The notes beneath the pieces are model-generated. The model saw only the letters and a list, made by a program, of their open reading frames with translations. It was not told where the DNA came from and did no database searches. The position numbers were made by a program, and so were the translations under genes. A DNA stretch of 64,000 nt, from contig NZ_QCYG01000004.1 of NCBI RefSeq assembly GCF_003072065.1, forward strand, positions 296,789-360,788, written 5' to 3'. Below are positions 1 through 64,000 of this stretch, piece after piece (position 1 is the stretch's first letter; every line of letters starts with the position of its first letter). Source of the DNA: Thalassorhabdomicrobium marinisediminis. GTDB taxonomy: Bacteria; Pseudomonadota; Alphaproteobacteria; Rhodobacterales; Rhodobacteraceae.

Positions 1-110
1 ATCTTGCGTCACCGATGCAAATGATTGCCGCATCGACCGCGCAAGCGCTTGTGATTCCCATGACCGGACGTTAACGACCAATGAAACATCGGTACCAAGG
101 GGAACGTGAG

Positions 111-1682
111 ATGAAGATCGGCACACCAAAGGAAACCTATGAGGGGGAAAATCGCGTCGCGATGACGCCTGCCTCGGCCCGGGATTTGCAGAAACTCGGA
201 CATGAGTGTGTGATCGAGACCAAGGCCGGACTGGCCGCCGGGTTTGCCGATGCGGACTACGAAGCGGCGGGCGTCGAAGTGGTCAAGACCGCCGCTGCCC
301 TTTGGAAAGCCGCCGATATCGTCGCCAAGGTCCGCGTCCCGAACGAGACCGAGATGAAGCGTCTACGGGCCAATCAGACCCTGATCTCCTTCTTCAGCCC
401 CGTCGCGGACGAGGACAAGATGCAGGCCGCCGCCAAGAAGGGCGCCACCGTCATCGCGATGGAGATGATCCCCCGCATCAGCCGCGCGCAGAAGATGGAC
501 GCGCTGTCGTCGATGGCCAATATCGCCGGTTACCGCGCGGTGATCGAGGCGGGCAACAACTTCGGACGTTTCTTCACCGGTCAGATCACCGCCGCCGGCA
601 AGGTGCCGCCGGCCAAGGTTCTGGTTGTGGGGGCAGGGGTCGCGGGCCTCGCCGCGATCGGCACCTCGACCTCTTTGGGCGCGATCACCTATGCCTTCGA
701 CGTGCGGCCGGAAGTGGCCGAACAGGTCGAATCCATGGGCGCGGAATTCGTCTATCTCGACTTCGAGGAAGAACAGGCCGACGGGGCGAGCTCTGGCGGC
801 TATGCCTCTGTCTCCTCACCGGAATTCCGCGAAGCGCAGCTCGCCAAATTCCGTGAGTTGGCGCCCGAGATGGACATCGTCATCACCACCGCGCTGATCC
901 CCAACCGCGAAGCGCCGGAACTCTGGACCGAGGACATGGTCAAAGCCATGAAGCCCGGGTCGGTCGTCGTCGATCTGGCGGCGGAAAAGGGCGGCAACTG
1001 CAAGCTGACTGTGAAGGACGAAAAGATTGTCACGGACAACGGCGTGACCATCATCGGCTACACCGATTTCCCGTCCCGCATGGCGACGCAGGCCTCGACC
1101 CTTTACGCCACCAATATCCGTCACCTGCTCACCGATCTGACGCCCGAAAAGGACGGCGTGATCGATCACGACATGGACGACGACGTGATCCGGGGCGCCA
1201 CCATCGCCCACGCCAAAGAGGTGACCTTCCCGCCGCCGCCGCCCAAGGTGCAGGCCATCGCGGCCCAACCCAAGGCCGCCGTGAAAGAGCCAACCCCGGA
1301 AGAGATCCGCGCCAACGAGGTCGCCGCCTTCAAGGCGCAGACCAAGCAACAGGTCACGCTTCTGGGCATCGGTGCCGCTTTGCTGCTGCTGATCGGGCTG
1401 ATCGCGCCCGCCAGTTTCATGCAGCATTTCATCGTCTTCATCCTGAGCGTCTTCATCGGCTTCCAGGTGATCTGGGGCGTCGCGCATTCGCTGCACACGC
1501 CGCTGATGGCGGTCACGAATGCGATCTCCTCGATCATCATTCTGGGCGCGTTGATCCAGATCGGATCGACCGGCTGGCTGATCACCATTCTTGCCGCGCT
1601 GGGCATCTTCATGGCCTCGATCAACATCTTCGGCGGCTTCCTCGTGACACGGCGCATGCTCGCCATGTTCCAGAAATCTTGA
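111..1682 (+). CDS. pntA: NAD(P) transhydrogenase subunit alpha
   Basis: This is the NAD(H)-binding half of the proton-translocating transhydrogenase, an inner-membrane pump that reduces NADP+ with NADH using the proton gradient. The protein is 523 residues, close to the single-chain PntA of enterobacteria. It starts with the family signature around residues 1-20 (KIGTPKE then GENRVAMTP) and carries a Rossmann nucleotide loop, GAGVAGLAAIG, near residue 174. A proline/alanine-rich linker follows near 380-410, and then about four hydrophobic segments from residue 420 to the end, including GVAHSLHTPLMAVTNA. I chose the ATG at 111 over the in-frame ATG at 81 because an AAGGGGAA ribosome site lies just before it. 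It is co-transcribed with pntB 17 bases downstream. Confidence 0.97.
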   Translation: MKIGTPKETYEGENRVAMTPASARDLQKLGHECVIETKAGLAAGFADADYEAAGVEVVKTAAALWKAADIVAKVRVPNETEMKRLRANQTLISFFSPVADEDKMQAAAKKGATVIAMEMIPRISRAQKMDALSSMANIAGYRAVIEAGNNFGRFFTGQITAAGKVPPAKVLVVGAGVAGLAAIGTSTSLGAITYAFDVRPEVAEQVESMGAEFVYLDFEEEQADGASSGGYASVSSPEFREAQLAKFRELAPEMDIVITTALIPNREAPELWTEDMVKAMKPGSVVVDLAAEKGGNCKLTVKDEKIVTDNGVTIIGYTDFPSRMATQASTLYATNIRHLLTDLTPEKDGVIDHDMDDDVIRGATIAHAKEVTFPPPPPKVQAIAAQPKAAVKEPTPEEIRANEVAAFKAQTKQQVTLLGIGAALLLLIGLIAPASFMQHFIVFILSVFIGFQVIWGVAHSLHTPLMAVTNAISSIIILGALIQIGSTGWLITILAALGIFMASINIFGGFLVTRRMLAMFQKS

Positions 1683-1699
1683 TCAGGGGGGACTGAAAC

Positions 1700-3181
1700 A
1701 TGGACTTCGGATTCACCATCGCCGCCTATGCTGTCGCGGCTGTTCTTTTCATCCTCTCGCTGGGCGGCCTTTCGGGGCAGGAAAGCGCCAAACGTGCGGT
1801 GTGGTACGGCATCGTCGGCATGGCGATTGCGGTGCTCGCCACGCTGATCGGCCCCGGGTCGGGGCTGTGGCTGCTGTCGCTTCTTTTGATCGCGGGCGGC
1901 GCGGCCGTGGGCCATCAACTGGCAACACGGGTGCAGATGACGCAGATGCCGGAATTGGTCGCCATCATGCACAGCCTTGTCGGGCTGGCGGCGGTCTTCG
2001 TGGGTTTCAACGCGCACATGATGATCCTCAACATGGGGCAGGTCGTGGCGCAGCACGGGCTGCTTCTGGGGCCCGAAGGCGTCGCCGCACTGCCCGTGGG
2101 CGTCTATGAAGAGCTGTCGTCCTTCGGCAAGCTGATCATCAAGAAAACCCCGGTCGAGATCGGCATCCTCAAGATCGAACTGGTGCTGGGCATCTGGATC
2201 GGTGCGGTGACCTTCACCGGCTCCGTCGTGGCCTATGGCAAGCTGGCAGGGCGCATCGACAGTGCCGCAAAGAAGCTGCCGGGCGGGCATATGCTCAACA
2301 TCGCGGCCGCCGCCCTGTCGCTGCTGTTCACCATCACCTACCTGTCCGGCGGCGGCTCGTTCAGCCTTGTGCTGTTGACGCTGTTGGGCCTGTTCATCGG
2401 CTATCACCTGATCATGGGGATCGGCGGGGCGGACATGCCCGTGGTGGTCTCCATGCTCAACAGTTATTCGGGTTGGGCAGCGGCGGCGATCGGCTTCTCG
2501 CTGGGCAACGATCTTCTGATCGTCGTGGGCGCGCTTGTGGGCTCGTCGGGTGCGATCCTGTCCTACATCATGTGCAAGGCGATGAACCGCAGCTTCATCA
2601 GCGTCATCCTCGGCGGCTTTGGCGGCCCGGCGGGTGAGCAGATGGCCGTGGAAGGCGAGCAGGTCGCCATCGACGTGGACGGTGTGGCGCAGGCGTTGGA
2701 CGAAGCCGACAGCGTGATCATCATCCCCGGCTACGGCATGGCGGTGGCACAGGCGCAGCAGAACGTGGCCGAACTGACCCGCCGCTTGCGCGCCAAGGGC
2801 AAGACGGTGCGGTTTGCCATCCACCCCGTTGCAGGCCGTTTGCCCGGGCACATGAACGTGCTGCTGGCCGAGGCCAAGGTGCCCTATGACATCGTGATGG
2901 AGATGGACGAGATCAACGACGATTTCCCCGACACCGACGTGGCCATCGTCATCGGCTCGAACGACATCGTGAACCCGGCCGCACAGGACGACCCGAACTC
3001 GCCCATCGCCGGCATGCCGGTGCTTGAGGTCTGGAAAGCCAAGCAGGTTTTCGTCAGCAAACGCGGGCAGGGCACGGGCTATTCCGGGATCGAGAACCCG
3101 TTGTTCTTCAAAGACAACACGCGGATGTTCTACGGCGACGCCAAAGCCTCGCTCGACAGCCTGCTGGGTAAGATCGGCTAG
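1700..3181 (+). CDS. pntB: NAD(P) transhydrogenase subunit beta
   Basis: This is the membrane and NADP(H)-binding subunit of the transhydrogenase. The 493 residues match the usual length of PntB (about 460-490). The first two thirds are a run of hydrophobic helices that form the proton channel with PntA. The last third is the soluble NADP domain, with the typical [10 protein letters not shown] loop (residues near 345), [20 protein letters not shown], and [12 protein letters not shown] strong AGGGGGGA ribosome site precedes the ATG. The gene is followed by a clear intrinsic terminator, so pntAB forms a two-gene operon. Confidence 0.97.
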
Positions 3182-3205
3182 GACTGAAGCAATCTGTTGC
3201 CCTCG

Positions 3206-3232
3206 AAAGCCCCGCCCCTCGGCGGGGCTTTT
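3206..3232 (+). terminator. Rho-independent terminator of pntAB
   Basis: An 11-bp GC-rich stem (AAAGCCCCGCC paired with GGCGGGGCTTT) with a CCTC loop runs into TTTT, 24 bases after the pntB stop codon. This is a textbook intrinsic terminator shape. Confidence 0.9.
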
Positions 3233-3300
3233 GCATCGGGGACTGGTAGGGTTGACGCTGTGCGATGCAGAACACAGGTAAGGGGCAGGTCCGCCGCAGA

Positions 3301-3618
3301 ATGACTGGACACGCCATGTTCAAATCCCTCATCGACCGTGCCTTCGGCAAAGCCCAGTCCGAGGGGGCTTTGGAAGACCTGCCCGGTCAGGGCAAACCAA
3401 TAGAGCCCGCCAGCCTGAACAGCGATCCTTTCGCCCATGTCTACAAGGAAAGCGGTGTGATGTCCCCCTTCGGACATTTCCAGCGCGAGATCGATGCCCT
3501 GCGACGCGAGTTAGCCGAGGTGAGCGAGCCACAGGCGCGGCGCAAGCTGCAAACCCGCATTGCCGAACTCGAAACGCGCAAGGCGATCGAGATGGAGACG
3601 TGGAAACGCTACAGCTAG
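3301..3618 (+). CDS. DUF1992 (DnaJ-homologue subfamily C member 28-like) protein
   Basis: This small protein of about 105 residues belongs to the DUF1992 family, also found in eukaryotic DNAJC28. The family mark is the glycine/proline motif LEDLPGQGKPI preceded by an acidic-basic helix, followed by a basic coiled helix (LRRELAEVSEPQARRKLQTRI) at the C-terminus. There is no J domain here, so it is the bare DUF1992 module; its biochemical role is not established. The start is uncertain. The ATG at 3301 has AAGGGG about 15 bases upstream. An in-frame ATG at 3265 would add 12 residues, and one at 3316 would remove 5. It stands alone after the pntAB terminator and converges with the pseudouridine synthase gene. 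Confidence 0.8.
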   Translation: MTGHAMFKSLIDRAFGKAQSEGALEDLPGQGKPIEPASLNSDPFAHVYKESGVMSPFGHFQREIDALRRELAEVSEPQARRKLQTRIAELETRKAIEMETWKRYS

Positions 3619-3622
3619 CCCG

Positions 3623-4162
3623 CTAGACGCGGCGCCACGCCCCTTGCGCGATCCCGTCCAGCGTCCAGGCCCCCACCGACCAGCGCACCAAGCGCAGGCA
3701 GGGAAAGCCGATATGGGCGCACATGCGGCGCACCTGCCGGTTGCGGCCCTCGCGGATCGTGACTTCGATCCAGCGGTCGGGGACCGATTTGCGCACCCGC
3801 ACCGGAGGCTCGCGCAGCCACAGTTTCGGCGGGTCGATCAGACGGACTTGCGCCGGGAGGGTGGGGCCGTCCTTAAGCGTGACAGAGCGGCGCAACGGGT
3901 CCAGATCGGCGTCGGTTGGCGCACCTTCGACCTGCACTAGATAGGTCTTCGGCGTCTTGAACTTCGGAGAGGACAGCCGCGCCTGCATTTTGCCATCGTC
4001 GGTCAGCACCAAAAGCCCCTCGCTGTCGCGGTCCAGCCGCCCGGCGGCATAGACGCCCTTGGGCAAGTCGAAGCCGGACAGGGTGGGGCGTTCGGTGGGG
4101 GATTTCGCGTCGGTGAACTGGCTTAGAACGCCGAAGGGCTTGTTGAACAGGATGGTGGTCAT
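3623..4162 (-). CDS. RluE/RsuA-type 23S rRNA pseudouridine synthase
   Basis: This 179-residue protein isomerises uridine to pseudouridine in rRNA. It has the RsuA/RluE order: the N-terminal [10 protein letters not shown] strand, the catalytic loop [17 protein letters not shown] near residues 42-58 with the nucleophilic aspartate after the leucine, KTYLVQVEG near 75, and the C-terminal [11 protein letters not shown] motif. It lacks the N-terminal S4 domain, as RluE (which modifies U2457 of 23S rRNA in E. coli) does. RluE is therefore the closest named relative, but the exact target base is inferred. It is a single gene, converging with the DUF1992 gene with 4 bases between stop codons. Confidence 0.85.
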
Positions 4163-4262
4163 GGGGCGGGGATAGACGCTTGGCGCGGTTGAGGGAAGGG
4201 GGCGCTGCCCCCCGCGCTGCCGCGCGCCCCCCGAGGTATTTTGGAACCAGAGAAGGGGGCCG

Positions 4263-5642
4263 TCAGGCCTGTGCCTGTTCTCCGGTTGCGGGGCGGGACG
4301 GTTTGCCCCAGCGCAGAAGGCCGGTGTGGCGGGCCAGCACGAGCGCGGCAGCAGCCCCGCCGACGTTGGCGATCAGGGCCGCGATGAGCACGCCGGTGTA
4401 GCCCAGAACCGTGACGCCAAGCCATGCGCCGGGCAGGTAAAGCAGGAAGATGCGGCCCAGCGAGAGCGACATGGACCAGATCGCCTTGTTGCGGGCGTTC
4501 ATGGCCGCGTTTGCCGTGACGAGGAAGCCATAGCCGAAGAAGGACCAGCTGACGTAGCGCAGATATTGCGCCGTGTGATCCGCGGCGGAGGTGTTCCGCG
4601 CGAGCAGGGTCGCGATGGGGTCGGCGAAGGCCCAAAGGCCAAGGGCCGCGACGAGGCCATAGACGAGGCAGACCGCGAAGCTCAGACCCAGACCACGGGC
4701 GGCGCGGTCGGGACGCTCGGCGCCCCAGTTCTGCCCGACCACCGGACCGATTCCCGACGACAGCGCCAGCATCGGCACAAGGGCCAGAGATTGCACCCTT
4801 GTGGCGGCGCCGAAGCCGCCCACGGGGGTCTCGCCAAGCGTGGCGACAGCGGCGGTGACCAGCGCCATGCCCGCGGGGTTGATCGCATTGCTCAGCGCTG
4901 CGGGGCCGCCGACGGTGGCAATGGCCCGCAAGGAGTGCGTGAACCTGCGCGTAACCTGCTCGGGCCAGCGCAGGAAGCCCAGCTTGATGGCCCAGAGCAT
5001 AGCCGCTGCCGCCCCGGCGATGCGGGCGATCAGCGTCGCGAGCGCGGCCCCGCCAGTGCCCAGATCCGGCAGGCCCCAGAGCCCGAAGATCAGCAGCGGG
5101 TCCAGTGCTACGTTCAACAGCGCCATGGCGACCATGACGATGGCCGCCCGTGCGCCATCCCCGTGGGCGCGGAAGGCCGCCTGGGTGAGCATCATCAGCA
5201 CGAGGAACGGAAAGCTCAGCGCCCAGTACCCGACATAGGCGTTGATCTCGGGCAGGACGCTGTCGGTGGCGCCGATCAGGCGGAAGAGCGGCGTTGCGGC
5301 CGCAAAGAACAGCAGCGCCACGATGCTGGCAAGTGTGACCCCGATGAGGACGGCGTGAAGGGCCAGGCGGGCTTCCGCATCCTCTCCGTCGCGGCGTCCG
5401 ATGGCCTGGCTGATCGCCGCGTTCGCCCCCGCCGAGAGGCCGATCGACAAGGACGTGATCGCGGTGGTGACCGGATAGATGAACCCGACGGCAGCGAGAG
5501 GTTCGCCCCCCAGCTGGCCCAGAAAATAGGCATCGGCCAGCCCGACGCTCAGAACGCCCAGAATGCCCAGCGACATGGGCGCGGAAACGGCAGCGAGGCC
5601 GCGCCAAACCGGCCCTTGCGTGAGGTCGCGACTGTTTGCCAT
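4263..5642 (-). CDS. MATE-family multidrug/cation antiporter
   Basis: This is a 459-residue polytopic inner-membrane protein with twelve hydrophobic segments in two similar halves. It belongs to the MATE family, which exports organic cations and drugs against Na+ or H+. Supporting motifs are [17 protein letters not shown] in helix 1-2, the [16 protein letters not shown] loop, and the matching second-half loop [21 protein letters not shown] start at the ATG at 5642; a TTG three codons upstream (5651) is possible. Substrate cannot be read from the sequence. It is a monocistronic gene, divergent from the amidohydrolase at 5765. Confidence 0.88.
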
Positions 5643-5764
5643 GCTGCTCAACGGCGCGCGGGCTGCTTGGGTTCCCGGAGCAGGGCGCCCAGGGGGGGCG
5701 AGGCCGGTTTACATCCGCGCGCGCCCGCGACAGATTGTGCCAACCCCGAACATAGGAGCCCCCG

Positions 5765-6928
5765 ATGCCTGTAAAGAACCGTTTCTCAGACCTGCTGCCC
5801 GAGATCACCACATGGCGCCGTGATCTGCACGAAAACCCCGAGCTGCTGTTCGACACCCACCGCACCAGCGCCATCGTGGCCGAGAAGCTCGAAAGCTTCG
5901 GTTGTGACGAGATCGTGACCGGACTGGGCCGCACCGGCGTTGTTGGGGTGATCAAGGGAAAGTCCGATAAATCCGGCAAAGTCATCGGCTTGCGCGCCGA
6001 CATGGATGCGCTTCCGATCCACGAGCAGACGGGGCTGGACTATGCCTCGAAGACCGAGGGCGCGATGCATGCCTGCGGCCATGACGGGCATACGGCGATG
6101 CTTCTGGGTGCTGCGAAATATCTGAGCGAAACCAGAAACTTCGACGGCACGGTTGTGGTGATTTTCCAGCCTGCCGAGGAAGGTGGCGGCGGCGGCAAGG
6201 AGATGTGCGACGACGGGATGATGGAGCGGTTCGGCATTCAGGAGGTTTACGGCATGCACAACTGGCCGGGCCAGCCGGTGGGCTCCTTCGCGATCCGGCC
6301 GGGCGCATTCTTTGCCGCCGCCGACCAGTTCGACATCGAGATCGAGGGGAAGGGCGGCCATGCGGCGAAACCCCATGAAACTGTCGATTCCACCGTGGTC
6401 GCCGCACAAATGATCAATGCGCTGCAAACCATCGCCAGCCGCAACGCCGATCCGGTCGAGCAGGTGGTGCTGTCGGTGACTTCGATGGAAAGCTCGTCAA
6501 AGGCCTATAACGTGATCCCCCAGCGGGTGCATCTGAAGGGCACCGTGCGGACCCTGAACGAGGACATTCGCGACCTTGCCGAAAAGCGCCTCACAGAAGT
6601 CGCCGAAGGGGTGGCCGCGACCATGGGGGCGCAGGCAAAGGTCACCTATCACCGGGGCTATCCGGTGATGGTGAACTCCGAGGCGCAGACCCAGTTTGCC
6701 GCCGATGTGGCCGCCTCGGTCGCCGGGGCCTGCGCCGAGGCGCCTTTGGTGATGGGCGGAGAGGATTTCGCCTATATGCTCGAAGAACGCCCCGGGGCCT
6801 ATATCCTTGTGGGGAACGGCGACACGGCGGCGGTCCACCATCCGGAATACAATTTCAACGACGATGCGATCCCAGCGGGGTGCAGCTGGTGGGCGGAGAT
6901 TGTCGAGCAGCGGATGCCGGCGGGGTGA
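5765..6928 (+). CDS. M20-family amidohydrolase (hippurate hydrolase-like)
   Basis: This 387-residue cytosolic metallopeptidase of the M20D/HipO type cleaves N-acyl or amide bonds of amino acid derivatives. The N-terminus shows RRDLHENPEL. The metal-binding motifs follow in order: LRADMDALPI near 82, MHACGHDGH near 99, QPAEEGGGGG near 137, and MHNWPG near 162. The C-terminal HHPEYNFND carries the last metal ligand. The small lid domain lies between about 185 and 295. An AGGAG ribosome site precedes the ATG. The stop codon overlaps the GTG start of the YrbL-like gene, so the two are translationally coupled. The true substrate is unknown. Confidence 0.88.
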   Translation: MPVKNRFSDLLPEITTWRRDLHENPELLFDTHRTSAIVAEKLESFGCDEIVTGLGRTGVVGVIKGKSDKSGKVIGLRADMDALPIHEQTGLDYASKTEGAMHACGHDGHTAMLLGAAKYLSETRNFDGTVVVIFQPAEEGGGGGKEMCDDGMMERFGIQEVYGMHNWPGQPVGSFAIRPGAFFAAADQFDIEIEGKGGHAAKPHETVDSTVVAAQMINALQTIASRNADPVEQVVLSVTSMESSSKAYNVIPQRVHLKGTVRTLNEDIRDLAEKRLTEVAEGVAATMGAQAKVTYHRGYPVMVNSEAQTQFAADVAASVAGACAEAPLVMGGEDFAYMLEERPGAYILVGNGDTAAVHHPEYNFNDDAIPAGCSWWAEIVEQRMPAG

Positions 6929-7599
6929 CAGCGCGCGACGTGATCGTGCTGGCGGACTCCACCCCGCTGGCACGCGGGTTTGAACGCGAGGTGCACGCCC
7001 ATCCGACGGAGCCGGACCGCCTGTTGAAAGTTCTGGTGCCGGCCGAACATCAGGGCGGGGGCGGACCCGCGCGCAGGTTCTTCGCCGCCCGCGGGCCGAA
7101 GTTCCGCGACTTCCTGATCGCTCGGGAGTACCGCGAATACGCGCGGGCGGCGCTCAGTCTGCCACGGATCGGCGCGCGTTTGCCGATCACCCATATGTTC
7201 GGATTTCAGGACACCGACCTTGGGCTGGCCTGCGTGACGGAACGGGTCAGCGACGAGGCGGGCGCGCTGGCCCCGACGCTTGATGCGCTCAGCCGTGGGG
7301 GTGCCCTGTCGGACGACCAGATTGCTGCGTTAACGGATTTCGCCCGGCGATTGCTGCGCTACGACATCCGGTGCAGCGATCTGACACGCAAGAACATCGC
7401 CTTGGGCTATCGGGCGGGCCCGACGCGGCGCGGGCCGTTCGAGGCGGTCTTGGTGGACGGCTTCGGCGACACCCATGCCATCGCGGTGCGCACGGTGTCA
7501 CGCCGCGTCAACGCAGCCTCGGTGCATCGCAAGCTGGGCCGCATCGCGGAGAAGTCGGGTCTGGTCTGGGATACCACAGGCGAGGTCTTCACGCGGTAG
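6925..7599 (+). CDS. YrbL-like (PhoP-regulated) protein
   Basis: This protein of about 224 residues resembles the YrbL family named after an E. coli gene of the PhoPQ network. The family looks like a shrunken kinase-fold protein, and its role is not settled. Visible features are the N-terminal ARGFEREVHAHPTEPDRLLKVL strand-turn that fits the family start, KFRDFLIAREYREY, and a C-terminal YDIRCSDLTRKNIALGY that resembles a kinase catalytic loop with the aspartate in SDLT. I start at the GTG at 6925, which overlaps the previous stop codon (GTGA). A GTG at 6880 in the same frame would overlap the upstream gene by 49 bases. Confidence 0.75.
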   Translation: MTARDVIVLADSTPLARGFEREVHAHPTEPDRLLKVLVPAEHQGGGGPARRFFAARGPKFRDFLIAREYREYARAALSLPRIGARLPITHMFGFQDTDLGLACVTERVSDEAGALAPTLDALSRGGALSDDQIAALTDFARRLLRYDIRCSDLTRKNIALGYRAGPTRRGPFEAVLVDGFGDTHAIAVRTVSRRVNAASVHRKLGRIAEKSGLVWDTTGEVFTR

Positions 7600-7645
7600 G
7601 TGAGGTTGCCTGCGTAACTTATTGTTATTTAAGTGCAATATCCAC

Positions 7646-8650
7646 TCAGCCGCCGGTGTGGCTCATGTGGCGGGACACCTGTCCGCTGGCGGTCTGGCGG
7701 GAATAGTCGAAGTCGTGGCCCTTCGGTTTCAACCCGATCGCGTGGCGGATCGCCGTTTGCAGATGGCTGTCATCGTCGCTGGCGCGCAGGGGGGCGCGCA
7801 GGTCGGAATGACCCTCTTGCCCCAGGCAGGTGTAGATCTGCCCCGTGCAGGTGATCCGCACCCGGTTGCAGCTTTCGCAGAAATTGTGGCTCAGCGGGGT
7901 GATCAGGCCGATCTTCTGGCCGGTCTCTTCCAGCCGGATATAGCGCGCAGGGCCGCCGGTGCGTTCGGCCAGATCGGTCACGGTGAAGCGCTCTTCTAGC
8001 CGCTGTCGCAGGTCCTTGAGCGACCAGTATTGCGTGATCCGGTCCTCGTTCCCGATGTCGCCCATGGGCATGACTTCGATGAACGTCAGGTCCATGTCCC
8101 GCTCGGCGCACCAGCTTTGCAGGGTGAAAAGCTCATCTTCGTTGAAGCCCGAAAGCGCCACCGTGTTGATCTTGACCCGCAGGCCCGCACGCTGGGCCGC
8201 ATCGATCCCCCGCTGCACCTGAGGCAGCCGCCCCCAACGGGTGATCGCGGCGAATTTGTCGTCGTCCAGCGTGTCCAGCGAGACGTTGATCCGGCGCACG
8301 CCTGCGGCGAACAGATCGTCGGCATATTTCGCAAGCTGCGAGCCGTTGGTGGTGACCGTCAGCTCTTTCAGCGCGCCGCTGTCCAGATGCCGCGACATGG
8401 CGTCAAAGAACGACATGATGCCGCGTCGGACCAAAGGCTCCCCCCCGGTAATCCTAAGCTTTTCAACCCCCAAGCGAATGAAGTTCGAGCAGAGACGATC
8501 CAGCTCTTCCAGCGTCAGAAGCTCTTTCTTGGGCAGAAAGGTCATATTCTCGGACATGCAATAGACGCAGCGGAAATCGCAGCGGTCGGTCACCGAAACC
8601 CTCAGGTAGGTGATCGCGCGGGCGAAGGGATCGATCAGCGGCGTGTCCAT
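7646..8650 (-). CDS. moaA: GTP 3',8-cyclase MoaA
   Basis: This radical SAM enzyme starts molybdenum cofactor synthesis by rearranging GTP to 3',8-cyclo-GTP. The protein has 334 residues, the normal size. The first iron-sulfur cluster site is C24-x3-C28-x2-C31 (RCDFRCVYC), and the GGEPL motif follows near residue 70. The second cluster site is the C-terminal [13 protein letters not shown] with a later cysteine in IYTCLGQ. The chain ends in Gly-Gly, which the family needs for activity. It is divergent from the lipoprotein gene at 8745, with a 94-bp shared upstream region; no other moa genes are nearby. Confidence 0.96.
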
Positions 8651-8744
8651 GCCCCCTACCTAGGAGGCTGCGCAGACAGGCGCAAGTGAGCGCACGACCA
8701 ATTCACCCTCGACAGCGACAGGGGCCAACCCTAGGTTCTTGGCC

Positions 8745-9293
8745 ATGAAGTATGTTGTTTCCATCGTGGCGCTGGCGGCCCTCGGGGCCTGCGCCGACGG
8801 GGCGTTCCCCGGGCTGCAATCGCCACAGGGCGCAGGCGACGCGGTCGCGACCCCCACTGCCGTAGCGCCGGACCTGTCGCCGTCGCGCGGGCCGGGCTTT
8901 GCGCCGCCGGTCCGCCCGACGCTCGACACCAGCCAGACGCGGCCGGATTTCCCGCCACCGCCGCCGCCCACCGCGCGCACGGTTGAGCAGTTCGACACCA
9001 CCAGCGCCGAGGATCGCGCTGCCGCGACAGCCGCGCCCAGCGGTGGTGAGCGGCGCTTGGGCACGACCATCGCAAGCCTTGGCAGCCCGACCGATCCGGG
9101 GATCTGGTTCAAGACGCCACTGGTGTCTCAGGTCACGCAGGGGCGGGTGGAGTATCAGGGCACGTCGGTGAACGTGGAGCTGCGCCCTTCGGGCGGGGCG
9201 GCGGGCTCGGGCAGTCAGATTTCGCTGGCCGCCATGCGCCTGCTGGGCGCGCCCCTGACCGGGCTTCCCGAAGTCACCGTCTATGACAACTAG
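8745..9293 (+). CDS. Roseobacter-type hypothetical lipoprotein
   Basis: This is a 182-residue exported lipoprotein of unknown function. The N-terminus has a lysine, a hydrophobic stretch and a lipobox LGAC with the lipidated cysteine at position 16. A long low-complexity segment rich in proline, alanine and threonine (residues 25-90, including a run of six prolines) probably acts as a flexible tether. A compact C-terminal region of about 80 residues ends in LPEVTVYDN. I start at the ATG at 8745 because it gives a clean signal peptide; a TTG two codons upstream is less likely. The YihY-family gene follows after 12 bases and may be co-transcribed. Confidence 0.75.
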   Translation: MKYVVSIVALAALGACADGAFPGLQSPQGAGDAVATPTAVAPDLSPSRGPGFAPPVRPTLDTSQTRPDFPPPPPPTARTVEQFDTTSAEDRAAATAAPSGGERRLGTTIASLGSPTDPGIWFKTPLVSQVTQGRVEYQGTSVNVELRPSGGAAGSGSQISLAAMRLLGAPLTGLPEVTVYDN

Positions 9294-9305
9294 GGTCGCA
9301 GCCTG

Positions 9306-10130
9306 ATGTTCAAGACGGTCTGGGATGTCGTCGTTCAGATGATGAACGACCTGGCGGAAAAGAACGCCGGGCTCATCGCGGCCGGGGTCGCCTTTTACGG
9401 CCTGTTGGCGATCTTTCCGGCGATCGCGGCGACCATCGCCCTGTTTGGCCTCTTCGCGGACCCCATCGTGGTCGAGACGCAGCTCGACCTTCTGACAGGG
9501 TTGATGCCGCCGGGCGTCTTTGCCCTGTTCGAGGCGCAGATCGAAGGGTTGCTGAACGCCCGCGACACCACGCTGGGGCTGACCACGCTGATTTCGCTGG
9601 GCATTGCGCTGTGGTCCGCGCGCTCGGGCGTAGCGGCCTTGATCCGTGGGTTGAACGCCATTTTCGAGCGACCCAACCGCCTGATCCTGCGCCACGTCCT
9701 TGTGGCCCTGTTCATGACGGTCTGCCTGATCGGCATTGCGCTGATCGCCTTGCTCATGGTCTTCGTGGCGCCGATCATCCTGCGGATCATCCCGTTGCAT
9801 GCCAATACCGAAGTGGTGCTTGAAGTGATCCGCTGGTCCGTCGCCATCGCGGTCTTGTTCATCGGTCTGGGCGTGCTCTACCGCTACGGGCCGAACCGGC
9901 GCTTTGCCCGGCTGGGCTGGATCACCCCGGGGGCCTTTCTGGTGATCATTCTGTGGCTGATCGTGTCGCTGATCTTCACCGCCTATGTGACCAACTTTTC
10001 CACCTATACCGAGGTCTATGGCTCCATCGGTGCGGTGATCGCGCTGCTGGTCTGGTTTTACCTGAGCGCCTATCTCATCCTGCTTGGGGGTGCTCTAAAT
10101 GTCACACTCGACCGGCGGAAGCCACTGTAA
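9306..10130 (+). CDS. YihY/virulence factor BrkB family membrane protein
   Basis: This 274-residue inner-membrane protein has about six hydrophobic helices and belongs to the YihY/BrkB family (once misnamed ribonuclease BN). The family signature is visible: AGVAFYGLLAIFPAIAA in helix 1, LGIALWSARSGVAALIRGLNAIF near residue 105, the YRYGPNRRF loop near 195, and YGSIGAVIALLVWFYLSAYLILLGGALN at the C-terminal end. The molecular role is still debated (transport or envelope integrity). It follows the lipoprotein gene by 12 bases. Confidence 0.88.
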   Translation: MFKTVWDVVVQMMNDLAEKNAGLIAAGVAFYGLLAIFPAIAATIALFGLFADPIVVETQLDLLTGLMPPGVFALFEAQIEGLLNARDTTLGLTTLISLGIALWSARSGVAALIRGLNAIFERPNRLILRHVLVALFMTVCLIGIALIALLMVFVAPIILRIIPLHANTEVVLEVIRWSVAIAVLFIGLGVLYRYGPNRRFARLGWITPGAFLVIILWLIVSLIFTAYVTNFSTYTEVYGSIGAVIALLVWFYLSAYLILLGGALNVTLDRRKPL

Positions 10131-10273
10131 TGCCACAATTTTGCCGCTTTGACGCGGGGTGATTTACCCGACGGAAGATTTTTTCTAGAAAAATGCGATC
10201 GGCTTGAATAAAGTTTTGCCAATAAAACAAGCGCGGCAGGCAAATGTCGCAAATTTTGAGGCGGAGCAAGATT
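10131..10273 (+). promoter_or_regulatory. Leader and probable promoter region of the adhesin operon
   Basis: This AT-rich stretch lies between yihY and the adhesin. It holds a perfect 14-bp palindrome, TTTTTCTAGAAAAA, at 10180-10193, and a short hairpin (GGGT-GATTT-ACCC) at 10157-10169. A GAGGCGGAG ribosome site at 10258-10266 selects the ATG at 10274 over the ATG at 10244. No confident -35/-10 pair could be assigned. The palindrome is a candidate operator. Confidence 0.45.
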
Positions 10274-13200
10274 ATGTCAGCGATCAATTTCGTTGTCCGT
10301 GATGATTCGGGCAATATCTCAAGGGGTGCCGTGGCCGCAGAGGGTCATCCGGCGTCGCTCATCGTCGGGTCGGGGGCAGATATTTCGCTGAACCTGACGG
10401 CGGGGCAGATCATTTCCTACACGCGACAGGGGCAGGCGCTTGAAATTACGCTGGTTGACGGGCGCACCATCGTGATCGAAGGGTATTTCACGGCTGAGGG
10501 CGTGGCCGAGAACACGCTGCTGCTGTCTTCGGACGGCTATATCACCGAAGTGAACCTGACGCAGGGCGCGGGTGCGGATTACTACGCGAACTACGTTCTG
10601 AACGAGACCGGGGCAGGCAAATACGCCGCCGATGGTGATTTGTATTTCATGCGCAGCGCCGATGTGATGCTGGCCGAAGGCTATGTCCCGGCCGATGACG
10701 AAGTGGGCATGCTGGGCACGGCCTTCGGGGCAGTGGCGCCCGCGCTTGGGCTTGGCGGCGCCGCGGCCGCCGGTGCCGCAGCGATTGTCGCAACGGGCGG
10801 CGATGGCGGCGGTGACGGTGGCGGCGGCGGCGGAGCCGGTCCGGTGGTCGAGATTACCTCGGGCACGGAAAGCGTCAATCACATGGTCAACGCGGTCGAT
10901 CATTCCGACGGCGTCGAAATCGGTGGCGCCGGCACGCCGGGCGCCACGGTTGAGGTGCTGGTGGATGGCCACACGGAAACCACCACGGTGGCCGCCGACG
11001 GCACCTGGAGCGTGACCTTCGCGCCCGAGGTGATTGCAACCGGGGACTATGCGACCCCCGTTGAAGTGACGATCAGCAACGGGCACGGCACGACGACGGT
11101 GACGGACGTGCTGGTGATCGATACGGTCATCAACGTGGACATGGATGCGACCGGCGGCGCGGATGGCATCGTCAGCGCAAGCGAGAACGCCGCCGGTGTC
11201 ACGCTTAGTGGAACGGTCACCAGCGGCGACAGCGTCACCGTGACGGTCGACGGTGTGGACTACGCAGCGGTTGTCACTGGTACGACTTGGACGCTTGATC
11301 TGGGGCAGGGGGCGCTTGCCTCCGGCGAATACGATCTGGACGTGACCGTCACCGCGACGGACGCGGCGGGCAACGTCACCTCCTCGACCTCGACGGTGGT
11401 TGTCGACACCGTCACCAATGTCAGCGTGGACACCTCTGCCGTGGGCGGGGCCGACGCGGTCGTCAACGGGGCGGAAGCCGGCAGCGGCGTGACCTTGACC
11501 GGCACGGCCCAGCCCGGCGCCACGGTCGTCGTCACCTTCGGCGCGGTGTCCCAGACCGTGACCGCCACCGCGGCGGGCACCTGGGAAGCCAGCTATGACG
11601 CCGCCGATGTGCCCACCGGCGAGACGGACGTGCCGGTCACCGTCACCGCCACGGACGCGGCGGGCAACACGGCGACCGACAGCGGCACCGTGACCGTCGA
11701 CACCTACGTCAACGAGTTGTCGATGACCTCGAATTCCGCAGGCGGGACCGATGGCATCGTCAACTTCAATGAAAGCGGCCAGCCCATCACCATGGGCGGC
11801 ACGGTCGAGGCAGGATCGAGCGTTATGATCGATCTGCACGGCGTCAGCCTTGCCGCGACGGTCGATGCGAACGGCAACTGGACGGTGACCTATCCGCCCG
11901 GCACCTTGCCCGGCGGCGAATACGACACCACCGTGACCGTCACGGCGACGGATGCGGCGGGCAACAGCTCGACCCTGTCCGAGACCGTAACCGTGGACAC
12001 CGTGGCCGGCGATCTGGCGCTGTCGACTGCGCCCATCGAGATCGACGACGTGGTCAACGCGGCGGAACATGCCGACGGCGTGATCATCAACGGCACCGCC
12101 ACACCGGGGCTGACCGTGACCGTAGGTCTGGGCAATGCAACGCTGAATGTCGTCGCCGGGGCGGACGGCACCTGGTCGGTGAACTTCCCCGCAAGCATGG
12201 TGCCGCAGGGCACCTATGACAGTGCGATCACAGCGTCGATCACCGATGCGGCGGGCAACTTCAAAGAGGTCAGCGACACGGTCCGGATCGATACCGAGGT
12301 CACCCCCTTCAATTTCGCATCCGCTCCGGTGGAAGGCGACGACGTGATCAGCGGCGCGGAAGCGGCGGACGGGGTTGTCCTCTCCGGTGAGGTCGAGGCG
12401 CATTCCTTCGTGCAGGTCGATTTCGGCGGCCAGTCCATCACCGTGCAAGCGGGTGCGGACGGTCAATGGTCCGCCAGTTTCCCCGCCTCTGCAATCACAG
12501 GCGGCGAATACATGGCCACGATGACCGCCACTGCCACCGACCCTGCGGGCAACACCGCGGTGATCACCGACACGGTCCAGGTCGACACGATTGTCAGCCG
12601 TCTGACCTCGTCGGATCCGGTGGAAGGGGACAACATCGTCAATGCGGCCGAAGCCTCCGACGGGATCACCCTGAACGGAACGGTCGAGGTCGGCTCATCG
12701 GTGCTGGTGACCTTCGAAGGCACCACACGGGCCGCGACGGTCGATGCGGCCGGAAACTGGACGGTCGATTTCGCCGCTTCGGAGGTGCCGGCCGGGCAAT
12801 ACGACGCCACGGTCACCATCGCGGCGACCGATCCGCACGGCAACACCGACAGCATCACCGACACCTTCCACGTGGACACCACGCTGCCCGATGCTCCGGA
12901 AATCGAAAGCATGACGCTCAACGGCGACGGCGTCGAATATCTTGGTATCGCCTCCACAGCGAACGACATCACCGTCACGCAGATCGACGAGACCGGCAAC
13001 GCCACCGAACGGGCGGATGGCTCGGACGGTGTGACCCTGCCCTGGGGTGCGACGCTGTTCAACTTCGGCCCCGCGCTCTCGGACGGGTCGCACCTTGTGG
13101 TGAACGAAACCGACAGCGCCGGAAACGCCAATGCGACCTATGTCGTGCTGGAAGAGACCGGAACGAACGTGGTCGACACCGTCGGTTTGGACGGCTTTGA

Positions 13201-13447
13201 CATCGGCGCGATCGACCTGAGCTTTGCCAAGGATTCCGATCTTACCCTTGATCTGTCCACGCTGGAAGGACTGTCGGACGCCAACAACACGCTGACGATC
13301 CACGGCGGGGCCGACGACAGCGTGACCCTGTCGGGCGCGTCAGCCAGCGGTCAGTCCACGGTGATCGACGGAACCACCTACGACATCTACACCATGGGCA
13401 CGGACGGCCAGATCTTCATCGAAGAGGATATCAACGTCACCCTTTGA
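10274..13447 (+). CDS. BapA-like Ig-repeat adhesin, type I secretion substrate
   Basis: This is a 1057-residue predicted surface or matrix protein. Residues 1-160 form a BapA-prefix-like beta domain (FVVRDDSG, GAVAAEG, ISYTRQGQ). Next come an Ala/Gly-rich hydrophobic stretch and a glycine-aspartate linker near 165-190. Then seven bacterial Ig-like repeats of about 95-100 residues follow, each ending in a VDT-type strand and most containing TATDAAGN or TATDPAGN. The last 170 residues resemble the C-terminal end of LapA/BapA-type adhesins, with an IHGGADDSVTLSG motif and a final acidic EEDINVTL likely to be the secretion signal. There is no N-terminal Sec signal. The three genes of a type I secretion system follow directly, which supports its role as their substrate. 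Confidence 0.88.
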   Translation: MSAINFVVRDDSGNISRGAVAAEGHPASLIVGSGADISLNLTAGQIISYTRQGQALEITLVDGRTIVIEGYFTAEGVAENTLLLSSDGYITEVNLTQGAGADYYANYVLNETGAGKYAADGDLYFMRSADVMLAEGYVPADDEVGMLGTAFGAVAPALGLGGAAAAGAAAIVATGGDGGGDGGGGGGAGPVVEITSGTESVNHMVNAVDHSDGVEIGGAGTPGATVEVLVDGHTETTTVAADGTWSVTFAPEVIATGDYATPVEVTISNGHGTTTVTDVLVIDTVINVDMDATGGADGIVSASENAAGVTLSGTVTSGDSVTVTVDGVDYAAVVTGTTWTLDLGQGALASGEYDLDVTVTATDAAGNVTSSTSTVVVDTVTNVSVDTSAVGGADAVVNGAEAGSGVTLTGTAQPGATVVVTFGAVSQTVTATAAGTWEASYDAADVPTGETDVPVTVTATDAAGNTATDSGTVTVDTYVNELSMTSNSAGGTDGIVNFNESGQPITMGGTVEAGSSVMIDLHGVSLAATVDANGNWTVTYPPGTLPGGEYDTTVTVTATDAAGNSSTLSETVTVDTVAGDLALSTAPIEIDDVVNAAEHADGVIINGTATPGLTVTVGLGNATLNVVAGADGTWSVNFPASMVPQGTYDSAITASITDAAGNFKEVSDTVRIDTEVTPFNFASAPVEGDDVISGAEAADGVVLSGEVEAHSFVQVDFGGQSITVQAGADGQWSASFPASAITGGEYMATMTATATDPAGNTAVITDTVQVDTIVSRLTSSDPVEGDNIVNAAEASDGITLNGTVEVGSSVLVTFEGTTRAATVDAAGNWTVDFAASEVPAGQYDATVTIAATDPHGNTDSITDTFHVDTTLPDAPEIESMTLNGDGVEYLGIASTANDITVTQIDETGNATERADGSDGVTLPWGATLFNFGPALSDGSHLVVNETDSAGNANATYVVLEETGTNVVDTVGLDGFDIGAIDLSFAKDSDLTLDLSTLEGLSDANNTLTIHGGADDSVTLSGASASGQSTVIDGTTYDIYTMGTDGQIFIEEDINVTL
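10844..12888 (+). repeat. Seven tandem Ig-like repeats within the adhesin
   Basis: Seven diverged in-frame repeats of roughly 290 bases encode similar beta-sandwich units. Each unit begins with a D-x-x-V-N/S-x-x-E motif (for example DDVVNAAEHADGV or DNIVNAAEASDGI) and ends near VDT. The nucleotide copies are too diverged to be a recent tandem duplication, although short blocks such as GCGACGGATGCGGCGGGCAAC recur almost exactly. Confidence 0.85.
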
Positions 13448-13525
13448 CGCCCGACAGGCACGACAAGGCGGAGGGCCGGATCAACCGGCCCCCGTCCGCG
13501 AAAGACAAGCGAGTTGGGGTAGCAC

Positions 13526-14896
13526 GTGGGACAGGCGAAAAACTTCACGACATCGGCGATGACGCTGGCCGTTCTGACGGCCCTTGGCGGCTGCATGGGC
13601 GAGGGTTTGGGCGGCGACATCGTCTCACGCGCGGGGGGGCTGGTGGCCGATGGCCAAAGCTTCGTGGGCGGCCTGATGCCCGGTGCCGGGGCGCGCGAAC
13701 GCGCCCCTGATGCGCCAGCGCTTGACGGTGAGTTGTCCAACGGCGACCGCTCGGACACCATCGACGCGCTGCTCAACCGCCGCTCGGTCCTGCGCGACGG
13801 CCCCTATGCGCAGGTGGCAAAGGCGGTGCTGGCCGCCAATTCCCGCGCCGCCGAGGCGGACCTGCGTGCGGCGATGCTGCGCGCGGAAGCGCGTGAATTG
13901 AACTGGCTGCCGCAGCTGGGCCCGAGCATCTCTCTCACCTCGCTGGGGTCGGTGGTAGCGAGCCTTCTGGTCGAACAGACGCTGTTCGACGGGGGCGCCA
14001 ACCGCGCGGCCCGCGAATTTGCCCGCGCCGATGTCGAGGTCGCCGCCGTCACCCTTGCGCTGGACACCAACGACCGCGTTTATCAGGCGCTGGACCTGTA
14101 TCTCACCGCGCAGGCGGCCGATGCGCGCGCTGCGGTGAACGCGGGCGGGATGGCCCGGATGGAGCGGTTCGAATACGTCATGTCCGAACGGGTCCGGGCG
14201 GGGATCAACGACCGGGCCGATCTGCAATTGGTGCAGCAGAAACTGACGCAGATGCGCTCGGACCTGCTTGAGGATCAGGAAGCCGCCGCCGCCGCGCGGG
14301 CCGAATTGGCCGCCATGGCCAACGGGCCGCTGGACGGCGTCACCGGCCTGTCCGATCTGGGCGACGTGGTGGGCACGGCCCAGCCGCTGGAGGTGATGAA
14401 AGTGGCCGCCGAAGGCACCCGCGGTCTGGCCGAGGCGCGGGCGTTGCAGGCGGGTTATGTCCCCCGCGTCACCGCCTCCGGCACCGTGGGGCAAAGCGAC
14501 AGCGCCGGGCTGAACATCGGCATTCCCAACGGGTTCGGCTTTGGCCGCGGCGCCGAGCGGGCCGCGCTTGAGGCGATGGCCGACGCCGCCGACCGGCAGG
14601 TTCTTGAGCAACGCGAAGACAGCGCCCGCGACGTGGCCGCAATCCGGGGGCGCGTCACCTCGCTCGCGCGGCGCCGCGCCAATATCGGAACGATCATCGA
14701 ACAGGCCCGCGCCAACTACACCCTGTTCGAGCAGCAATTGCGCGCCGGACAGCGCACCGTGCCCGAGGTGGTCGGCGTGTTCCGCACCAAGCTGAACGCC
14801 GAGCGCGAGGCGGTGACTCTGACCTATGATCTGGCGCGGCAAGAGCTGTTGCTGGCGCGGCTTTACGGCACATTGGTGGACGGAGAAGACATTTGA
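13526..14896 (+). CDS. TolC/LapE-like outer-membrane channel of the adhesin T1SS
   Basis: This 456-residue outer-membrane efflux protein is the exit duct of the type I secretion system. A lipoprotein-type signal (VLTALGGC near residue 23) suggests lipid anchoring. The rest is rich in long alanine/arginine/glutamate helices (for example QVAKAVLAANSRAAEADLRAAMLRAEARELNWLPQLGPSI) with two repeat halves, as in TolC. The start is GTG at 13526 with GGGGT upstream; an ATG at 13559 is an alternative that would still keep the lipobox. The last bases (TTGA) overlap the ABC exporter start, which shows translational coupling. Confidence 0.85.
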   Translation: MGQAKNFTTSAMTLAVLTALGGCMGEGLGGDIVSRAGGLVADGQSFVGGLMPGAGARERAPDAPALDGELSNGDRSDTIDALLNRRSVLRDGPYAQVAKAVLAANSRAAEADLRAAMLRAEARELNWLPQLGPSISLTSLGSVVASLLVEQTLFDGGANRAAREFARADVEVAAVTLALDTNDRVYQALDLYLTAQAADARAAVNAGGMARMERFEYVMSERVRAGINDRADLQLVQQKLTQMRSDLLEDQEAAAAARAELAAMANGPLDGVTGLSDLGDVVGTAQPLEVMKVAAEGTRGLAEARALQAGYVPRVTASGTVGQSDSAGLNIGIPNGFGFGRGAERAALEAMADAADRQVLEQREDSARDVAAIRGRVTSLARRRANIGTIIEQARANYTLFEQQLRAGQRTVPEVVGVFRTKLNAEREAVTLTYDLARQELLLARLYGTLVDGEDI

Positions 14897-17148
14897 GCGG
14901 ACCGGTCCTTGCCTTTGACGTGAATGCCACCCGCGGCGGCAAGCTCACGCGGGTCTCGAAGCCCCGCGCCGGTGCGCCGCCCGCGCCCGGGGCCGCGCCA
15001 GCCGGGCCGCCCCCTGCAGCCCGCGCCGATGACCGCTATAGCGAGAAGGCCCGCAACCGCGCCGATCTCGCCGCGACCTATGCCGCGCTTCTGGGCAAGG
15101 ACATCGTGCGCTCGGACCTGCTGGAAGGGCTGGCCGCCCATGAGGGCGACGCGATCACACCGCTGACCATTGCGAAGGCGCTGAATGCGGCCGGGCTGGT
15201 CACCTCGGTCACCTTGACCGAGAAGCTCACCCCCGATCAATGGCCCGCGCTGGTCGAGATGAACAGCGGCCAGATCCTGCTGGTGCTGGCGCAGACCGAA
15301 GGGGCGGTCGTGGTGTTCGATACCACCTGCAAGGGCAACCGCGCCGAGATCGCGCTGGACGAGTTCACGCCACATTTTAGCGGTGTGATCCTGCGCGCGG
15401 ATGTGGCGTTGCAGGATCTGGCGGCGAAACACGCCAAGGCCGGCAAGCCCGCCCATTGGTTCTGGGGCGAGATGCTGCAACTGCGACGGCACCTGTTGGA
15501 GGTGGCGCTGGGGTCCTTCGTGGCAAACCTTCTGGCCGTGGCCGTCGCGCTGTTTTCGTTGCAGGTCTATGACCGCGTGATCCCGCACCAGTCCACCGCC
15601 ACGCTGTGGGTGCTGGCCATCGGGGCGGGGCTGGCCATGCTGCTTGAGGCGGGACTGCGCATCGCGCGGGCGCGTCTGATGGACGGGGCAGGGCGGCGGA
15701 TCGAGCTGAAGGTGCAGGCGCTGCTGATGGACCGTTTGCTGGGCATGCGGCGCGGCACCGAAGGGACGACGCCCTCGGGGCTGTTCTCGGCGGTGCGCGA
15801 GTTCGGCGCGGTGCGCGAATTCTTCACCGCCTCGACCATCGGCACCCTGACCGATCTGCCGTTCATCGTGCTGTTTCTGGCGCTGGTGGCCTCGATCGGG
15901 GGCAATGTGGTCTGGGTGCTGTTCGCGGGCGGCATCCTGATGGTCCTGCCCAGCTTATTTCTGCAAAAACGAATGATCGCCCTGACGCGGCAGACACAGG
16001 GCGCATCGGCCAAGTCCAACAAGCTGCTGCATGAGGTGATCTACGACGCCGACACGATCAAGGCGCAGCGGGGCGAGGATCGCTTCCGCCGCCTGTGGAC
16101 CGAGCTTTCCGCCGTCTCCTCACTTGCGACCTCCGAGCAGCGCAAGCTGGCCTCGACGCTCACCTTCTGGGCGCAGGGCGTGCAACAGGCCACATATGTC
16201 GCCGCCGTGGTCGCGGGCACGTTCATGGTCTTCACCGGTCAGTTCACCGTCGGCACGATCATCGCCGTGGGCATCCTGACGGGGCGCACGCTCGGGCCGT
16301 TGACACAGCTTGCCGGAACGCTTGCACGCTGGTCCAACGTCAAGGCGGCGCTGGATGCCCTGGGCGAGATTGCCGAAGCCGAACAGGATCAGGACGACAG
16401 CCGCCAATACCTGCGGCGCGAAACGCTCAAAGGCGCGTACGAGCTGCGCGACATCGCCTTTTGCTATGACGAGGACAGCGGCCAGACGCTCGACATCCCC
16501 GGCCTGAAAATCGAAGCCGGCCAACGGATTGCGGTTCTGGGGGCCAACGGGTCGGGCAAATCCACCTTGCTCAAGCTGCTCAGCGGGATCTACCGGCCGG
16601 GCAAGGGGCGCGTGCTGATCGACGGGGTCGACATGGGGCAGGTCATGCCCCGCGATCTGCGCCGCTCCATCGGCTATCTCAGCCAGGAAGTGCGGCTGTT
16701 CTCGGGCACCCTGCGCGAAAACCTGAACCTGACCCTGCTGGAGCGTGACGACGACCGCCTGCTGCAGGCGCTTGAGTTCGCGGGCCTTGGGCCTTTCGTG
16801 CGCAACCACCCCAAGGGGCTGGACCTGCCGATCTCGGACGGTGGCGAGGGTCTGTCCATCGGGCAGCGCCAGTCAATCGGCTGGGCGCGCCTTTGGCTGC
16901 AGGACCCGGACGTCTGCCTACTGGACGAACCCACCGCCGCCCTCGACCAGACGCTTGAGGCGACGTTGGTCAGCCGCCTGACCACATGGCTTGACGGGCG
17001 CACGGCGATCATCGCCACCCACCGCGTGCCGATCCTTGAGCTGACCCAGCGCACGGTGATCTTGCAAAACGGCCGGCTGGCGGTCGATGGCCCCCGGGAC
17101 GAAGTGCTGGCCCACCTGCAGGGCACAGCCGGAAAGGCGAGTGCCTGA
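14893..17148 (+). CDS. Type I secretion ABC exporter (LapB-like)
   Basis: This 751-residue inner-membrane ATPase powers adhesin export. Residues 50-190 form a peptidase-C39-like domain without an obvious catalytic cysteine, as in LapB and HlyB, where it only binds substrate. A six-helix transmembrane domain spans about 200-480. The nucleotide-binding domain carries Walker A GANGSGKST near 551, a signature loop LSIGQRQ instead of LSGGQRQ, and Walker B VCLLDEPTAALD. Translation starts at a TTG overlapping the TolC-like stop codon, so the true initiation codon is a modest assumption. The HlyD gene overlaps the end by one base. Confidence 0.9.
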   Translation: MSGPVLAFDVNATRGGKLTRVSKPRAGAPPAPGAAPAGPPPAARADDRYSEKARNRADLAATYAALLGKDIVRSDLLEGLAAHEGDAITPLTIAKALNAAGLVTSVTLTEKLTPDQWPALVEMNSGQILLVLAQTEGAVVVFDTTCKGNRAEIALDEFTPHFSGVILRADVALQDLAAKHAKAGKPAHWFWGEMLQLRRHLLEVALGSFVANLLAVAVALFSLQVYDRVIPHQSTATLWVLAIGAGLAMLLEAGLRIARARLMDGAGRRIELKVQALLMDRLLGMRRGTEGTTPSGLFSAVREFGAVREFFTASTIGTLTDLPFIVLFLALVASIGGNVVWVLFAGGILMVLPSLFLQKRMIALTRQTQGASAKSNKLLHEVIYDADTIKAQRGEDRFRRLWTELSAVSSLATSEQRKLASTLTFWAQGVQQATYVAAVVAGTFMVFTGQFTVGTIIAVGILTGRTLGPLTQLAGTLARWSNVKAALDALGEIAEAEQDQDDSRQYLRRETLKGAYELRDIAFCYDEDSGQTLDIPGLKIEAGQRIAVLGANGSGKSTLLKLLSGIYRPGKGRVLIDGVDMGQVMPRDLRRSIGYLSQEVRLFSGTLRENLNLTLLERDDDRLLQALEFAGLGPFVRNHPKGLDLPISDGGEGLSIGQRQSIGWARLWLQDPDVCLLDEPTAALDQTLEATLVSRLTTWLDGRTAIIATHRVPILELTQRTVILQNGRLAVDGPRDEVLAHLQGTAGKASA

Positions 17149-18317
17149 TGGTCACCATCAATCAGGAATTTGACGCCAAGGTGCGCGGGCCAAGCCTGTT
17201 GATCTGGCTGATCGGGCTGACGGTGCTGGTCTTCGTGCTCTGGGCAAAATTCGCCGCCATCGACGAGATCGTGCGCGCCAAGGGGGCGGTCGTATCTTCG
17301 TCGCGGCCGCAGATCATCCAGAACCTCGAAGGCGGTATTCTGGCGGAATTGCTCGTGCGTGAAGGCGACGCGGTGGCCCCCGGCGACGTGCTCGCCCGCC
17401 TACGCGGCACCCAGTTCGAAACCGCCGTGACCGATCTGCGCGAACAGGTGATCGCGGCGGAAATCCGGCGGCTGCGGCTGGCCGCTGAGATCGAGGGACA
17501 GTTCACCTTCGACGTGCCCGACGCCATCGAAGCCTTCAGCCCCGAGATGGTCGCCAGCGAGCGCGCGCTGCTGCACGCACGCCAGTCCGACTACGTCAGC
17601 CGGACCGAGGGCGCGCAGGCCATCGTCACCGAAACCGCCCGCGAAGTGGCGGTGATGGAGGATCTTTATGCCCGCGAGATCGCCGCGCTCATTGAGGTCA
17701 CGCAGGTGCGCAAAGCCCATTCGGACGCGCAGAACACGCTCAACGACATGGTCACCCGCGCCGAGCTTGAGCGCGCGTCTGAGTATTCCGATGTGCTCGC
17801 CACGCTCGCAACCCTGCGGCAGGATCTGCGGGTGGCCGAAGACCGGCTGGAGCGCACGATCATCACCAGCCCCATGCGCGGTATCGTCAACAGTCTGGGC
17901 GTGACCACCATCGGCGGCGTGATCCGCCCCGGTGAGGAGATTTTCCAGATCATCCCGCTGGACGATGAACTTTTCGTTGAGGCCGAAGTTTCGCCGTCGA
18001 ACATCGCCAATGTGCAGCCCGGCCAACGCGCGACGATCAAGCTGAGCGCCTATGACTACACGGTCCACGGCACGTTGAAGGGCGAGGTGCAGCTGATCTC
18101 GGCCGACACCTTCGAGGATGAGCGCGACCCCAACGCGCCGCCCCATTACCGCGTCACCCTGCGGGTCGACACCTCGGACCTGAGCGCCCGCCAGAGCCGC
18201 ATCGAAATCCGCCCGGGGATGCAGGCCGAGGTGGAGCTGCACACCGGATCGAAGACCGTGCTGCAATACCTCACCAAGCCGCTCTACCGCGGGCAAGAGG
18301 CGTTGCGCGAACCTTGA
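17148..18317 (+). CDS. HlyD/LapC-family membrane fusion protein
   Basis: This 389-residue periplasmic adaptor links the ABC exporter to the outer-membrane channel. It has one N-terminal transmembrane helix (LLIWLIGLTVLVFVLW, residues 15-30), then the biotinyl-like barrel with IIQNLEGGILAELLVREGD near 60-80. A long coiled-coil hairpin spans about 90-230, followed by the beta-barrel domain with SPMRGIVNSLGVTT near 245 and the C-terminal GMQAEVELHTG. Its ATG overlaps the exporter's TGA (TGATG). This completes a four-gene cassette with its substrate; no LapG/LapD-type release genes are seen nearby. Confidence 0.9.
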   Translation: MVTINQEFDAKVRGPSLLIWLIGLTVLVFVLWAKFAAIDEIVRAKGAVVSSSRPQIIQNLEGGILAELLVREGDAVAPGDVLARLRGTQFETAVTDLREQVIAAEIRRLRLAAEIEGQFTFDVPDAIEAFSPEMVASERALLHARQSDYVSRTEGAQAIVTETAREVAVMEDLYAREIAALIEVTQVRKAHSDAQNTLNDMVTRAELERASEYSDVLATLATLRQDLRVAEDRLERTIITSPMRGIVNSLGVTTIGGVIRPGEEIFQIIPLDDELFVEAEVSPSNIANVQPGQRATIKLSAYDYTVHGTLKGEVQLISADTFEDERDPNAPPHYRVTLRVDTSDLSARQSRIEIRPGMQAEVELHTGSKTVLQYLTKPLYRGQEALREP

Positions 18318-18349
18318 GGTGCGCCGCCCCCCCAGGGCGAAACCGGCCG

Positions 18350-18371
18350 CGTGATCCGGCCCGCGATCACG
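18350..18371. terminator. Possible hairpin after the T1SS operon
   Basis: A 7-bp inverted repeat (CGTGATC and GATCACG, 8-base loop) lies about 30 bases after the HlyD stop. It has no T-run, so it may be a Rho-dependent or processing hairpin instead of a true intrinsic terminator. Confidence 0.3.
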
Positions 18372-18560
18372 GGCCCGCCCACCCGAATGTGATGATCGCC
18401 GCGACACGGGTTGAAATTCCGGCGTCGAATGGTTTTATCTGGCCTTCGCACGCGATGTGATCCGCTGACCTTGAAGCCCCCTGACGGGCCTACTAAGGTT
18501 TGGTTAACGAAGATATTCTAGACGGGCGCGCAGGCGTCCCAGTTCCCGAAGGCAGAGCAT

Positions 18561-19187
18561 ATGAACGATCCGGTCGAAACCTACATGAACCTTGTCCCGA
18601 TGGTGGTCGAACAGACCAGCCGCGGCGAACGCGCCTACGACATTTTCAGCCGCCTGCTGAAAGAGCGGATCATCTTCGTCAACGGCCCGGTTCATGACGG
18701 CATGAGCCAGCTGATCGTGGCGCAGCTTCTGCATCTTGAGGCGGAGAACCCGAAAAAGGAAATCTCCATGTATATCAACAGCCCCGGCGGGTCTGTTGTC
18801 GCGGGGATGAGCATCTATGACACGATGCAATATATCCGCCCCAAGGTCAGCACGCTGGTCTGCGGGCTGGCGGCCTCGATGGGCTCGGTGATCTCGATCG
18901 GCGGTGAGAAAGGCATGCGCTTCGCGCTGCCCAACGCCGAATTCCTCGTCCACCAGCCGTCGGGCGGTGCGCAAGGGACCGCCGAAGATATCCTGATCCG
19001 CGCGCGCAATATCGAACAAACCCGCGAACGGATGTACAAGCTTTACGTCAAGCACACCGGGCAGGACTTCGAGACTGTGCAAAAGGCGCTTGATCGCGAC
19101 AAGTGGATGACCCCGCAGGAAGCCAAGGACTGGGGTCACATCGATGAAATCGTCGAAAGCCGCGGCAAGGCGGACGACGACAGCTAG
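18561..19187 (+). CDS. clpP: ATP-dependent Clp protease proteolytic subunit
   Basis: This 208-residue serine protease forms the barrel that degrades proteins unfolded by ClpX or ClpA. The catalytic triad is visible: Ser106 in CGLAASMGS, His131 in FLVHQPSGG, and Asp180 in LDRDKWM. The oxyanion strand INSPGGSV lies at 72-79. The 5' region of 243 bases should contain its promoter. clpX follows 108 bases downstream, the common bacterial order. Confidence 0.97.
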
Positions 19188-19295
19188 GGCCACAGCCGTC
19201 GTTTTGACGTTGTGGTGCATTTCGGGCTGCCATAGGATAAGGTCCAAAGCAGCCCGGAACCGAAATTAAAGGCTTTTAGCCAAGGGAATGACGAC

Positions 19296-20558
19296 ATGGC
19301 GACAACGTCTGGCGGCGACAGCAAAAACACCCTCTATTGCAGCTTCTGCGGCAAGAGCCAGCACGAGGTGCGCAAACTCATCGCGGGGCCGACCGTATTC
19401 ATCTGTGATGAATGCGTTGAGCTGTGCATGGACATCATCCGTGAAGAGACCAAGTCCTCGAGCCTGAAGTCCACCGAAGGGGTGCCGACGCCGCTCGAGA
19501 TCTGCAAGGTGCTGGATGAATACGTGATCGGGCAGGCGCATGCCAAGCGCGTGCTCTCTGTCGCGGTTCACAACCACTACAAGCGGCTCAATCACGCGGA
19601 CAAGTCCGATATCGAACTGGCGAAGTCCAACATCATGCTGATCGGCCCCACGGGCTGCGGCAAGACCTTGCTGGCACAGACGCTGGCACGAATCCTTGAT
19701 GTGCCTTTCACGATGGCCGACGCCACGACCCTGACCGAAGCCGGTTACGTGGGCGAGGATGTTGAGAACATCATCCTCAAGCTGCTGCAGGCCTCAGAAT
19801 ACAACGTCGAGCGGGCGCAGCGCGGCATCGTCTATATTGACGAGGTCGACAAGATCACCCGCAAGTCGGATAACCCGTCGATCACCCGCGATGTCTCGGG
19901 CGAGGGGGTGCAGCAGGCGCTCTTGAAGATCATGGAAGGCACCGTCGCCTCCGTGCCGCCGCAGGGCGGGCGCAAGCATCCGCAGCAGGAATTCCTGCAG
20001 GTGGATACGACGAACATCCTGTTCGTCTGTGGCGGCGCCTTTGCGGGGCTCGACAAGATCATCGCCCAGCGGGGCAAGGGCGCGGGCATGGGCTTTGGCG
20101 CCGAAGTGCGTGGCCCCGATGACCGCGGCGTGGGCGAGATTTTCACCGATCTCGAACCCGAGGACCTGCTCAAGTTCGGGCTGATTCCCGAATTCGTCGG
20201 CCGTCTGCCGGTGATTGCAACGCTTGAGGACCTTGATGAGGATGCTCTGGTCACGATCCTGAGCGAGCCGAAGAACGCGCTGGTCAAGCAATACCAGCGT
20301 CTGTTCGAGCTTGAGGACGTGAAGCTGACCTTTACCGATGACGCGCTGCAGGCCATCGCCAAGCGCGCCATCGAACGCAAGACCGGTGCGCGCGGGCTGC
20401 GCTCGATCATGGAGGATATCCTCCTCGACACGATGTTCGAACTGCCCGGCATCGACACGGTGACCGAAGTTGTCGTCAATGAAGAAGCCGTGAGCGCGGA
20501 TGCAGCACCGCTGATGATTCACGACGACGGCAAGAAAGAGGCGGCGACCGCGGGCTGA
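19296..20558 (+). CDS. clpX: ATP-dependent Clp protease ATP-binding subunit ClpX
   Basis: This 420-residue AAA+ unfoldase feeds tagged substrates into ClpP. The N-terminal C4 zinc finger (CSFCGKS then CDEC) binds adaptors. Walker A GPTGCGKT lies near 117 and Walker [11 protein letters not shown] near 182. The ClpP-binding IGF-type loop and sensor motifs follow, with [17 protein letters not shown] near 305 and [15 protein letters not shown] near 365. It follows clpP and is probably read with it, with a possible own promoter in the 108-base gap. Confidence 0.97.
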
Positions 20559-20560
20559 TC

Positions 20561-20947
20561 TTGCCCGTGCGCCACATCTCGACCGGCACCCGTTTCGAGG
20601 AGCAGATCGGCTACAGCCGCGCGGTTGTGGCCGATGGCTGGGTCTTCGTGGCGGGCACCACCGGCTATGATTACGACACGATGACCATGCCGGAGACGGT
20701 CGAGGATCAATGCCGCAACGCGCTGCAAACCATCGAAAGGGCGCTGGCCGAGGCGGGCAGCGCCTTCGACCATGTGGTGCGTGTGACCTATATCTTGCCC
20801 GATCGGGACGATTGGCCAGCCTGCTGGCCGATCACCTCGGCCGCCTTCGCCACGGCGCGCCCGGCGGCCACCATGCTGGTTGCCGCCCTGCAAAACCCAG
20901 AAATGAAGATCGAGATTGAGGTCACCGCCCGTCTGCCTGCGACATAG
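20561..20947 (+). CDS. RidA/YjgF-family protein
   Basis: This 128-residue protein of the RidA superfamily hydrolyses reactive imines or enamines and protects PLP enzymes in known members. The trimer-forming fold is seen in VADGWVFVAGTTGYDY, in the helix VEDQCRNALQTIERALAEAG, and in the ARPAATMLVAAL strand with the family arginine. EIEVTARLP closes the protein. It starts at TTG 20561, two bases after the clpX stop, or GTG 20567. Neither has a clear ribosome site, so coupling to clpX is likely. The precise subfamily is not resolved. Confidence 0.8.
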   Translation: MPVRHISTGTRFEEQIGYSRAVVADGWVFVAGTTGYDYDTMTMPETVEDQCRNALQTIERALAEAGSAFDHVVRVTYILPDRDDWPACWPITSAAFATARPAATMLVAALQNPEMKIEIEVTARLPAT

Positions 20948-21040
20948 GCGGGAATTGGACTGCGCGGGGCTTCGCATTCACTGGACCTCGGGCGCGCAAT
21001 CGGGCATGAAAGCCCCAAGCAAAACCGGAGCCAGCAGCAC

Positions 21041-21424
21041 ATGGGCGTTCTCAACTTTATCAAGCGTATCTTCATCTGGTGGGACGATCAGACGATCGGC
21101 ACCCAGCTTTGGACCTGGCTCAAGGGCAAAAAGGTCGGTGAGGATGCGGCGGGCAACATCTATTACACCAATGCCAAGGGCGACCGGCGCTGGGTCGTGT
21201 TTAACGGTCTGGTCGAGGGCAGCCGCGTCAGCCCCGAATGGCACGGCTGGCTGCACCACACCTGGGACGAGACCCCCAAAGAGCTTCCCCTCGCGCGGAA
21301 GACGTGGGAAAAGCCGCATATTCCGAACCTGTCAGGCACCGATCAGGCCTATGCGCCCGCCGGGTCCCTGCGGCGCGCCGATCCCGAGCCGCGCAGCGAT
21401 TATGAAGCCTGGACACCGGAATAG
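21041..21424 (+). CDS. NADH:ubiquinone oxidoreductase subunit NDUFA12 family protein
   Basis: This 127-residue accessory subunit of respiratory complex I is shared by alphaproteobacteria and mitochondria (B17.2/NDUFA12). Family marks are the N-terminal [59 protein letters not shown], and the C-terminal [14 protein letters not shown]. In alphaproteobacteria it usually sits apart from the nuo operon and next to an mlaD-like gene, exactly as here. Confidence 0.93.
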
Positions 21425-21438
21425 GGGTCACCCCATCC

Positions 21439-21885
21439 ATGCGTGAAAACAAGACAGAGGTGGCCGTCGGCGCAATCGTCCTTGCGGCGGCTGCGGGGTT
21501 CTTGTGGTTCATCCTGTCCGCAACCGGGGGCAGTCGCGGCACCGGGGACCTGACCCTGCACGCCAACTTCCGCTCGGCCGAAGGGGTCACCGTGGGCACC
21601 GATATCCGCCTTGCGGGCGTGTCCATCGGCACCGTCAGCGCCCTGTCGCTCAACCCCGAAACCTACCGCGCCGAAGCGGCCTTTGCCATCGACGACGGCA
21701 TCGGCATCCCCGACGACAGCGCGGCCGTGGTGGCCTCCGAAGGGTTGCTGGGCGGCACCTATGTCGAGATCGTGCCCGGCGGCTCGTTCGAGATGTTCGC
21801 CGATGGCGCGCTGATCGAGGACACGCAAGGCGCGGTTGGCCTGATCCAACTCCTGATGAAATTCGTAGATCGTGAGGACTCATGA
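21439..21885 (+). CDS. mlaD: MlaD-family outer-membrane lipid asymmetry protein
   Basis: This 148-residue protein has one N-terminal transmembrane helix and a single MCE domain. It is the periplasmic substrate-binding ring of the Mla phospholipid pathway, which removes misplaced phospholipid from the outer membrane. The MCE motif is clear in FRSAEGVTVGTDIRLAGVSIG, LNPETYRAEAAFAI, and GLLGGTYVEIVPGG. It overlaps the DUF2155 gene by 4 bases. The other mla genes are not in this window, as is usual in this family of bacteria. Confidence 0.9.
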   Translation: MRENKTEVAVGAIVLAAAAGFLWFILSATGGSRGTGDLTLHANFRSAEGVTVGTDIRLAGVSIGTVSALSLNPETYRAEAAFAIDDGIGIPDDSAAVVASEGLLGGTYVEIVPGGSFEMFADGALIEDTQGAVGLIQLLMKFVDREDS

Positions 21886-22238
21886 GGAAGGTGTTGACCG
21901 TATTGGCCATGTTGATGGCCCAGCCACTGGCCGCGCAGGATGCGACAACCGCGCCCGGCGGCACCCTGCGCGTGCTCGACAAGATCACCGGCCGGACCCA
22001 TGACCTTGAGCTTCGCAACGGCGAAACCGGGACCGTCGGCCTGTTGGCCGTGACGATGATGGAATGCCGCTTCCCGACAGGCAATCGCACCGGCGACGCC
22101 TTTGCGCTGCTGTCCATCGTGTACAACAACGAACCGGATCCGGTCTTTCGCGGCTGGATGATCGCCTCGGCCCCCGCGCTGAACGCGCTGGATCACCAGC
22201 GCTATGACGTTTGGGCGTTGCGCTGCAGCAGCGAATAA
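21882..22238 (+). CDS. DUF2155 secreted protein
   Basis: This 118-residue exported protein of the DUF2155 family is found in alphaproteobacteria. It has a cleavable Sec signal (VLAMLMAQPLAAQDA) and the family core around LRVLDKITGRTHDLELRNGETG. That is followed by MMECRFP with one cysteine and FRGWMIASAPALNALDHQRYDVWALRC with the second; the two probably form a disulfide. Function is unknown. It is translationally coupled to mlaD (ATGA) and its 3' end overlaps the convergent aat gene by 37 bases. Confidence 0.88.
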   Translation: MRKVLTVLAMLMAQPLAAQDATTAPGGTLRVLDKITGRTHDLELRNGETGTVGLLAVTMMECRFPTGNRTGDAFALLSIVYNNEPDPVFRGWMIASAPALNALDHQRYDVWALRCSSE

Positions 22239-22843
22239 GGGTCGGGTACCGGCCCCTGTCGGTCGAAATCCGCCGGCAGCGGCAAAGCCGCGTCCAGCAT
22301 TTGGCGATAGCACGCGCGCGGCACTTCTACCCCGCCAAGGCTGCGCAGATGGGGCGTGATGAACTGCGTGTCGAACAGCGCGAAGCCGCCCATGTTGAGT
22401 CGATCCACCAGATAGGCCAGCGCCACTTTTGAAGCGTCCCTGCGCCCGCTGAACATGCTTTCGCCGAAGAAGGCGCCGCCCAGCGTGATGCCGAAGACGC
22501 CGCCCGCCAGCGTGTCACCGTCCCAGACCTCAACCGAATGGGCGACGCGCGCGCGGTGCAGCTGGCTGTAAAGCGTGGCCAGTGTGGCGTTGATCCAGGT
22601 CTCGTCCCGGTCGGCGCAGCCGTCGACAACGCCGTCAAAATCCACATCGAAGGTGATCCTGAACCGGCCGGATCGCAGCGTCTTGCGCAGTGAGCGGGAC
22701 AGGTGGAAGCCGTCCAGCGGCAGGATTCCCCGTTGCCGCGGATCGACCCAGAACAAAGTGGTGTCGCCGCGATGCTCGGCCATGGGAAAGACCCCGCCCG
22801 CATAGGCTGACAACAGAATTTCGGGGGTCAAGGTCGTGCTCAT
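22202..22843 (-). CDS. aat: Leucyl/phenylalanyl-tRNA--protein transferase
   Basis: This 213-residue cytosolic enzyme adds leucine or phenylalanine from tRNA to N-terminal Arg or Lys, making N-degrons read by ClpS-ClpAP. Motifs include GGVFPMAEHRGD at 16-27, FWVDPRQRGILPLDGFHLSRSLRK, AHSVEVWDGDTLAGGVFGITLGGAFFGESMFS and the C-terminal LFDTQFITPHLRSLGG. It converges with and overlaps the DUF2155 gene end to end. Confidence 0.95.
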   Translation of the reverse strand: MSTTLTPEILLSAYAGGVFPMAEHRGDTTLFWVDPRQRGILPLDGFHLSRSLRKTLRSGRFRITFDVDFDGVVDGCADRDETWINATLATLYSQLHRARVAHSVEVWDGDTLAGGVFGITLGGAFFGESMFSGRRDASKVALAYLVDRLNMGGFALFDTQFITPHLRSLGGVEVPRACYRQMLDAALPLPADFDRQGPVPDPYSLLQRNAQTS

Positions 22844-22931
22844 CGGGTCCTCATCTTACCGTTTGCTTGTTGCATGATCCGGCGGCGGCGTAAATAATTC
22901 GAGGGGGCACACGGGCAGGGGACGACCACAC

Positions 22932-23639
22932 ATGGGCTTTTTCGATTTCATTGCGGACCTGCCGCATTACCGCGATCATTCCGCACCGGTCGCGCGGATG
23001 AACAAGCGGTTCGAGGCGCTGATCGCCCCCTTCGCAGACGAGATCAGCGGCGCGCGCGTCCTTGACCTTGCCTCGCACGACGGACGCTGGTGCTATGCGT
23101 TTGCGGGGGCCGGAGCAGCGTCTGTCGTGGGGCTTGAGGGCCGGCAGGAGATGGTCGACAAGTTCGCCGATTATCCCGACGCCGCGTTGAAATCGAAGGT
23201 CGAGCTTCGCGTGGGCGACCTCTTTGAGGGGATGGAGGCCGCGATCGCCCGAGGGGAGAGTTACGACGTCGTTGGCGTTTTCGGCATTCTCTATCACGTC
23301 ATGGACCACTTCCGCCTGTTCCAGCTGGTCCGCAAACTGAACCCCCGGCTGGTGATCGTTGACAGTGAGTTCATGTTGCGCCCGGCGCCGATGATGATGC
23401 TCAAGACCGAGCGCACGTCGAACGTGCTGAATGCGATTCCGCAATACGACGGGCAGGAGAGGGCGATCAAAGCTGTGCCGAGCTTCAAGGCGATGAACTG
23501 GATCGCCGAAGCCCTGGGCTACCAAACCGAGTGGATCGATTGGAACGCCCGCGCCGAGGATGACCGGCGCGGGGTGTCGGATTACTACCGCGAGAAAGAG
23601 ATGCGGCGCGGCACCTGTGCGCTGCGCCCCATCGGCTGA
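22932..23639 (+). CDS. Class I SAM-dependent methyltransferase
   Basis: This 235-residue protein has a class I SAM-binding fold: VLDLASHDGRWCYAFAGAGAASVVGLE supplies motif I and the acidic end of strand 2, LRVGDLFEG motif II, and YDVVGVFGILYHVMDHF motif III/IV. It resembles stand-alone small-molecule or tRNA-wobble-type methyltransferases, but no substrate motif can be named. It has its own 5' region divergent from aat, and converges with accC with a single base between stop codons inside a 12-bp palindrome (TGACCTAGGTCA, 23637-23648) that supplies both stops. Confidence 0.75.
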   Translation: MGFFDFIADLPHYRDHSAPVARMNKRFEALIAPFADEISGARVLDLASHDGRWCYAFAGAGAASVVGLEGRQEMVDKFADYPDAALKSKVELRVGDLFEGMEAAIARGESYDVVGVFGILYHVMDHFRLFQLVRKLNPRLVIVDSEFMLRPAPMMMLKTERTSNVLNAIPQYDGQERAIKAVPSFKAMNWIAEALGYQTEWIDWNARAEDDRRGVSDYYREKEMRRGTCALRPIG

Positions 23640-23640
23640 C

Positions 23641-24993
23641 CTAGGTCAGGTTGTCGTCAAGCCAGCGTTCCAGCCAGTGGATGTTGTACTCACCGGTCTG
23701 CACGGCCTCTTCCTGCAAGAGCGCGTGGAACAGTGGCACCGTGGTGTCCACACCGTCGACGATCAACTCCCCCAGCGCGCGCGCCAGCCGCGCCAGCGCC
23801 TCGGGCCGGTCGCGGCCGTGCACGATCAGCTTGCCGATCAGACTGTCGTAATAAGGCGGGATAGAATAGCCGGTATAGAGCGCGGAATCCATGCGCACGC
23901 CCAAGCCGCCGGGGGCGTGGAACTGCGTGATCCGGCCGGGGCAGGGCGCGAAGTTGGGCAGTTTCTCGGCGTTGATCCGCACCTCGATGGCGTGACCGTC
24001 GATTGTCAGATCTTCTTGCGCGAAAGATATGGGCAGGCCCGAGGCCACCCGGATCTGTTCACGCACGAGATCCTGGCCGAAGATCGCTTCGGTGATCGGG
24101 TGTTCAACCTGCAGGCGGGTGTTCATCTCGATGAAGTAGAATTCACCGTTTTCATACAGGAATTCGATCGTGCCCGCGCCGATGTATTTGATCCGCGCGC
24201 AGGCGTCGGCGCAGACCTTGCCGATTGCGGCGCGTTCTTCGGCGGAAATCGCCGGGCCCGGCGCCTCTTCAAAGACCTTCTGGTGGCGGCGCTGCAACGA
24301 GCAATCCCGCTCACCCAGATGCACCGCGTTGCCCTTGCCGTCACCAAAGACCTGAATCTCGATGTGGCGCGGCGTGGTCAGGTATTTCTCGATATAGACC
24401 TCGGAGTTGCCGAAGTTCGACTTGCCCTCGGCGCGGGCGGTCTGGAAGGCGGACTTCATTTCTTCGGCGGAATTGGCCACTTTCATGCCCTTGCCGCCGC
24501 CGCCCGCGGTCGCCTTGATGATTACCGGATAGCCAAATTCCTCACCGATTTTCAGCGCGTCCTCAAGCGTGTCGACGCCCCCGTCCGAGCCGGGCACGCA
24601 GGGCACGCCAAGCGCCTTCATCGTATCCTTGGCGCTGATCTTGTCGCCCATGATGCGGATGTGTTCGGCGGTGGGGCCGATGAAGGTCAGGTCGTGATCC
24701 TCAACGATCTGCACGAATTGCGCATTCTCGGACAGGAAGCCATAGCCAGGATGGATCGCCTGTGCGCCGGTAATCTCGCAGGCCGAGATGATGGCCGGAA
24801 AGCTCAGGTAGCTTTGCGTGGCGGGCGCGGGGCCGATGCACACGCTTTCGTCGGCCATGCGCACGTGCATGGCGTCGGCATCGGCGGTGGAGTGGACGGC
24901 GACCGAGCGGATGCCCATTTCGCGGCAGGCGCGGATCACGCGCAGGGCGATCTCGCCCCGGTTCGCGATCAGAATTTTGTCAAACATGGCCAT
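23641..24993 (-). CDS. accC: Acetyl-CoA carboxylase, biotin carboxylase subunit
   Basis: This 450-residue enzyme carboxylates biotin on AccB with bicarbonate and ATP, the first step of fatty acid synthesis. It has the normal length. The N-terminal [17 protein letters not shown] and the ATP-grasp motifs are clear: [14 protein letters not shown] near 158, [17 protein letters not shown] near 288, and the active-site EVRINAEK near 338. It starts at ATG 24993, 7 bases after the accB stop, with AGGCG upstream. It forms the accBC operon with the gene before it. Confidence 0.97.
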
Positions 24994-25000
24994 GCTGCGC

Positions 25001-25501
25001 CTATTCGACGATCATCAGCGGCGCGCCGAATTCAACGGGCGAGCCGTCGGCGACCACGATGCGTTTCACCGTGCCGGATTTCGGCGCGGGGATGTGGTTC
25101 ATGGTTTTCATTGCCTCGATGATCAGAAGCGTGTCGCCTTCATTCACCGTGTCGCCCACCTTCACGAACGCCGGTGCGCCGGGTTCGGGGGCCATGTAAA
25201 CGGTGCCGACCATGGGCGAGGTCACCGCGCCGGGCAGATCGGCCGGATCGGTGTTCGCGTCGCCCTGCGGGGCGGGGGCGGGGGCCGATGGTGCCGCGGG
25301 GGCTGCGGGTGCAGGCGCCGGTGCGGCGGCCATCTGCGTGACCACCTGCTGTGGTGCATGGCGGCTGACGCAAACATTGAGGCTGTCATTCTCGCCGTAT
25401 TCGCGCTTGACCTCGAGCTCTGTCAGGTCGTTTTCGCGAAGCAATTCAGCCAGCGCTTGGATAAAGCTAACGTCGGTATCGTGAGGCGTCTTTTTGGTCA
25501 T
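25001..25501 (-). CDS. accB: Acetyl-CoA carboxylase biotin carboxyl carrier protein
   Basis: This 166-residue carrier holds the biotin used by AccC and the carboxyltransferase. The N-terminal helix-rich region ([22 protein letters not shown]) is joined by a long Pro/Ala linker (residues 70-95) to the biotinyl domain. That domain carries the EAMKTMN lysine near 128. The ATG at 25501 has a GAGGGA ribosome site; an upstream in-frame start at 25546 is unlikely. In many relatives aroQ lies directly upstream, but here it is absent. Confidence 0.96.
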
Positions 25502-25631
25502 TGTTCCCTCGGCGTGTTGCCTGTCTGTGACGGTGTTGCGGAGCATGTTACCGCAATCGCTGTGCCCTGCCTACACCAAGGGAGACAGGGGGGAAAGCGG
25601 GCGACCACAGGAAAATGACGTAAGGGGAGCC

Positions 25632-25961
25632 TCACGCTTCGGGGGGCACCCCTTGTTTTGGGGCATCGCCTTTCTCGGGCAGCATGCTGATGCCATAGGG
25701 TTTCAGGACCCGCGCGGCCGAGGAGGGGCCGGAGGTTTCAGCGCCCGGAGGGGATTCCTTTTCCGGCAGCGCGGCCTTGCTGACCAGCGCGGTTTGCGAG
25801 GGGCTGGCGGGGATGGGCATCGGCACCTCGGGCGTCGGATCGCGCGAGAGGGCCGAGGCATCGGCCACGGGGCGGCCATCAGGGGTGGCCGGGGGCGGCG
25901 CGGCCGTTTGCGGCAACGGGGCCACTGGGGTGACCTGTGAAAGCGTGTTGTTCATGTCCAT
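25632..25961 (-). CDS. Hypothetical proline-rich protein
   Basis: This open frame encodes about 109 residues from the ATG at 25961, chosen because GGAG precedes it. It is rich in proline, alanine and serine and has no signal peptide or transmembrane helix. The only structured-looking part is the stretch AARVLKPYGISMLPEK near the end. It lies between accB and the acs terminator in its own transcription unit. Function is unknown; it could be a lineage-specific linker-like or disordered protein. Confidence 0.5.
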   Translation of the reverse strand: MDMNNTLSQVTPVAPLPQTAAPPPATPDGRPVADASALSRDPTPEVPMPIPASPSQTALVSKAALPEKESPPGAETSGPSSAARVLKPYGISMLPEKGDAPKQGVPPEA

Positions 25962-26046
25962 TTCGTGCTCCGATCGACAGATGGAGCCCCCACCACGCAG
26001 GATGAAACCACCCAAGGATTAAAATCGGGTAAAGACCGCCGCAAGA

Positions 26047-26080
26047 AACGCCGCGCGACAGCCATCGCGCGGCGTTTTCG
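26047..26080 (-). terminator. Terminator downstream of acsA
   Basis: An 11-bp GC-rich stem (AACGCCGCGCG and CGCGCGGCGTT, 8-base loop) is flanked by A on one side and T on the other. It lies about 25 bases after the acsA stop on the minus strand and has a shorter T-run in that direction than on the plus strand; it may act both ways. Confidence 0.7.
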
Positions 26081-26104
26081 TGTTTCGACGTCGTGCCGGA
26101 GCCG

Positions 26105-28054
26105 TTAATCGGTCCGGTTCATCCGGTTTTCGATCAATTCATCCACCACCGAAGGGTCTGCAAGCGTCGAGGTGTCGCCCAAGGCGCCGAAATCATCCTC
26201 GGCGATTTTCCGCAGGATGCGGCGCATGATCTTGCCCGACCGCGTCTTCGGCAAGCCCGGCGCCCATTGCAGAAGGTCCGGCTTCGCGATGGGGCCGATC
26301 TCGGAGCGGACCCAAGCCTCAAGCTCGCTGCGCAGGGCGTCGCTGGGCTCTTCCCCGTTCATCAGCGTGACATAGGCGTAGATGCCTTGCCCCTTGATAT
26401 CATGGGGATATCCGACCACAGCGGCCTCGGCCACCTTGGAATGGGCGACCAGCGCGCTTTCAATCTCGGCGGTGCCCATGCGGTGGCCCGAGACGTTGAT
26501 CACGTCATCCACCCGCCCGGTCACCCAATAGTCGCCATCCGCGTCGCGCTTGCAGCCATCACCGGAGAAATAGTAGCCGTCGTAATCGCCGAAATAGGTC
26601 TTCTCGAACCGCGCGTGATCGCCGTAAACCGTGCGCATCTGGCCGGGCCAGCTGTCCTTGATGCACAAAACCCCTTCGACGTCATTGCCCTCGATCTCTT
26701 TGCCGGACTGCGGGTCAAGGACGACCGGTTGCACCCCGAAGAAGGGTTGCTGCGCGGCACCGGGCTTCAGGGTCGTGGCACCGGGCAGCGGGGTGAGCAT
26801 ATGGCCCCCGGTCTCGGTCTGCCAGAAGGTGTCGACGATGGGACATTTGCCCTTGCCGACGACCGAATGATACCAGTTCCACGCTTCCGGGTTGATCGGC
26901 TCGCCCACGGTGCCCAGCAGTTTCAGGCTGCTCAGGTCGTGCTTTTCGACCCAGTCGTCGCCCGCCCCCATCAGCGCACGGATCGCGGTGGGCGCGGTGT
27001 AGATCTGGTTGACTTTGTGCTTTTCGCAAACCTCCCAGAAGCGGCCGGCGTCGGGGTAGGTGGGCACCCCTTCGAACATGATCGTCGTGGCGCCGTTGGC
27101 CAGCGGCCCATAGACGATGTAGCTGTGGCCGGTGACCCAGCCGACGTCCGCGGTGCACCAGAAGATGTCCCCGTCGTGATAATCAAAGGTGTATTGATGG
27201 GTCATCGCCGCATAGACCAGATAACCGCCGGTGGTGTGGACGACGCCCTTGGGCTGACCGGTGGAGCCCGAGGTATAGAGGATGAAAAGCGGGTCTTCGG
27301 CGTTCATTTCCGCTGGGGTGTGCTGGTCGCTCACCTCTTTGATCAGGGCGTTGTAGTCGTGGTCACGCTCGGTCCAAGTGGTCTGCGCGCCCGTGCGTTT
27401 CACCACCAGACATTGAACCTTGTCCTTGCAATGCAAGAGCGCCTGATCCGCGTTGGATTTGAGCGCGGTGGCGCGACCGCCGCGGGGGGCATGGTCGGCG
27501 GTGATCAGCAGCTTGGCGTCGCAGCCGTTGATCCGCGTGCCAAGCGCATCGGGCGAGAAGCCCGCGAAAACGATGGAGTGCACCGCCCCGATCCGCGCGC
27601 AGGCGAGCATGGCATAGGCGGCCTCGGGGATCATCGGCAGATAGATCACGACGCGGTCGCCCTTGGTGACGCCGAGCTTCTCCAGCACATTGGCCATCCG
27701 GCAGACATGCCCCTGCAATTCGGCATAGGTGATGTGCAAAGCCTCATCGGCGGGATCGTCCGGTTCCCAGATGATCGCGGTCTGATCGCCCCGGGTTGCC
27801 ACATGGCGATCGACGCAATTGGCCGCGACGTTCAGGGTGCCATCCTCGAACCATTTGATGTCGACATTGCCCGGCGCGAAAGAGGTGTTCTTCACCTTCG
27901 TATAAGGTTTGATCCAGTCCAGCCGCTTGCCGTGCTCGGCCCAGAACCCTTCGGGGTTCTCGATGCTTTCGGCATACATTTTTGCGTAGGTCTGCGCATC
28001 CGCATGGGCGTTTTTCGCCATTTCGGGGCTGGGGGGGTATGTCGTCTGGCTCAT
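26105..28054 (-). CDS. acsA: Acetate--CoA ligase (acetyl-CoA synthetase)
   Basis: This 649-residue AMP-forming enzyme turns acetate and CoA into acetyl-CoA. The adenylation motif [11 protein letters not shown] lies near 262, the acyl-pocket and ATP motifs [10 protein letters not shown] near 410 and [21 protein letters not shown] near 490, and the C-terminal TRSGKIMRR carries the lysine that is acetylated to silence the enzyme. Among short-chain synthetases it fits acetate best. The ATG at 28054 is chosen over the start at 28066 because GAGGGA precedes it. It lies downstream of the liv genes, divergent in function from them but in the same direction. The leader holds a TTTTGCAT-like stretch near 28070. 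Confidence 0.95.
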
Positions 28055-28182
28055 GGTGTCCCTCATGCAAAACGTCTCTTTTTAATCTGGCCGGGGCCGG
28101 TCCGATCAACCGGATGATGGCTTGGCAGCCGCGGCGCTGGGCGGGGCAGACCCTTGATTTCAAAGGCCGAACCCCGAATACA

Positions 28183-28956
28183 TCAAATCGCGAGGTATTT
28201 GGCGCGCAACGCCTCATCCTCGAGAACCTCTTTGGCGGAGCCGTCATAGACCACCCTGCCGATGTCGAGGATCACAGCACGGTCGGCAAGTTTCAAGGCA
28301 GCAACCGCGTTTTGTTCGACGATGATCGTGGTGATCCCCTGATCGCGGATCAGCTCAAGCGTCTTGGCGATTTCCTGCACGATGACTGGCGCGAGGCCTT
28401 CGTAGGGCTCATCCAGCAGCAGCACCTTGATGTCGCGGCACAGCGCCCGTGCGATGGCCAGCATCTGCTGCTCGCCCCCTGACAGCGTCACCCCTTCTTG
28501 GCTGCGGCGTTCGCGCAGACGGGGGAAGAGGTCATAGACACGGTCGATGGACCAGCCCCGGGGCGGGGCGATCTGCGCCAGTTTGAGGTTTTCTTCCACC
28601 GTGAGGCCGGGGATGATCGAACGATCCTCGGGCACAAGCTGGATGCCGGCCTGGCTGGCCTCATGGCTGCGCATTTCGTGCAGGGGTTTGTGGTCGAGCC
28701 AGATTTCCCCGTGGCGCAGTTCCGGATCGCCCATCCGCGCGATGGTCCGCAGGGTCGAGGTCTTGCCCGCCCCGTTGCGCCCCAGCAGGGCAAGGATCTC
28801 GCCCTCATGGATGTCAAAGCTCACGCCTTGCACGATGTAGCTTTCGCCGTAATAGGCTTCGATATCCCAAACGGAGAGGAACTTGGGCGCGGTGGCGGCC
28901 ATGTTGCGCGACTTGTCAAAGGGTTGTGGGCCGTCGAGATGTTCTACGTGGGTCAT
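28183..28956 (-). CDS. livF: Branched-chain amino acid-type ABC transporter ATPase LivF
   Basis: This 257-residue ATPase energises the importer. Walker A GRNGAGKTS lies near 68, the signature LSGGEQQML near 162, and Walker B VLLLDEPYEGLAP near 184. The Q-loop and VEQNAVAALKLADRAVIL also match LivF and not LivG. I start at ATG 28956, with AAGGAAAA upstream. It ends the five-gene order substrate-binding protein, livH, livM, livG, livF. Confidence 0.93.
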   Translation of the reverse strand: MTHVEHLDGPQPFDKSRNMAATAPKFLSVWDIEAYYGESYIVQGVSFDIHEGEILALLGRNGAGKTSTLRTIARMGDPELRHGEIWLDHKPLHEMRSHEASQAGIQLVPEDRSIIPGLTVEENLKLAQIAPPRGWSIDRVYDLFPRLRERRSQEGVTLSGGEQQMLAIARALCRDIKVLLLDEPYEGLAPVIVQEIAKTLELIRDQGITTIIVEQNAVAALKLADRAVILDIGRVVYDGSAKEVLEDEALRAKYLAI

Positions 28957-29026
28957 GTGTTTTCCTTGTTTCGCGTCAAAGCCTCGGCGAGGCTTTGGAG
29001 CCGGAGTTTCGATGAAACTCTGGCGC

Positions 29027-29785
29027 TCAGACCTGCGCTTCACCCAGATAGGCTTCGCGCACCTTGGGGTGGCCCTTGATGTTTTCGGGCGTGTCTTCGA
29101 CCAGCGGTGTGCCCTGAGCCAGAACGGTGATGCGTTCCGCCAGACTGAACACCACGTTCATGTCGTGTTCGATGATCGCCATGGTCAGGCCGCGGTCGCG
29201 CCGGATGGTCTTGAGCAGTTCGATCGTGTTTTCCGTGTCCGCCCGCGCCATGCCGGCGGTGGGTTCGTCCAGCAACAGCAGGCGCGGCTCCTGCACCAGA
29301 CACATCGCCATCTCGAGCCGGCGCTTGTCTCCGCGCGACATGGAAGAGGCCGTCATCTCGCGTTTGTCGAGCATGTTGACCTCGTCCAGCATGGCCTCGG
29401 CCCGCTCGATCATGTCGCTCTCGCGCCGGACGGCTTCGAAGGCGTGCAGCCGGAAGGCCCCGTCGCGTTTGGCGAAACAGGGGATCAGCATGTTTTCCAT
29501 CACCGTCAGATCGGCGAAGATTTCGGGCGTCTGGAACACGCGGCTGATGCCCATCTGGTTGATCTCGTGCGGTTTTCGGCCCAGCACGGACTGCCCGTCA
29601 AAGACGACCGAGCCGCTGTCCGGGATCAGCTTGCCCACCAGCACGTTAAGCAGGGTGGATTTGCCCGCCCCGTTGGGGCCGATGATCGCGTGACAGGTGT
29701 TTTCCGCCACGTCGAGGTTCACATCGCCAAGCGCCTGAAGCCCGCCGAAGCGTTTGTTGACGCCTTTGACCGAAAGAATTGCCAT
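29027..29785 (-). CDS. livG: Branched-chain amino acid-type ABC transporter ATPase LivG
   Basis: This 252-residue ATPase is the second of the pair. Walker A GPNGAGKST is near 37, the signature SMSRGDKRRLEMA is a slightly relaxed LSxGxxR loop, and Walker B LLLLDEPTAGMA is near 170. EHDMNVVFSLAERITVL follows at the H-loop. The ATG at 29785 has AAGGAG at a spacing of 8. The start is far inside a longer open frame, which is not coding upstream. Confidence 0.93.
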   Translation of the reverse strand: MAILSVKGVNKRFGGLQALGDVNLDVAENTCHAIIGPNGAGKSTLLNVLVGKLIPDSGSVVFDGQSVLGRKPHEINQMGISRVFQTPEIFADLTVMENMLIPCFAKRDGAFRLHAFEAVRRESDMIERAEAMLDEVNMLDKREMTASSMSRGDKRRLEMAMCLVQEPRLLLLDEPTAGMARADTENTIELLKTIRRDRGLTMAIIEHDMNVVFSLAERITVLAQGTPLVEDTPENIKGHPKVREAYLGEAQV

Positions 29786-29796
29786 TTCCGAACTCC

Positions 29797-31050
29797 TTAA
29801 TCTTGCGTCTTGTTGCGGCGGAACTTGGCAGCAATGCGCTGCCCCCCTTCGACGAGGCCACCGGGCAGGAAGATCACCACCAGCATGAACATGATGCCAA
29901 GGGTCAGGTGCCAGCCCTTGCCGATGAACGGATAGACCACGGCGACCATGACATCCTCCATCCCGTCGGGCAGAAAGGCGAACCACTGGTGCAGGATGTC
30001 CTTGTTGATCTTCGAGATGATGTTTTCCATGTATTTGATGAAGCCCGCGCCCAGCACCGGCCCCAGCAGGGTGCCCGCGCCGCCAAGGATCGTCATGATC
30101 ACGACCTCGCCGCTGGCGGTCCAGAACATCCGCTCCGGCCCCACCTGCGTGTCCATCGCTACCATCAGCCCGCCCGCGAGCCCCGCGAACATGCCCGAGA
30201 TGACAAAAGCCGAGAGCGTATAGCGCTTTGGCATCAACCCGGTGTAGTTCATCCGTTGCTGGTTCGACTTCACCGCCCGTAGCATGATCCCGAAGGGCGA
30301 CCGGAAGATGCGGATGCTCAGGTAGAAGGCCAGCAGAAGCGCCGCGCCCGCGATGTAGTAGCCGAGGTTGAAGGTGAACAGCCAGTTGCCCAGCTCAAGC
30401 TCGGTCGAATTGCCCATCTCTGCGCCGAACAGGTTGGCGCGGCCGATGCCGCTCTCCGGGCCGCCGAACAGCGGCGTGTCGGTGTTCTTGATCTGCAAGC
30501 CCGTCTCACCGCCGGTGATGGGCGTCAGCACGGAATAGGCCAGGGCGTAGGACATCTGCGCGAAGGCCAGCGTCAGGATCGAGAAATAGATGCCCGAGCG
30601 GCGCAGCGAGATGAAGCCCACCACAAGGCTGAACAGCCCCGCCACGATGATCGCGAAAAGGATGCCGGGGATCACGTTCAATGTGATCAGCTTCATCGAC
30701 CAGATCGCCGCGTAAGAGCCCACCCCCAGAAAGGCCGCGTGCCCGAAGCTGAGGTAGCCGGTCAGGCCGAAGAGGATGTTGAAGCCGATGGCGAAGATCC
30801 CGAAGATCACGAACCGCTGCATCAGGTCGGGATAGCCCGCGTTGAACTGCGCCAGCGCTGAGGTCTCGGGGAAGGGGTTGAGGATGAACGGCGCGAAAAC
30901 GACCAGAACGGTGACGACAAGCATCAAGGTCGCGTCCCGCCGTGTGAGGCCAAGGACCCCGCGTCCCGCGCGGGGGCGCGCAAGGGGCGCATTGCGTGTT
31001 GCGGCCTGTTGCACGGAAAGCGGGGCGGTGCTGTGGGATTGGTCGGTCAT
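29797..31050 (-). CDS. livM: Branched-chain amino acid-type ABC transporter permease LivM
   Basis: This 417-residue permease has about ten hydrophobic helices. The LivM signature is seen in [22 protein letters not shown] near 92, [19 protein letters not shown] near 148, and the cytoplasmic coupling loop [20 protein letters not shown] near 262. A GGAGG ribosome site precedes the ATG. It follows livH with 4 bases between the genes. The N-terminal tail of about 40 residues is longer than usual. Confidence 0.93.
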
Positions 31051-31054
31051 GGAA

Positions 31055-32086
31055 TTAATCCTCCATCACGCCCTTGCGACCCATCAGGCCACGGGGGCGG
31101 GTCAACAAGATGACGATTGCAACAAGGTAGATGATGATCTGGTTGATCCCCGGCAGCACATCGACCACCGTCGGCATCGAGGCGAAGCTTTCCAGAATGC
31201 CCAGAAGGAAGCCCGCGGCCACGGCACCGGGCAGTGAGCCCATGCCGCCGACCACGACCACGACGAAGCTGAGCACGAGGAAATCCATGCCCATGTGATA
31301 GTTCGGCGCGACGATGGGGGCATACATCACCCCGGCGACCCCGGCGACGGCGGCGGCCAGCCCGAACATGAAAGTAAAGCGCTTGTCGATGTCGATGCCC
31401 AGCAGCCCGACGGTTTCGCGGTCCGCCATGCCCGCGCGCACGACCATGCCGAAGGTGGTGAATTGCAGGAAGGCGAAGACTCCGGCGATGATCAGCGCCG
31501 AGAAGAAGAAATAGACCAGCCGCCAGTAGGGATACATGATCGTCAGCGGGTCATAGCCCAAAAATACCCCGAAATCGAGCGAGCCGCGGAAGGCGTCGGG
31601 GGCCGGGGTCTGGATCGGGTTCGCGCCGAAGAAATACTTGATGATCTCTTGCAGCACGATCGCCAGACCGAAGGTCACAAGGATCTGGTCCGCATGGGGG
31701 CGCTTGTAGAAATGCTTGATCAGCCCGCGTTCCATCGCGAAGCCCACGCCGATCATCACCGGGATCGAGAACAGGATCGCCAGCGGCACCGCCCATTCCA
31801 TGATCGCAGCGCCCGCGGCCTCTCCGAACCAATCCTGCACGTAGAAGACGTCCACTTCCAGCGGGTTGCCCAGAAAGTCGGTGCGGTCGGGGTCGACCAC
31901 CTTGTGGGACGCGCTGAGGATGCGCGACAGGATCACCGCGCAAAACGAGCCGAGCATGAACAGCGCCCCGTGGGCAAAGTTCACCACGCCCAGCGTGCCG
32001 AAGATAAGGGTCAGGCCAAGGGCGATCAGCGCATACGCGGAGCCCTTGTCGAGACCGTTGAGAATTTGAACGATGATCTGGTCCAT
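31055..32086 (-). CDS. livH: Branched-chain amino acid-type ABC transporter permease LivH
   Basis: This 343-residue permease has about eight transmembrane helices and LivH motifs: [38 protein letters not shown] at the start (positions 9-47), [26 protein letters not shown] near 220, and [21 protein letters not shown] near 288. An extra loop near 60-90 with a tryptophan is not common in the family. It sits between the substrate-binding protein and livM in one operon. Confidence 0.93.
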
Positions 32087-32135
32087 CAGGTCATGGCCTT
32101 ATGTCGGAAAAGGGGTGCGGGGCGGTTGCCGACGC

Positions 32136-32151
32136 GCGGCCCGAAGGCCGC
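32136..32151 (-). promoter_or_regulatory. Intercistronic UUCG hairpin in the liv mRNA
   Basis: Read on the minus strand, this is GCGGCC-TTCG-GGCCGC: a 6-bp GC stem closed by a UUCG tetraloop, a very stable RNA cap. It lies in the 97-base gap after the substrate-binding protein gene and before livH. Such hairpins commonly protect the upstream message, giving more binding protein than permease. Confidence 0.55.
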
Positions 32152-32183
32152 ACGCCAGTGTTTATGACAGGTGAAACAGACGC

Positions 32184-33536
32184 TTACGCGCCGTTGTTGC
32201 ACTCACCCAAGGAGGCGTCCGCGCCGCCCATCTGCGGGTGATCGGGCTCATAGATGACCTGATCGACCGGCGTGACCTCAACCACTTCAAGAAGGTCGAA
32301 CTCGCTTTCGGGGTTCTCTTTCCCGCGCACAACCAGCACGTCCTTGAAGCACTGGTGATCCTCGGCGCGGTAGAGCGTCTTGCCGTTGCCCAGGCCGTCG
32401 AATTCGAACCCCTCGAGGGCTTCGGCCACAGCGCAGGGCGCGAAAGAGCCCGCGCGGGTGACGGCATCCGCGTAAAGCAGCGTCTGCACATAACAGGTGT
32501 GCGCTGCCTGGCTGGGCGGGAAGCCGTATTTCGTCCCGAAAGAGCGCACGAACGCCTGTGAGCCTTCGTCCTGCAGCGACCAGTGCCAGTTGGTCGAGCC
32601 GAAGATGCCCTTGATGTTCTCGCCGGCCCCACGTGCCATCAGACGCGAGAAAAGCGGCACGACGATCTCGAAGTTCTTGCCGTTGGCCTGTGCTTCGCGC
32701 AGGCCGAACTGCACCGCGTTGGTCAAGGAGTTGACCATGTTGCCGCCGTAGTGGTTCAGCACCAGAATATCCGCGCCCGAGTTCAGCACCGGCGCGATAT
32801 AGGACGAGAAGTCGGTCTGCGTCAGCGGTGTCTTGACCGAATTCACGGTCTCCCAGCCCATGGCTTCGGTCGAGGCGCGGATCGCTTCCTCGGTCGTGTA
32901 GCCCCAGTTGTAGTCGGCGGTCAGGTGATAGGCCTTGCGATCCTCACCGTATTGCGCGGCCAGCACCGGGGCCAAGGCGGCGCCGGACATGTAGGAGTTG
33001 AAGAAATGGCGGAAGCCGTTGGCTTTGCGGTCCTTGCCGGTGGTGTCGTTGGAATGGGTCAGGCCGGCCATGAAGATGACGCCCGCCTCTTGGCAAAGCG
33101 CCTGCACGGCCACCGCCACCCCGGAGGAGGAGCCCCCGGTGATCATGATCGCGCCGTCCTTTTCGATCATCGACCGGGCCGAGGCGCGGGCCGCGTCGGA
33201 CTTGGTCTGCGTGTCGCCGGTGACGTATTTCACTTCGCGGCCCAGAATGCCGGTGCCGTCCAGAACCTGGCTGCTGAAAGTGCCCAGCATGCCCCCGTCG
33301 CCGCCGCCGTTCAGATGCTCGACCGCAAGCTCATAGGCGCGCAGCTCGTCCGCGCCTTCATCCGCATAGGGGCCGGTCTGGGGGACGTTGAAGCCGAGCG
33401 TGACCTCGCTGTCGCCGGGGGCGTTGGTGAACCCGGTGTGGTTTTCGGCGCGCAAATAGGTCGGCAGCGCAAGGCCGGCGCCCGCGATGGCACCGGTCTG
33501 GATCACGCCACGACGGGTGAAGTTTGATTTGGACAT
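32184..33536 (-). CDS. ABC transporter substrate-binding protein (Peripla_BP_6 type)
   Basis: This 450-residue periplasmic binding protein is the ligand receptor of the importer. It has a Tat-like signal at the start (TRRGVIQTGAIAGAGLALP). The Leu/Ile/Val-binding protein fold is seen in TLGFNVPQTGPYADEGADELRAYELAVEHLNGGG (residues 46-79), MITGGSSSGVAVAVQALCQEAGV near 130, and FRHFFNSYMSGAALAPVL. The LivK name is tentative, since this subgroup also contains urea and short-chain amide binders. Its position next to acsA and the ScfR gene suggests that its ligand feeds acyl-CoA metabolism. Confidence 0.87.
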   Translation of the reverse strand: MSKSNFTRRGVIQTGAIAGAGLALPTYLRAENHTGFTNAPGDSEVTLGFNVPQTGPYADEGADELRAYELAVEHLNGGGDGGMLGTFSSQVLDGTGILGREVKYVTGDTQTKSDAARASARSMIEKDGAIMITGGSSSGVAVAVQALCQEAGVIFMAGLTHSNDTTGKDRKANGFRHFFNSYMSGAALAPVLAAQYGEDRKAYHLTADYNWGYTTEEAIRASTEAMGWETVNSVKTPLTQTDFSSYIAPVLNSGADILVLNHYGGNMVNSLTNAVQFGLREAQANGKNFEIVVPLFSRLMARGAGENIKGIFGSTNWHWSLQDEGSQAFVRSFGTKYGFPPSQAAHTCYVQTLLYADAVTRAGSFAPCAVAEALEGFEFDGLGNGKTLYRAEDHQCFKDVLVVRGKENPESEFDLLEVVEVTPVDQVIYEPDHPQMGGADASLGECNNGA

Positions 33537-33659
33537 TAATTATCCTCCCTGGAGTGATGCGGCAGGCCTCCCGCCCGGCCGCAAGTGCTAAGTTTAGCGA
33601 GGGTTAATAGAACGGCGTTCTGAAAACTTCTCAATAAGGCTAGGCGGCGGCAGGTCTTT

Positions 33660-33711
33660 TTTGTAAAGAGTTGCACGCGGCGGGGCGGCAATTTGTAAAT
33701 AAATTGTCAAA
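33660..33711. promoter_or_regulatory. Candidate ScfR operator boxes
   Basis: Two identical TTTGTAAA boxes lie at 33660-33667 and 33692-33699, 32 bases apart, which is three helical turns. A related TTGTCAAA follows at 33704-33711. They lie in the 214-base region between the divergent binding-protein gene and the ScfR gene. The boxes resemble the TTTGCAAA sites bound by ScfR-family regulators such as RamB and PccR. This assignment is inference. Confidence 0.5.
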
Positions 33712-33750
33712 GCGGCGCAGAAGGACGTTGAAATAACTGGGGGATTGCCC

Positions 33751-35016
33751 ATGGCTGAGCGGCTTTTGACCGGCACACGGATCCGCAACAGGCGGCTGGA
33801 TCGCAAGCTGCGGCAGGTGGATGTGGCGGCGCGGGTCGGCATCTCCGGCTCATACCTCAACCTGATCGAGCACAACCGGCGCAGAATCGGCAGCACGCTG
33901 CTGGCGCGGCTGGCCGAGGTGCTTGAGGTGGATGTCGCAGCACTTGAGGATGACGCCGCCGCTGCGATCACCACGCCCCTGCGCGAAGCCGCGGCCGCCT
34001 TTCCGCAAAGCGGCATCGATGGCGCACAGGCCGAGGATGTCGTCGCGCGGTTTCCCGACTGGGCCGCGTTGATTGCCGCGCAGCATGCGCGGATCGCCCA
34101 ACTGACCGAACGGGTCGAGGCGCTGGGCAACCGGCTGACCCACGACACCCAGATCGCGGCTTCCCTGCACGAGGTGATCTCGACCGCCACGGCGATCCGC
34201 TCTACCGCGTCGATCCTCGTCGAAAGCCCGGATCTGGATGGCGACTGGCTGCGCCGGTTCCACGGCAACATCGACGGAGATTCCGCGCGGTTGGCCGAAA
34301 GCTCGCAAGCCCTGCTGGGGCTGCTGGACATGGACAGCGGCGCACCACAGGCCGAGACGACAGCCATGGAGCAGGCCGAGGCGCTGCTGGCGGCGCGCGG
34401 GTTCCATCTGCCCGGCGTTGAACGTAGTGAAGCCGAGGACTGGCCCGAAGCGTCGGACGGCGTGGTGGCGCAGATCCTTGCGCAGTGGACCGAGGGCTAC
34501 CGGCGCGACGCCACACGCCTGCCGCTTGCGACCTTTGTACCGGCGGCCCGGGCGCTGGCGTTCGATCCTGCGCGGCTGGCAGCGCGGTTCGATGTCCCGC
34601 TGGCCACGGTGTTGCGGCGTCTGGCGCAGTTGCCCGCGGCGGACGGAACCCCGCCCATGGGTCTCGCGTGCTGCGATGCGGCCGGGGTGGTGACGTTTCA
34701 GAAGCCGGTGCTGGACTTCCGGCTGCCCCGCTCGGGGGCGGCCTGTCCGCTCTGGCCCCTGTATCAGGCGCTGACCCAACCGGGCCGCGCGATCCGCGCC
34801 GTTGCCCGTCTGCCCGGCGCGGCACGAACCCCGTTCGAATGTTTCGCCATCGCCGGGCCGGTGGGGGCGGTGGGCTTCGACGCCGCCCCGCGCGTCGAGG
34901 CGGTGATGCTGGTGCGCCCCGCCCGCAGTGGCGCGCAGCCGCAGACCGTCGGCCCCGGTTGCCGCGTCTGCCTGGTTGAGGATTGCGCCAGCCGCCGCCA
35001 GCCCAGCGTCCTCTGA
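33751..35016 (+). CDS. Short-chain fatty acyl-CoA regulator (ScfR) family transcription factor
   Basis: This 421-residue regulator has an N-terminal XRE helix-turn-helix (RRLDRKLRQVDVAARVG with ISGSYLNLIEHNRRRI, residues 11-45), a central ScfR region, and a C-terminal cysteine motif GCRVCLVEDC. Known family members (RamB, PccR, MccR) sense acyl-CoAs and switch acetate or propionate genes. I start at ATG 33751 with GGGGGA upstream. It is divergent from the liv operon, near acsA, and upstream of the two-component operon, which makes it a good candidate for the local regulator. Confidence 0.88.
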   Translation: MAERLLTGTRIRNRRLDRKLRQVDVAARVGISGSYLNLIEHNRRRIGSTLLARLAEVLEVDVAALEDDAAAAITTPLREAAAAFPQSGIDGAQAEDVVARFPDWAALIAAQHARIAQLTERVEALGNRLTHDTQIAASLHEVISTATAIRSTASILVESPDLDGDWLRRFHGNIDGDSARLAESSQALLGLLDMDSGAPQAETTAMEQAEALLAARGFHLPGVERSEAEDWPEASDGVVAQILAQWTEGYRRDATRLPLATFVPAARALAFDPARLAARFDVPLATVLRRLAQLPAADGTPPMGLACCDAAGVVTFQKPVLDFRLPRSGAACPLWPLYQALTQPGRAIRAVARLPGAARTPFECFAIAGPVGAVGFDAAPRVEAVMLVRPARSGAQPQTVGPGCRVCLVEDCASRRQPSVL

Positions 35017-35093
35017 GGGGGCGCCTCGCGGGTGCTTTGACAGCGGCGAGCGTTCTGGTGATAGTCGTCCGGACGCAGAGGAGGGAGACTGTG

Positions 35094-35462
35094 ATGGGGC
35101 GACGGGTATTGCTGATCGAGGATGAGCCGAACATAATCGAGGCGATCAGCTATATCCTGAGCCGGGACGGTTGGACGGTGCACACCCATGCGGACGGGGA
35201 AACCGCCATGGACAAGGTGCATCAGGGTGTTCCCGATCTGGTCATCCTTGACGTCATGCTGCCCGGCCGCAGCGGCTACGACATTCTGCGCGACCTGCGC
35301 GCCGAAGCGGCGACGGCCCATGTGCCGGTGATGATGCTGACCGCGCGCGGGCAGGCGAAAGACCGCGAGTTGGCCGAGGCGCTGGGCGTGACCCGCTTCA
35401 TGACCAAACCCTTCTCCAACGCCGAGGTGCTGGAAACCGTCCGCGCCCTGGCGGCGCCATGA
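35094..35462 (+). CDS. Single-domain response regulator
   Basis: This 122-residue receiver protein has no DNA-binding output domain. The phosphorylation site is Asp53 in LVILDVMLPGRSG, with the acidic pair IEDE at 8-11 and the Thr/Lys signature MLTARG then MTKPFSNAE. The ATG at 35094 follows GGAGGGAG. It overlaps the small membrane-protein gene by 4 bases and is the likely partner of the histidine kinase two genes later. With no output domain, it must act by binding another protein or passing phosphate on. Confidence 0.88.
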   Translation: MGRRVLLIEDEPNIIEAISYILSRDGWTVHTHADGETAMDKVHQGVPDLVILDVMLPGRSGYDILRDLRAEAATAHVPVMMLTARGQAKDRELAEALGVTRFMTKPFSNAEVLETVRALAAP

Positions 35463-35758
35463 CGCCCCCCGCCATACCCCCGACGCCGCCCCCGCGCCGG
35501 CGGACCGAATTCCTTGACCGGGGCAGCTATCGCCAGCGCCGGCTGCGGGATGCGGCGCGGCTGATGCCGGTGCTGGGGGCGGTCTTGATGGCACTGCCGC
35601 TGATGTGGCCCCGCGACCGGCCGGATCAAAGCCTCACGAGCAGCGGCATCATCTATCTCTTCGGGCTTTGGGCCATACTGGTCGTGCTGGCCTTCGTGTT
35701 GTCGCGGCTGTTGCGCTATGGCGCGGCAGCGGCACCGGGGGGTGACGCAGAGCGATGA
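35459..35758 (+). CDS. Small two-helix membrane protein between receiver and sensor kinase
   Basis: This 99-residue protein has a proline-rich N-terminus, a basic stretch (RGSYRQRRLRDAARL), and two hydrophobic helices (MPVLGAVLMALPLMW and IIYLFGLWAILVVLAFVLSRLL). The layout resembles the DUF4212 small subunit that accompanies some sodium/solute symporters, but I see no clear family match. It overlaps both neighbours (ATGA on each side), so it is tightly coupled to the histidine kinase, whose sensor part is symporter-like. Confidence 0.7.
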   Translation: MTPPAIPPTPPPRRRTEFLDRGSYRQRRLRDAARLMPVLGAVLMALPLMWPRDRPDQSLTSSGIIYLFGLWAILVVLAFVLSRLLRYGAAAAPGGDAER

Positions 35759-38439
35759 TTTCGTTCAACCTGCTGATCGCGGTCTCGTTGGCCTATGTGG
35801 CCTTCCTGTTCGCCGTGGCCTTTGCCGCCGAACGCCGCGCGGCGCAGGGCAAGACGGCCTGGCTGCGGTCTTCGGCGATCTATACGCTGTCGCTGTCGAT
35901 CTATTGCACCGCCTGGACCTTCTACGGCGCGGTCGGCTATGCGGCGCGGTCGGGGCTGGAATACCTGACGATCTACCTTGGCCCGACGCTGGTGATGATC
36001 GGCTGGTGGGGGTTGGTGCGCAAGCTGGTGCGGATCGGCCGGACCCAGCGCCTTACCTCCATCGCCGACCTGATCTCGTCGCGGTTCGGCAAGTCGACGG
36101 GGCTGGGCGTGCTTGTCACCGCACTCGCCATCGTGGGCACCACACCCTATATCGCGCTGCAATTGCAATCGGTGACCCAGGCCATGGGCGTTTTTGCCGC
36201 CAACAGCGGCGAGGTCTGGGGCCCCAGCGATCTCAACCGTTCGGCCATGTGGGTGGCCATGGGGCTGGCGGTGTTCACGCTGATCTTCGGCACCCGCAAC
36301 CTCGACGCCCATGAGCGGCACCACGGCATCGTGCTGGCCATCGCGGTCGAGGCGGTGGTGAAGCTTTTCGCGCTGCTCGCCGTGGGCATTTTCGTGGTCT
36401 GGGGCGTGGCCGGCGGGCTGGGGCCCACGCGCGCGTTGATTGACGCCTCGGCGCAGGCGCAGTGGGCCCCGATGCCAAGCCGCTGGATCGGATTGATCTT
36501 CGTCTCGGCGGCGGCGTTCCTGTGCCTGCCGCGGATGTTTCAGGTGCTGGTGGTCGAGAATGCGGACGAACGGGTGCTGAGCACCGCGAGCTGGGCCTTC
36601 CCGACCTATCTGCTGTTGATGAGCCTCTTTGTCGTGCCCATCGCCGTGGTCGGGCTGGACCTGATGCCCGCAGGCGCGAATCCGGACCTGTTCGTGGTCA
36701 CGCTGCCCCTGCGCGAAGGCCGCGACGGGCTGGCGATCCTGTCCTTTCTGGGTGGCTTCTCGTCAGCCACATCGATGGTGATCGTGGCGACGCTGGCGCT
36801 GGCGACAATGGTGTCGAACCACATCGTAGCGCCAAGCTGGTTGAACGCGCGGATGCCCGGGGCGGTGGTCTCGGGCGATGTGCGCCGGGTGGTGGTGATG
36901 TCGCGGCGCATCTCGATCACCGCGATCCTCGGGCTGGGCTATATCTACTTTCGCGTCTCCGGCGGGGGCGAGGCGCTGGCCGCCATCGGGCTGGTGTCCT
37001 TCACCGGGGTGATGCAGGTCTTGCCCGCGATGATCGGCGGCGTGTTCTGGCGCGGCGCCAACCGCTGGGGCGCGGTCGCGGGCATTTCCATCGGGTTCGC
37101 GGTCTGGGCCTGGACCCAGTTCCTGCCCAGCTTCGGTGTCGATGCGATGCTGTCACAAGCGGTGTTCGAGCGCGGGCCCTTCGGGCTGTCGTGGCTGCGG
37201 CCCCATGCGCTGTTCGGGATCGAGGGAATCGACCCGCTGGTGCATGCGACGGTCTGGTCGATGATGCTGAACGCGGGGGCCTTCGTGCTGGTGTCAGTGC
37301 TGACCTTCCCCAACCCGCTTGAGCGGTTGCAGGGCGCGCAATTCGTCAATGTTTACGAGTATTCCAGCGGCGCGCGGGCCTGGTCGCATTCCGCCGCCCA
37401 GGCCGAAGACATGCTGGTCATGGCGCAGCGCATTCTGGGCAGCTCGGAAGCGCAGGCGTTGTTTCGCGCCGAAGCCGCAGCGCAGGGCAAATCGGGGCTC
37501 TTGCCCGATGTGACGCCGGACTTCCTGTCACATCTCGAGCGCGAACTGTCCGGCTCGGTCGGCGCGGCGACGGCCCATGCGATGATCGCGCAGTTGACCG
37601 AGGGGGCGATGGTCTCTGTCGATGACCTGATCGCCGTCGCGGACGAGGCGGCGCAGATCATGGAATATTCCAGCCAGCTTGAGGCAAAATCCGCCGAACA
37701 GGAACGCACCGCGCGCGCCCTGCGCGAAGCCAACGAAAAACTGACCGCCGTGTCGATCCAGAAGGACGCGTTTCTTAGTCAGATCAGCCACGAGCTGCGC
37801 ACGCCGATGACGTCGATCCGGTCGTTTTCCGACATCCTGCGCGATGGCGAGGTGGACGACACCGCGCGACGGCGCTTTGCCGGGATTATCCATGACGAAA
37901 CCAATCGCCTGACGCGGCTGCTGGATGATCTGCTGGACCTTGGCGTGCTGGAAAGCGGTCAGGTGCAGCTCAACATCGGCGAGGGGCGCCTGTCCGACGT
38001 GCTGGACCGCGCTGTGATGGCCTCGGGCATCGATCCCGCGCGGGTCAGGATCGAACGCACGCCCGCCCATGAAGGGGTCACGCTGCGCACGGATCTGGAG
38101 CGGCTGACGCAGGTGTTCATCAACCTGATCAGCAATGCGGCGAAATACTGTGCGGCCGAAAAGCCCCGGTTGCGGATCAAGGTCCGGCAGACCCAAGGCG
38201 CGACCGAGGTGGATTTCTGCGACAACGGGGCGGGCATTCCGCCCGAGTTCGAATCCATGGTGTTTGAGAAATTCTCGCGGCTTGAGGATCAGGGCAAGGC
38301 CGGCGGGGCCGGTCTGGGGCTCGCGATCTCGCGCCAGATCATGACCGCGCTGGGCGGGGACATCACCTATCTGCCCGGGCAGGGCGGCGCCGGGTTCCGC
38401 GTGAGCCTGCCCGCCGCGGCGGCGGCGCCCGCGCCGTAA
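35755..38439 (+). CDS. Sodium/solute-symporter-like sensor histidine kinase (CrbS/MctS type)
   Basis: This 894-residue membrane sensor kinase has about a dozen hydrophobic helices in residues 1-520 with solute:sodium symporter features (for example SIADLISSRFGKSTGL, GGFSSATSMVIVATLALATM, and VSFTGVMQVLPAMIGGVFW). A linker and coiled coil follow. The HisKA domain has its phospho-accepting histidine near 679 (SHELRTPMTSIRSFSDIL), and the HATPase domain shows LISNAAKY, DNGAGIP and GGAGLGLAISRQI. Known relatives CrbS and MctS control acetate or monocarboxylate use, which fits the acsA neighbour. The coupled receiver is upstream. Confidence 0.9.
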   Translation: MISFNLLIAVSLAYVAFLFAVAFAAERRAAQGKTAWLRSSAIYTLSLSIYCTAWTFYGAVGYAARSGLEYLTIYLGPTLVMIGWWGLVRKLVRIGRTQRLTSIADLISSRFGKSTGLGVLVTALAIVGTTPYIALQLQSVTQAMGVFAANSGEVWGPSDLNRSAMWVAMGLAVFTLIFGTRNLDAHERHHGIVLAIAVEAVVKLFALLAVGIFVVWGVAGGLGPTRALIDASAQAQWAPMPSRWIGLIFVSAAAFLCLPRMFQVLVVENADERVLSTASWAFPTYLLLMSLFVVPIAVVGLDLMPAGANPDLFVVTLPLREGRDGLAILSFLGGFSSATSMVIVATLALATMVSNHIVAPSWLNARMPGAVVSGDVRRVVVMSRRISITAILGLGYIYFRVSGGGEALAAIGLVSFTGVMQVLPAMIGGVFWRGANRWGAVAGISIGFAVWAWTQFLPSFGVDAMLSQAVFERGPFGLSWLRPHALFGIEGIDPLVHATVWSMMLNAGAFVLVSVLTFPNPLERLQGAQFVNVYEYSSGARAWSHSAAQAEDMLVMAQRILGSSEAQALFRAEAAAQGKSGLLPDVTPDFLSHLERELSGSVGAATAHAMIAQLTEGAMVSVDDLIAVADEAAQIMEYSSQLEAKSAEQERTARALREANEKLTAVSIQKDAFLSQISHELRTPMTSIRSFSDILRDGEVDDTARRRFAGIIHDETNRLTRLLDDLLDLGVLESGQVQLNIGEGRLSDVLDRAVMASGIDPARVRIERTPAHEGVTLRTDLERLTQVFINLISNAAKYCAAEKPRLRIKVRQTQGATEVDFCDNGAGIPPEFESMVFEKFSRLEDQGKAGGAGLGLAISRQIMTALGGDITYLPGQGGAGFRVSLPAAAAAPAP

Positions 38440-38548
38440 GGTTGGGGACCGTCACGCTTCACGGGGGGAGGGCACGCCCGGATCATTAAAGCCTTGGTAA
38501 CCCTGCGGGTGTTAGGACAGCGCCACCGGAACCAGTCAGGATGCCACC

Positions 38549-39523
38549 ATGGAAAGGGCGAACCCGATCCTTGCCCAGAAAATGGGTCTGTCATCAGGCC
38601 GCGCCACCGCAGCTTCGGCGGGCAGCGGGCAGGATGACCTGCTGCGCCAGATGCGCCGCGCCGTCAGCCGTGCTGCCGACAGCGCCGTGGGCCTTTCGGC
38701 GGTGCTGGACCAGCTTACGGCCACGTCGTGCGACGCGGAAACCCTGATTGAGGAGGGGCCCGCAGGCTGGATCGTGCTTGGGTTGCGCGACGGGCATGCG
38801 GCGGGCTTGTCCGGACTGGTGCTGATCGATCCGCCCCTGCGCTCGGCACTGGTCGAGATGCAGACGATCGGGGACCTTTTGCCGCCGCGCGGGGACGAAC
38901 GGCCCGTCACCCGCACCGATGCGGTGATGACGATGCCCTTTGCCGATCTGCTGATGAAAGAGCTGGCGTCTGTGGGCTTTGCCGGGGATGAGGCTGATCT
39001 GGCCGCCTTCGACATGGGGCCGATGGACGATCTTCGCACCGCGGGGCTGATGCTGGTGCAGGGGCGCTACCTGTTGTGGCAGGTGACGATCCAGCTCGGC
39101 GGACCGGCCAGCGGTGAGGGGCGTCGTGGCACGGTCCACATCGCCGTGCGACCGGGCGCGGACCTCGTTGAGGAGATCTGCGAACAGGGCTCCGACTGGG
39201 CGCACCAGTTGCGCCGCGCCGTGGGGGAGGCTCCTGCCGATCTGGATGCGGTGCTTGCGCGGATGACCCTGCCGATCAGCAAGATACAGGCGCTGGAAGT
39301 CGGGCAGGTTCTGCATCTGCCGGGCACCACCGTGGGCTCGGTGACGCTTACGGGCCCGTCCGGCGACGGAGTGGCCGCCGCCCGTCTGGGCCAGACCGCC
39401 GGCAAACGGGCGGTGCGGACCGAGACGCCGCAGGTCGATCTGGACGACAGCCTGTCTGCCTTTTCCACCACACCGAATGCGGACGCAACAGTGCCGGGCG
39501 CGAACACCCTGATCGATAGCTAG
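38549..39523 (+). CDS. FliM/FliN-like (SpoA) C-terminal domain protein
   Basis: This 324-residue protein looks like a FliM/FliN switch relative. The C-terminal 75 residues fit a SpoA domain: MTLPISKIQALEVGQVLHLP is the expected strand pattern and GTTVGSVTLTG and RLGQTAGKRAVR follow. The middle (residues 90-210) resembles the FliM CheC-like core. No flagellar gene is nearby. A GGA-type ribosome site fits the ATG at 38549. It could serve a lateral or degenerate motor, or be a standalone family typical of roseobacters. Confidence 0.65.
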   Translation: MERANPILAQKMGLSSGRATAASAGSGQDDLLRQMRRAVSRAADSAVGLSAVLDQLTATSCDAETLIEEGPAGWIVLGLRDGHAAGLSGLVLIDPPLRSALVEMQTIGDLLPPRGDERPVTRTDAVMTMPFADLLMKELASVGFAGDEADLAAFDMGPMDDLRTAGLMLVQGRYLLWQVTIQLGGPASGEGRRGTVHIAVRPGADLVEEICEQGSDWAHQLRRAVGEAPADLDAVLARMTLPISKIQALEVGQVLHLPGTTVGSVTLTGPSGDGVAAARLGQTAGKRAVRTETPQVDLDDSLSAFSTTPNADATVPGANTLIDS

Positions 39524-39565
39524 GCGGCGCGCCCGGCGAGAGCGGACGCCCCAAAGCCTGCGGGC

Positions 39566-39997
39566 CTAGCCTTTTTGCTGGGCGAAAGCCTCAAGCTGGG
39601 GGCGCATCTGGCTCAGGTCATAGCCCTGTTCCGCCGCGAGGGAGATGATCTCATCCGTGGGGCGGGTGCCGGCCTCGCCCAAAGCCCAGACGATGGTGCT
39701 GCGCGTGCCCGAGGCGCAATAGGCCAGCACCGGCCCCTCCGTCGCGCGGCAGGCTTCGAGCTGCGCCGCGACAGTGTCGCCGTTCAGCGTTTGGTGGGTC
39801 ACCGGAAGATGGACGATCCTGACGCCCGCGGCTTTGGCGGCAGCGTCCATCGCCGCCGATTGATGGGACGGCGGGTTCTCCGCGTCGGGGCGGTTGTTGA
39901 TCACCGTGGCATAGCCTGCAGCCGCGATGGCGGGCAGATCCTCGGGGTCGATTTGCGGGGACACGGCGTAGGCGGGGGTGATCGGGCGTATGTTCAT
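39566..39997 (-). CDS. TIGR01244/DUF442 phosphatase-like sulfurtransferase protein
   Basis: This 143-residue protein belongs to the Blh/TIGR01244 (DUF442) family, related to cysteine phosphatases and rhodanese-like proteins. The active-site loop is YCASGTRS, a Cys-x5-Arg P-loop near residue 94, with INNRPDAE near 35. The family is often fused to, or neighbours, metallo-beta-lactamase-like persulfide dioxygenases, but no such gene is here. Its exact chemistry is not settled. It converges with the FliM-like gene. Confidence 0.82.
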   Translation of the reverse strand: MNIRPITPAYAVSPQIDPEDLPAIAAAGYATVINNRPDAENPPSHQSAAMDAAAKAAGVRIVHLPVTHQTLNGDTVAAQLEACRATEGPVLAYCASGTRSTIVWALGEAGTRPTDEIISLAAEQGYDLSQMRPQLEAFAQQKG

Positions 39998-40205
39998 GCC
40001 CGGTTTCTAGGCGCTCGCCCGCCTCCCGTCCAGAGCCCTGCGCAGGGTCGGGCGCGCGCGTTGGGAGCAAATCCAGCCGCTTTGTCACCGAATCCCGGAT
40101 GGTGCTGACAACTCGGGGCTTTTCCTTTTGCCCTTCGCCTTGCATTCTGGGGGGCAAGGGATCGGTCCGGCCCGGGTGGACGGGTCACGACAAGGTGAGG
40201 GTGCT

Positions 40206-41561
40206 ATGACACGTTTGGTGCGTTTTCGGGTTCTGGACGGCATTGCGGTGGCCACGTTGGACGCGCCGCCGGTCAACGCGCTTTCGGCAGAGCTGCGTGC
40301 CGCCCTGTGGGAGGTCATGAACCGGATCGACAACAATGCCGACATCGGCGCCGTGGTGCTGATGGCCGCTGGACCGATGTTTTCGGCCGGGGCGGATATC
40401 CGCGAATTCGGCGCGCCCCTGCGAGAGCCTTCGCTGCCGCAACTGTGCGACCGGATCGAAGGCTGTGACAAGCCCGTCGTCGTCGCCGTGCAGGGGCAGG
40501 CGCTGGGCGGGGGGGCGGAGCTCATGCTGGCCGGGCACTACCGGCTGGCCACCCCCGACGCGCGCATCGGCCTGCCCGAGGTGGCGCTGGGCCTGATCCC
40601 GGGGGCCGGTGGCACCCAGCGGTTGCCGCGGCTGATCGGGGCAGAGCGGGCGATGCAGATGATGATGTCGGGCAACGCGGTGGACGCGGCCTCGGCCCAG
40701 CGGGCGGGGCTGATCGACGGCGTGGTGACCGGCGACCTCGGCTCGGGCGCGATCGCCTTCGCGCAATCGCTAGTCGAGAAAGGGCAGGGACCGCGCCGCG
40801 CCCGCGTCAGGCGCGACCGGCTCGCCGACGGGCAGGCGCATCAGGCGGCTGTCGACGCGGCCCGCCGTGCGTTGCAGGCCAATCCGCTGCACGCGCCGCA
40901 ACGGGTCGTCGATTGCGTCGAGGCCGCCGCCCTGTTGCCCTTCGACACCGCGCTGGCGTTCGAGGCCGACGCTTTCGAGCGCTGCATGGCGCACCCGCAA
41001 TCCATCGCCCTGCGCCATGTGTTTCTGGCCGAACGCAAGATCGACAACGCGCTGTTGCAAAAAGAGGGCACGACCTTCCTGCCGGTGGAGCCCATGGGCA
41101 AGGCGGCGGTGCAGCGCCTTCGCAAAGTCTGGCGCGCGGCAGCGGAACACCTCGTGTCGCAGGGTGCCACGGAAGCGGACGTGGACGCCGCGATGATCGA
41201 TTTCGGGTTCCGCAAGGGGCCCTTCGGCGACAAGCCCGACGCCCGCGCCAATGACGGGATCTCACGCCGGTTGTTGGCGGCTTTGCTGGTGGAAGGCGCG
41301 GCCATGGTCGAGCAGGAAGCGGTACAGCGCCCCTCGGACATCGATGCGCTGGCGGTCGACGGTCTGGGCTTTCCGCGCCGCCACGGCGGGCCGTTCCGCG
41401 CGGCGCAAACGCTGGGTCTGATCCGCCTGCGCAAAGAGATGCGCGTCTGGGCGGAAGAAAGCGAGCTTTGGGCCGTGCCGCCGCTTATGGATGCGGCTGT
41501 TCTGGACGCGAAAGGCTTTGACGCGGTCGCTGCCACGCGCGCCGCGGCACCCTCGGCCTAG
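40206..41561 (+). CDS. Enoyl-CoA hydratase fused to C-terminal 3-hydroxyacyl-CoA dehydrogenase part
   Basis: This 451-residue protein has an N-terminal crotonase domain (residues 1-190). The oxyanion motifs are MFSAGADIREFGAPL near 60 and GQALGGGAELMLAGHY near 100, and LPEVALGLIPGAGGTQRLPRLIG follows. After a linker, residues 270-430 match the end of the bifunctional FadB/FadJ/MFE proteins: FGFRKGPFGDK and LGFPRRHGGPFRAA. The NAD-binding Rossmann domain (GxGxxG, about 180 residues) is absent, so it cannot be a working dehydrogenase. I start at ATG 40206, supported by GGTGAGGG. It looks like an internal loss within the fused enzyme; a conserved shortened family is also possible. Confidence 0.78.
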   Translation: MTRLVRFRVLDGIAVATLDAPPVNALSAELRAALWEVMNRIDNNADIGAVVLMAAGPMFSAGADIREFGAPLREPSLPQLCDRIEGCDKPVVVAVQGQALGGGAELMLAGHYRLATPDARIGLPEVALGLIPGAGGTQRLPRLIGAERAMQMMMSGNAVDAASAQRAGLIDGVVTGDLGSGAIAFAQSLVEKGQGPRRARVRRDRLADGQAHQAAVDAARRALQANPLHAPQRVVDCVEAAALLPFDTALAFEADAFERCMAHPQSIALRHVFLAERKIDNALLQKEGTTFLPVEPMGKAAVQRLRKVWRAAAEHLVSQGATEADVDAAMIDFGFRKGPFGDKPDARANDGISRRLLAALLVEGAAMVEQEAVQRPSDIDALAVDGLGFPRRHGGPFRAAQTLGLIRLRKEMRVWAEESELWAVPPLMDAAVLDAKGFDAVAATRAAAPSA

Positions 41562-41773
41562 GCCAGCAGTACGCCAACGACGACGCACATCAGCCCCAGC
41601 ACCGACAACAGGAACGAGCCGAGGTTCAACGGCAAGATCGCCTGAATGCGCGCGCGCAGCTCTGCATCATCGGTGCTGGCCGCCTTGGCGCGGCGCACCT
41701 TGATGATGCTCCAGACAATTCCGGCCAGTCCCGTCAGGGAAATCACCGCACCGATCGTGACCAAAAGTTCCAT
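41558..41773 (-). CDS. Small two-helix membrane protein
   Basis: This 71-residue protein has two hydrophobic helices (LVTIGAVISLTGLAGIVWSIIKV and LGSFLLSVLGLMCVVVGVLLA) joined by a charged turn with KAASTDDAELRAR. A CAGGAG ribosome site precedes the ATG. Its stop codon shares the tetranucleotide CTAG with the stop of the convergent crotonase gene. Function is unknown. Confidence 0.72.
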   Translation of the reverse strand: MELLVTIGAVISLTGLAGIVWSIIKVRRAKAASTDDAELRARIQAILPLNLGSFLLSVLGLMCVVVGVLLA

Positions 41774-41899
41774 CTTCCACTCCTGCAAGCTGCGCTGCTG
41801 TTATCGCGCATGGTGGGGTCACGCAAGCGCTTGCCGCGCCCGCCCGCTGGGGGTAGGGAAGGGACCGATCCTGTGAACTCCCCCCAGATGAGGCTTGAT

Positions 41900-42157
41900 A
41901 TGTCCGACAGTTCCACCGACACCAGCTACCGCGTCACGGCCGACGAATTGCGCCAGTTCATCGAGCGGATCGAACGGCTGGATGCCGAGAAGAAAGACAT
42001 CGCCGATCAGCAGAAAGAGGTCATGGCCGAAGCCAAGGGCCGCGGCTACGACACCAAGGTGATCCGCAAGGTCATCGCCCTGCGCAAGCGCGACCAGAAC
42101 GACATCGCGGAAGAAGAAGCGGTGCTCGAGATGTATAAAGAAGCTTTGGGCATGTAA
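41900..42157 (+). CDS. gapR: GapR-family DNA-binding domain-containing protein (DUF2312)
   Basis: This 85-residue nucleoid-associated protein belongs to the GapR (DUF2312) family. GapR of Caulobacter binds overtwisted DNA ahead of moving replication and transcription and aids topoisomerase action. The coiled-coil core is clear: ELRQFIERIERLDAEKKDIA, then QQKEVMAEAKGRGYDTKVIRKVIALRKRD, ending EEEAVLEMYKEALGM. The ATG at 41900 has GAGG upstream; an ATG at 41888 is possible. It is monocistronic. Confidence 0.92.
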   Translation: MSDSSTDTSYRVTADELRQFIERIERLDAEKKDIADQQKEVMAEAKGRGYDTKVIRKVIALRKRDQNDIAEEEAVLEMYKEALGM

Positions 42158-42293
42158 GCCCCACCGGGCGGCCGCATTCGGGCCGCCCGTCCGGAGCGGC
42201 CCTTGGCAAATTCCTGCCAAGGGGTCGGTCTGACCGGAACGAAGCGCCCCGGCCTTCCGTTGAGTCCCCAGACAACCTCAGGAGGATTCAACT

Positions 42294-42647
42294 ATGAATA
42301 CTGCAAGCACCAGCAATCTCGTTTCATCGGCCGACGTGAACGGAACCGAAGTCTATGGCCGCGACGGCGCGCATATCGGTTCCATCGACCATCTGATGAT
42401 CGACAAGCAGTCCGGCAAGGTGGCCTATGCGGTCATGGGCTTCGGCGGCTTTCTTGGCTTGGGCGAGGAGCATCATCCGATTCCATGGGGCAAACTGTCC
42501 TATGACACCTCCCGCAACGGCTTCGTGACGGATATCACGGAACCAGAGATCACCGGCGCTCCGGCGCGTGCAGACAATTGGTACGCCGACCGTGACTGGG
42601 AACGCCGCGCCCACGAACACTACGGTGTCCCCTTCTACTGGGCCTGA
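42294..42647 (+). CDS. PRC-barrel domain-containing protein
   Basis: This 117-residue protein has one PRC-barrel: ADVNGTEVYGRDGAHIGSID, LMIDKQSGKVAYAVMGFGGFLGLG, then HHPIPWGKLSYD. A short C-terminal tail of aromatic residues (WYADRDWERRAHEHYGVPFYW) is typical of the stress-associated, photosynthetic-reaction-centre-like small PRC proteins of alphaproteobacteria. An AGGAGG ribosome site precedes the ATG. It is followed by an intrinsic terminator. The role is likely envelope- or stress-related but unproven. Confidence 0.88.
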   Translation: MNTASTSNLVSSADVNGTEVYGRDGAHIGSIDHLMIDKQSGKVAYAVMGFGGFLGLGEEHHPIPWGKLSYDTSRNGFVTDITEPEITGAPARADNWYADRDWERRAHEHYGVPFYWA

Positions 42648-42665
42648 TGTCCGGGTATGAACGAT

Positions 42666-42701
42666 AAAAGGGCCGGCATCCCGCGGGGTGTCGGCCCTTT
42701 T
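42666..42701 (+). terminator. Rho-independent terminator of the PRC-barrel gene
   Basis: A 13-bp stem (AAAAGGGCCGGCA paired with TGTCGGCCCTTTT, one G-T wobble) with a 10-base loop starts 19 bases after the stop codon and ends in TTTT. Confidence 0.88.
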
Positions 42702-42731
42702 GCGTGTTGAGGGCCGCTGATCAAGGGCCAC

Positions 42732-43607
42732 TCAGGGTGCGATAAAGTTGATCCCCTGCATCTGTTCGATGCGCGCGATATCCTCGTCATAGGCCTGCGT
42801 CAGCGCCTCGACCACGTCGTCGGACCAACCGGGCAGGTCAACCTCGTCCACCACTTCCTCTTCCAGCGCGTAGCGTTCCAGAAAGGCGGCGATGATCCGG
42901 CGTTTCTGCGCTTCGGTCTTGGGGGGATTGGCGCGCAGGTAAAGGACGAACTTCTTCATCCCCTCGGGCGAGATGATCTGGCTGAGCAGATCGAAACCAC
43001 CGGTGATCTTCGACATCGCGGAGACGCCGGCCAGCTCGCGGATCAGCTGCGCCCAGATCAGCGGCGTATCCTCGTTGCACCAGACGGTCACCTTGGCATA
43101 GGGCAAAAGCGTGCGGATGCGGGCCACAAGGTCCGACCAGCGGACCTGCATCGGATCAAGTCCGTGCATGAAGCCCGCGAAATCCTCGACCGGTGCCTTG
43201 CCGAAAGTGGCGGGGATGAAGGTCGCCGGATTGCGCAAACCAAGGAAGATTTCCAGATCGTCTTCGGGAAACAGGCGCGCCAGCCCGGTGAGCTTTTCAT
43301 CGGCGAGCGCATAGAGAATGCCCCCCTCGAACACGCGCCGATGCACGCACATGAATTGCGCGTGGCTCATCACCAGACGCGCACAGCTCTCGTCGTCAAG
43401 AATGGCGTCGAGAAGGATCTCGCGCGCCTCCGGCGCCGGATCCTGCCCCTTGAGCGACTGGATGGTTTCGCGGATCAGCCGCCGATACTTGCCGGGGCCG
43501 GGAACCTTCACGCCCTGTTCGGCGAAGGCCTCGGCGTTCTTGAGCAGGGATTTGAGCAGCCGGTCCTGATCCGTGCAGTTTGCGCCGATGTGGTAAACGA
43601 TTTGCAT
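42732..43607 (-). CDS. Hypothetical protein with sulfotransferase-like features
   Basis: This protein of about 291 residues is not confidently assigned. Its start MQIVYHIGANC and the later FLGLRNPATFIPATF resemble the phosphosulfate-binding strand and loop of sulfotransferase-fold proteins of roseobacters, but the classic 5'-PSB lysine/glycine-rich loop is not clear. The ATG at 43607 has AGGCAGG upstream. It has no signal peptide. It lies between the PRC-barrel gene and the tRNA-Thr, so it is the last core gene before the island. Confidence 0.55.
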   Translation of the reverse strand: MQIVYHIGANCTDQDRLLKSLLKNAEAFAEQGVKVPGPGKYRRLIRETIQSLKGQDPAPEAREILLDAILDDESCARLVMSHAQFMCVHRRVFEGGILYALADEKLTGLARLFPEDDLEIFLGLRNPATFIPATFGKAPVEDFAGFMHGLDPMQVRWSDLVARIRTLLPYAKVTVWCNEDTPLIWAQLIRELAGVSAMSKITGGFDLLSQIISPEGMKKFVLYLRANPPKTEAQKRRIIAAFLERYALEEEVVDEVDLPGWSDDVVEALTQAYDEDIARIEQMQGINFIAP

Positions 43608-43760
43608 GTCACTGCCTGCCTTTTGGCGCGGGTTTCCCGATTTGGGCCAGCTTATGCGGGAATTTCCGCTGACGGAACCACCCACGACGCTCTGACGTCA
43701 CAGTTTCCGCAAATCCCCCTCTTGCACGACGCCCCGCAACCCCGTAAACGAGCGCCCAGT

Positions 43761-43836
43761 GCCCCTATAGCTCAGCTGGTAGAGCAACTGATTTGTAATC
43801 AGTAGGTCCGCGGTTCGAGTCCGTGTGGGGGCACCA
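43761..43836 (+). tRNA. tRNA-Thr(UGU)
   Basis: This 76-base sequence folds as a tRNA including a genome-encoded CCA. The acceptor stem pairs GCCCCTA with TGGGGGC. The D-loop carries AGCTCAGCTGGTAGAGC, the anticodon loop is TTTGTAA with anticodon TGT, and the T-arm is CGCGGTTCGAGTCCGTG. The anticodon reads ACA codons. It is the boundary between core genome and the island to its right, and tRNA 3' ends are typical attachment sites. Confidence 0.97.
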
Positions 43837-44113
43837 TTGTCAAGTTTGAAAGTCCAAGAAATACTGGTTTTCCGGTTGTTTTGATGGACTGTGCCCCACA
43901 AAACTGCCACACAAAGTATCCCACAGGTGCAGGGAACGTGGCCTGCGAGGCCGTACAGGTCTTGACGGCGAGCGTCGCCCCGTACAGTGAATGAACGCTT
44001 CGTGTTCCTTGAATGATGCCTTCGGCAGAGTCGAAGGAGCTGTCCACACGGGCTTGTTGCACATATCGGTGAGAGGGATTCAGTGCCGGAATCCTGAAGG
44101 CTATCTCTCTGGC

Positions 44114-44311
44114 AAGTCCAAACCTGTTACCTCCCGCTACCGCGCGACGAACTGCTCCGACTACAATGCCGCTCTGCAGAGACGGGGCTCGCTGTCGGTC
44201 TGGTTCGATTCAAAGATGTCTTAGGACGCCGAGCGCAGTGGAAAGCCCGAGCATCCCGAGACCTTCTCCGACAGTGCGTTCCAGACCTGCCTGACGCTGA
44301 AAGTCCTGTTT
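44114..44311 (+). pseudogene. IS5-family transposase remnant (N-terminal fragment)
   Basis: The reading frame shows the conserved N-terminus of an IS5-type transposase: SRYRATNCSDYNAALQRRGS followed by VWFDSKMS, then after a stop codon DAERSGKPEHPETFSDS and FQTCLTLKVLF in the same frame. The stop at 44221-44223 is TAG where the family has a tryptophan (TGG). Homology ends at KVLF, about 70 residues in; the rest of the transposase is gone. No terminal inverted repeats were found. Confidence 0.75.
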
Positions 44312-44803
44312 GTCTTGCCGCTCATTCCATTCATTTCTCTCGCCGGCTTCTATGTCTATCACAATGCCGAAAAAATAGAATTTTTTGACATCTAGCACCG
44401 CCCGACCACCGAAGTTGAAAGATCCATGGATGCGATAGACGACGCGCTGAACGGCAGAACTTCGCCAACCGGAAGGTCTGTTAGGCGGACTATATCCACA
44501 CCAAACTCCGGCGCAAAGTGGGTTCGCCCGTAGCTCGGCATTGTTGGGTAAATACCGAGGGGGATTCATTTCGAGAATCCAGCGTAGGAGCCGGTCTGCA
44601 GGCGCCAGGAAACTTTGACCATGAGCATTTGTTACCGCGGTTCGCAGGAGCCGATAGAGCGCTTCCTGCGGTGGTCTCCTCTATGTGTCGGCAGGGCCCA
44701 AAAAACCTTTGTTGTGCCGCTGTTCGATATGAAGATTGGTCAACACTCGTAATGACGAAAAAATTGATTTTCTTCCGATAGGTGCAACGCGTTTCCGTGT
44801 TTA
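44312..44803 (+). other. No supported gene (island entrance, degenerate)
   Basis: About 490 bases hold no frame that looks coding. A short open frame at 44629-44748 (PIERFLRWSPL, KTFVVPLFDMKIG) may be a scrap of a lost gene, but I cannot name it. Confidence 0.4.
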
Positions 44804-45312
44804 ATGCGTCTGGCCACGCAGGACCTTGCAGAGCTCGACATACCCCGAAAGGCCGATCAGGATAAGCTTGACGCGATAATTTGTCTTATGATCGGCTGGA
44901 TGTTCCGGCGGTGTCCCGCATCACAGACTACGGTGATCGGGGACGGGGTGAATGGCTATATCGTCAGTCCGACCTCGCCGGCGGTGCAAGAGGTATTGGT
45001 GCAAGCTGGGCGGCGAAAAGATGTTCCGATAGATGCGCATTGGACGCAAGACGCGTCGCGGAAAAGGGGCCAAGCGAGCATCGGTCGCACGGATCCGTTC
45101 CTAAACAAAAGAAAAGGCAACCGCCGCCCGCGGCGGATCCACCCGCCTCTCCAGGAGGCAAGATCTGTCCGGAATGCGGCCATGTCTTTTGTGGCAAAGG
45201 TTGGGGCGGCCTCGATACCCACTGGCGCGCGCATCATGAGGGGATCATGCCCTATGAGCAGGCGCTTGATATCATCCGTGCGGGCGGTGTGCCGAGCGCC
45301 GGGAGGGTCTAA
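44804..45312 (+). pseudogene. DUF429 predicted nuclease C-terminus with frameshifted zinc-finger tail
   Basis: The frame from 44804 gives the end of a DUF429 protein: DKLDAIICLMIGWMF, then GDGVNGYIVSPTSPAVQEVL and GRRKDVPID. Around 45040-45060 the homology continues in the next frame with a Pro/Lys linker, and then a C2H2-like zinc finger (CPECGHVFCGKGWGGLDTHW, RAHHEGIMPYEQALDII). The DUF429 N-terminal half is missing. Most likely this is one truncated and frameshifted gene. Alternatively the zinc-finger frame (44881-45312) could be a small gene of its own. Confidence 0.6.
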
Positions 45313-45578
45313 CCTGCCACCAACGGCCGAGGATGCCGCAGTGTCCTCCAGAGCCAGAACAGCATCAGCAGCAAGATGATCAGTTCGGGCAGAGGCAAAA
45401 CGCCTGTATCGCGTAAGGTGTGCGGAAACGCGGATGCGCCCGGTCCTGTGAATGCGGATCCGGCCGCGATGAAGAAGCCGGTGCACATGCGCGTCAGGTG
45501 CTGGGCGATGCGATGCCTGCGGGACGCCGGTGTGTCAAGATTGAGGATGACGCAGTGGGCCGGAAACAGTTTCCCCAT
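45309..45578 (-). CDS. Hypothetical small membrane protein, possibly truncated
   Basis: This 89-residue frame has an amphipathic basic start (RRHRIAQHLTRMC), a hydrophobic GFFIAAGSAFTGPGASAFPH turn segment, and a C-terminal transmembrane helix LPELIILLLMLFWLWRTL. It looks like the C-terminal half of a longer multi-helix membrane protein. No N-terminal half was found upstream. It converges with the DUF429 remnant with 4 bases of overlap. Confidence 0.45.
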   Translation of the reverse strand: MGKLFPAHCVILNLDTPASRRHRIAQHLTRMCTGFFIAAGSAFTGPGASAFPHTLRDTGVLPLPELIILLLMLFWLWRTLRHPRPLVAG

Positions 45579-46236
45579 CCCATAGGAGTGGTCGCCTCGC
45601 GAGACTACATTAACCGTGCACTGCCAAAAGCAGGCCGCAGACGGCGGGGATTGAGCTGGATCGGATATGGTGACGTGCCTGAAACGATCGGCCTTATTGC
45701 GCCTCGGCCTTCTCGAAGCGCAGATCCGTCACGCGGTCCCGAACCCGGACATGCATCTGCATCTTGTTCGCGCCGGCGCGTCCGTCGGATGTGGCACTTC
45801 ATCGCCTACCTGTGCCACGCACTGCTGGAACGACGTGCGGCCCTTGAGACGCGGTGAAAAGATAATTTTACGGCCAACACGCCAGCGGCGTCAGGCGCGA
45901 TCGGCCCAATGCTGCCGTTCACTTGTTTATTAAATGCTGCTCTGCAGCTTAACCAGACCGGTCATTCATGCGTTGCGCAGCATTATCGGCGGTCAAGTAA
46001 GGGCTGTGCGGACTTTTTTCTAATCGCTGCAGCTGTGCACGAGACAACGTTGATAGTGATTCAGCTTGACCGACCGTTTCTGACGAAATCGCCACGTGGC
46101 AGCGAAAGACACCAGCCGACGGCAAAGCTGCTTTGGGATTTGGCGATTGTGCCGTCGTAGTCGCATCTGTAGATAAATCTCTGCGAGCGGCGCTTCCAAC
46201 CGTTGCCATTCGACAGCTTTTGCGCAGAATATTGTC
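45579..46236. other. No supported gene (eroded stretch before the glycan cassette)
   Basis: About 660 bases with only short frames. A minus-strand frame near 45780-45900 (GRKIIFSPRLKGRTSFQQCV) reads like protein for about 35 residues and then breaks, so it is probably an eroded gene. The base composition drops towards AT near 45,900-46,230, consistent with a promoter region for the glycosyltransferase. Confidence 0.4.
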
Positions 46237-47316
46237 ATGCCAAAGTCCCTGAAAATTACCTTCGTCTCGCGAAAATGGCCACCGGCCATGGGCGGGATGG
46301 AAACCTATTCCGAGAGGCTCTGCAGCCACTTGCAAGCGCACAGTGAAGTCGAGGTGATCGCCCTGCCCGGGCACGCTGACGGCAGTACGCCCCGGCTATG
46401 GGAACTGGTGTGGTTCGGGGTGAAGACGGCCTTCTCGCTGTTTTTCCGGCGTCAAGCCGCACCAGTGATCCATGTTGCGGACATGGCCAGCTGGCCGCTT
46501 GCGCTGGCCGCCCGACTGCGGCGCCCCTTCGCGCGCTGCATTCTTTCGGCACATGGGACCGATGTGGCCTTTCCCGCGCGGGGAGGCATCGCAGGACGGC
46601 TCTATGGCGCATACCTGAGGCTTGGCGCAAATCTCCTCGGGGAGGTGACGGTGGTTGCCAATTCGGCGGCGACAGCCGCGGCGGCAGCGCGCTTTCGCTA
46701 TCGCGACATCGTCGTCGTGCCATTGGCCGCCGAAGCTCGGTTAGAAGGCACCGTGCCCGAAATGGCCGAACAGACCATACTTTTTTCGGGCCGGCTCGTT
46801 GAACGCAAAGGGTGCCGCTGGTTCATTGAGACAGTATTACCGCATCTGCCCGAGAGGATAGCCCTGGAGGTTGCTGGGACAATCTGGTGCGACGAGGAAG
46901 GCAAGGCACTCGACACACCGCGTGTACGCTATTTGGGTCGTCTCGATCAGGCGGCTCTCTACCGTCACATGGCGGCAGCCATGTGCGTCATCGTTCCGAA
47001 TATTGAACTCGAGAATGGTGAGTTCGAAGGCTTCGGACTCGTGGCTGTCGAGGCTGCGGCGGTCGGCGGCGTTGTCGTCGCTGCAAGACATGCAGGTCTG
47101 CAAGAGGCGGTCCAAGACGGTGAGACGGGTTTTCTGGTTGCCCCGGGCGATGCCGCCCGATGGATCGAGCTGATCACTGACATCGCAGGCTGGACCCCCG
47201 AAAAGCGGGCGAAGTTCACGGAACGGGCGCGAACTGCCGCAGCCGACTATTACAACTGGGACCGCGTAGCGCGTGATACCGTCCGCCATTATGCCGGTGA
47301 ACGTGCTGGGCCGTGA
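46237..47316 (+). CDS. GT4-family glycosyltransferase
   Basis: This 359-residue cytosolic or membrane-associated retaining glycosyltransferase has the GT-B fold. It starts with ITFVSRKWPPAMGGMETYSERL, the glycine-rich acceptor loop typical of GT4. The second half has ILFSGRLVERKGCRWFIE near 188 and the donor motif EGFGLVAVEAAAVGGVVVAA near 267. The C-terminal QDGETGFLVAPGD follows. It overlaps or abuts the UPF0104 gene. The sugar and acceptor are unknown; the neighbours suggest a lipid-linked glycan. Confidence 0.88.
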   Translation: MPKSLKITFVSRKWPPAMGGMETYSERLCSHLQAHSEVEVIALPGHADGSTPRLWELVWFGVKTAFSLFFRRQAAPVIHVADMASWPLALAARLRRPFARCILSAHGTDVAFPARGGIAGRLYGAYLRLGANLLGEVTVVANSAATAAAAARFRYRDIVVVPLAAEARLEGTVPEMAEQTILFSGRLVERKGCRWFIETVLPHLPERIALEVAGTIWCDEEGKALDTPRVRYLGRLDQAALYRHMAAAMCVIVPNIELENGEFEGFGLVAVEAAAVGGVVVAARHAGLQEAVQDGETGFLVAPGDAARWIELITDIAGWTPEKRAKFTERARTAAADYYNWDRVARDTVRHYAGERAGP

Positions 47317-47329
47317 GGGGAGATATGCG

Positions 47330-48190
47330 TTGGCTGGCCTTAAAACGATGCTGAAGCGCCCTGCCATCCGTTCCGGTTTCGGGGTTATCGGCTTGGCCGT
47401 GTTGGCTTTTGGCGCGGCTTGGGCCGTAGCCTCGCTGGATCTGACCTGGTCAGTTATCTCGCCTTTACATCTGGCCCTAAACCTTCTGGTGTTGACACCT
47501 GCGCTGCTGGGTGTTGCGGCGTTGTCTTTGAAGATCACCGCCGGTGCGATCGGGCGCGATGTGCCCAACGTCTTGGCCCTCCAGGTGGTCTCGGCGGCCA
47601 ATGTCGCTGAGCTTCTGCCGCTTCCAGGTGGCGCGCTTGTGCGGGGGGCCGCTTTGGTCAAGGTCGGTGCCGGAGTTGGCGAGGCGGCGCGCGTTGTCTT
47701 GCTCACAGCTCTACTGACGCTCGGCGTGACACTTGCACTCTCGGGCATGGCGCTTGGAGCGCTGAGTGACGTGATCTTGTACTGGATCGCCGCTGCGGCG
47801 CTGGCCGCCGTGCTCGTTGTCTTCGTGCTGCTCTCCCGCCATGCCGCTCTGCGCTATCTCGTGGCCATGGTCATGATCCGTCTCGTCACTCTCGCGGTGA
47901 CGGTGCTCAGGCTGGTTGTGGCTTCTGCCATGCTCGGGTCGAGTTTCGGCTGGATCGAGGCGGTGCTTTATTCTGCGGCACCCACGGTCGGGGCGGCGGT
48001 GGGGATCGTGCCCGCGGGCCTGGGGGTAAACGAGGCGATTGCAGCCGGCCTTGCAACTTTGATCGCCGCCTCTCCGGCGACGGCCTTTCTCGCAATCGCC
48101 CTGAACCGTGCCCTCGACCTCGCGGTCGGAGCCGCAATGGTGCTGGCCGGTTCTCTGTTTCGGACGAAGGCAGGAGTCAAAAACAACTAA
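47330..48190 (+). CDS. UPF0104/lysylphosphatidylglycerol-synthase-TM-like membrane protein
   Basis: This is a polytopic membrane protein of about 286 residues with seven or eight helices. It resembles the transmembrane domain of MprF and the AglD/UPF0104 family, with NVAELLPLPGGALVRGAALVKVGAG near 75 and IVPAGLGVNEAIAAGLATLIAASP near 230. The start is a TTG at 47330 preceded by GAGGGGAG at a spacing of 7. An in-frame ATG at 47291 without a ribosome site would overlap the glycosyltransferase. It may flip or bind a lipid-linked sugar. Confidence 0.78.
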   Translation: MAGLKTMLKRPAIRSGFGVIGLAVLAFGAAWAVASLDLTWSVISPLHLALNLLVLTPALLGVAALSLKITAGAIGRDVPNVLALQVVSAANVAELLPLPGGALVRGAALVKVGAGVGEAARVVLLTALLTLGVTLALSGMALGALSDVILYWIAAAALAAVLVVFVLLSRHAALRYLVAMVMIRLVTLAVTVLRLVVASAMLGSSFGWIEAVLYSAAPTVGAAVGIVPAGLGVNEAIAAGLATLIAASPATAFLAIALNRALDLAVGAAMVLAGSLFRTKAGVKNN

Positions 48191-48551
48191 CCTTTACTAC
48201 GTCCAGCGGGCGCACGACCAGACACACTCAAGCACGCCGCTGCGACATCGGGCGATGTATGCGGTGTTCCGGTTTGAGGATATTTTTTAGGGGGTTTACG
48301 ACGCGCTGGTTCGTTTCGTGTCCTTCGTGCCGATGCATGCCCACAGCCCTACCCACGAGGTCAGTGATCTCTCGACCCTTACCCACGATGTTCGGAACAC
48401 ATCATCGGGGCCGAAGCGTGGCTGGCAGGACTGGACGGATGCGCAAATCGCCGCGGTGGCGCATTTTCGCGGGCCCGGCATGGCCGTAAATGGCTGTGGT
48501 ATGTAGCCAGAGTGGCGTGTGTGGGTCCGTGCCGCGGGCCCGCTCGGAACT
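48191..48551. other. No supported gene (between convergent glycan genes)
   Basis: These 361 bases lie between two convergent transcription units. A 62-codon frame at 48318-48506 has no recognisable features. I see no clear terminator. Confidence 0.4.
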
Positions 48552-50237
48552 TCAGAAGGGTAGCTGCCAGAACCCCGCATAGACGCCGCCGGACGGCAGC
48601 GCATTCGGGCGCGGCGCACCGTGCGTGTCCCAGACAAGGCGGAAACTCTGATTGGCCGCACCCGTGGCCACGACAGGGGTACTGATATCGAGTGTCATGC
48701 CGTCCGTCAGCATCTGCCCATCGATCATGACGGGGGCCGCACTTTCCAGTCGGTAGCGACCCGGGATCGGCAAAACGATTGTTTCGGGTTCCGCACCCAG
48801 CATCACCTCGCGCCCCGCCAGCCAGATCACCCCCGAGTAATGCACATAGGCCGAGCGAAGTACCGCCTGATCATCTGGTAGGAGCAACATGGGGTGATCC
48901 TGCACACGCGGGGCGGTCATCGCGTGGTGAAGCGCCCAACGGTTGGCCAGCAGCAGGGGCGGCGCTGTGTGTTCAATCTGATCGGCCATGACCGGTTGCC
49001 CTGCAGCGCGATATCGCGCGAGGCCCCAGGTCGACATGAAGAAGTCCGCGCGTGGGAAACTCGCAACCATGGCGTTGTGGTCGATGTAATGCACCGGATC
49101 AGGAAACAGCCGGTGAACCTCCGCCAGCGTGGCCCGCTGGAGGCCCGCGCCCTCAGACAAGGCCTTGACCGCCTGGCCGGTGCCGGTCGCCAGCATGAGC
49201 GTGACAAGGGCACCCAGCGCGCGCCCCCTGCCGAGAGCGGACGCCCCGACCGCCGCAACGACCATAAACGGCGGCGTGATATAGGCGAAGAAATAGGGAA
49301 AGGCGTTGCGGTAGAAGAGCACCGACAGCACCAGCGGCAGCACCAGGCCCATGCGGACTAACCTTGTCCGGATTGACCCGGGAGCCGTCAGGCCGAGCAA
49401 AGCAAGCATCACCGCCCCGATGCTCAGAAGCGCCCAAAGCAACGCTTCACGTGACCGGGGAACTAGGCCTGCGTCGAGCAATGCAGTCGTGAGAGCGTTG
49501 TGTGCGTTTGCGGTTGTTTCATTGCCTGGCGCACTGACAATCCCTGCGGCGTGCCCGATGTAGAGCCCGGCCGCAACGGCAAGGCCGATGATCCCGGCCA
49601 GCAGAATACGCAGGACCACGCGCCGGTCGTCCCAGCGCCAGACGAGCGCCCCGAGATAGGCTGGCAGATAGAACACCGCCTTGATCGTGACCAACAGCCC
49701 ACCCGCGCTGAGAAGCGCGACGGCGACGATCTGCCAGGCCGACATACGCCCCGTCATCATGATCGCCAGCGCGCCCATCAGGAACGCGGCCGCAATCGGG
49801 TCGGCGCGAAAGCTGGTGCTGTGCGCCAGCACGAACCCTGAGGTCAGGAATGCAATGACCGCGATATCGGCCGCATCTCGCTCCGTCAGTTCCCGTGAAA
49901 TGCGGTGTATCGAGAAAACCGTCGTCGCGAAGAGGGCCGTCATCACGAGACGCGCCACGAATATTTGCCCCATCTCATGGCCGGGTACATGCGCGATCCA
50001 GCCGAACGCATGCACGAAGGCGGTCTGAAGGGGGCGGTCGAGACGCCCGTCCTGATTAGCATAAACCTGGCTGAGAAAGTAGAACTCGTCCCAGTTTACG
50101 TTTCGCGTCCAAGCAAGAGCCACAAGGATCGTGGTCGCGACAACAGCCACGGCGCGCATGACCTCACGCACTGACATTTGGGTCAAAGGCCCATGGCCGT
50201 GTTGCGCGTGGCCGGAGTTCACCAACTCACGCAGCAT
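48552..50237 (-). CDS. GT-C (ArnT/PMT-like) membrane glycosyltransferase
   Basis: This 561-residue inner-membrane protein has about eleven helices followed by a C-terminal soluble domain from residue 380. The GT-C mark is the acidic pair NWDEFYFLSQVYANQDGR in the first periplasmic loop (near 48), and SFRADPIAAAFLMG near 135 fits the second acidic loop. Such enzymes use polyprenyl-phosphate sugars. It overlaps the GT2 gene end by 11 bases and is downstream of it in one operon. I start at ATG 50237; a TTG one codon before is possible. Confidence 0.8.
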   Translation of the reverse strand: MLRELVNSGHAQHGHGPLTQMSVREVMRAVAVVATTILVALAWTRNVNWDEFYFLSQVYANQDGRLDRPLQTAFVHAFGWIAHVPGHEMGQIFVARLVMTALFATTVFSIHRISRELTERDAADIAVIAFLTSGFVLAHSTSFRADPIAAAFLMGALAIMMTGRMSAWQIVAVALLSAGGLLVTIKAVFYLPAYLGALVWRWDDRRVVLRILLAGIIGLAVAAGLYIGHAAGIVSAPGNETTANAHNALTTALLDAGLVPRSREALLWALLSIGAVMLALLGLTAPGSIRTRLVRMGLVLPLVLSVLFYRNAFPYFFAYITPPFMVVAAVGASALGRGRALGALVTLMLATGTGQAVKALSEGAGLQRATLAEVHRLFPDPVHYIDHNAMVASFPRADFFMSTWGLARYRAAGQPVMADQIEHTAPPLLLANRWALHHAMTAPRVQDHPMLLLPDDQAVLRSAYVHYSGVIWLAGREVMLGAEPETIVLPIPGRYRLESAAPVMIDGQMLTDGMTLDISTPVVATGAANQSFRLVWDTHGAPRPNALPSGGVYAGFWQLPF

Positions 50238-51216
50238 CAAGTGGCTGGACTTTCGGCCGCGCGACCGTTTCGCTGCGAGACTGGGGAGCGCGCAAAAGAT
50301 CGCGAGCTCGGATATCTTCCAGTAGGGTGCGGTTAGCGGCGATGAGGTCGGCCAGAATGCCGACGGCGGTCAGCACGGTCGCAATCGCCAGAAGAGCTGC
50401 TGCGATCACGAGGGATTGCACGTGCCCGGTGCCGTCGCCGGACATGAAGAAGACAAGGAAACGCACGATCGCGACCAGGGCCGGAAGCGCGAAGATGGCA
50501 GCAATGGACACGAAGAAATGGATGGGTGCGTAAATCACGAACACCCGCAGGATTGTCTTAGCCGAACGCATCACATACTCGCGCGTGCTCCGAAACAGTC
50601 GAGAGGGCCGGGTCACCTCATTCACGCCGACAGGTACCGAAGTCATCGGGATGCGTTTGCGGCCTGCCTGGATGATGGTTTCGAGCGTGTAGGTGTAGGT
50701 GTTGATCACGCAAAGCCGGGCTGCAGCATCTCGGGCGTAGGCGCGAAAGCCTGAAGGCGCGTCGGGGATGTCACTATCGCTCGCCTGCCGGACCACCCAG
50801 CTTCCCAGCCTCTGAAGCGCCTTCTTCACCGCCGAAAAGCTCTCGATCTCGGTAATCGGACGTGCGCCAACAACGATCTGCGCGGTGCGTTCGAGGATGG
50901 GTGCGATCAACGCCGGAATATCATCAGCCGAGTACTGGTTATCCGCATCTGTATTCACGATGATATCCGCGCCGAGTGCGAGTGCCTCCTCGATTCCCGC
51001 TGAAAAAGCACGGGCGAGGCCAACATTCGAAGGCATCCTGAGAATATAATCCGCGCCCGCCTCGCGCGCCACCGTTACCGTCTGGTCGGTAGAACCGTCG
51101 TCGATAACGAGAATTTCAACCACCGCAATGCCCGGGATACTGCGCGGGATCGCGCGGATTGCAGAGGCGATTGTTTCTTCTTCGTTTAGCGCAGGGATCT
51201 GTACGATAAGCTTCAT
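50227..51216 (-). CDS. GT2 polyprenyl-phosphate glycosyltransferase (DPM1/GtrB-like)
   Basis: This 329-residue protein has a GT-A domain (residues 1-220): IVQIPALNEEETI, VIDDGSTDQT, and the DxD motif NTDADNQYSADDI. A C-terminal pair of hydrophobic helices (VIYAPIHFFVSIAAIFALPALVAIVRFLVFF and VIAAALLAIATVLTAVGILADLI) anchors it. It likely makes a polyprenyl-phosphate-linked sugar that the adjacent GT-C enzyme uses, a partnership known from GtrB/GtrII and DPM1 systems. It is the first gene of a two-gene minus-strand operon. Confidence 0.88.
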   Translation of the reverse strand: MKLIVQIPALNEEETIASAIRAIPRSIPGIAVVEILVIDDGSTDQTVTVAREAGADYILRMPSNVGLARAFSAGIEEALALGADIIVNTDADNQYSADDIPALIAPILERTAQIVVGARPITEIESFSAVKKALQRLGSWVVRQASDSDIPDAPSGFRAYARDAAARLCVINTYTYTLETIIQAGRKRIPMTSVPVGVNEVTRPSRLFRSTREYVMRSAKTILRVFVIYAPIHFFVSIAAIFALPALVAIVRFLVFFMSGDGTGHVQSLVIAAALLAIATVLTAVGILADLIAANRTLLEDIRARDLLRAPQSRSETVARPKVQPLDAA

Positions 51217-51807
51217 TTGATTTAAACCTTGAATGTGCCTCTGGACGTTATGTTGAGTAGTTTAGGCAGAATTATGACGCGACAGCGAAATCTTTCGACA
51301 GTTGTGATTTTTTGCGTCAAGAGCCTCGCTCGATAGACGCTGCCATCGACCGCATTGAGCTATTTGCTTTTTTTGTCGCCGGAGGAAACGACAAACGCTG
51401 CGTTCGAAACTTCGGGGCCGGATTCGTCCGCGCTGGCCTTCAAATCTCTCTGAATACAGCGTCCGAGCATTAGCGACCGCTCTGGGCAAAGCCGCAATCC
51501 GCAGTTTCAAATCTCCATAGGCCCAGCAGGCCCGCCGGCAATCCCAAACCCACGATTTCGTGCTTGCGCGCTTCTCCGACGCCCGCCGGCACCGCACACT
51601 ACTCGACCCTCTCGCACGGCATCCGAGAAACCTGCAGCACTGCGGCCATTGGTGCACCGCAGCAGACTGACAGCGCACATTAGGCGTTGAATGTCTGCTT
51701 TCTCTCATCTGAGATGACACCCGAGCGCCTGTAGCGAATGCACACTTTCCGCCCTTCATGTCGGAGGCGGCGAACGGCGCAAACTTGCCGTTCAACTGCC
51801 GATCGAG
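51217..51807. other. No supported gene (intergenic stretch with repeat-like ends)
   Basis: About 590 bases. A 178-codon minus-strand frame at 51262-51795 is cysteine- and arginine-rich and not protein-like. The stretch near 51750-51780 (TCGGAGGCGGCGAACGGC) closely resembles one at 56410-56430, so a shared intergenic repeat may be present. It ends just before the nuclease remnant. Confidence 0.4.
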
Positions 51808-52509
51808 ATGATTGCACGTGTGGCCATTGGACAGTCCCGAACCGTGGAGCGGATCCTACGAACCACCGGTGACTTACCCGCAGGCTATCCCAAAGGAGGA
51901 TTCGAAGGCGCAAGGAAGCTTTTGACTGTCGGAACCGGCGACAAAACTTATAACCGGGATGGCTGGGTGTTTCAGGTTATTTCCTGGAACGCCGCGCATC
52001 GGTCTGATGAAGACGCGCTGATCCGCTCACCTCAGATGATCAAGGCTGACAAGGGCTTGGACGGGCTCATAATCGAGTTCGATGATGACTGCATTGCGCA
52101 TGTAGTCATCTGTGAAGAGAAGGCGACCGAACATCCCAGACAAAAGGTCAAATCTCAGTTCTGGCCAGAGTTTGAACATCTCGAGACAGGTGCGCGCGAC
52201 AATGAGCTGATTGCATCGGTTACGTCGCTCCTTGAGAAATCGGATGATCCGGATCCCGATCAAGCTGTCGCCGATATCCTTTGGAAAGAGAAACGTGCCT
52301 ATCGAGTGGCCGTTACAGTCGGTGAAAAGCACGCCTCCTAAAAAGGGCGTAAGCGCCTGTTCAAAGGGTACGAAGGCAAGGTGTCGGGCGACACAGAACG
52401 ACGCCGTGCGGAAACCTTAGTGTTAGACAATGTGCGTGAGTGGCTGGACGGAATTGCCAAGCAAGCGCTTGCGGCAATAAATAAAGCGGAGATCGACAGC
52501 CTTGTATGA
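51808..52509 (+). pseudogene. Broken PD-(D/E)xK-like nuclease, partner of the helicase
   Basis: The frame encodes 177 residues, then an in-frame TAA (52339-52341), then 55 more residues in the same frame to a TGA at 52507. The protein shows a nuclease-like core: GLDGLIIEF followed by VVICEEKATE, which fits the D...ExK pattern of PD-(D/E)xK enzymes, and RDNELIASVTSLL. The second part (RLFKGYEGKVSGDTERRRAETL, residues after the stop) continues the fold, so the stop is likely a premature mutation. Its end overlaps the helicase frame by 8 bases. I infer a nuclease-helicase defence pair of Hachiman-like organisation; a family name is not proven. Confidence 0.65.
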
Positions 52510-55500
52510 TCCAGAAACAGCAGCTCTAATCCGATCCACGCCAGAACTTGATGATCTGGATATTGAGGCATTACCAGATCGGCTCGCACGCGTATTTGCG
52601 GAAATTGTATCTGCCCGTGTGATGCTGCGCGAAGGCGACGCCGATCTTGCTTCGCTCAATGACACCACACGGTATGCACGCCGGCTGGCCCAAACCAACG
52701 AAGCTTTGGTGGCAATCGATCCTGATCGGGAAAACCGAGCTGCTGCAGGCTTTGTTGCGGCGAGCGCTTACCAGTTATTGTATCAAGCCCAAGCGCTCTC
52801 GGAACCCGAACGACCTGCTGCGTTTGTGACACCTGAAGGAATCAGCCCGGAAATCTCAGCAATGCTGCTTTTTCTGGTTGCTGAAGCATCGGCCGACGCG
52901 GCGGAGGTTGCCGCTGCCATGCGCATTCCAAGCGGTGACAGACTTCAATCCGAATTGATTCTTCATCTAATTATGTTGGCAAATGGCCAAGTTGGTCGGA
53001 TTCGACGGCACAAACGACCCCGACAAGCTGACCTTGTCACTGGTTCGGGGGGCGAACGCGCAAATGCTGCGCTTTACTATCGGATCTTGCGAGGCATTCG
53101 GGCACTCGCCTATGTGCTTCAGGGAACACGCATCAGAGGATTTGTGAATCCGATTGCTGTCTTCACTGAAGTCAAACAATTGGCTGCGCCCGGCGCAGAG
53201 GAGTTCGACGAAGGATCCCCCGACTGGGCAGTCGCGGTATTCCCAGGGCCGTTTCATTTGGCAAGTCTACTGATCGCAGCAGGATCGGCGCTAATTGGCG
53301 GTGCGGTCGTTAACTTGCCTCCTCCAGAGGGAGTGGACGGAGACCAGGGCTACTGCAATGGAAACGGTCGCTGAGACGCGACCATATCTTTGGCGCAATT
53401 ACAGAGACGCTGTTGAGCAAGGATATCTGGAAATTGGAACGTCATCGGCCATCGGTTTTCCAACCGGAGCCGGCAAGTCTACAACAGCCCAACTCAAGAT
53501 CCATGCAACACTGTTGTCAGGTCGAAAAGCGGTCTTTCTGGCCCCCACCCATGCCCTCGTGGACCAGACAACGCGGGACCTCCGCGTTGCCTTCCCACGG
53601 GCAACGGTGCGCGGAGAGCGCATCGACGAATTTGGATTTTCGAGTCAGAGAGAAGACCTACCCGACCTCATGGTTATGACGCCCGAGGCCTGCCTGCTTT
53701 CAAGCCACATAGAGCCAGAACGATTTGATGATGTCGGCCTTCTGATTTTCGACGAGTGCCATCTTATGCATGACAATACAGATGGGGACCGACGGGCGAT
53801 CGACGCAATGCTCTGTATCTTGGGCTTCACGCGTGTCGCACCTGATGCTGATATCGTACTCTTGTCCGCAATGTTGAGATTTACGGATGAACTCAGCGGT
53901 TGGCTTGAGGAGCTTACGGGTAGAAAATCTTTGCCTCTCGAGAATGCATGGAAACCCACCCGCCAACTTAGAGGATATGTTGTTTATGACGCCAAACGAC
54001 ACGCTAAGCTGGAAAAACTGCTAAGAGCCGAACGTGTAAAGAAGCCAAGGGAGGCGTTCCAGTCGCTGTAAAGCGTCAGCTCACTGCCACGCCAAAAGGG
54101 TTCTTCAGTGTCAAGCAAACGTGGGCGTCTCAAGTTCGGCGGGATTATACGCTGGTTCCGCTGCTTGATACCGCTCTTGAATTTTCAACCAACAAGTTCT
54201 GGAAGCTGACCCCCAACTCTGGGGTTGTCGCAGCGTCCATTGCTGTTGCAGCTGCGCAGGCCGGTTTGCGCACGCTTGTCTTTTCGCAGTCCACTCCAAA
54301 TGCGTTCTCAATCTCAGAAAAGGCACGCGAGGCGTTTGAGGATTGTGACGTCAAACTAACCGAAACTGAGCAGCGGTATTATGAAGTTGCTGTCGATGAA
54401 ATGGGGGGAGCAGACCAGCTCTACCTGACTCTCCAAAGCGGAAAGCTTGTGTCGCAGGCCGCCACACATCACGGCCAACTGCTTCCAGAGGAAAGGCAGC
54501 TGGCCGAAACACTTTATAGGCGCGATGAAGCGCTGTCGGCTCTCGCTGCAACCCCAACCCTCGGCCAGGGCATGAACCTGCCCGCAGATCTGGTGATCAT
54601 CGCAGAAGATAGCCAATACGACGTGGCATCGGGACGCAAAGACCTCTTGGAACCGGAAGATCTACTCAATGCCGCCGGGCGGGCTGGCGAAAGCGCGACA
54701 GGCATCGTCTTGGTCATCCCCGGAAAAGTTGTTCCGCTGGATGATGCCGAAAATAAGATTGGTGAGAGATGGACGCGTCTCCGCGCGATCTTTGGCCAAT
54801 CTGACCAGTGCTTAGTTTTGGACGATCCGTTTACTGCACTGATGGATCGCATACATGACAAAGCATGAGATATCGGCGATCTGGAACGGTATGTCGTCGC
54901 GCGGCTTGCAGAGACAGATCAAAGTGAAGACGGTGTCCTCGATGTGCGGCTTGGTCTATCGAGAAGCTTCGCCGCGTATCGCAAACGTCAGGATGCACAA
55001 GAAGATTGGGTGGATAGCAGGACAGCAGCCGCCCTTTCTCTCTTGACGGATGATAACGAAATCCTTCCCGTTGAATCCCTGTCTCTGCGCAACACCGCCT
55101 CTATGTTGGGTCTTCCGGAAGATGTCCTGAAGGACCTGTCTGATGCTCTTGTCGAGGAGGGGTTTCAGAGTCTTCAGACGGTTGGAGTATTGTGTGATTG
55201 GGTGTTCGAGTGGCTGGCTGCAACACGTGAACATTTGGCACGAGTGATCAAGCCTGACAGTTTGAAGTACCTGTTCGGAACGGACTTCAAAAAGCTTAAG
55301 GACGATGCTCAGCGCGCATCTTTTGCTCTTCCTAAATTGCAGGCAGCGTTGAAGCTGTGGATGAATGGCAAGCCTCTCAAGTCGATCCAAAAGGCCCTGT
55401 CTGACAAATCCCGAGACATTAAGCGCAGTACAAGTGCCCGAAAGTTCGTTATTCAGCTTATTCCGGATATCGCACATCTGATGGGAGTCCCTCTTCAGAT

Positions 55501-55597
55501 CTTGCAGGGTCACAGCAATGTACACGCCGATGAAAAGATCAGTCCAAGTACTGCCTTAGGCCTTGCCAATCTTTGCGTCAGACGCGGCTTCGATTAG
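52502..55597 (+). pseudogene. Decayed SF2 (DEAD/DEAH-type) helicase of the nuclease-helicase pair
   Basis: Three frame pieces read as one protein of about 1030 residues. Piece 1 (52502-53374) is a helical N-terminal region. Near 53339 an extra G shifts the frame: VNLPPPEGVD continues as ETRATAMETVAETRPYLWRN. Piece 2 (to 54071) holds Walker A SFPTGAGKST-like IGFPTGAGKST, VFLAPTHALVDQT and Walker B LIFDECHLMH. A second shift near 54050 leads into TATPKGFFSVKQTW, then LVFSQST, TPTLGQGMNLPAD and the motif VI variant NAAGRAGES. A TGA at 54866-54868 interrupts, and DIGDLERYVVARL continues in the same frame. With two shifts and a stop, the gene is dead unless recoded. Confidence 0.68.
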
Positions 55598-55604
55598 CGC
55601 GGAA

Positions 55605-55802
55605 ATGGCGACCTTTGGGACACTAATGTCGTCAGCAAAATGGTCTCGACGTGAAGTGCATAGAGATTTTGCATCCATCACACCCTATCTCCGGCCGGCA
55701 GGTGAGCACGAAACCGTCGACGGACTTGAGTTGCGCGTTGAGTTGGCTTCAGATGAAGAACTCAGCAACAGAAGTTTTCCCGATCCGTTCCAAGACGATT
55801 GA
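55605..55802 (+). CDS. Possible small ORF after the helicase remnant
   Basis: A 65-residue frame from an ATG at 55605 (KWSRREVHRDFASITPYL, LELRVELASDEELS). It could be a small third gene of the defence operon or the residue of one. Its 3' end lies antisense to the AAA ATPase remnant, which argues that one of the two is not real there. No family is recognised. Confidence 0.25.
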   Translation: MATFGTLMSSAKWSRREVHRDFASITPYLRPAGEHETVDGLELRVELASDEELSNRSFPDPFQDD

Positions 55803-56206
55803 TAACGGACGATACAGCTTCAATGCGGCGAGAAGCACCTTCTTCGCCTCTTCAACGCCTTCGGTTATTTCTGGTGCTCTTTTCGAAGGGCCGCGTTGAC
55901 GAGAAGGTTGGACGTCTTCTCATTGCTGCCGAAGTCCTCGTCGTAGGGGCGAATCATCAGGACGCATTCCGGGTCGAGTTCAGTATCGTTCTCGTCGAGT
56001 ACCGACCGTTTCGTCGGCCGGTTTGGGAACATCCTGTCTGACGATTTCTTCCTGTCGGCAATGTCCTGAAACGTTTTCGCGAGCGATGATTTCATCGCCC
56101 CGTTTGGTGCGTATAGCGCAGCCGCATTACATTTCTTGAAGTCGAACGCGTGCTCCAACTTCCGGATTCCGTAACAATACTCTAGATCCAAGTTTAATGA
56201 TTGCAT
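55751..56206 (-). pseudogene. Truncated AAA-family ATPase (N-terminal fragment)
   Basis: The first 113 residues (from ATG 56206) match the start of a defence-type AAA ATPase: YGIRKLEHAFDF, a Walker A variant APNGAMKSSLAKTF, RMFPNRPTKRSV, and VLMIRPYDEDFGSNEK. After KEHQ a frameshift near 55865 joins ITEGVEEAKKVLLAALKL in another frame for about 35 residues, and then the similarity ends at about 55751. The rest of the protein, probably 500 or more residues, is absent. Confidence 0.65.
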
Positions 56207-56656
56207 GAACCTCCCCTCATTATCTTCATTGAGGTTGTAGCGATCATCGTCTCATTTGGCCAAGAGGATCGGACGAAAATGCTTGATTTGGCGGGTCGGA
56301 GGACGATCCGGGACCGGATCGGCTTTCTGCCTTGGCAGGCCCAGTCGGTATAGCGGCTATTCCTGCATTTGTGCGGCAAACTTTTGCTTGCCGCCGTTAG
56401 CGTCGGGGGCAGCGAACGGCCCCTCAGCTGCCTTTTGTCTCACCCTTTCGATGCTGCGGGCGCAACCCGGATTGCCGACATTCGCCGCGAGCCCGACTTC
56501 AAGGGCTGCTCGAACACATATCCTGCGGACTCTTCCGCCGTTCGCTATAAACGCAGCCTACCACGCTTTGAGCGGCAGCAGTGCGCAGGAAGCAGCTGTG
56601 TGGCTGTTTTGGACTTATTGGGCTTTGGCGCCGTCCTGCATTGCGCTTGATTGGAT
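56207..56656. other. No supported gene
   Basis: About 450 bases between the ATPase fragment start and the nuclease-operon end. Frames here are shadows or short. It may contain the promoter of the ATPase fragment and the terminator region of the minus-strand operon. Confidence 0.4.
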
Positions 56657-58183
56657 TCAGCCCCTCTCAACCTTTTTCCACGAGCAGCCGGACACAATGC
56701 CCCAATTGCCTGCTGCGTTCGGGCGGCGCCAGCGCGGCTTATCCATCCGGTTCAACGCCTCGAGGGCCGCGTCGAAGCTGTCATGTTTTTCCTCGGCTCC
56801 TTTCGCCCCGACAGTAAAGTATCCCCGTCTCGCAAGGCCAGGATTAAAAGTGGTGCCATCAGCCGCAACGGGAACGCGCACTGCGCCCCCTTCGGCCTGA
56901 TTATCAGCTCGTGGCCTGGAGGAGATCGGCGTGCGGATGTGAGAGGCCGATACGACTGCGCGAAGCGCATCAGGACGGATGGCGCTGCCGGGGGTGTTTG
57001 TCATAGCGAAATCGCTATCATCGAGCACATCGTCCTCAGCGGCTTCTGGCTGCGGCATCCGCTTGAGCGGCGTGCAACGTTCGGCCAACAGAACGACCTC
57101 GGCCGCGGCGCGGGCGTCCTCGCCTGCGTCGTGATGCTCGAACCGAAGACCAAGATGCGACTTGAGCGATGCGAGGCCATGCCCACCGTTGCCCTTGAGT
57201 TCGGGCCAAGCCGCACGCGCCGTGCTGACACTGTTCAGCCAGTTCCACTGCGGCTCGGTTCGGGCGCGGCAGTCGCAGGCGGCACGGATCGCGCTCCGGT
57301 CGAAACCGGAATGCTGGTAGATGGTGCTGCCCTGCAACATCCCGTCGAGCGCGTCGATCACTGCATCGATGGTAGGAGCGCCATTCACCATGGCATTGGT
57401 GATCCCATGCAAGTAGCTGAACTGCCAGGAGTCGGTCCGGGGGTCGACCAGCGTCACCCAGGTTTCGATGCTATCGTCGGGACGCACGCAAGCGACGCCC
57501 ACCTGACAGATGCTTCCACGGTCATTGTTGGCCGTCTCGACATCCAACGCAAAGAAGCGAAACGGACCCTTCGGGAGAGGCGGAAGGCTAATCTGTCCCG
57601 ACGTGGTCTCGCGCGCGCCCTGCCTGGCGGACGCCCCCCCAAGGTGGCGGTCACGCTGACGACCGATTGCGGCACGCTGGACAGGCGAGAGCCGCAACTC
57701 TTCGATAACCGCGTCAACCAACGCCACAGGCTCATCATAGGCATCCATGCCCCGCCGGTTCCACGCCACCATATCAGAGGGCGCAAGGGCAATGACCCGT
57801 GCTTCGAGCCCGGGGATATCGGCATCGTTTGGCAGTTCCACCCACGTACAGCCGCAATGGCGTGCGATGAACGCGTTGCGCAGAGCTTTTGCAACGTCGC
57901 CGTCAGACTTCGTGGCTGGGTCCTTGCGCTGGCGCCACATGCGCCCGGTGTTATACATTCGAGAGAAGTAATGGCTGGTGCTTTCCGACCCGGCGCGGTG
58001 GCGCTGATGGATGCGCTTGTAGAAAGTCTCAGCTGCAGACGACGTTGAGCCGATGTAGCGGAAGGTGCCCGTGTGATCGAACAGGCCGTAGATGCCGCGG
58101 GCATCGCGCGGGGCATCGGAGGTCGGACGGGGCGTCGCTCTCATCAGAAGGTTGAGGATTTCGGTGGCGGTGTGAATAGTCAT
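56657..58183 (-). CDS. GIY-YIG nuclease fused to DEDDh exonuclease and a shared C-terminal domain
   Basis: This 508-residue protein has three parts. Residues 25-150 are a GIY-YIG nuclease-like domain: GIY at 30-32, YIG at 43-45, the arginine R57, the metal-binding glutamate E127 in LEARVIAL, and N142. Residues 205-370 are a DnaQ-type DEDDh exonuclease: D214 and E216 in FALDVETAN, D295 in HSGFDR, and H351/D356 in HDAGED. The last 75 residues (PRWRRPN and WGIVSG motifs) match the end of the next protein. I start at ATG 58183. It is the last gene of a three-gene operon. Both nuclease sites look intact, so activity is likely; the role is inferred. Confidence 0.85.
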   Translation of the reverse strand: MTIHTATEILNLLMRATPRPTSDAPRDARGIYGLFDHTGTFRYIGSTSSAAETFYKRIHQRHRAGSESTSHYFSRMYNTGRMWRQRKDPATKSDGDVAKALRNAFIARHCGCTWVELPNDADIPGLEARVIALAPSDMVAWNRRGMDAYDEPVALVDAVIEELRLSPVQRAAIGRQRDRHLGGASARQGARETTSGQISLPPLPKGPFRFFALDVETANNDRGSICQVGVACVRPDDSIETWVTLVDPRTDSWQFSYLHGITNAMVNGAPTIDAVIDALDGMLQGSTIYQHSGFDRSAIRAACDCRARTEPQWNWLNSVSTARAAWPELKGNGGHGLASLKSHLGLRFEHHDAGEDARAAAEVVLLAERCTPLKRMPQPEAAEDDVLDDSDFAMTNTPGSAIRPDALRAVVSASHIRTPISSRPRADNQAEGGAVRVPVAADGTTFNPGLARRGYFTVGAKGAEEKHDSFDAALEALNRMDKPRWRRPNAAGNWGIVSGCSWKKVERG

Positions 58184-58191
58184 GTCTGCTC

Positions 58192-59133
58192 TTACCCCTT
58201 CTCGATACGCTGCCAAGACACGCCGCTGACGATGCCCCACAGACCCCTTTCATTCGGCCGACGCCAGCGAGGCACCGACATGGCATTCAACCGCGCGAGG
58301 GCGTTTGCGAAGTCCGGGATATCCTCCTCGCTGCCCTTTGCGCCGATGCGGTATGCCCCGTTGCGCTGAAGATCCGGTGTGAACATCGAGCCGTCCCGCG
58401 CCACAGGCACGAAAATCATGCGGTCGGACGGGATGGCCGGACACTCTTCGTCGCTATCCTCACCGACGTCCTCCTGCTGCCAGATCGAAGCCAGAAATCT
58501 CTTCTTCTTCTGCAGCCAAGCTGCGGCGCTCAAGGCGACGACCCCGCCGTTGGGTCCGCGCTCAAGCGCGTTGTCACTACCCGAGAGCAGGTTGCGCACA
58601 CGCCCCTCGCTGATGCCTCCGAGAATGGACATGGAATGCGTATCAATCTCGCCGACACCGGTATCAATGGCGTACCGTGACGCGGCGAGGTTGGCAATGC
58701 GGGTGAAGACGATGTCAGACGCACTTTTTGAGAAATCCGAGAGCTCGGCCACCAACTTTGCCAACCATCCCGTACGCTCGCCCAGAGGAATGTCCTCTGG
58801 CACGATGCCATACAAACCGTACTGCAGGGCAAAATCGAGGCGGCGCGCGATTGGCAAGGCATCGGTAAGGGCAAGTGCGTTGTTTTCTAAGGCTATGCGC
58901 CAAGTCCGCGCCGAGCCGCCGCCGATCTGGATTGCTGGCTCCATCAACTGCAGCAAGGGGGCCGCGGCAGGTTCGGGGCCGAACAGTCCTTCGACATGTT
59001 CGAGGGCAGTCGTCACGAGATCTCCCATCGGCGCGGCATAGTCCCAGTAGTGAGGGTCATCGGCCTGCCCAAACCCATGGTAGTTTTCGTGATAGGCCTC
59101 GCGGCGTTCGGCGGCGGTCATTAACTCGGTCAT
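58192..59133 (-). CDS. HTH-containing partner sharing the C-terminal WRRPN domain
   Basis: This 313-residue protein has an unassigned helical N-terminal part and a helix-turn-helix-like stretch near residues 168-215 (SILGGISEGRVRNLLS, then VALSAAAWLQKKKRFLA). Its C-terminal 75 residues (FVPVARDGSMFTPDLQR, the GAKGSEE turn, PRWRRPN and WGIVSG) are very similar to the last 75 of the downstream nuclease. The ATG at 59133 has AAAGGAAA upstream. It lies 8 bases before the nuclease start and 11 bases after the small protein. I infer a DNA- or partner-binding role. Confidence 0.75.
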   Translation of the reverse strand: MTELMTAAERREAYHENYHGFGQADDPHYWDYAAPMGDLVTTALEHVEGLFGPEPAAAPLLQLMEPAIQIGGGSARTWRIALENNALALTDALPIARRLDFALQYGLYGIVPEDIPLGERTGWLAKLVAELSDFSKSASDIVFTRIANLAASRYAIDTGVGEIDTHSMSILGGISEGRVRNLLSGSDNALERGPNGGVVALSAAAWLQKKKRFLASIWQQEDVGEDSDEECPAIPSDRMIFVPVARDGSMFTPDLQRNGAYRIGAKGSEEDIPDFANALARLNAMSVPRWRRPNERGLWGIVSGVSWQRIEKG

Positions 59134-59144
59134 TGACTTTCCTT

Positions 59145-59330
59145 TCAGCGGTGCAGGCGGCGTATTTCGCTGCGTACGTTGACAAGATTGCGATAGTCGG
59201 ACGGCGTGCAAGCTGCTGTAACAGTTCCTGCGTCGAACACGAGTTGGCAGTGCTTGCCTCCCATTTCGACCCGTAAGAGTTCAAACCCTTCGCTCCGGCA
59301 CATATTGCGGTATTCTCTAACGCTGCGCAT
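59145..59330 (-). CDS. HicA-like small protein
   Basis: This 61-residue protein starts the operon. The sequence RSEGFELLRVEMGGKHCQLV then TPSDYRNLVNVRSEIRRL fits a small family seen in phages and plasmids with a dsRBD-like (HicA-type) fold, including the conserved Lys-His pair and the TPSD turn. The catalytic histidine of true HicA toxins corresponds at best to that His. No hicB antitoxin gene is adjacent. The ATG at 59330 has GAGAGG upstream. Confidence 0.6.
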   Translation of the reverse strand: MRSVREYRNMCRSEGFELLRVEMGGKHCQLVFDAGTVTAACTPSDYRNLVNVRSEIRRLHR

Positions 59331-59407
59331 GCTTACAACCTCTCAACAGTCACGATGTAACGTTTATGCCTTATGGGTAAGGCGGACCGCGAAGCTCGTC
59401 AATAGAT

Positions 59408-59442
59408 TTTTCGTTATTTAGTTATTCACCCTATAACGAAAA
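59408..59442. promoter_or_regulatory. Inverted repeat in the divergent promoter region
   Basis: A perfect 10-bp inverted repeat (TTTTCGTTAT at 59408-59417 and ATAACGAAAA at 59433-59442) with a 15-base spacer lies in an AT-rich region between the two divergent operons (59331-59593). The spacing fits an operator for a dimeric regulator, possibly the HTH protein next door. Confidence 0.5.
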
Positions 59443-59593
59443 TGTTCTTGCTTGGCATTGATGGTGGGTCGCATGCCCGTAAGGGCATTCTATCAAGCCG
59501 ACAGGTAAGCCTATGATTCGAATGAAGAACGTAAGCTTGTGTGAACAGCGGTACACGGGGTATCATTGAGTATCGTTTGTTAGGAACGGTGCC

Positions 59594-60040
59594 ATGGAGA
59601 GACAATGGATCACGGTGGGAGTTGCAGTTGCAGGGTTGAGCCTGGCCACCCTTCAACAAGTTGATGCGCAAACCGAGGGTGGCATTGTCGTGCGAAAGGA
59701 TCACGCCGACTGCATAAGGGATGCCGTGGATCACTATCTTGGCACTGGGCGCGATCCGGTGTTCATATATTCAGGCTTCTGTCTCCAAGAAATCTATGAC
59801 CCAGACCCTGACACTGTAGCACAAGTAACAACCGAGAACACGTTCAGCTCACCCACTATTCGGCTGCCCGATGGCAGCCTCGTTTCTCGTAACGAAATGG
59901 CAACCCTTCTCATATTGACACGTCAACAACTCGGGTGTCTCGAAGAGATGTTCGAAGATGTGACGTTTACACCAACTCCGACAGACGATGGCACCCCTTG
60001 GCCCCCAGATTACATAGGGCTCGACTTCAGTGGCTGTTGA
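59594..60040 (+). CDS. Secreted four-cysteine hypothetical protein
   Basis: This 148-residue protein has a Sec-type signal peptide (WITVGVAVAGLSLATLQQVDAQ) and a mature part with four cysteines (HADCIRD, SGFCLQE, QLGCLEE, and a C-terminal cysteine). That pattern suggests two disulfides in the periplasm. No family is recognised. AGGAA precedes the ATG. The next gene starts at a GTG that overlaps its end by 11 bases, so it is coupled to the operon. Confidence 0.7.
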   Translation: MERQWITVGVAVAGLSLATLQQVDAQTEGGIVVRKDHADCIRDAVDHYLGTGRDPVFIYSGFCLQEIYDPDPDTVAQVTTENTFSSPTIRLPDGSLVSRNEMATLLILTRQQLGCLEEMFEDVTFTPTPTDDGTPWPPDYIGLDFSGC

Positions 60041-60623
60041 AGCCACCTCTAAGTCCCTGCGTCCTGATGGCGACAGGTCAGCTGCTTTTCACTACATTGA
60101 GTTGATATCTTGGGTCGCGACAGCTGTCGGTATCTTTCTGACCTTCTTCCAACTCGCCGCTGCAAATATCGATCGCCGGACCGGTTCTGCATTGTCGTAT
60201 GCTGAGAGTTTCTCGACGGGCGACCTTGGTGATTTTAGAAGGCTGCTGACCAAGTCCTATTTGAGGAACGCGACAAACTTCGAGCAGCTTCGCACGGCCC
60301 GTGCAACGGATGAAGCCGTTGAAGCTTTTGTCATGTCCAGCGTCTTAAGCGGGGAAAGTGCAGCGCAAACTCTTGAGCTCCGGATGGCCGTTCTCGAAAT
60401 CGCGGACATGTTCGATCAAATCTATATCTGTATTGAGTCCAGGTCTCTTTGGACATTCGGCCCCAGGTGCGACCGTTCGGTGGTAAAAACTTATTTTTGT
60501 GAGTATGCGATTTCTTTTTATGACCTTTATCATTGGTATCTCGACGACGTGAGCGCGCGCTTCGGATCCGAATTGGGCACCGGTGTAAAGGCATTGGCGG
60601 AGGGAGAATTATGCGCTGCCTGA
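60030..60623 (+). CDS. Membrane-anchored hypothetical protein
   Basis: This 197-residue protein has one transmembrane helix near residues 22-45 (ELISWVATAVGIFLTFFQLAAAN) and a large soluble part with helices (LGDFRRLLTKSYLRN, AAQTLELRMAVLEIADMF) and four cysteines in the C-terminal third. It starts at a GTG inside the previous gene and overlaps the next by 13 bases. No family is recognised. The operon position suggests it holds or signals for the secreted partners. Confidence 0.65.
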   Translation: MAVEATSKSLRPDGDRSAAFHYIELISWVATAVGIFLTFFQLAAANIDRRTGSALSYAESFSTGDLGDFRRLLTKSYLRNATNFEQLRTARATDEAVEAFVMSSVLSGESAAQTLELRMAVLEIADMFDQIYICIESRSLWTFGPRCDRSVVKTYFCEYAISFYDLYHWYLDDVSARFGSELGTGVKALAEGELCAA

Positions 60624-62263
60624 TTCAATTCTCAAGCATGCTCATCATCTTGGCAAACGGTGCGCAAACAGCTGAAATTTACTGGACTGAGCCTCCGGAC
60701 GAGGTGTTGTTCGCACCTTTCCCTTATCGATCGATGGAGTTGGTTACTCTTCAAGACCCAGAGTTCGACTTCAGCGATTATCGCGTGCTTCATGTTCAGG
60801 GAGACATCGAACCCGGCGATCAACACAGACTTGAAGCCCTTCTTCGCGAAGAGCTGCCGGACCCAAACGTAAGCTGGTTCAACACTGTATTGGTGAGCTT
60901 CAACAGTGGTGGTGGTGATTTCTTCACGGGTTTGGCCATGTCCGACATCATTCAGGGGATGGCTGTCGGAACCTATGTCGGGGCGGATAGTCAGTGCCTT
61001 TCTTCCTGCGCAATCGCATTTCTCGGCGGGAGTGAAATTCCGTTAAGAAATTTCCCGCCGGTCGCGCGACGCTATATTCACACTGAAGGCATCCTCGGAT
61101 TTCACGCGCCGTTCTCCTCTCTCCGAAACACCATTCAGATATCGGATGGAACAGTGCTCACGCCTCAAGTTGTTAACTTTATGGCAACGCAGTTCTATGG
61201 CCAGGCTCAAGGCGCAATAAACGAACTTGCTCGTCGGATGGCAGCCTGGGACGTTTCGCCCGACTTCGTATTTTCGATGCTGACCCGAAAAGAGATAGAG
61301 AATGACGAGCGATCGCTCGATGACCGATTTATAATCGTCGACAGCTATATCGAAGCTGAACAGATTTCGGCCACTCCATTGGCTCCGTATCATGAGCCAC
61401 TTACCGAGATTGGCTTGATGGATGCCTACGCCGCATGCAGCTTCGTGTGGCACTTCAATTCTCCAGGGTTCGTCACCGTTTCTGGGTTGGCTATGGAGAC
61501 CGCGGCCTACGTCAATGATGCCTTGGTAGCCGAGGGTGAACTGTCTATCGACGAAAATCATGTCAGGAGCTACGGCGCCATCCCCGTGAGCGGTATGTCG
61601 GAACCGGTAGTCGCCGTTGAGCAGCACGGTACTTACAGCTATCGACGTCTGGTGCCAGCGTCCGGCCCTGACAGTTTCTATATTGAGGGACTGGCACAGG
61701 GACGCGGCCCCACGCAATGCAATGTGTACCGCGCGCCGGACGGTAATTGGATGGTACGGACATTCAATGAAGACGTGCACTTCGACGCAACCCAGTCACC
61801 TGTTCCCGGAACATCCCCGGGCGACAATCGCTACGAAATCCTTGACTTCAACAGAGGCTACCCGATCAGCACCTATACCCGACTGGGCGCCGACGGCAGC
61901 TGGCGCTCCTTGGACGAAACAGGTTTATTCGCAATGTACGGTGGCCCAACCGATGGCTATCCGGATGTGTCGGGGCCGAGTTTCGGTTGTGCGGGCGACC
62001 TTGATCCGGCAGCGGAAATAATTTGCGCTTACCCGACGTTGGCGAGAGAGGATGGTATTATGGGTAAGCTATACGGGCCGGCACGCGAGATTGGGGGCGA
62101 CGTGGTGCGTAACGGGCAACGCCATTGGGTCTCAGTTCGCAATCGTGCTTGTCGCCCTGCTGCAATAAACCATGATGATCCCTTTAGCAGAGCGAGGTTG
62201 GCAGAATGCCTTTTCTACTTCACCCGTATGCGAGTTTCTGAATTGCAGGAAATACTGAATTAG
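60611..62263 (+). CDS. Periplasmic ClpP-like fold protein with LprI-like C-terminal domain
   Basis: This 550-residue exported protein has a Sec signal (LIQFSSMLIILANGAQTAE). Residues 60-250 look like the COG3904 ClpP/crotonase-fold periplasmic family: SFNSGGGDFFTGLAMSD (oxyanion strand) and SQCLSSCAIAFLGG with Ser131 as likely nucleophile in a Cys-x-Ser-x-Cys frame. The C-terminal 95 residues (CAGDLDPAAEIICAYPTLARED to the end) resemble the LprI/DUF1311 lysozyme-inhibitor domain. A GGAGG ribosome site precedes ATG 60611. The fusion is unusual. A protease or envelope-defence role is inferred. Confidence 0.75.
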   Translation: MRCLIQFSSMLIILANGAQTAEIYWTEPPDEVLFAPFPYRSMELVTLQDPEFDFSDYRVLHVQGDIEPGDQHRLEALLREELPDPNVSWFNTVLVSFNSGGGDFFTGLAMSDIIQGMAVGTYVGADSQCLSSCAIAFLGGSEIPLRNFPPVARRYIHTEGILGFHAPFSSLRNTIQISDGTVLTPQVVNFMATQFYGQAQGAINELARRMAAWDVSPDFVFSMLTRKEIENDERSLDDRFIIVDSYIEAEQISATPLAPYHEPLTEIGLMDAYAACSFVWHFNSPGFVTVSGLAMETAAYVNDALVAEGELSIDENHVRSYGAIPVSGMSEPVVAVEQHGTYSYRRLVPASGPDSFYIEGLAQGRGPTQCNVYRAPDGNWMVRTFNEDVHFDATQSPVPGTSPGDNRYEILDFNRGYPISTYTRLGADGSWRSLDETGLFAMYGGPTDGYPDVSGPSFGCAGDLDPAAEIICAYPTLAREDGIMGKLYGPAREIGGDVVRNGQRHWVSVRNRACRPAAINHDDPFSRARLAECLFYFTRMRVSELQEILN

Positions 62264-62346
62264 ATGCATATATTTTATACTCGGCGATTTTGTCTTAGCC
62301 TGAATGGGGATGTTCGCAAACCGTGTTGGGTCGCTCAATCACTGCG

Positions 62347-62898
62347 TTAGGTAATGTCGTCGATCCGCTTGCGAGCCTGAGACATCAGGTTCAGCGAAGC
62401 CGATATCCTGTTGCGCCAGACTGGTCCGCGCCCGATCGCGTCCTCGTATGCCTTCGCAGGTTCGCCGGGCCTTTCCTCACTCAGGACTTCGATGAGCAGA
62501 TCGGCCTGCGCTCGGTCTTTCCGGGCCTTTAGTCGGCTCGGATCGCTGCTGCGTCGATCGGCGACGATCAGCTTGTGAATGGCGAAGCGCTCCGGCTGCG
62601 GGATCTGCACGAGCGCCCCAGAACGGTAGACTAGCGGCACCTGCATCGGGTCGGATAACAGAAAATCGAGGTGGTGGAGGCTCTGTGCACTGACGCCGAG
62701 AGCAGGTAGGTCTCGAATACCTTCGTCTGCCTCGAAGGACGGCGTGAGGAATTCGACCAGCGTGGTTCGCTTTGTCTGCTGCCACTGCCAAATCTTGTTC
62801 TTCTCGAGCGAGAGGACGGGGGCGAACTTCAACTGAGAGAAGACCTTCGACAGCGGCTCCTCTACAGCATCCTCCAGGGCGACCGACAGCCGTTCGAT
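62347..62898 (-). pseudogene. GSU2403-type nucleotidyltransferase, 5'-truncated
   Basis: The frame encodes the C-terminal two thirds of the GSU2403/NTP_transf_8 family: VEFLTPSFEADEG, LPALGVSAQSLHHLDFLLSDP, LVQIPQPERFAIHKLIVADRR, then KDRAQADLLIEVLSEERPGE. The catalytic nucleotidyltransferase N-terminus is missing; the frame is closed by a TAA just before ATCGAACGG (62895-62897), and no ATG is available. It is a remnant. A TTG at 62832 could start a short protein but lacks the active site. Confidence 0.7.
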
Positions 62899-63309
62899 TT
62901 AGTAGGGTAAAACAGGCTAAACACCTATCCTCGATATGGTGCTTGCAGGATAGGACGACCCAACACGATTTTCGGATGCGGCCGCCTGAATTCTGTTCAG
63001 TACAGATCGCGGTGGGCGTATTTCGCTTAAGAATCTCTGCTCTATCGTGAGTTGTCGTCCTAATTCGATACGGCCAATGGATGGCAGAATTGCTAATAAC
63101 CGAGTGATGACAGAAGTGTAGTCAGTGTTGTGCTATGAATTCTCGCTCGAGAATTATGCCCCGCACAATCAACTCTTGCGCTCAATTGACAGGATCGTGG
63201 GTCTGTAAAGAAGCCGAAGTACAATCTCCACTGCCAAGCGTCCGATACGGGGCCCGCATTAAAATAAAAAGGTTCTCCGCTCAGCCCGCGCTACCGGCGG
63301 GAGTTACAC
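62899..63309. other. No supported gene
   Basis: About 410 bases between the nucleotidyltransferase remnant and the IS3 end. A 75-codon frame at 63135-63362 has no coding features. Confidence 0.4.
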
Positions 63310-63510
63310 TGACCTGCCACGGGATTTGTCTCCACCGTCGATTAGAGTCCGGCCCAACTTGAGGATGGACAATGAAGCGAACGAGATTTACGGACGAACA
63401 GATCATCCGCTGCCCGGCAGGCGATTGCGAAGCAATCTGCCGAGAGGGAGCATCCTATCCGGGTGCTCAACGTGGTCGACGACGTCATCCGAGAGTGCCT
63501 CGCTGCGATC
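63310..63510 (+). mobile_element. IS3-family insertion sequence remnant
   Basis: A left-end sequence TGACCTGCCACGGGATTTGT at 63310 and AGAGTCCGGCCC at about 63346 resemble IS3 (IS407-group) termini. The orfA start MKRTRFTDEQII follows at 63372. It then jumps after about 20 residues into a piece of orfB (HPIRVLNVVDDVIRECLAAI, 63451-63510, different frame). An internal deletion therefore joined the start of orfA to the middle of orfB. It is inactive. Confidence 0.72.
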
Positions 63511-64000
63511 CGTTCGCCATTGGCCTCGAACCGATGGCGGCTCAATGGCTCACCCTAAATCTCGGGACGCCGGGGGGCCATAGAAATGCTGCGTCTCAAT
63601 CTCGAGCCGCTCGGGCTTCATGTTTCGTTCGACCGCGGCACGCTCGATTGACCCGGTGGCCGGCGACGTTGGCGCAGGCGGGGCACTGGCCCCCCTGCGT
63701 TCGGACGCTCACGGCCAGCCGAACCCGGTGGACGAGGTAAATATGTCAATGTGATCGCGCGTCTTCGCGCCGTATCGCCTGCGCCAGCACCTTTGGTCCG
63801 GCCAACAGATCAGACTCCCGCATGCCCTTGTCAAAGGCATAGCTTATCCGAGCAGTGTCCCAACAGTTGGTGTAATTTCCGCCGGTAGCGCGGGCTGAGG
63901 GGAGCCTTCGCATAGCGAAGCGGGGCCCGTGCGGGCCGCTTGGCGGCCATGGTTGTTCTTCGGCTAAGGTTTGGTTTGCGGACCTAACTTTGACCGAGGA
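63511..64000. other. No supported gene (window end)
   Basis: About 490 bases to the end of the window. Two adjacent hairpin-like inverted repeats occur at 63906-63920 and 63924-63937 (GGCCCG/CGGGCC). No gene is supported, and the remaining edge sequence is non-coding as far as I can see. Confidence 0.4.

What the first reader, a model, noticed from the sequence alone, without database searches (positions are those of the whole stretch)
56657..59330. Three-gene operon with a double-nuclease protein and an HTH partner sharing a C-terminal domain
The operon encodes a HicA-like small protein, a 313-residue HTH-like protein, and a 508-residue protein joining a GIY-YIG nuclease (GIY30-32, YIG43-45, E127, N142) to a DEDDh exonuclease (D214, E216, D295, H351, D356). 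The last two share a C-terminal domain of about 75 residues with PRWRRPN and WGIVSG motifs. The genes lie 8 and 11 bases apart. Cutting plus trimming nucleases in one chain, with a co-encoded partner carrying the same tag domain, suggest a complex that recognises one target. The island setting next to broken defence genes points to defence or mobile-element control, but this is inference.
Basis: partly seen in the sequence, partly recalled or inferred. Interest (0 to 1): 0.8.

Follow-up and report, generated by a model that had tools for sequence, protein, structure and literature searches.

The report
Modular double-nuclease defence-island operon
Three genes that stay side by side in many related bacteria, often among known virus-defence genes, encode a protein with two predicted nucleic-acid-cutting domains plus two partners, and likely form an untested anti-virus system whose parts are swapped from one bacterium to another.

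Summary
On the minus strand at 56657-59330 lie a 61-aa HicA-like protein (P3), a 313-aa protein with a predicted winged helix (P2) and a 508-aa GIY-YIG plus DEDDh nuclease (P1). P1 and P2 share a 74-residue C-terminal domain. P3-P2-P1 order is kept in 21 of 31 close-P2 loci. Both nuclease sites are conserved in 51 homologues. The operon lies in a strain-specific region starting at tRNA-Thr. Genes near its relatives match 91 defence-protein models; an equal number of control genes match 2.

The 'shared tag means one complex' argument is weaker: of 120 P1 homologues 35 carry that domain and 69 another one, and it also occurs alone and in E. coli XRE regulators. The constant part is P2: among 27 more distant P2 loci the next genes include a UDG-superfamily protein (15) or an ASCH-like protein (3) instead of P1.

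Best reading: a regulated, modular anti-phage or anti-plasmid system. P2 would be repressor and hub; P1 would cut and degrade invading, perhaps base-modified, DNA. Function is untested. Eight paper searches (capped listings) showed no description of it.

The parts
59145..59330 (-). P3, 61-aa HicA-like protein; H27 invariant in 19 of 19
58192..59133 (-). P2, 313 aa, no Pfam, NCBIfam or PADLOC match
   Evidence: model pLDDT 93.4
58501..58677 (-). [not shown]
58195..58422 (-). shared C-terminal domain of P2 (residues 238-313)
56657..58183 (-). P1, 508 aa, GIY-YIG plus DEDDh nuclease
57638..58183 (-). GIY-YIG-like domain of P1 (residues 1-182)
57068..57568 (-). DEDDh exonuclease domain of P1 (residues 206-372)
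56660..56884 (-). shared C-terminal domain of P1 (residues 434-508), after a stretch (372-432) of very low model confidence
59350..59354 (-). CGTGA element upstream of P3, candidate operator
59398..59402 (-). TTGAC, possible -35 element, seen at a like place in many relatives
   Evidence: a sigma-70 consensus scan found nothing
43761..43836 (+). tRNA-Thr at which synteny with a same-genus genome ends

Best explanation
The three genes form a conserved but patchily distributed operon, in relatives often set among defence genes, and are likely an anti-phage (or anti-plasmid) system in which a double nuclease would cut and then degrade invading DNA. Shown by sequence: gene order, conserved catalytic residues in both nuclease domains, defence-gene neighbours, a strain-specific region, and swapping both of the effector gene and of the nuclease's C-terminal domain. 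Inferred: P2, the part kept across all versions, would be the hub; its winged helix would hold the operon in check at CGTGA sites and P2 would release or recruit the effector when an invader is sensed. P3, HicA-like, would add an RNA-directed arm. In P1 the GIY-YIG domain would nick or cut DNA, the DEDDh domain would chew 3'-5' from the break, and the exchangeable C-terminus would read the target. No methyltransferase is part of the conserved operon, and sister operons put a UDG-superfamily protein (the superfamily of the Brig enzymes, which remove modified phage bases) or an ASCH-like protein next to P2, so the target is most likely DNA with unusual or modified bases.
For: Order P3-P2-P1 on one strand in 21 of 31 close-P2 loci. 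Anchored on P1 instead: of 16 genomes from draws of 295 and 390, 9 have P3 and P2 directly upstream, 2 a divergent P2-like protein, 1 a P2 remnant, 4 neither. Catalytic residues: 12 of the 13 checked are invariant in 51 of 51, E127 in 49. Neighbours: 140 ORFs near the operon match 91 PADLOC families at 1e-15, 140 control ORFs match 2. Region: DNA left of tRNA-Thr aligns with a same-genus genome, the next 20 kb does not; P1 is absent at 1e-90 from the six same-genus genomes listed. C-terminal swapping. Effector swapping beside P2. CGTGA/TCACG in 7 of 7 non-redundant upstream regions, 11 sites against a shuffle mean of 1.8. Exonuclease fold, winged helix of P2. Brig precedents: PMC11078745 passages, PMC13160076 abstract and passages. 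A HicA mRNA interferase system was validated in defence according to PMC13092281, passages.
Against: Nothing is tested by experiment. Four of 16 P1-bearing genomes have no P2 or P3 beside P1, and four of 31 close-P2 loci have P3-P2 without P1, so the parts can separate. GIY-YIG scores below the Pfam cut-off, P3 fails Pfam HicA, and the small genes of sister operons are at best weak DUF4258 matches. The CGTGA motif was chosen from the data, and a best-hexamer test on the non-redundant set was not above shuffles. Neighbours and controls were not matched genome by genome, ORFs were called by my own crude score, and several PADLOC families may hit one protein. Modified DNA as the target rests on analogy alone. 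Loss of synteny with one genome could also reflect a rearrangement.
Confidence: 0.5

Rival explanations
1. A toxin-antitoxin-like abortive system: P3 (RNase-like) and P1 (nuclease) would attack the host's own nucleic acids, with P2 as antitoxin and repressor released on infection.
For: P3 is HicA-like with an invariant histidine; a DNA-binding-type protein follows at 11 bases and candidate operators lie upstream; HicA genes are often in defence islands (PMC10865869 abstract and passages).
Against: P2 is no HicB: no Pfam or NCBIfam match and a helical, not RNase-H-like, N-domain in the model. Four P1 genes stand without P2 in outwardly intact frames, which an essential antitoxin would not allow if P1 harmed the host.
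Confidence: 0.2
2. One reading: the shared C-terminal domain brings P1 and P2 together on one target as a complex.
For: 55% identity over 74 residues in this operon; 35 of 120 P1 homologues carry the domain.
Against: 69 of 120 have another domain; P1 and P2 copies evolve apart; the domain stands alone and in XRE proteins elsewhere.
Confidence: 0.12
3. A cargo or maintenance function of mobile elements (element competition, homing-like cutting, regulation of the element) rather than host defence.
For: Integrase and excisionase-like genes recur near it; one locus is on a contig that IMG/VR lists as viral (L082, same contig size as L022); one P1 is fused in frame to a gene that looks phage-like to me (L145); strain-specific region.
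Against: Defence genes dominate the neighbours' PADLOC matches compared with control; a second nuclease domain and a UDG or ASCH replacement are not expected for homing.
Confidence: 0.13
4. A DNA-repair operon related to exonuclease plus UvrC-like GIY-YIG proteins (PRK07883 type).
For: The exonuclease part matches that family (NF005905, E=5.6e-16).
Against: Only the exonuclease part matches, at 58.2 bits against a cut-off of 508; the domain order is reversed relative to what I recall of that family; presence is sparse (7 of 295 family genomes have both domains).
Confidence: 0.05

Closest known systems
Brig1/Brig3 DNA glycosylase defence (PMC11078745 passages; PMC13160076 abstract and passages)
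   Same: UDG-superfamily proteins stand next to P2 in 15 of 27 distant P2 loci; defence-island setting
   Different: The window's effector is a nuclease, not a glycosylase; in the passages seen, Brig operons have an ADP-ribosyl-glycohydrolase-like or glucosyl hydrolase partner and no P2 is mentioned; relation of these UDG proteins to Brig itself was not tested (no PDB match)
HicAB toxin-antitoxin modules (PMC10865869, abstract and passages)
   Same: Small HicA-like first gene, DNA-binding-type second gene, close spacing
   Different: P2 is not HicB; a third gene encodes a double nuclease; the paper's 14 contexts do not mention GIY-YIG (zero occurrences in the main text)
Modification-dependent (type IV) restriction enzymes
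   Same: Predicted DNA nuclease with an exchangeable end domain and no methyltransferase in the operon
   Different: No known modified-base reader was found in P1; P2 and P3 have no counterpart that I know of (recalled)
Exonuclease plus GIY-YIG proteins of the PRK07883 family
   Same: Both nuclease kinds in one chain (the GIY-YIG part of that family is recalled)
   Different: Order reversed (recalled); match to the exonuclease part only; different neighbours
PADLOC models DEDDh (CRISPR-associated) and PDC-S48; CBASS Cap18 exonuclease
   Different: Only the exonuclease part of P1 matches

Membership tests
DEDDh exonuclease | Catalytic D, E, D, H, D | tested here: met
   D214, E216, D295, H351, D356 in 51 of 51
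DEDDh exonuclease | RNase_T profile and fold | tested here: met
   [not shown]
GIY-YIG nuclease | GIY and YIG motifs, catalytic R, E, N | tested here: met
   G30, Y32, Y43, G45, R57, N142 in 51 of 51; E127 in 49 of 51
GIY-YIG nuclease | Recognised by the Pfam GIY-YIG profile at its cut-off | tested here: inconclusive
   14.6 bits against 22.6; a 37% identical protein that RefSeq names GIY-YIG nuclease family scores 20.4, also below; no PDB match with a profile of the domain
HicA toxin | HicA-like profile and conserved histidine | tested here: inconclusive
   PADLOC HicA-like in 19 of 19, H27 in 19 of 19, but no Pfam HicA match in 19 and no PDB match
HicAB toxin-antitoxin module | HicB partner with partial RNase H domain | tested here: not met
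   P2 has no HicB match and its modelled N-domain is helical
Type IV restriction | Cuts modified DNA, no methyltransferase | not testable with these tools
   No methyltransferase among the conserved genes seen; activity needs an assay
Any defence system catalogued in PADLOC-DB 2.0.0 | All components matched by one system's models | tested here: not met
   P2 no match; P1 only by its exonuclease part; P3 HicA-like only
Brig-type glycosylase (sister operons only) | UDG-superfamily fold | tested here: inconclusive
   Pfam UDG above cut-off in 4 of 7 tested, just below to below in 3; no Brig sequence was compared

The most novel reading that the evidence does not exclude
P2 defines an undescribed plug-in class of bacterial immunity: a constant winged-helix hub paired with a small RNase-fold partner and an exchangeable DNA-attacking effector (GIY-YIG plus DEDDh nuclease, UDG-type glycosylase, or ASCH reader), the nuclease itself bearing swappable target-reading ends, used across Alphaproteobacteria and Xanthomonadales-type bacteria against phages with modified DNA.
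Probability: 0.35. Interest if true: 0.88.

Novelty: new variant of a known kind. Interest (0 to 1): 0.72.

Why it matters
If true, one hub protein links nucleases and DNA glycosylases, two separately studied ways of attacking invading DNA, and shows effectors being exchanged behind a constant sensor. Roseobacter phages include deoxyuridine-DNA phages (PMC12697855, seen in a search listing only), so a direct test is within reach. It would also give a working idea for a small domain that is present, as half of an XRE protein gene, in 776 of 5426 E. coli genomes.

Full report
OBSERVATION. The three ORFs exist as described, on the minus strand: P3 59330-59145 (61 aa), P2 59133-58192 (313 aa), P1 58183-56657 (508 aa), with gaps of 11 and 8 bases. 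P3 and P2 have purine-rich stretches before their starts that look like ribosome-binding sites (my reading). P1 has a clear DEDDh exonuclease (RNase_T 6.7e-12) and a GIY-YIG-like N-domain that scores below the Pfam cut-off. In 51 aligned homologues G30, Y32, Y43, G45, R57, H59, N142, D214, E216, D295, H351 and D356 are invariant and E127 is present in 49. P1 and P2 share 74 C-terminal residues at 55% identity. P2 has no match in Pfam, NCBIfam or PADLOC at E up to 10. P3 and 18 aligned relatives all match the PADLOC model 'HicA-like', none matches Pfam HicA, and H27 is invariant in all 19.

CONSERVATION OF THE OPERON. A scan of named genomes with a P2 profile gave 71 loci. Of these, 31 have a close P2 (L011-L038, L075, L077, L080; mostly Rhodobacterales by record title). 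In them 21 have P3-P2-P1 in that order on one strand, counting L014, whose P1 is split over two ORFs; 5 have P2-P1 without a clear P3 (in some the contig ends there), 4 have P3-P2 without P1, and 1 has a P2 piece alone. That set is anchored on P2 and so biased. Anchored on P1 instead, draws of 295 genomes from the family and 390 from the order gave 16 genomes with the GIY part of P1, one of them broken after it (G420). Nine have P3 and P2 directly upstream (the window included; P3 of one is matched over 46 of 61 residues), two have a divergent P2-like HTH protein upstream, one has a P2 remnant and four have neither. In the family draw a P2 match at 1e-5, some only partial, is found in 11 of 295 genomes and a P3 match at 1e-3 in 5 of 295. 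The exonuclease domain alone is more common: most of the 37 genomes with a P1 hit at 1e-30 match only there.

MOBILITY AND DEFENCE SETTING. Parts of the window from 34118 to 43838 align at 67-73% identity, in order, with a same-genus genome, and the alignment ends at tRNA-Thr 43761-43836. The following stretch to 64000, which holds the operon, has one 44-bp match there. P1 was not found at 1e-90 in the six same-genus genomes listed. GC is uneven: 0.54-0.64 between 44 and 51 kb, 0.52-0.58 over most of 51-64 kb, but 0.61-0.63 over 57-59 kb, that is across P1 and P2, so composition alone does not mark the island. Near the operon two ORFs match HamB helicase models in pieces and one matches the start of PDC-S46. 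For relatives, 229 neighbouring ORFs within 5.5 kb were collected from up to 32 loci and 256 control ORFs from 20 stretches of seven genomes; 140 of each, drawn at random (up to 900 aa), were scanned. At 1e-15 the neighbours matched 91 PADLOC families and the controls 2. Several families may hit one protein, so 91 is not 91 genes; the 25 listed include at least eight differently named kinds (oligonucleotide cyclase, phospholipase effector, E1-E2, Cas1e, Cas7e, type II REase, a DRT-associated gene, AbiEi, MzaB, Orf5). Controls were not matched genome by genome, and ORFs were called by a crude codon-position score of mine. Phage_integrase matched three neighbours and HTH_17 two.

THE SHARED DOMAIN IS A MODULE. 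Of the 120 listed P1 homologues (637 found), 35 end in it, 69 in another domain, 12 are short and 4 are other; all 120 keep both nuclease domains. Two named loci carry a third type (L018, L019). On a tree of the P1 core the ends changed five times, at least three forced by well-supported branches (quick method, long branches flagged). On a tree of the domain, 33 of 38 P1 copies fall in one supported set with 3 other rows, and the window's P2 lies in a separate set of 76 P2 rows (only 75 columns, many forks unresolved; one truncated P2 was there counted as stand-alone). The domain is also an ORF of 80-111 aa on its own in 11 loci of other Proteobacteria, is joined to an ASCH-like domain in L060, L061 and L063 (Pfam tested for L063 only, 20.7 bits against 21.2), and is the second half of an XRE protein in E. 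coli: 776 of 5426 genomes hold at least 80% of that gene. In the three E. coli places viewed it sits in islands with integrases or recombinases, beside an AbiJ-type gene (two places, the same island) or Zorya genes (one). So it goes with defence islands but does not by itself argue for a P1-P2 complex.

P2 IS THE CONSTANT PART. In 27 more distant P2 loci (L005-L007, L039-L055, L057-L059, L064, L065, L068, L070) the following genes include a UDG-superfamily protein in 15 (one split, one cut short), an ASCH-like protein in 3 (L054, L057, L058), a GIY-YIG-type gene in 3 (L006 by RefSeq name only, with no Pfam match; L044 and L045 by likeness to P1), another family in 1 (L007), and nothing recognised in 5. 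Pfam supports UDG above cut-off in 4 of 7 tested and below in 3, ASCH above cut-off in 1 of 2 (L057 judged by likeness). Fourteen of the 27 also have a small gene that resembles my four seeds (three of the 14 are seeds' own loci from plasmids, a fourth is L039); Pfam gives DUF4258 at best E=0.0055, below cut-off, for three and nothing for three more tested. DUF4258 is listed in the RelE/ParE superfamily by PMC11980606 (passages).

REGULATION. The hexamer CGTGAA is in 19 of 26 upstream regions against a maximum of 9 in single-base shuffles, but many of these regions are near copies. In 7 non-redundant ones CGTGA or TCACG occurs in all 7 (11 sites; dinucleotide-shuffle mean 1.8, maximum 8 in 300), often flanking a TTGAC; the window has one site. 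The motif was picked from the data, and an unbiased best-hexamer test on the 7 was not above shuffles. I treat it as a candidate operator for P2.

MECHANISM. Best reading: a regulated defence operon in which P2 is repressor and hub, P1 the DNA-destroying effector with an exchangeable reader at its end, and P3 an RNA-directed arm. Modified or unusual DNA is the favoured target because no methyltransferase is part of the conserved operon and because sister operons use the UDG superfamily, to which Brig1 and Brig3 belong; these remove modified phage bases (PMC11078745 passages; PMC13160076 abstract and passages). The whole of this step is inference.

COMPARISON AND NOVELTY. It is not HicAB (the partner test is not met) and not a system catalogued in PADLOC-DB. 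The 14 HicA contexts of PMC10865869 do not mention GIY-YIG. Eight paper searches showed no description; some lists were capped, and the library lacks most subscription papers. I file it as a new variant of a known kind (defence-island nuclease systems), with a real chance that the P2 family is a new class.

Noticed in passing
window 53295-54868 and 55865-56206: Two ORFs that match HamB helicase models in pieces, and a truncated ORF that matches only the start of PDC-S46: remnants of other defence genes beside the operon.
   Followed up: partly
window 43761-43836 and onwards: tRNA-Thr at which synteny with a same-genus genome ends; the strain-specific stretch runs at least to the end of the window.
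   Followed up: partly
L039, L041, L042, L048-L052, L055 (P2, small gene, UDG): A sister operon: P2 relative, small DUF4258-like gene and UDG-superfamily gene in a row, which deserves its own study.
   Followed up: partly
L008, L150, L151, L152 (E. coli): An XRE protein whose second half is the shared domain, in islands with recombinases, AbiJ-type or Zorya genes; most of the gene is in 776 of 5426 E. coli genomes.
   Followed up: partly
L145:4626-7379: P1 fused in frame behind an ATP-binding protein that looks phage-like, without P2 or P3.
   Followed up: no
L099:4162-5061, L141:4373-5341: Two P1 genes follow a different HTH protein (31% identical to each other over the match) with a P2-like HTH stretch but no shared C-terminal domain.
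   Followed up: no
L020: The record is titled Exiguobacterium profundum MAG, yet the operon and its neighbours match those of Paracoccus-type loci; the title may be wrong or the assembly mixed.
   Followed up: no
L004, L014, L081: P1 is broken into pieces in these loci (Ruegeria sp. TM1040 plasmid, Marimonas, Marivita MAG), as expected for a dispensable gene.
   Followed up: no
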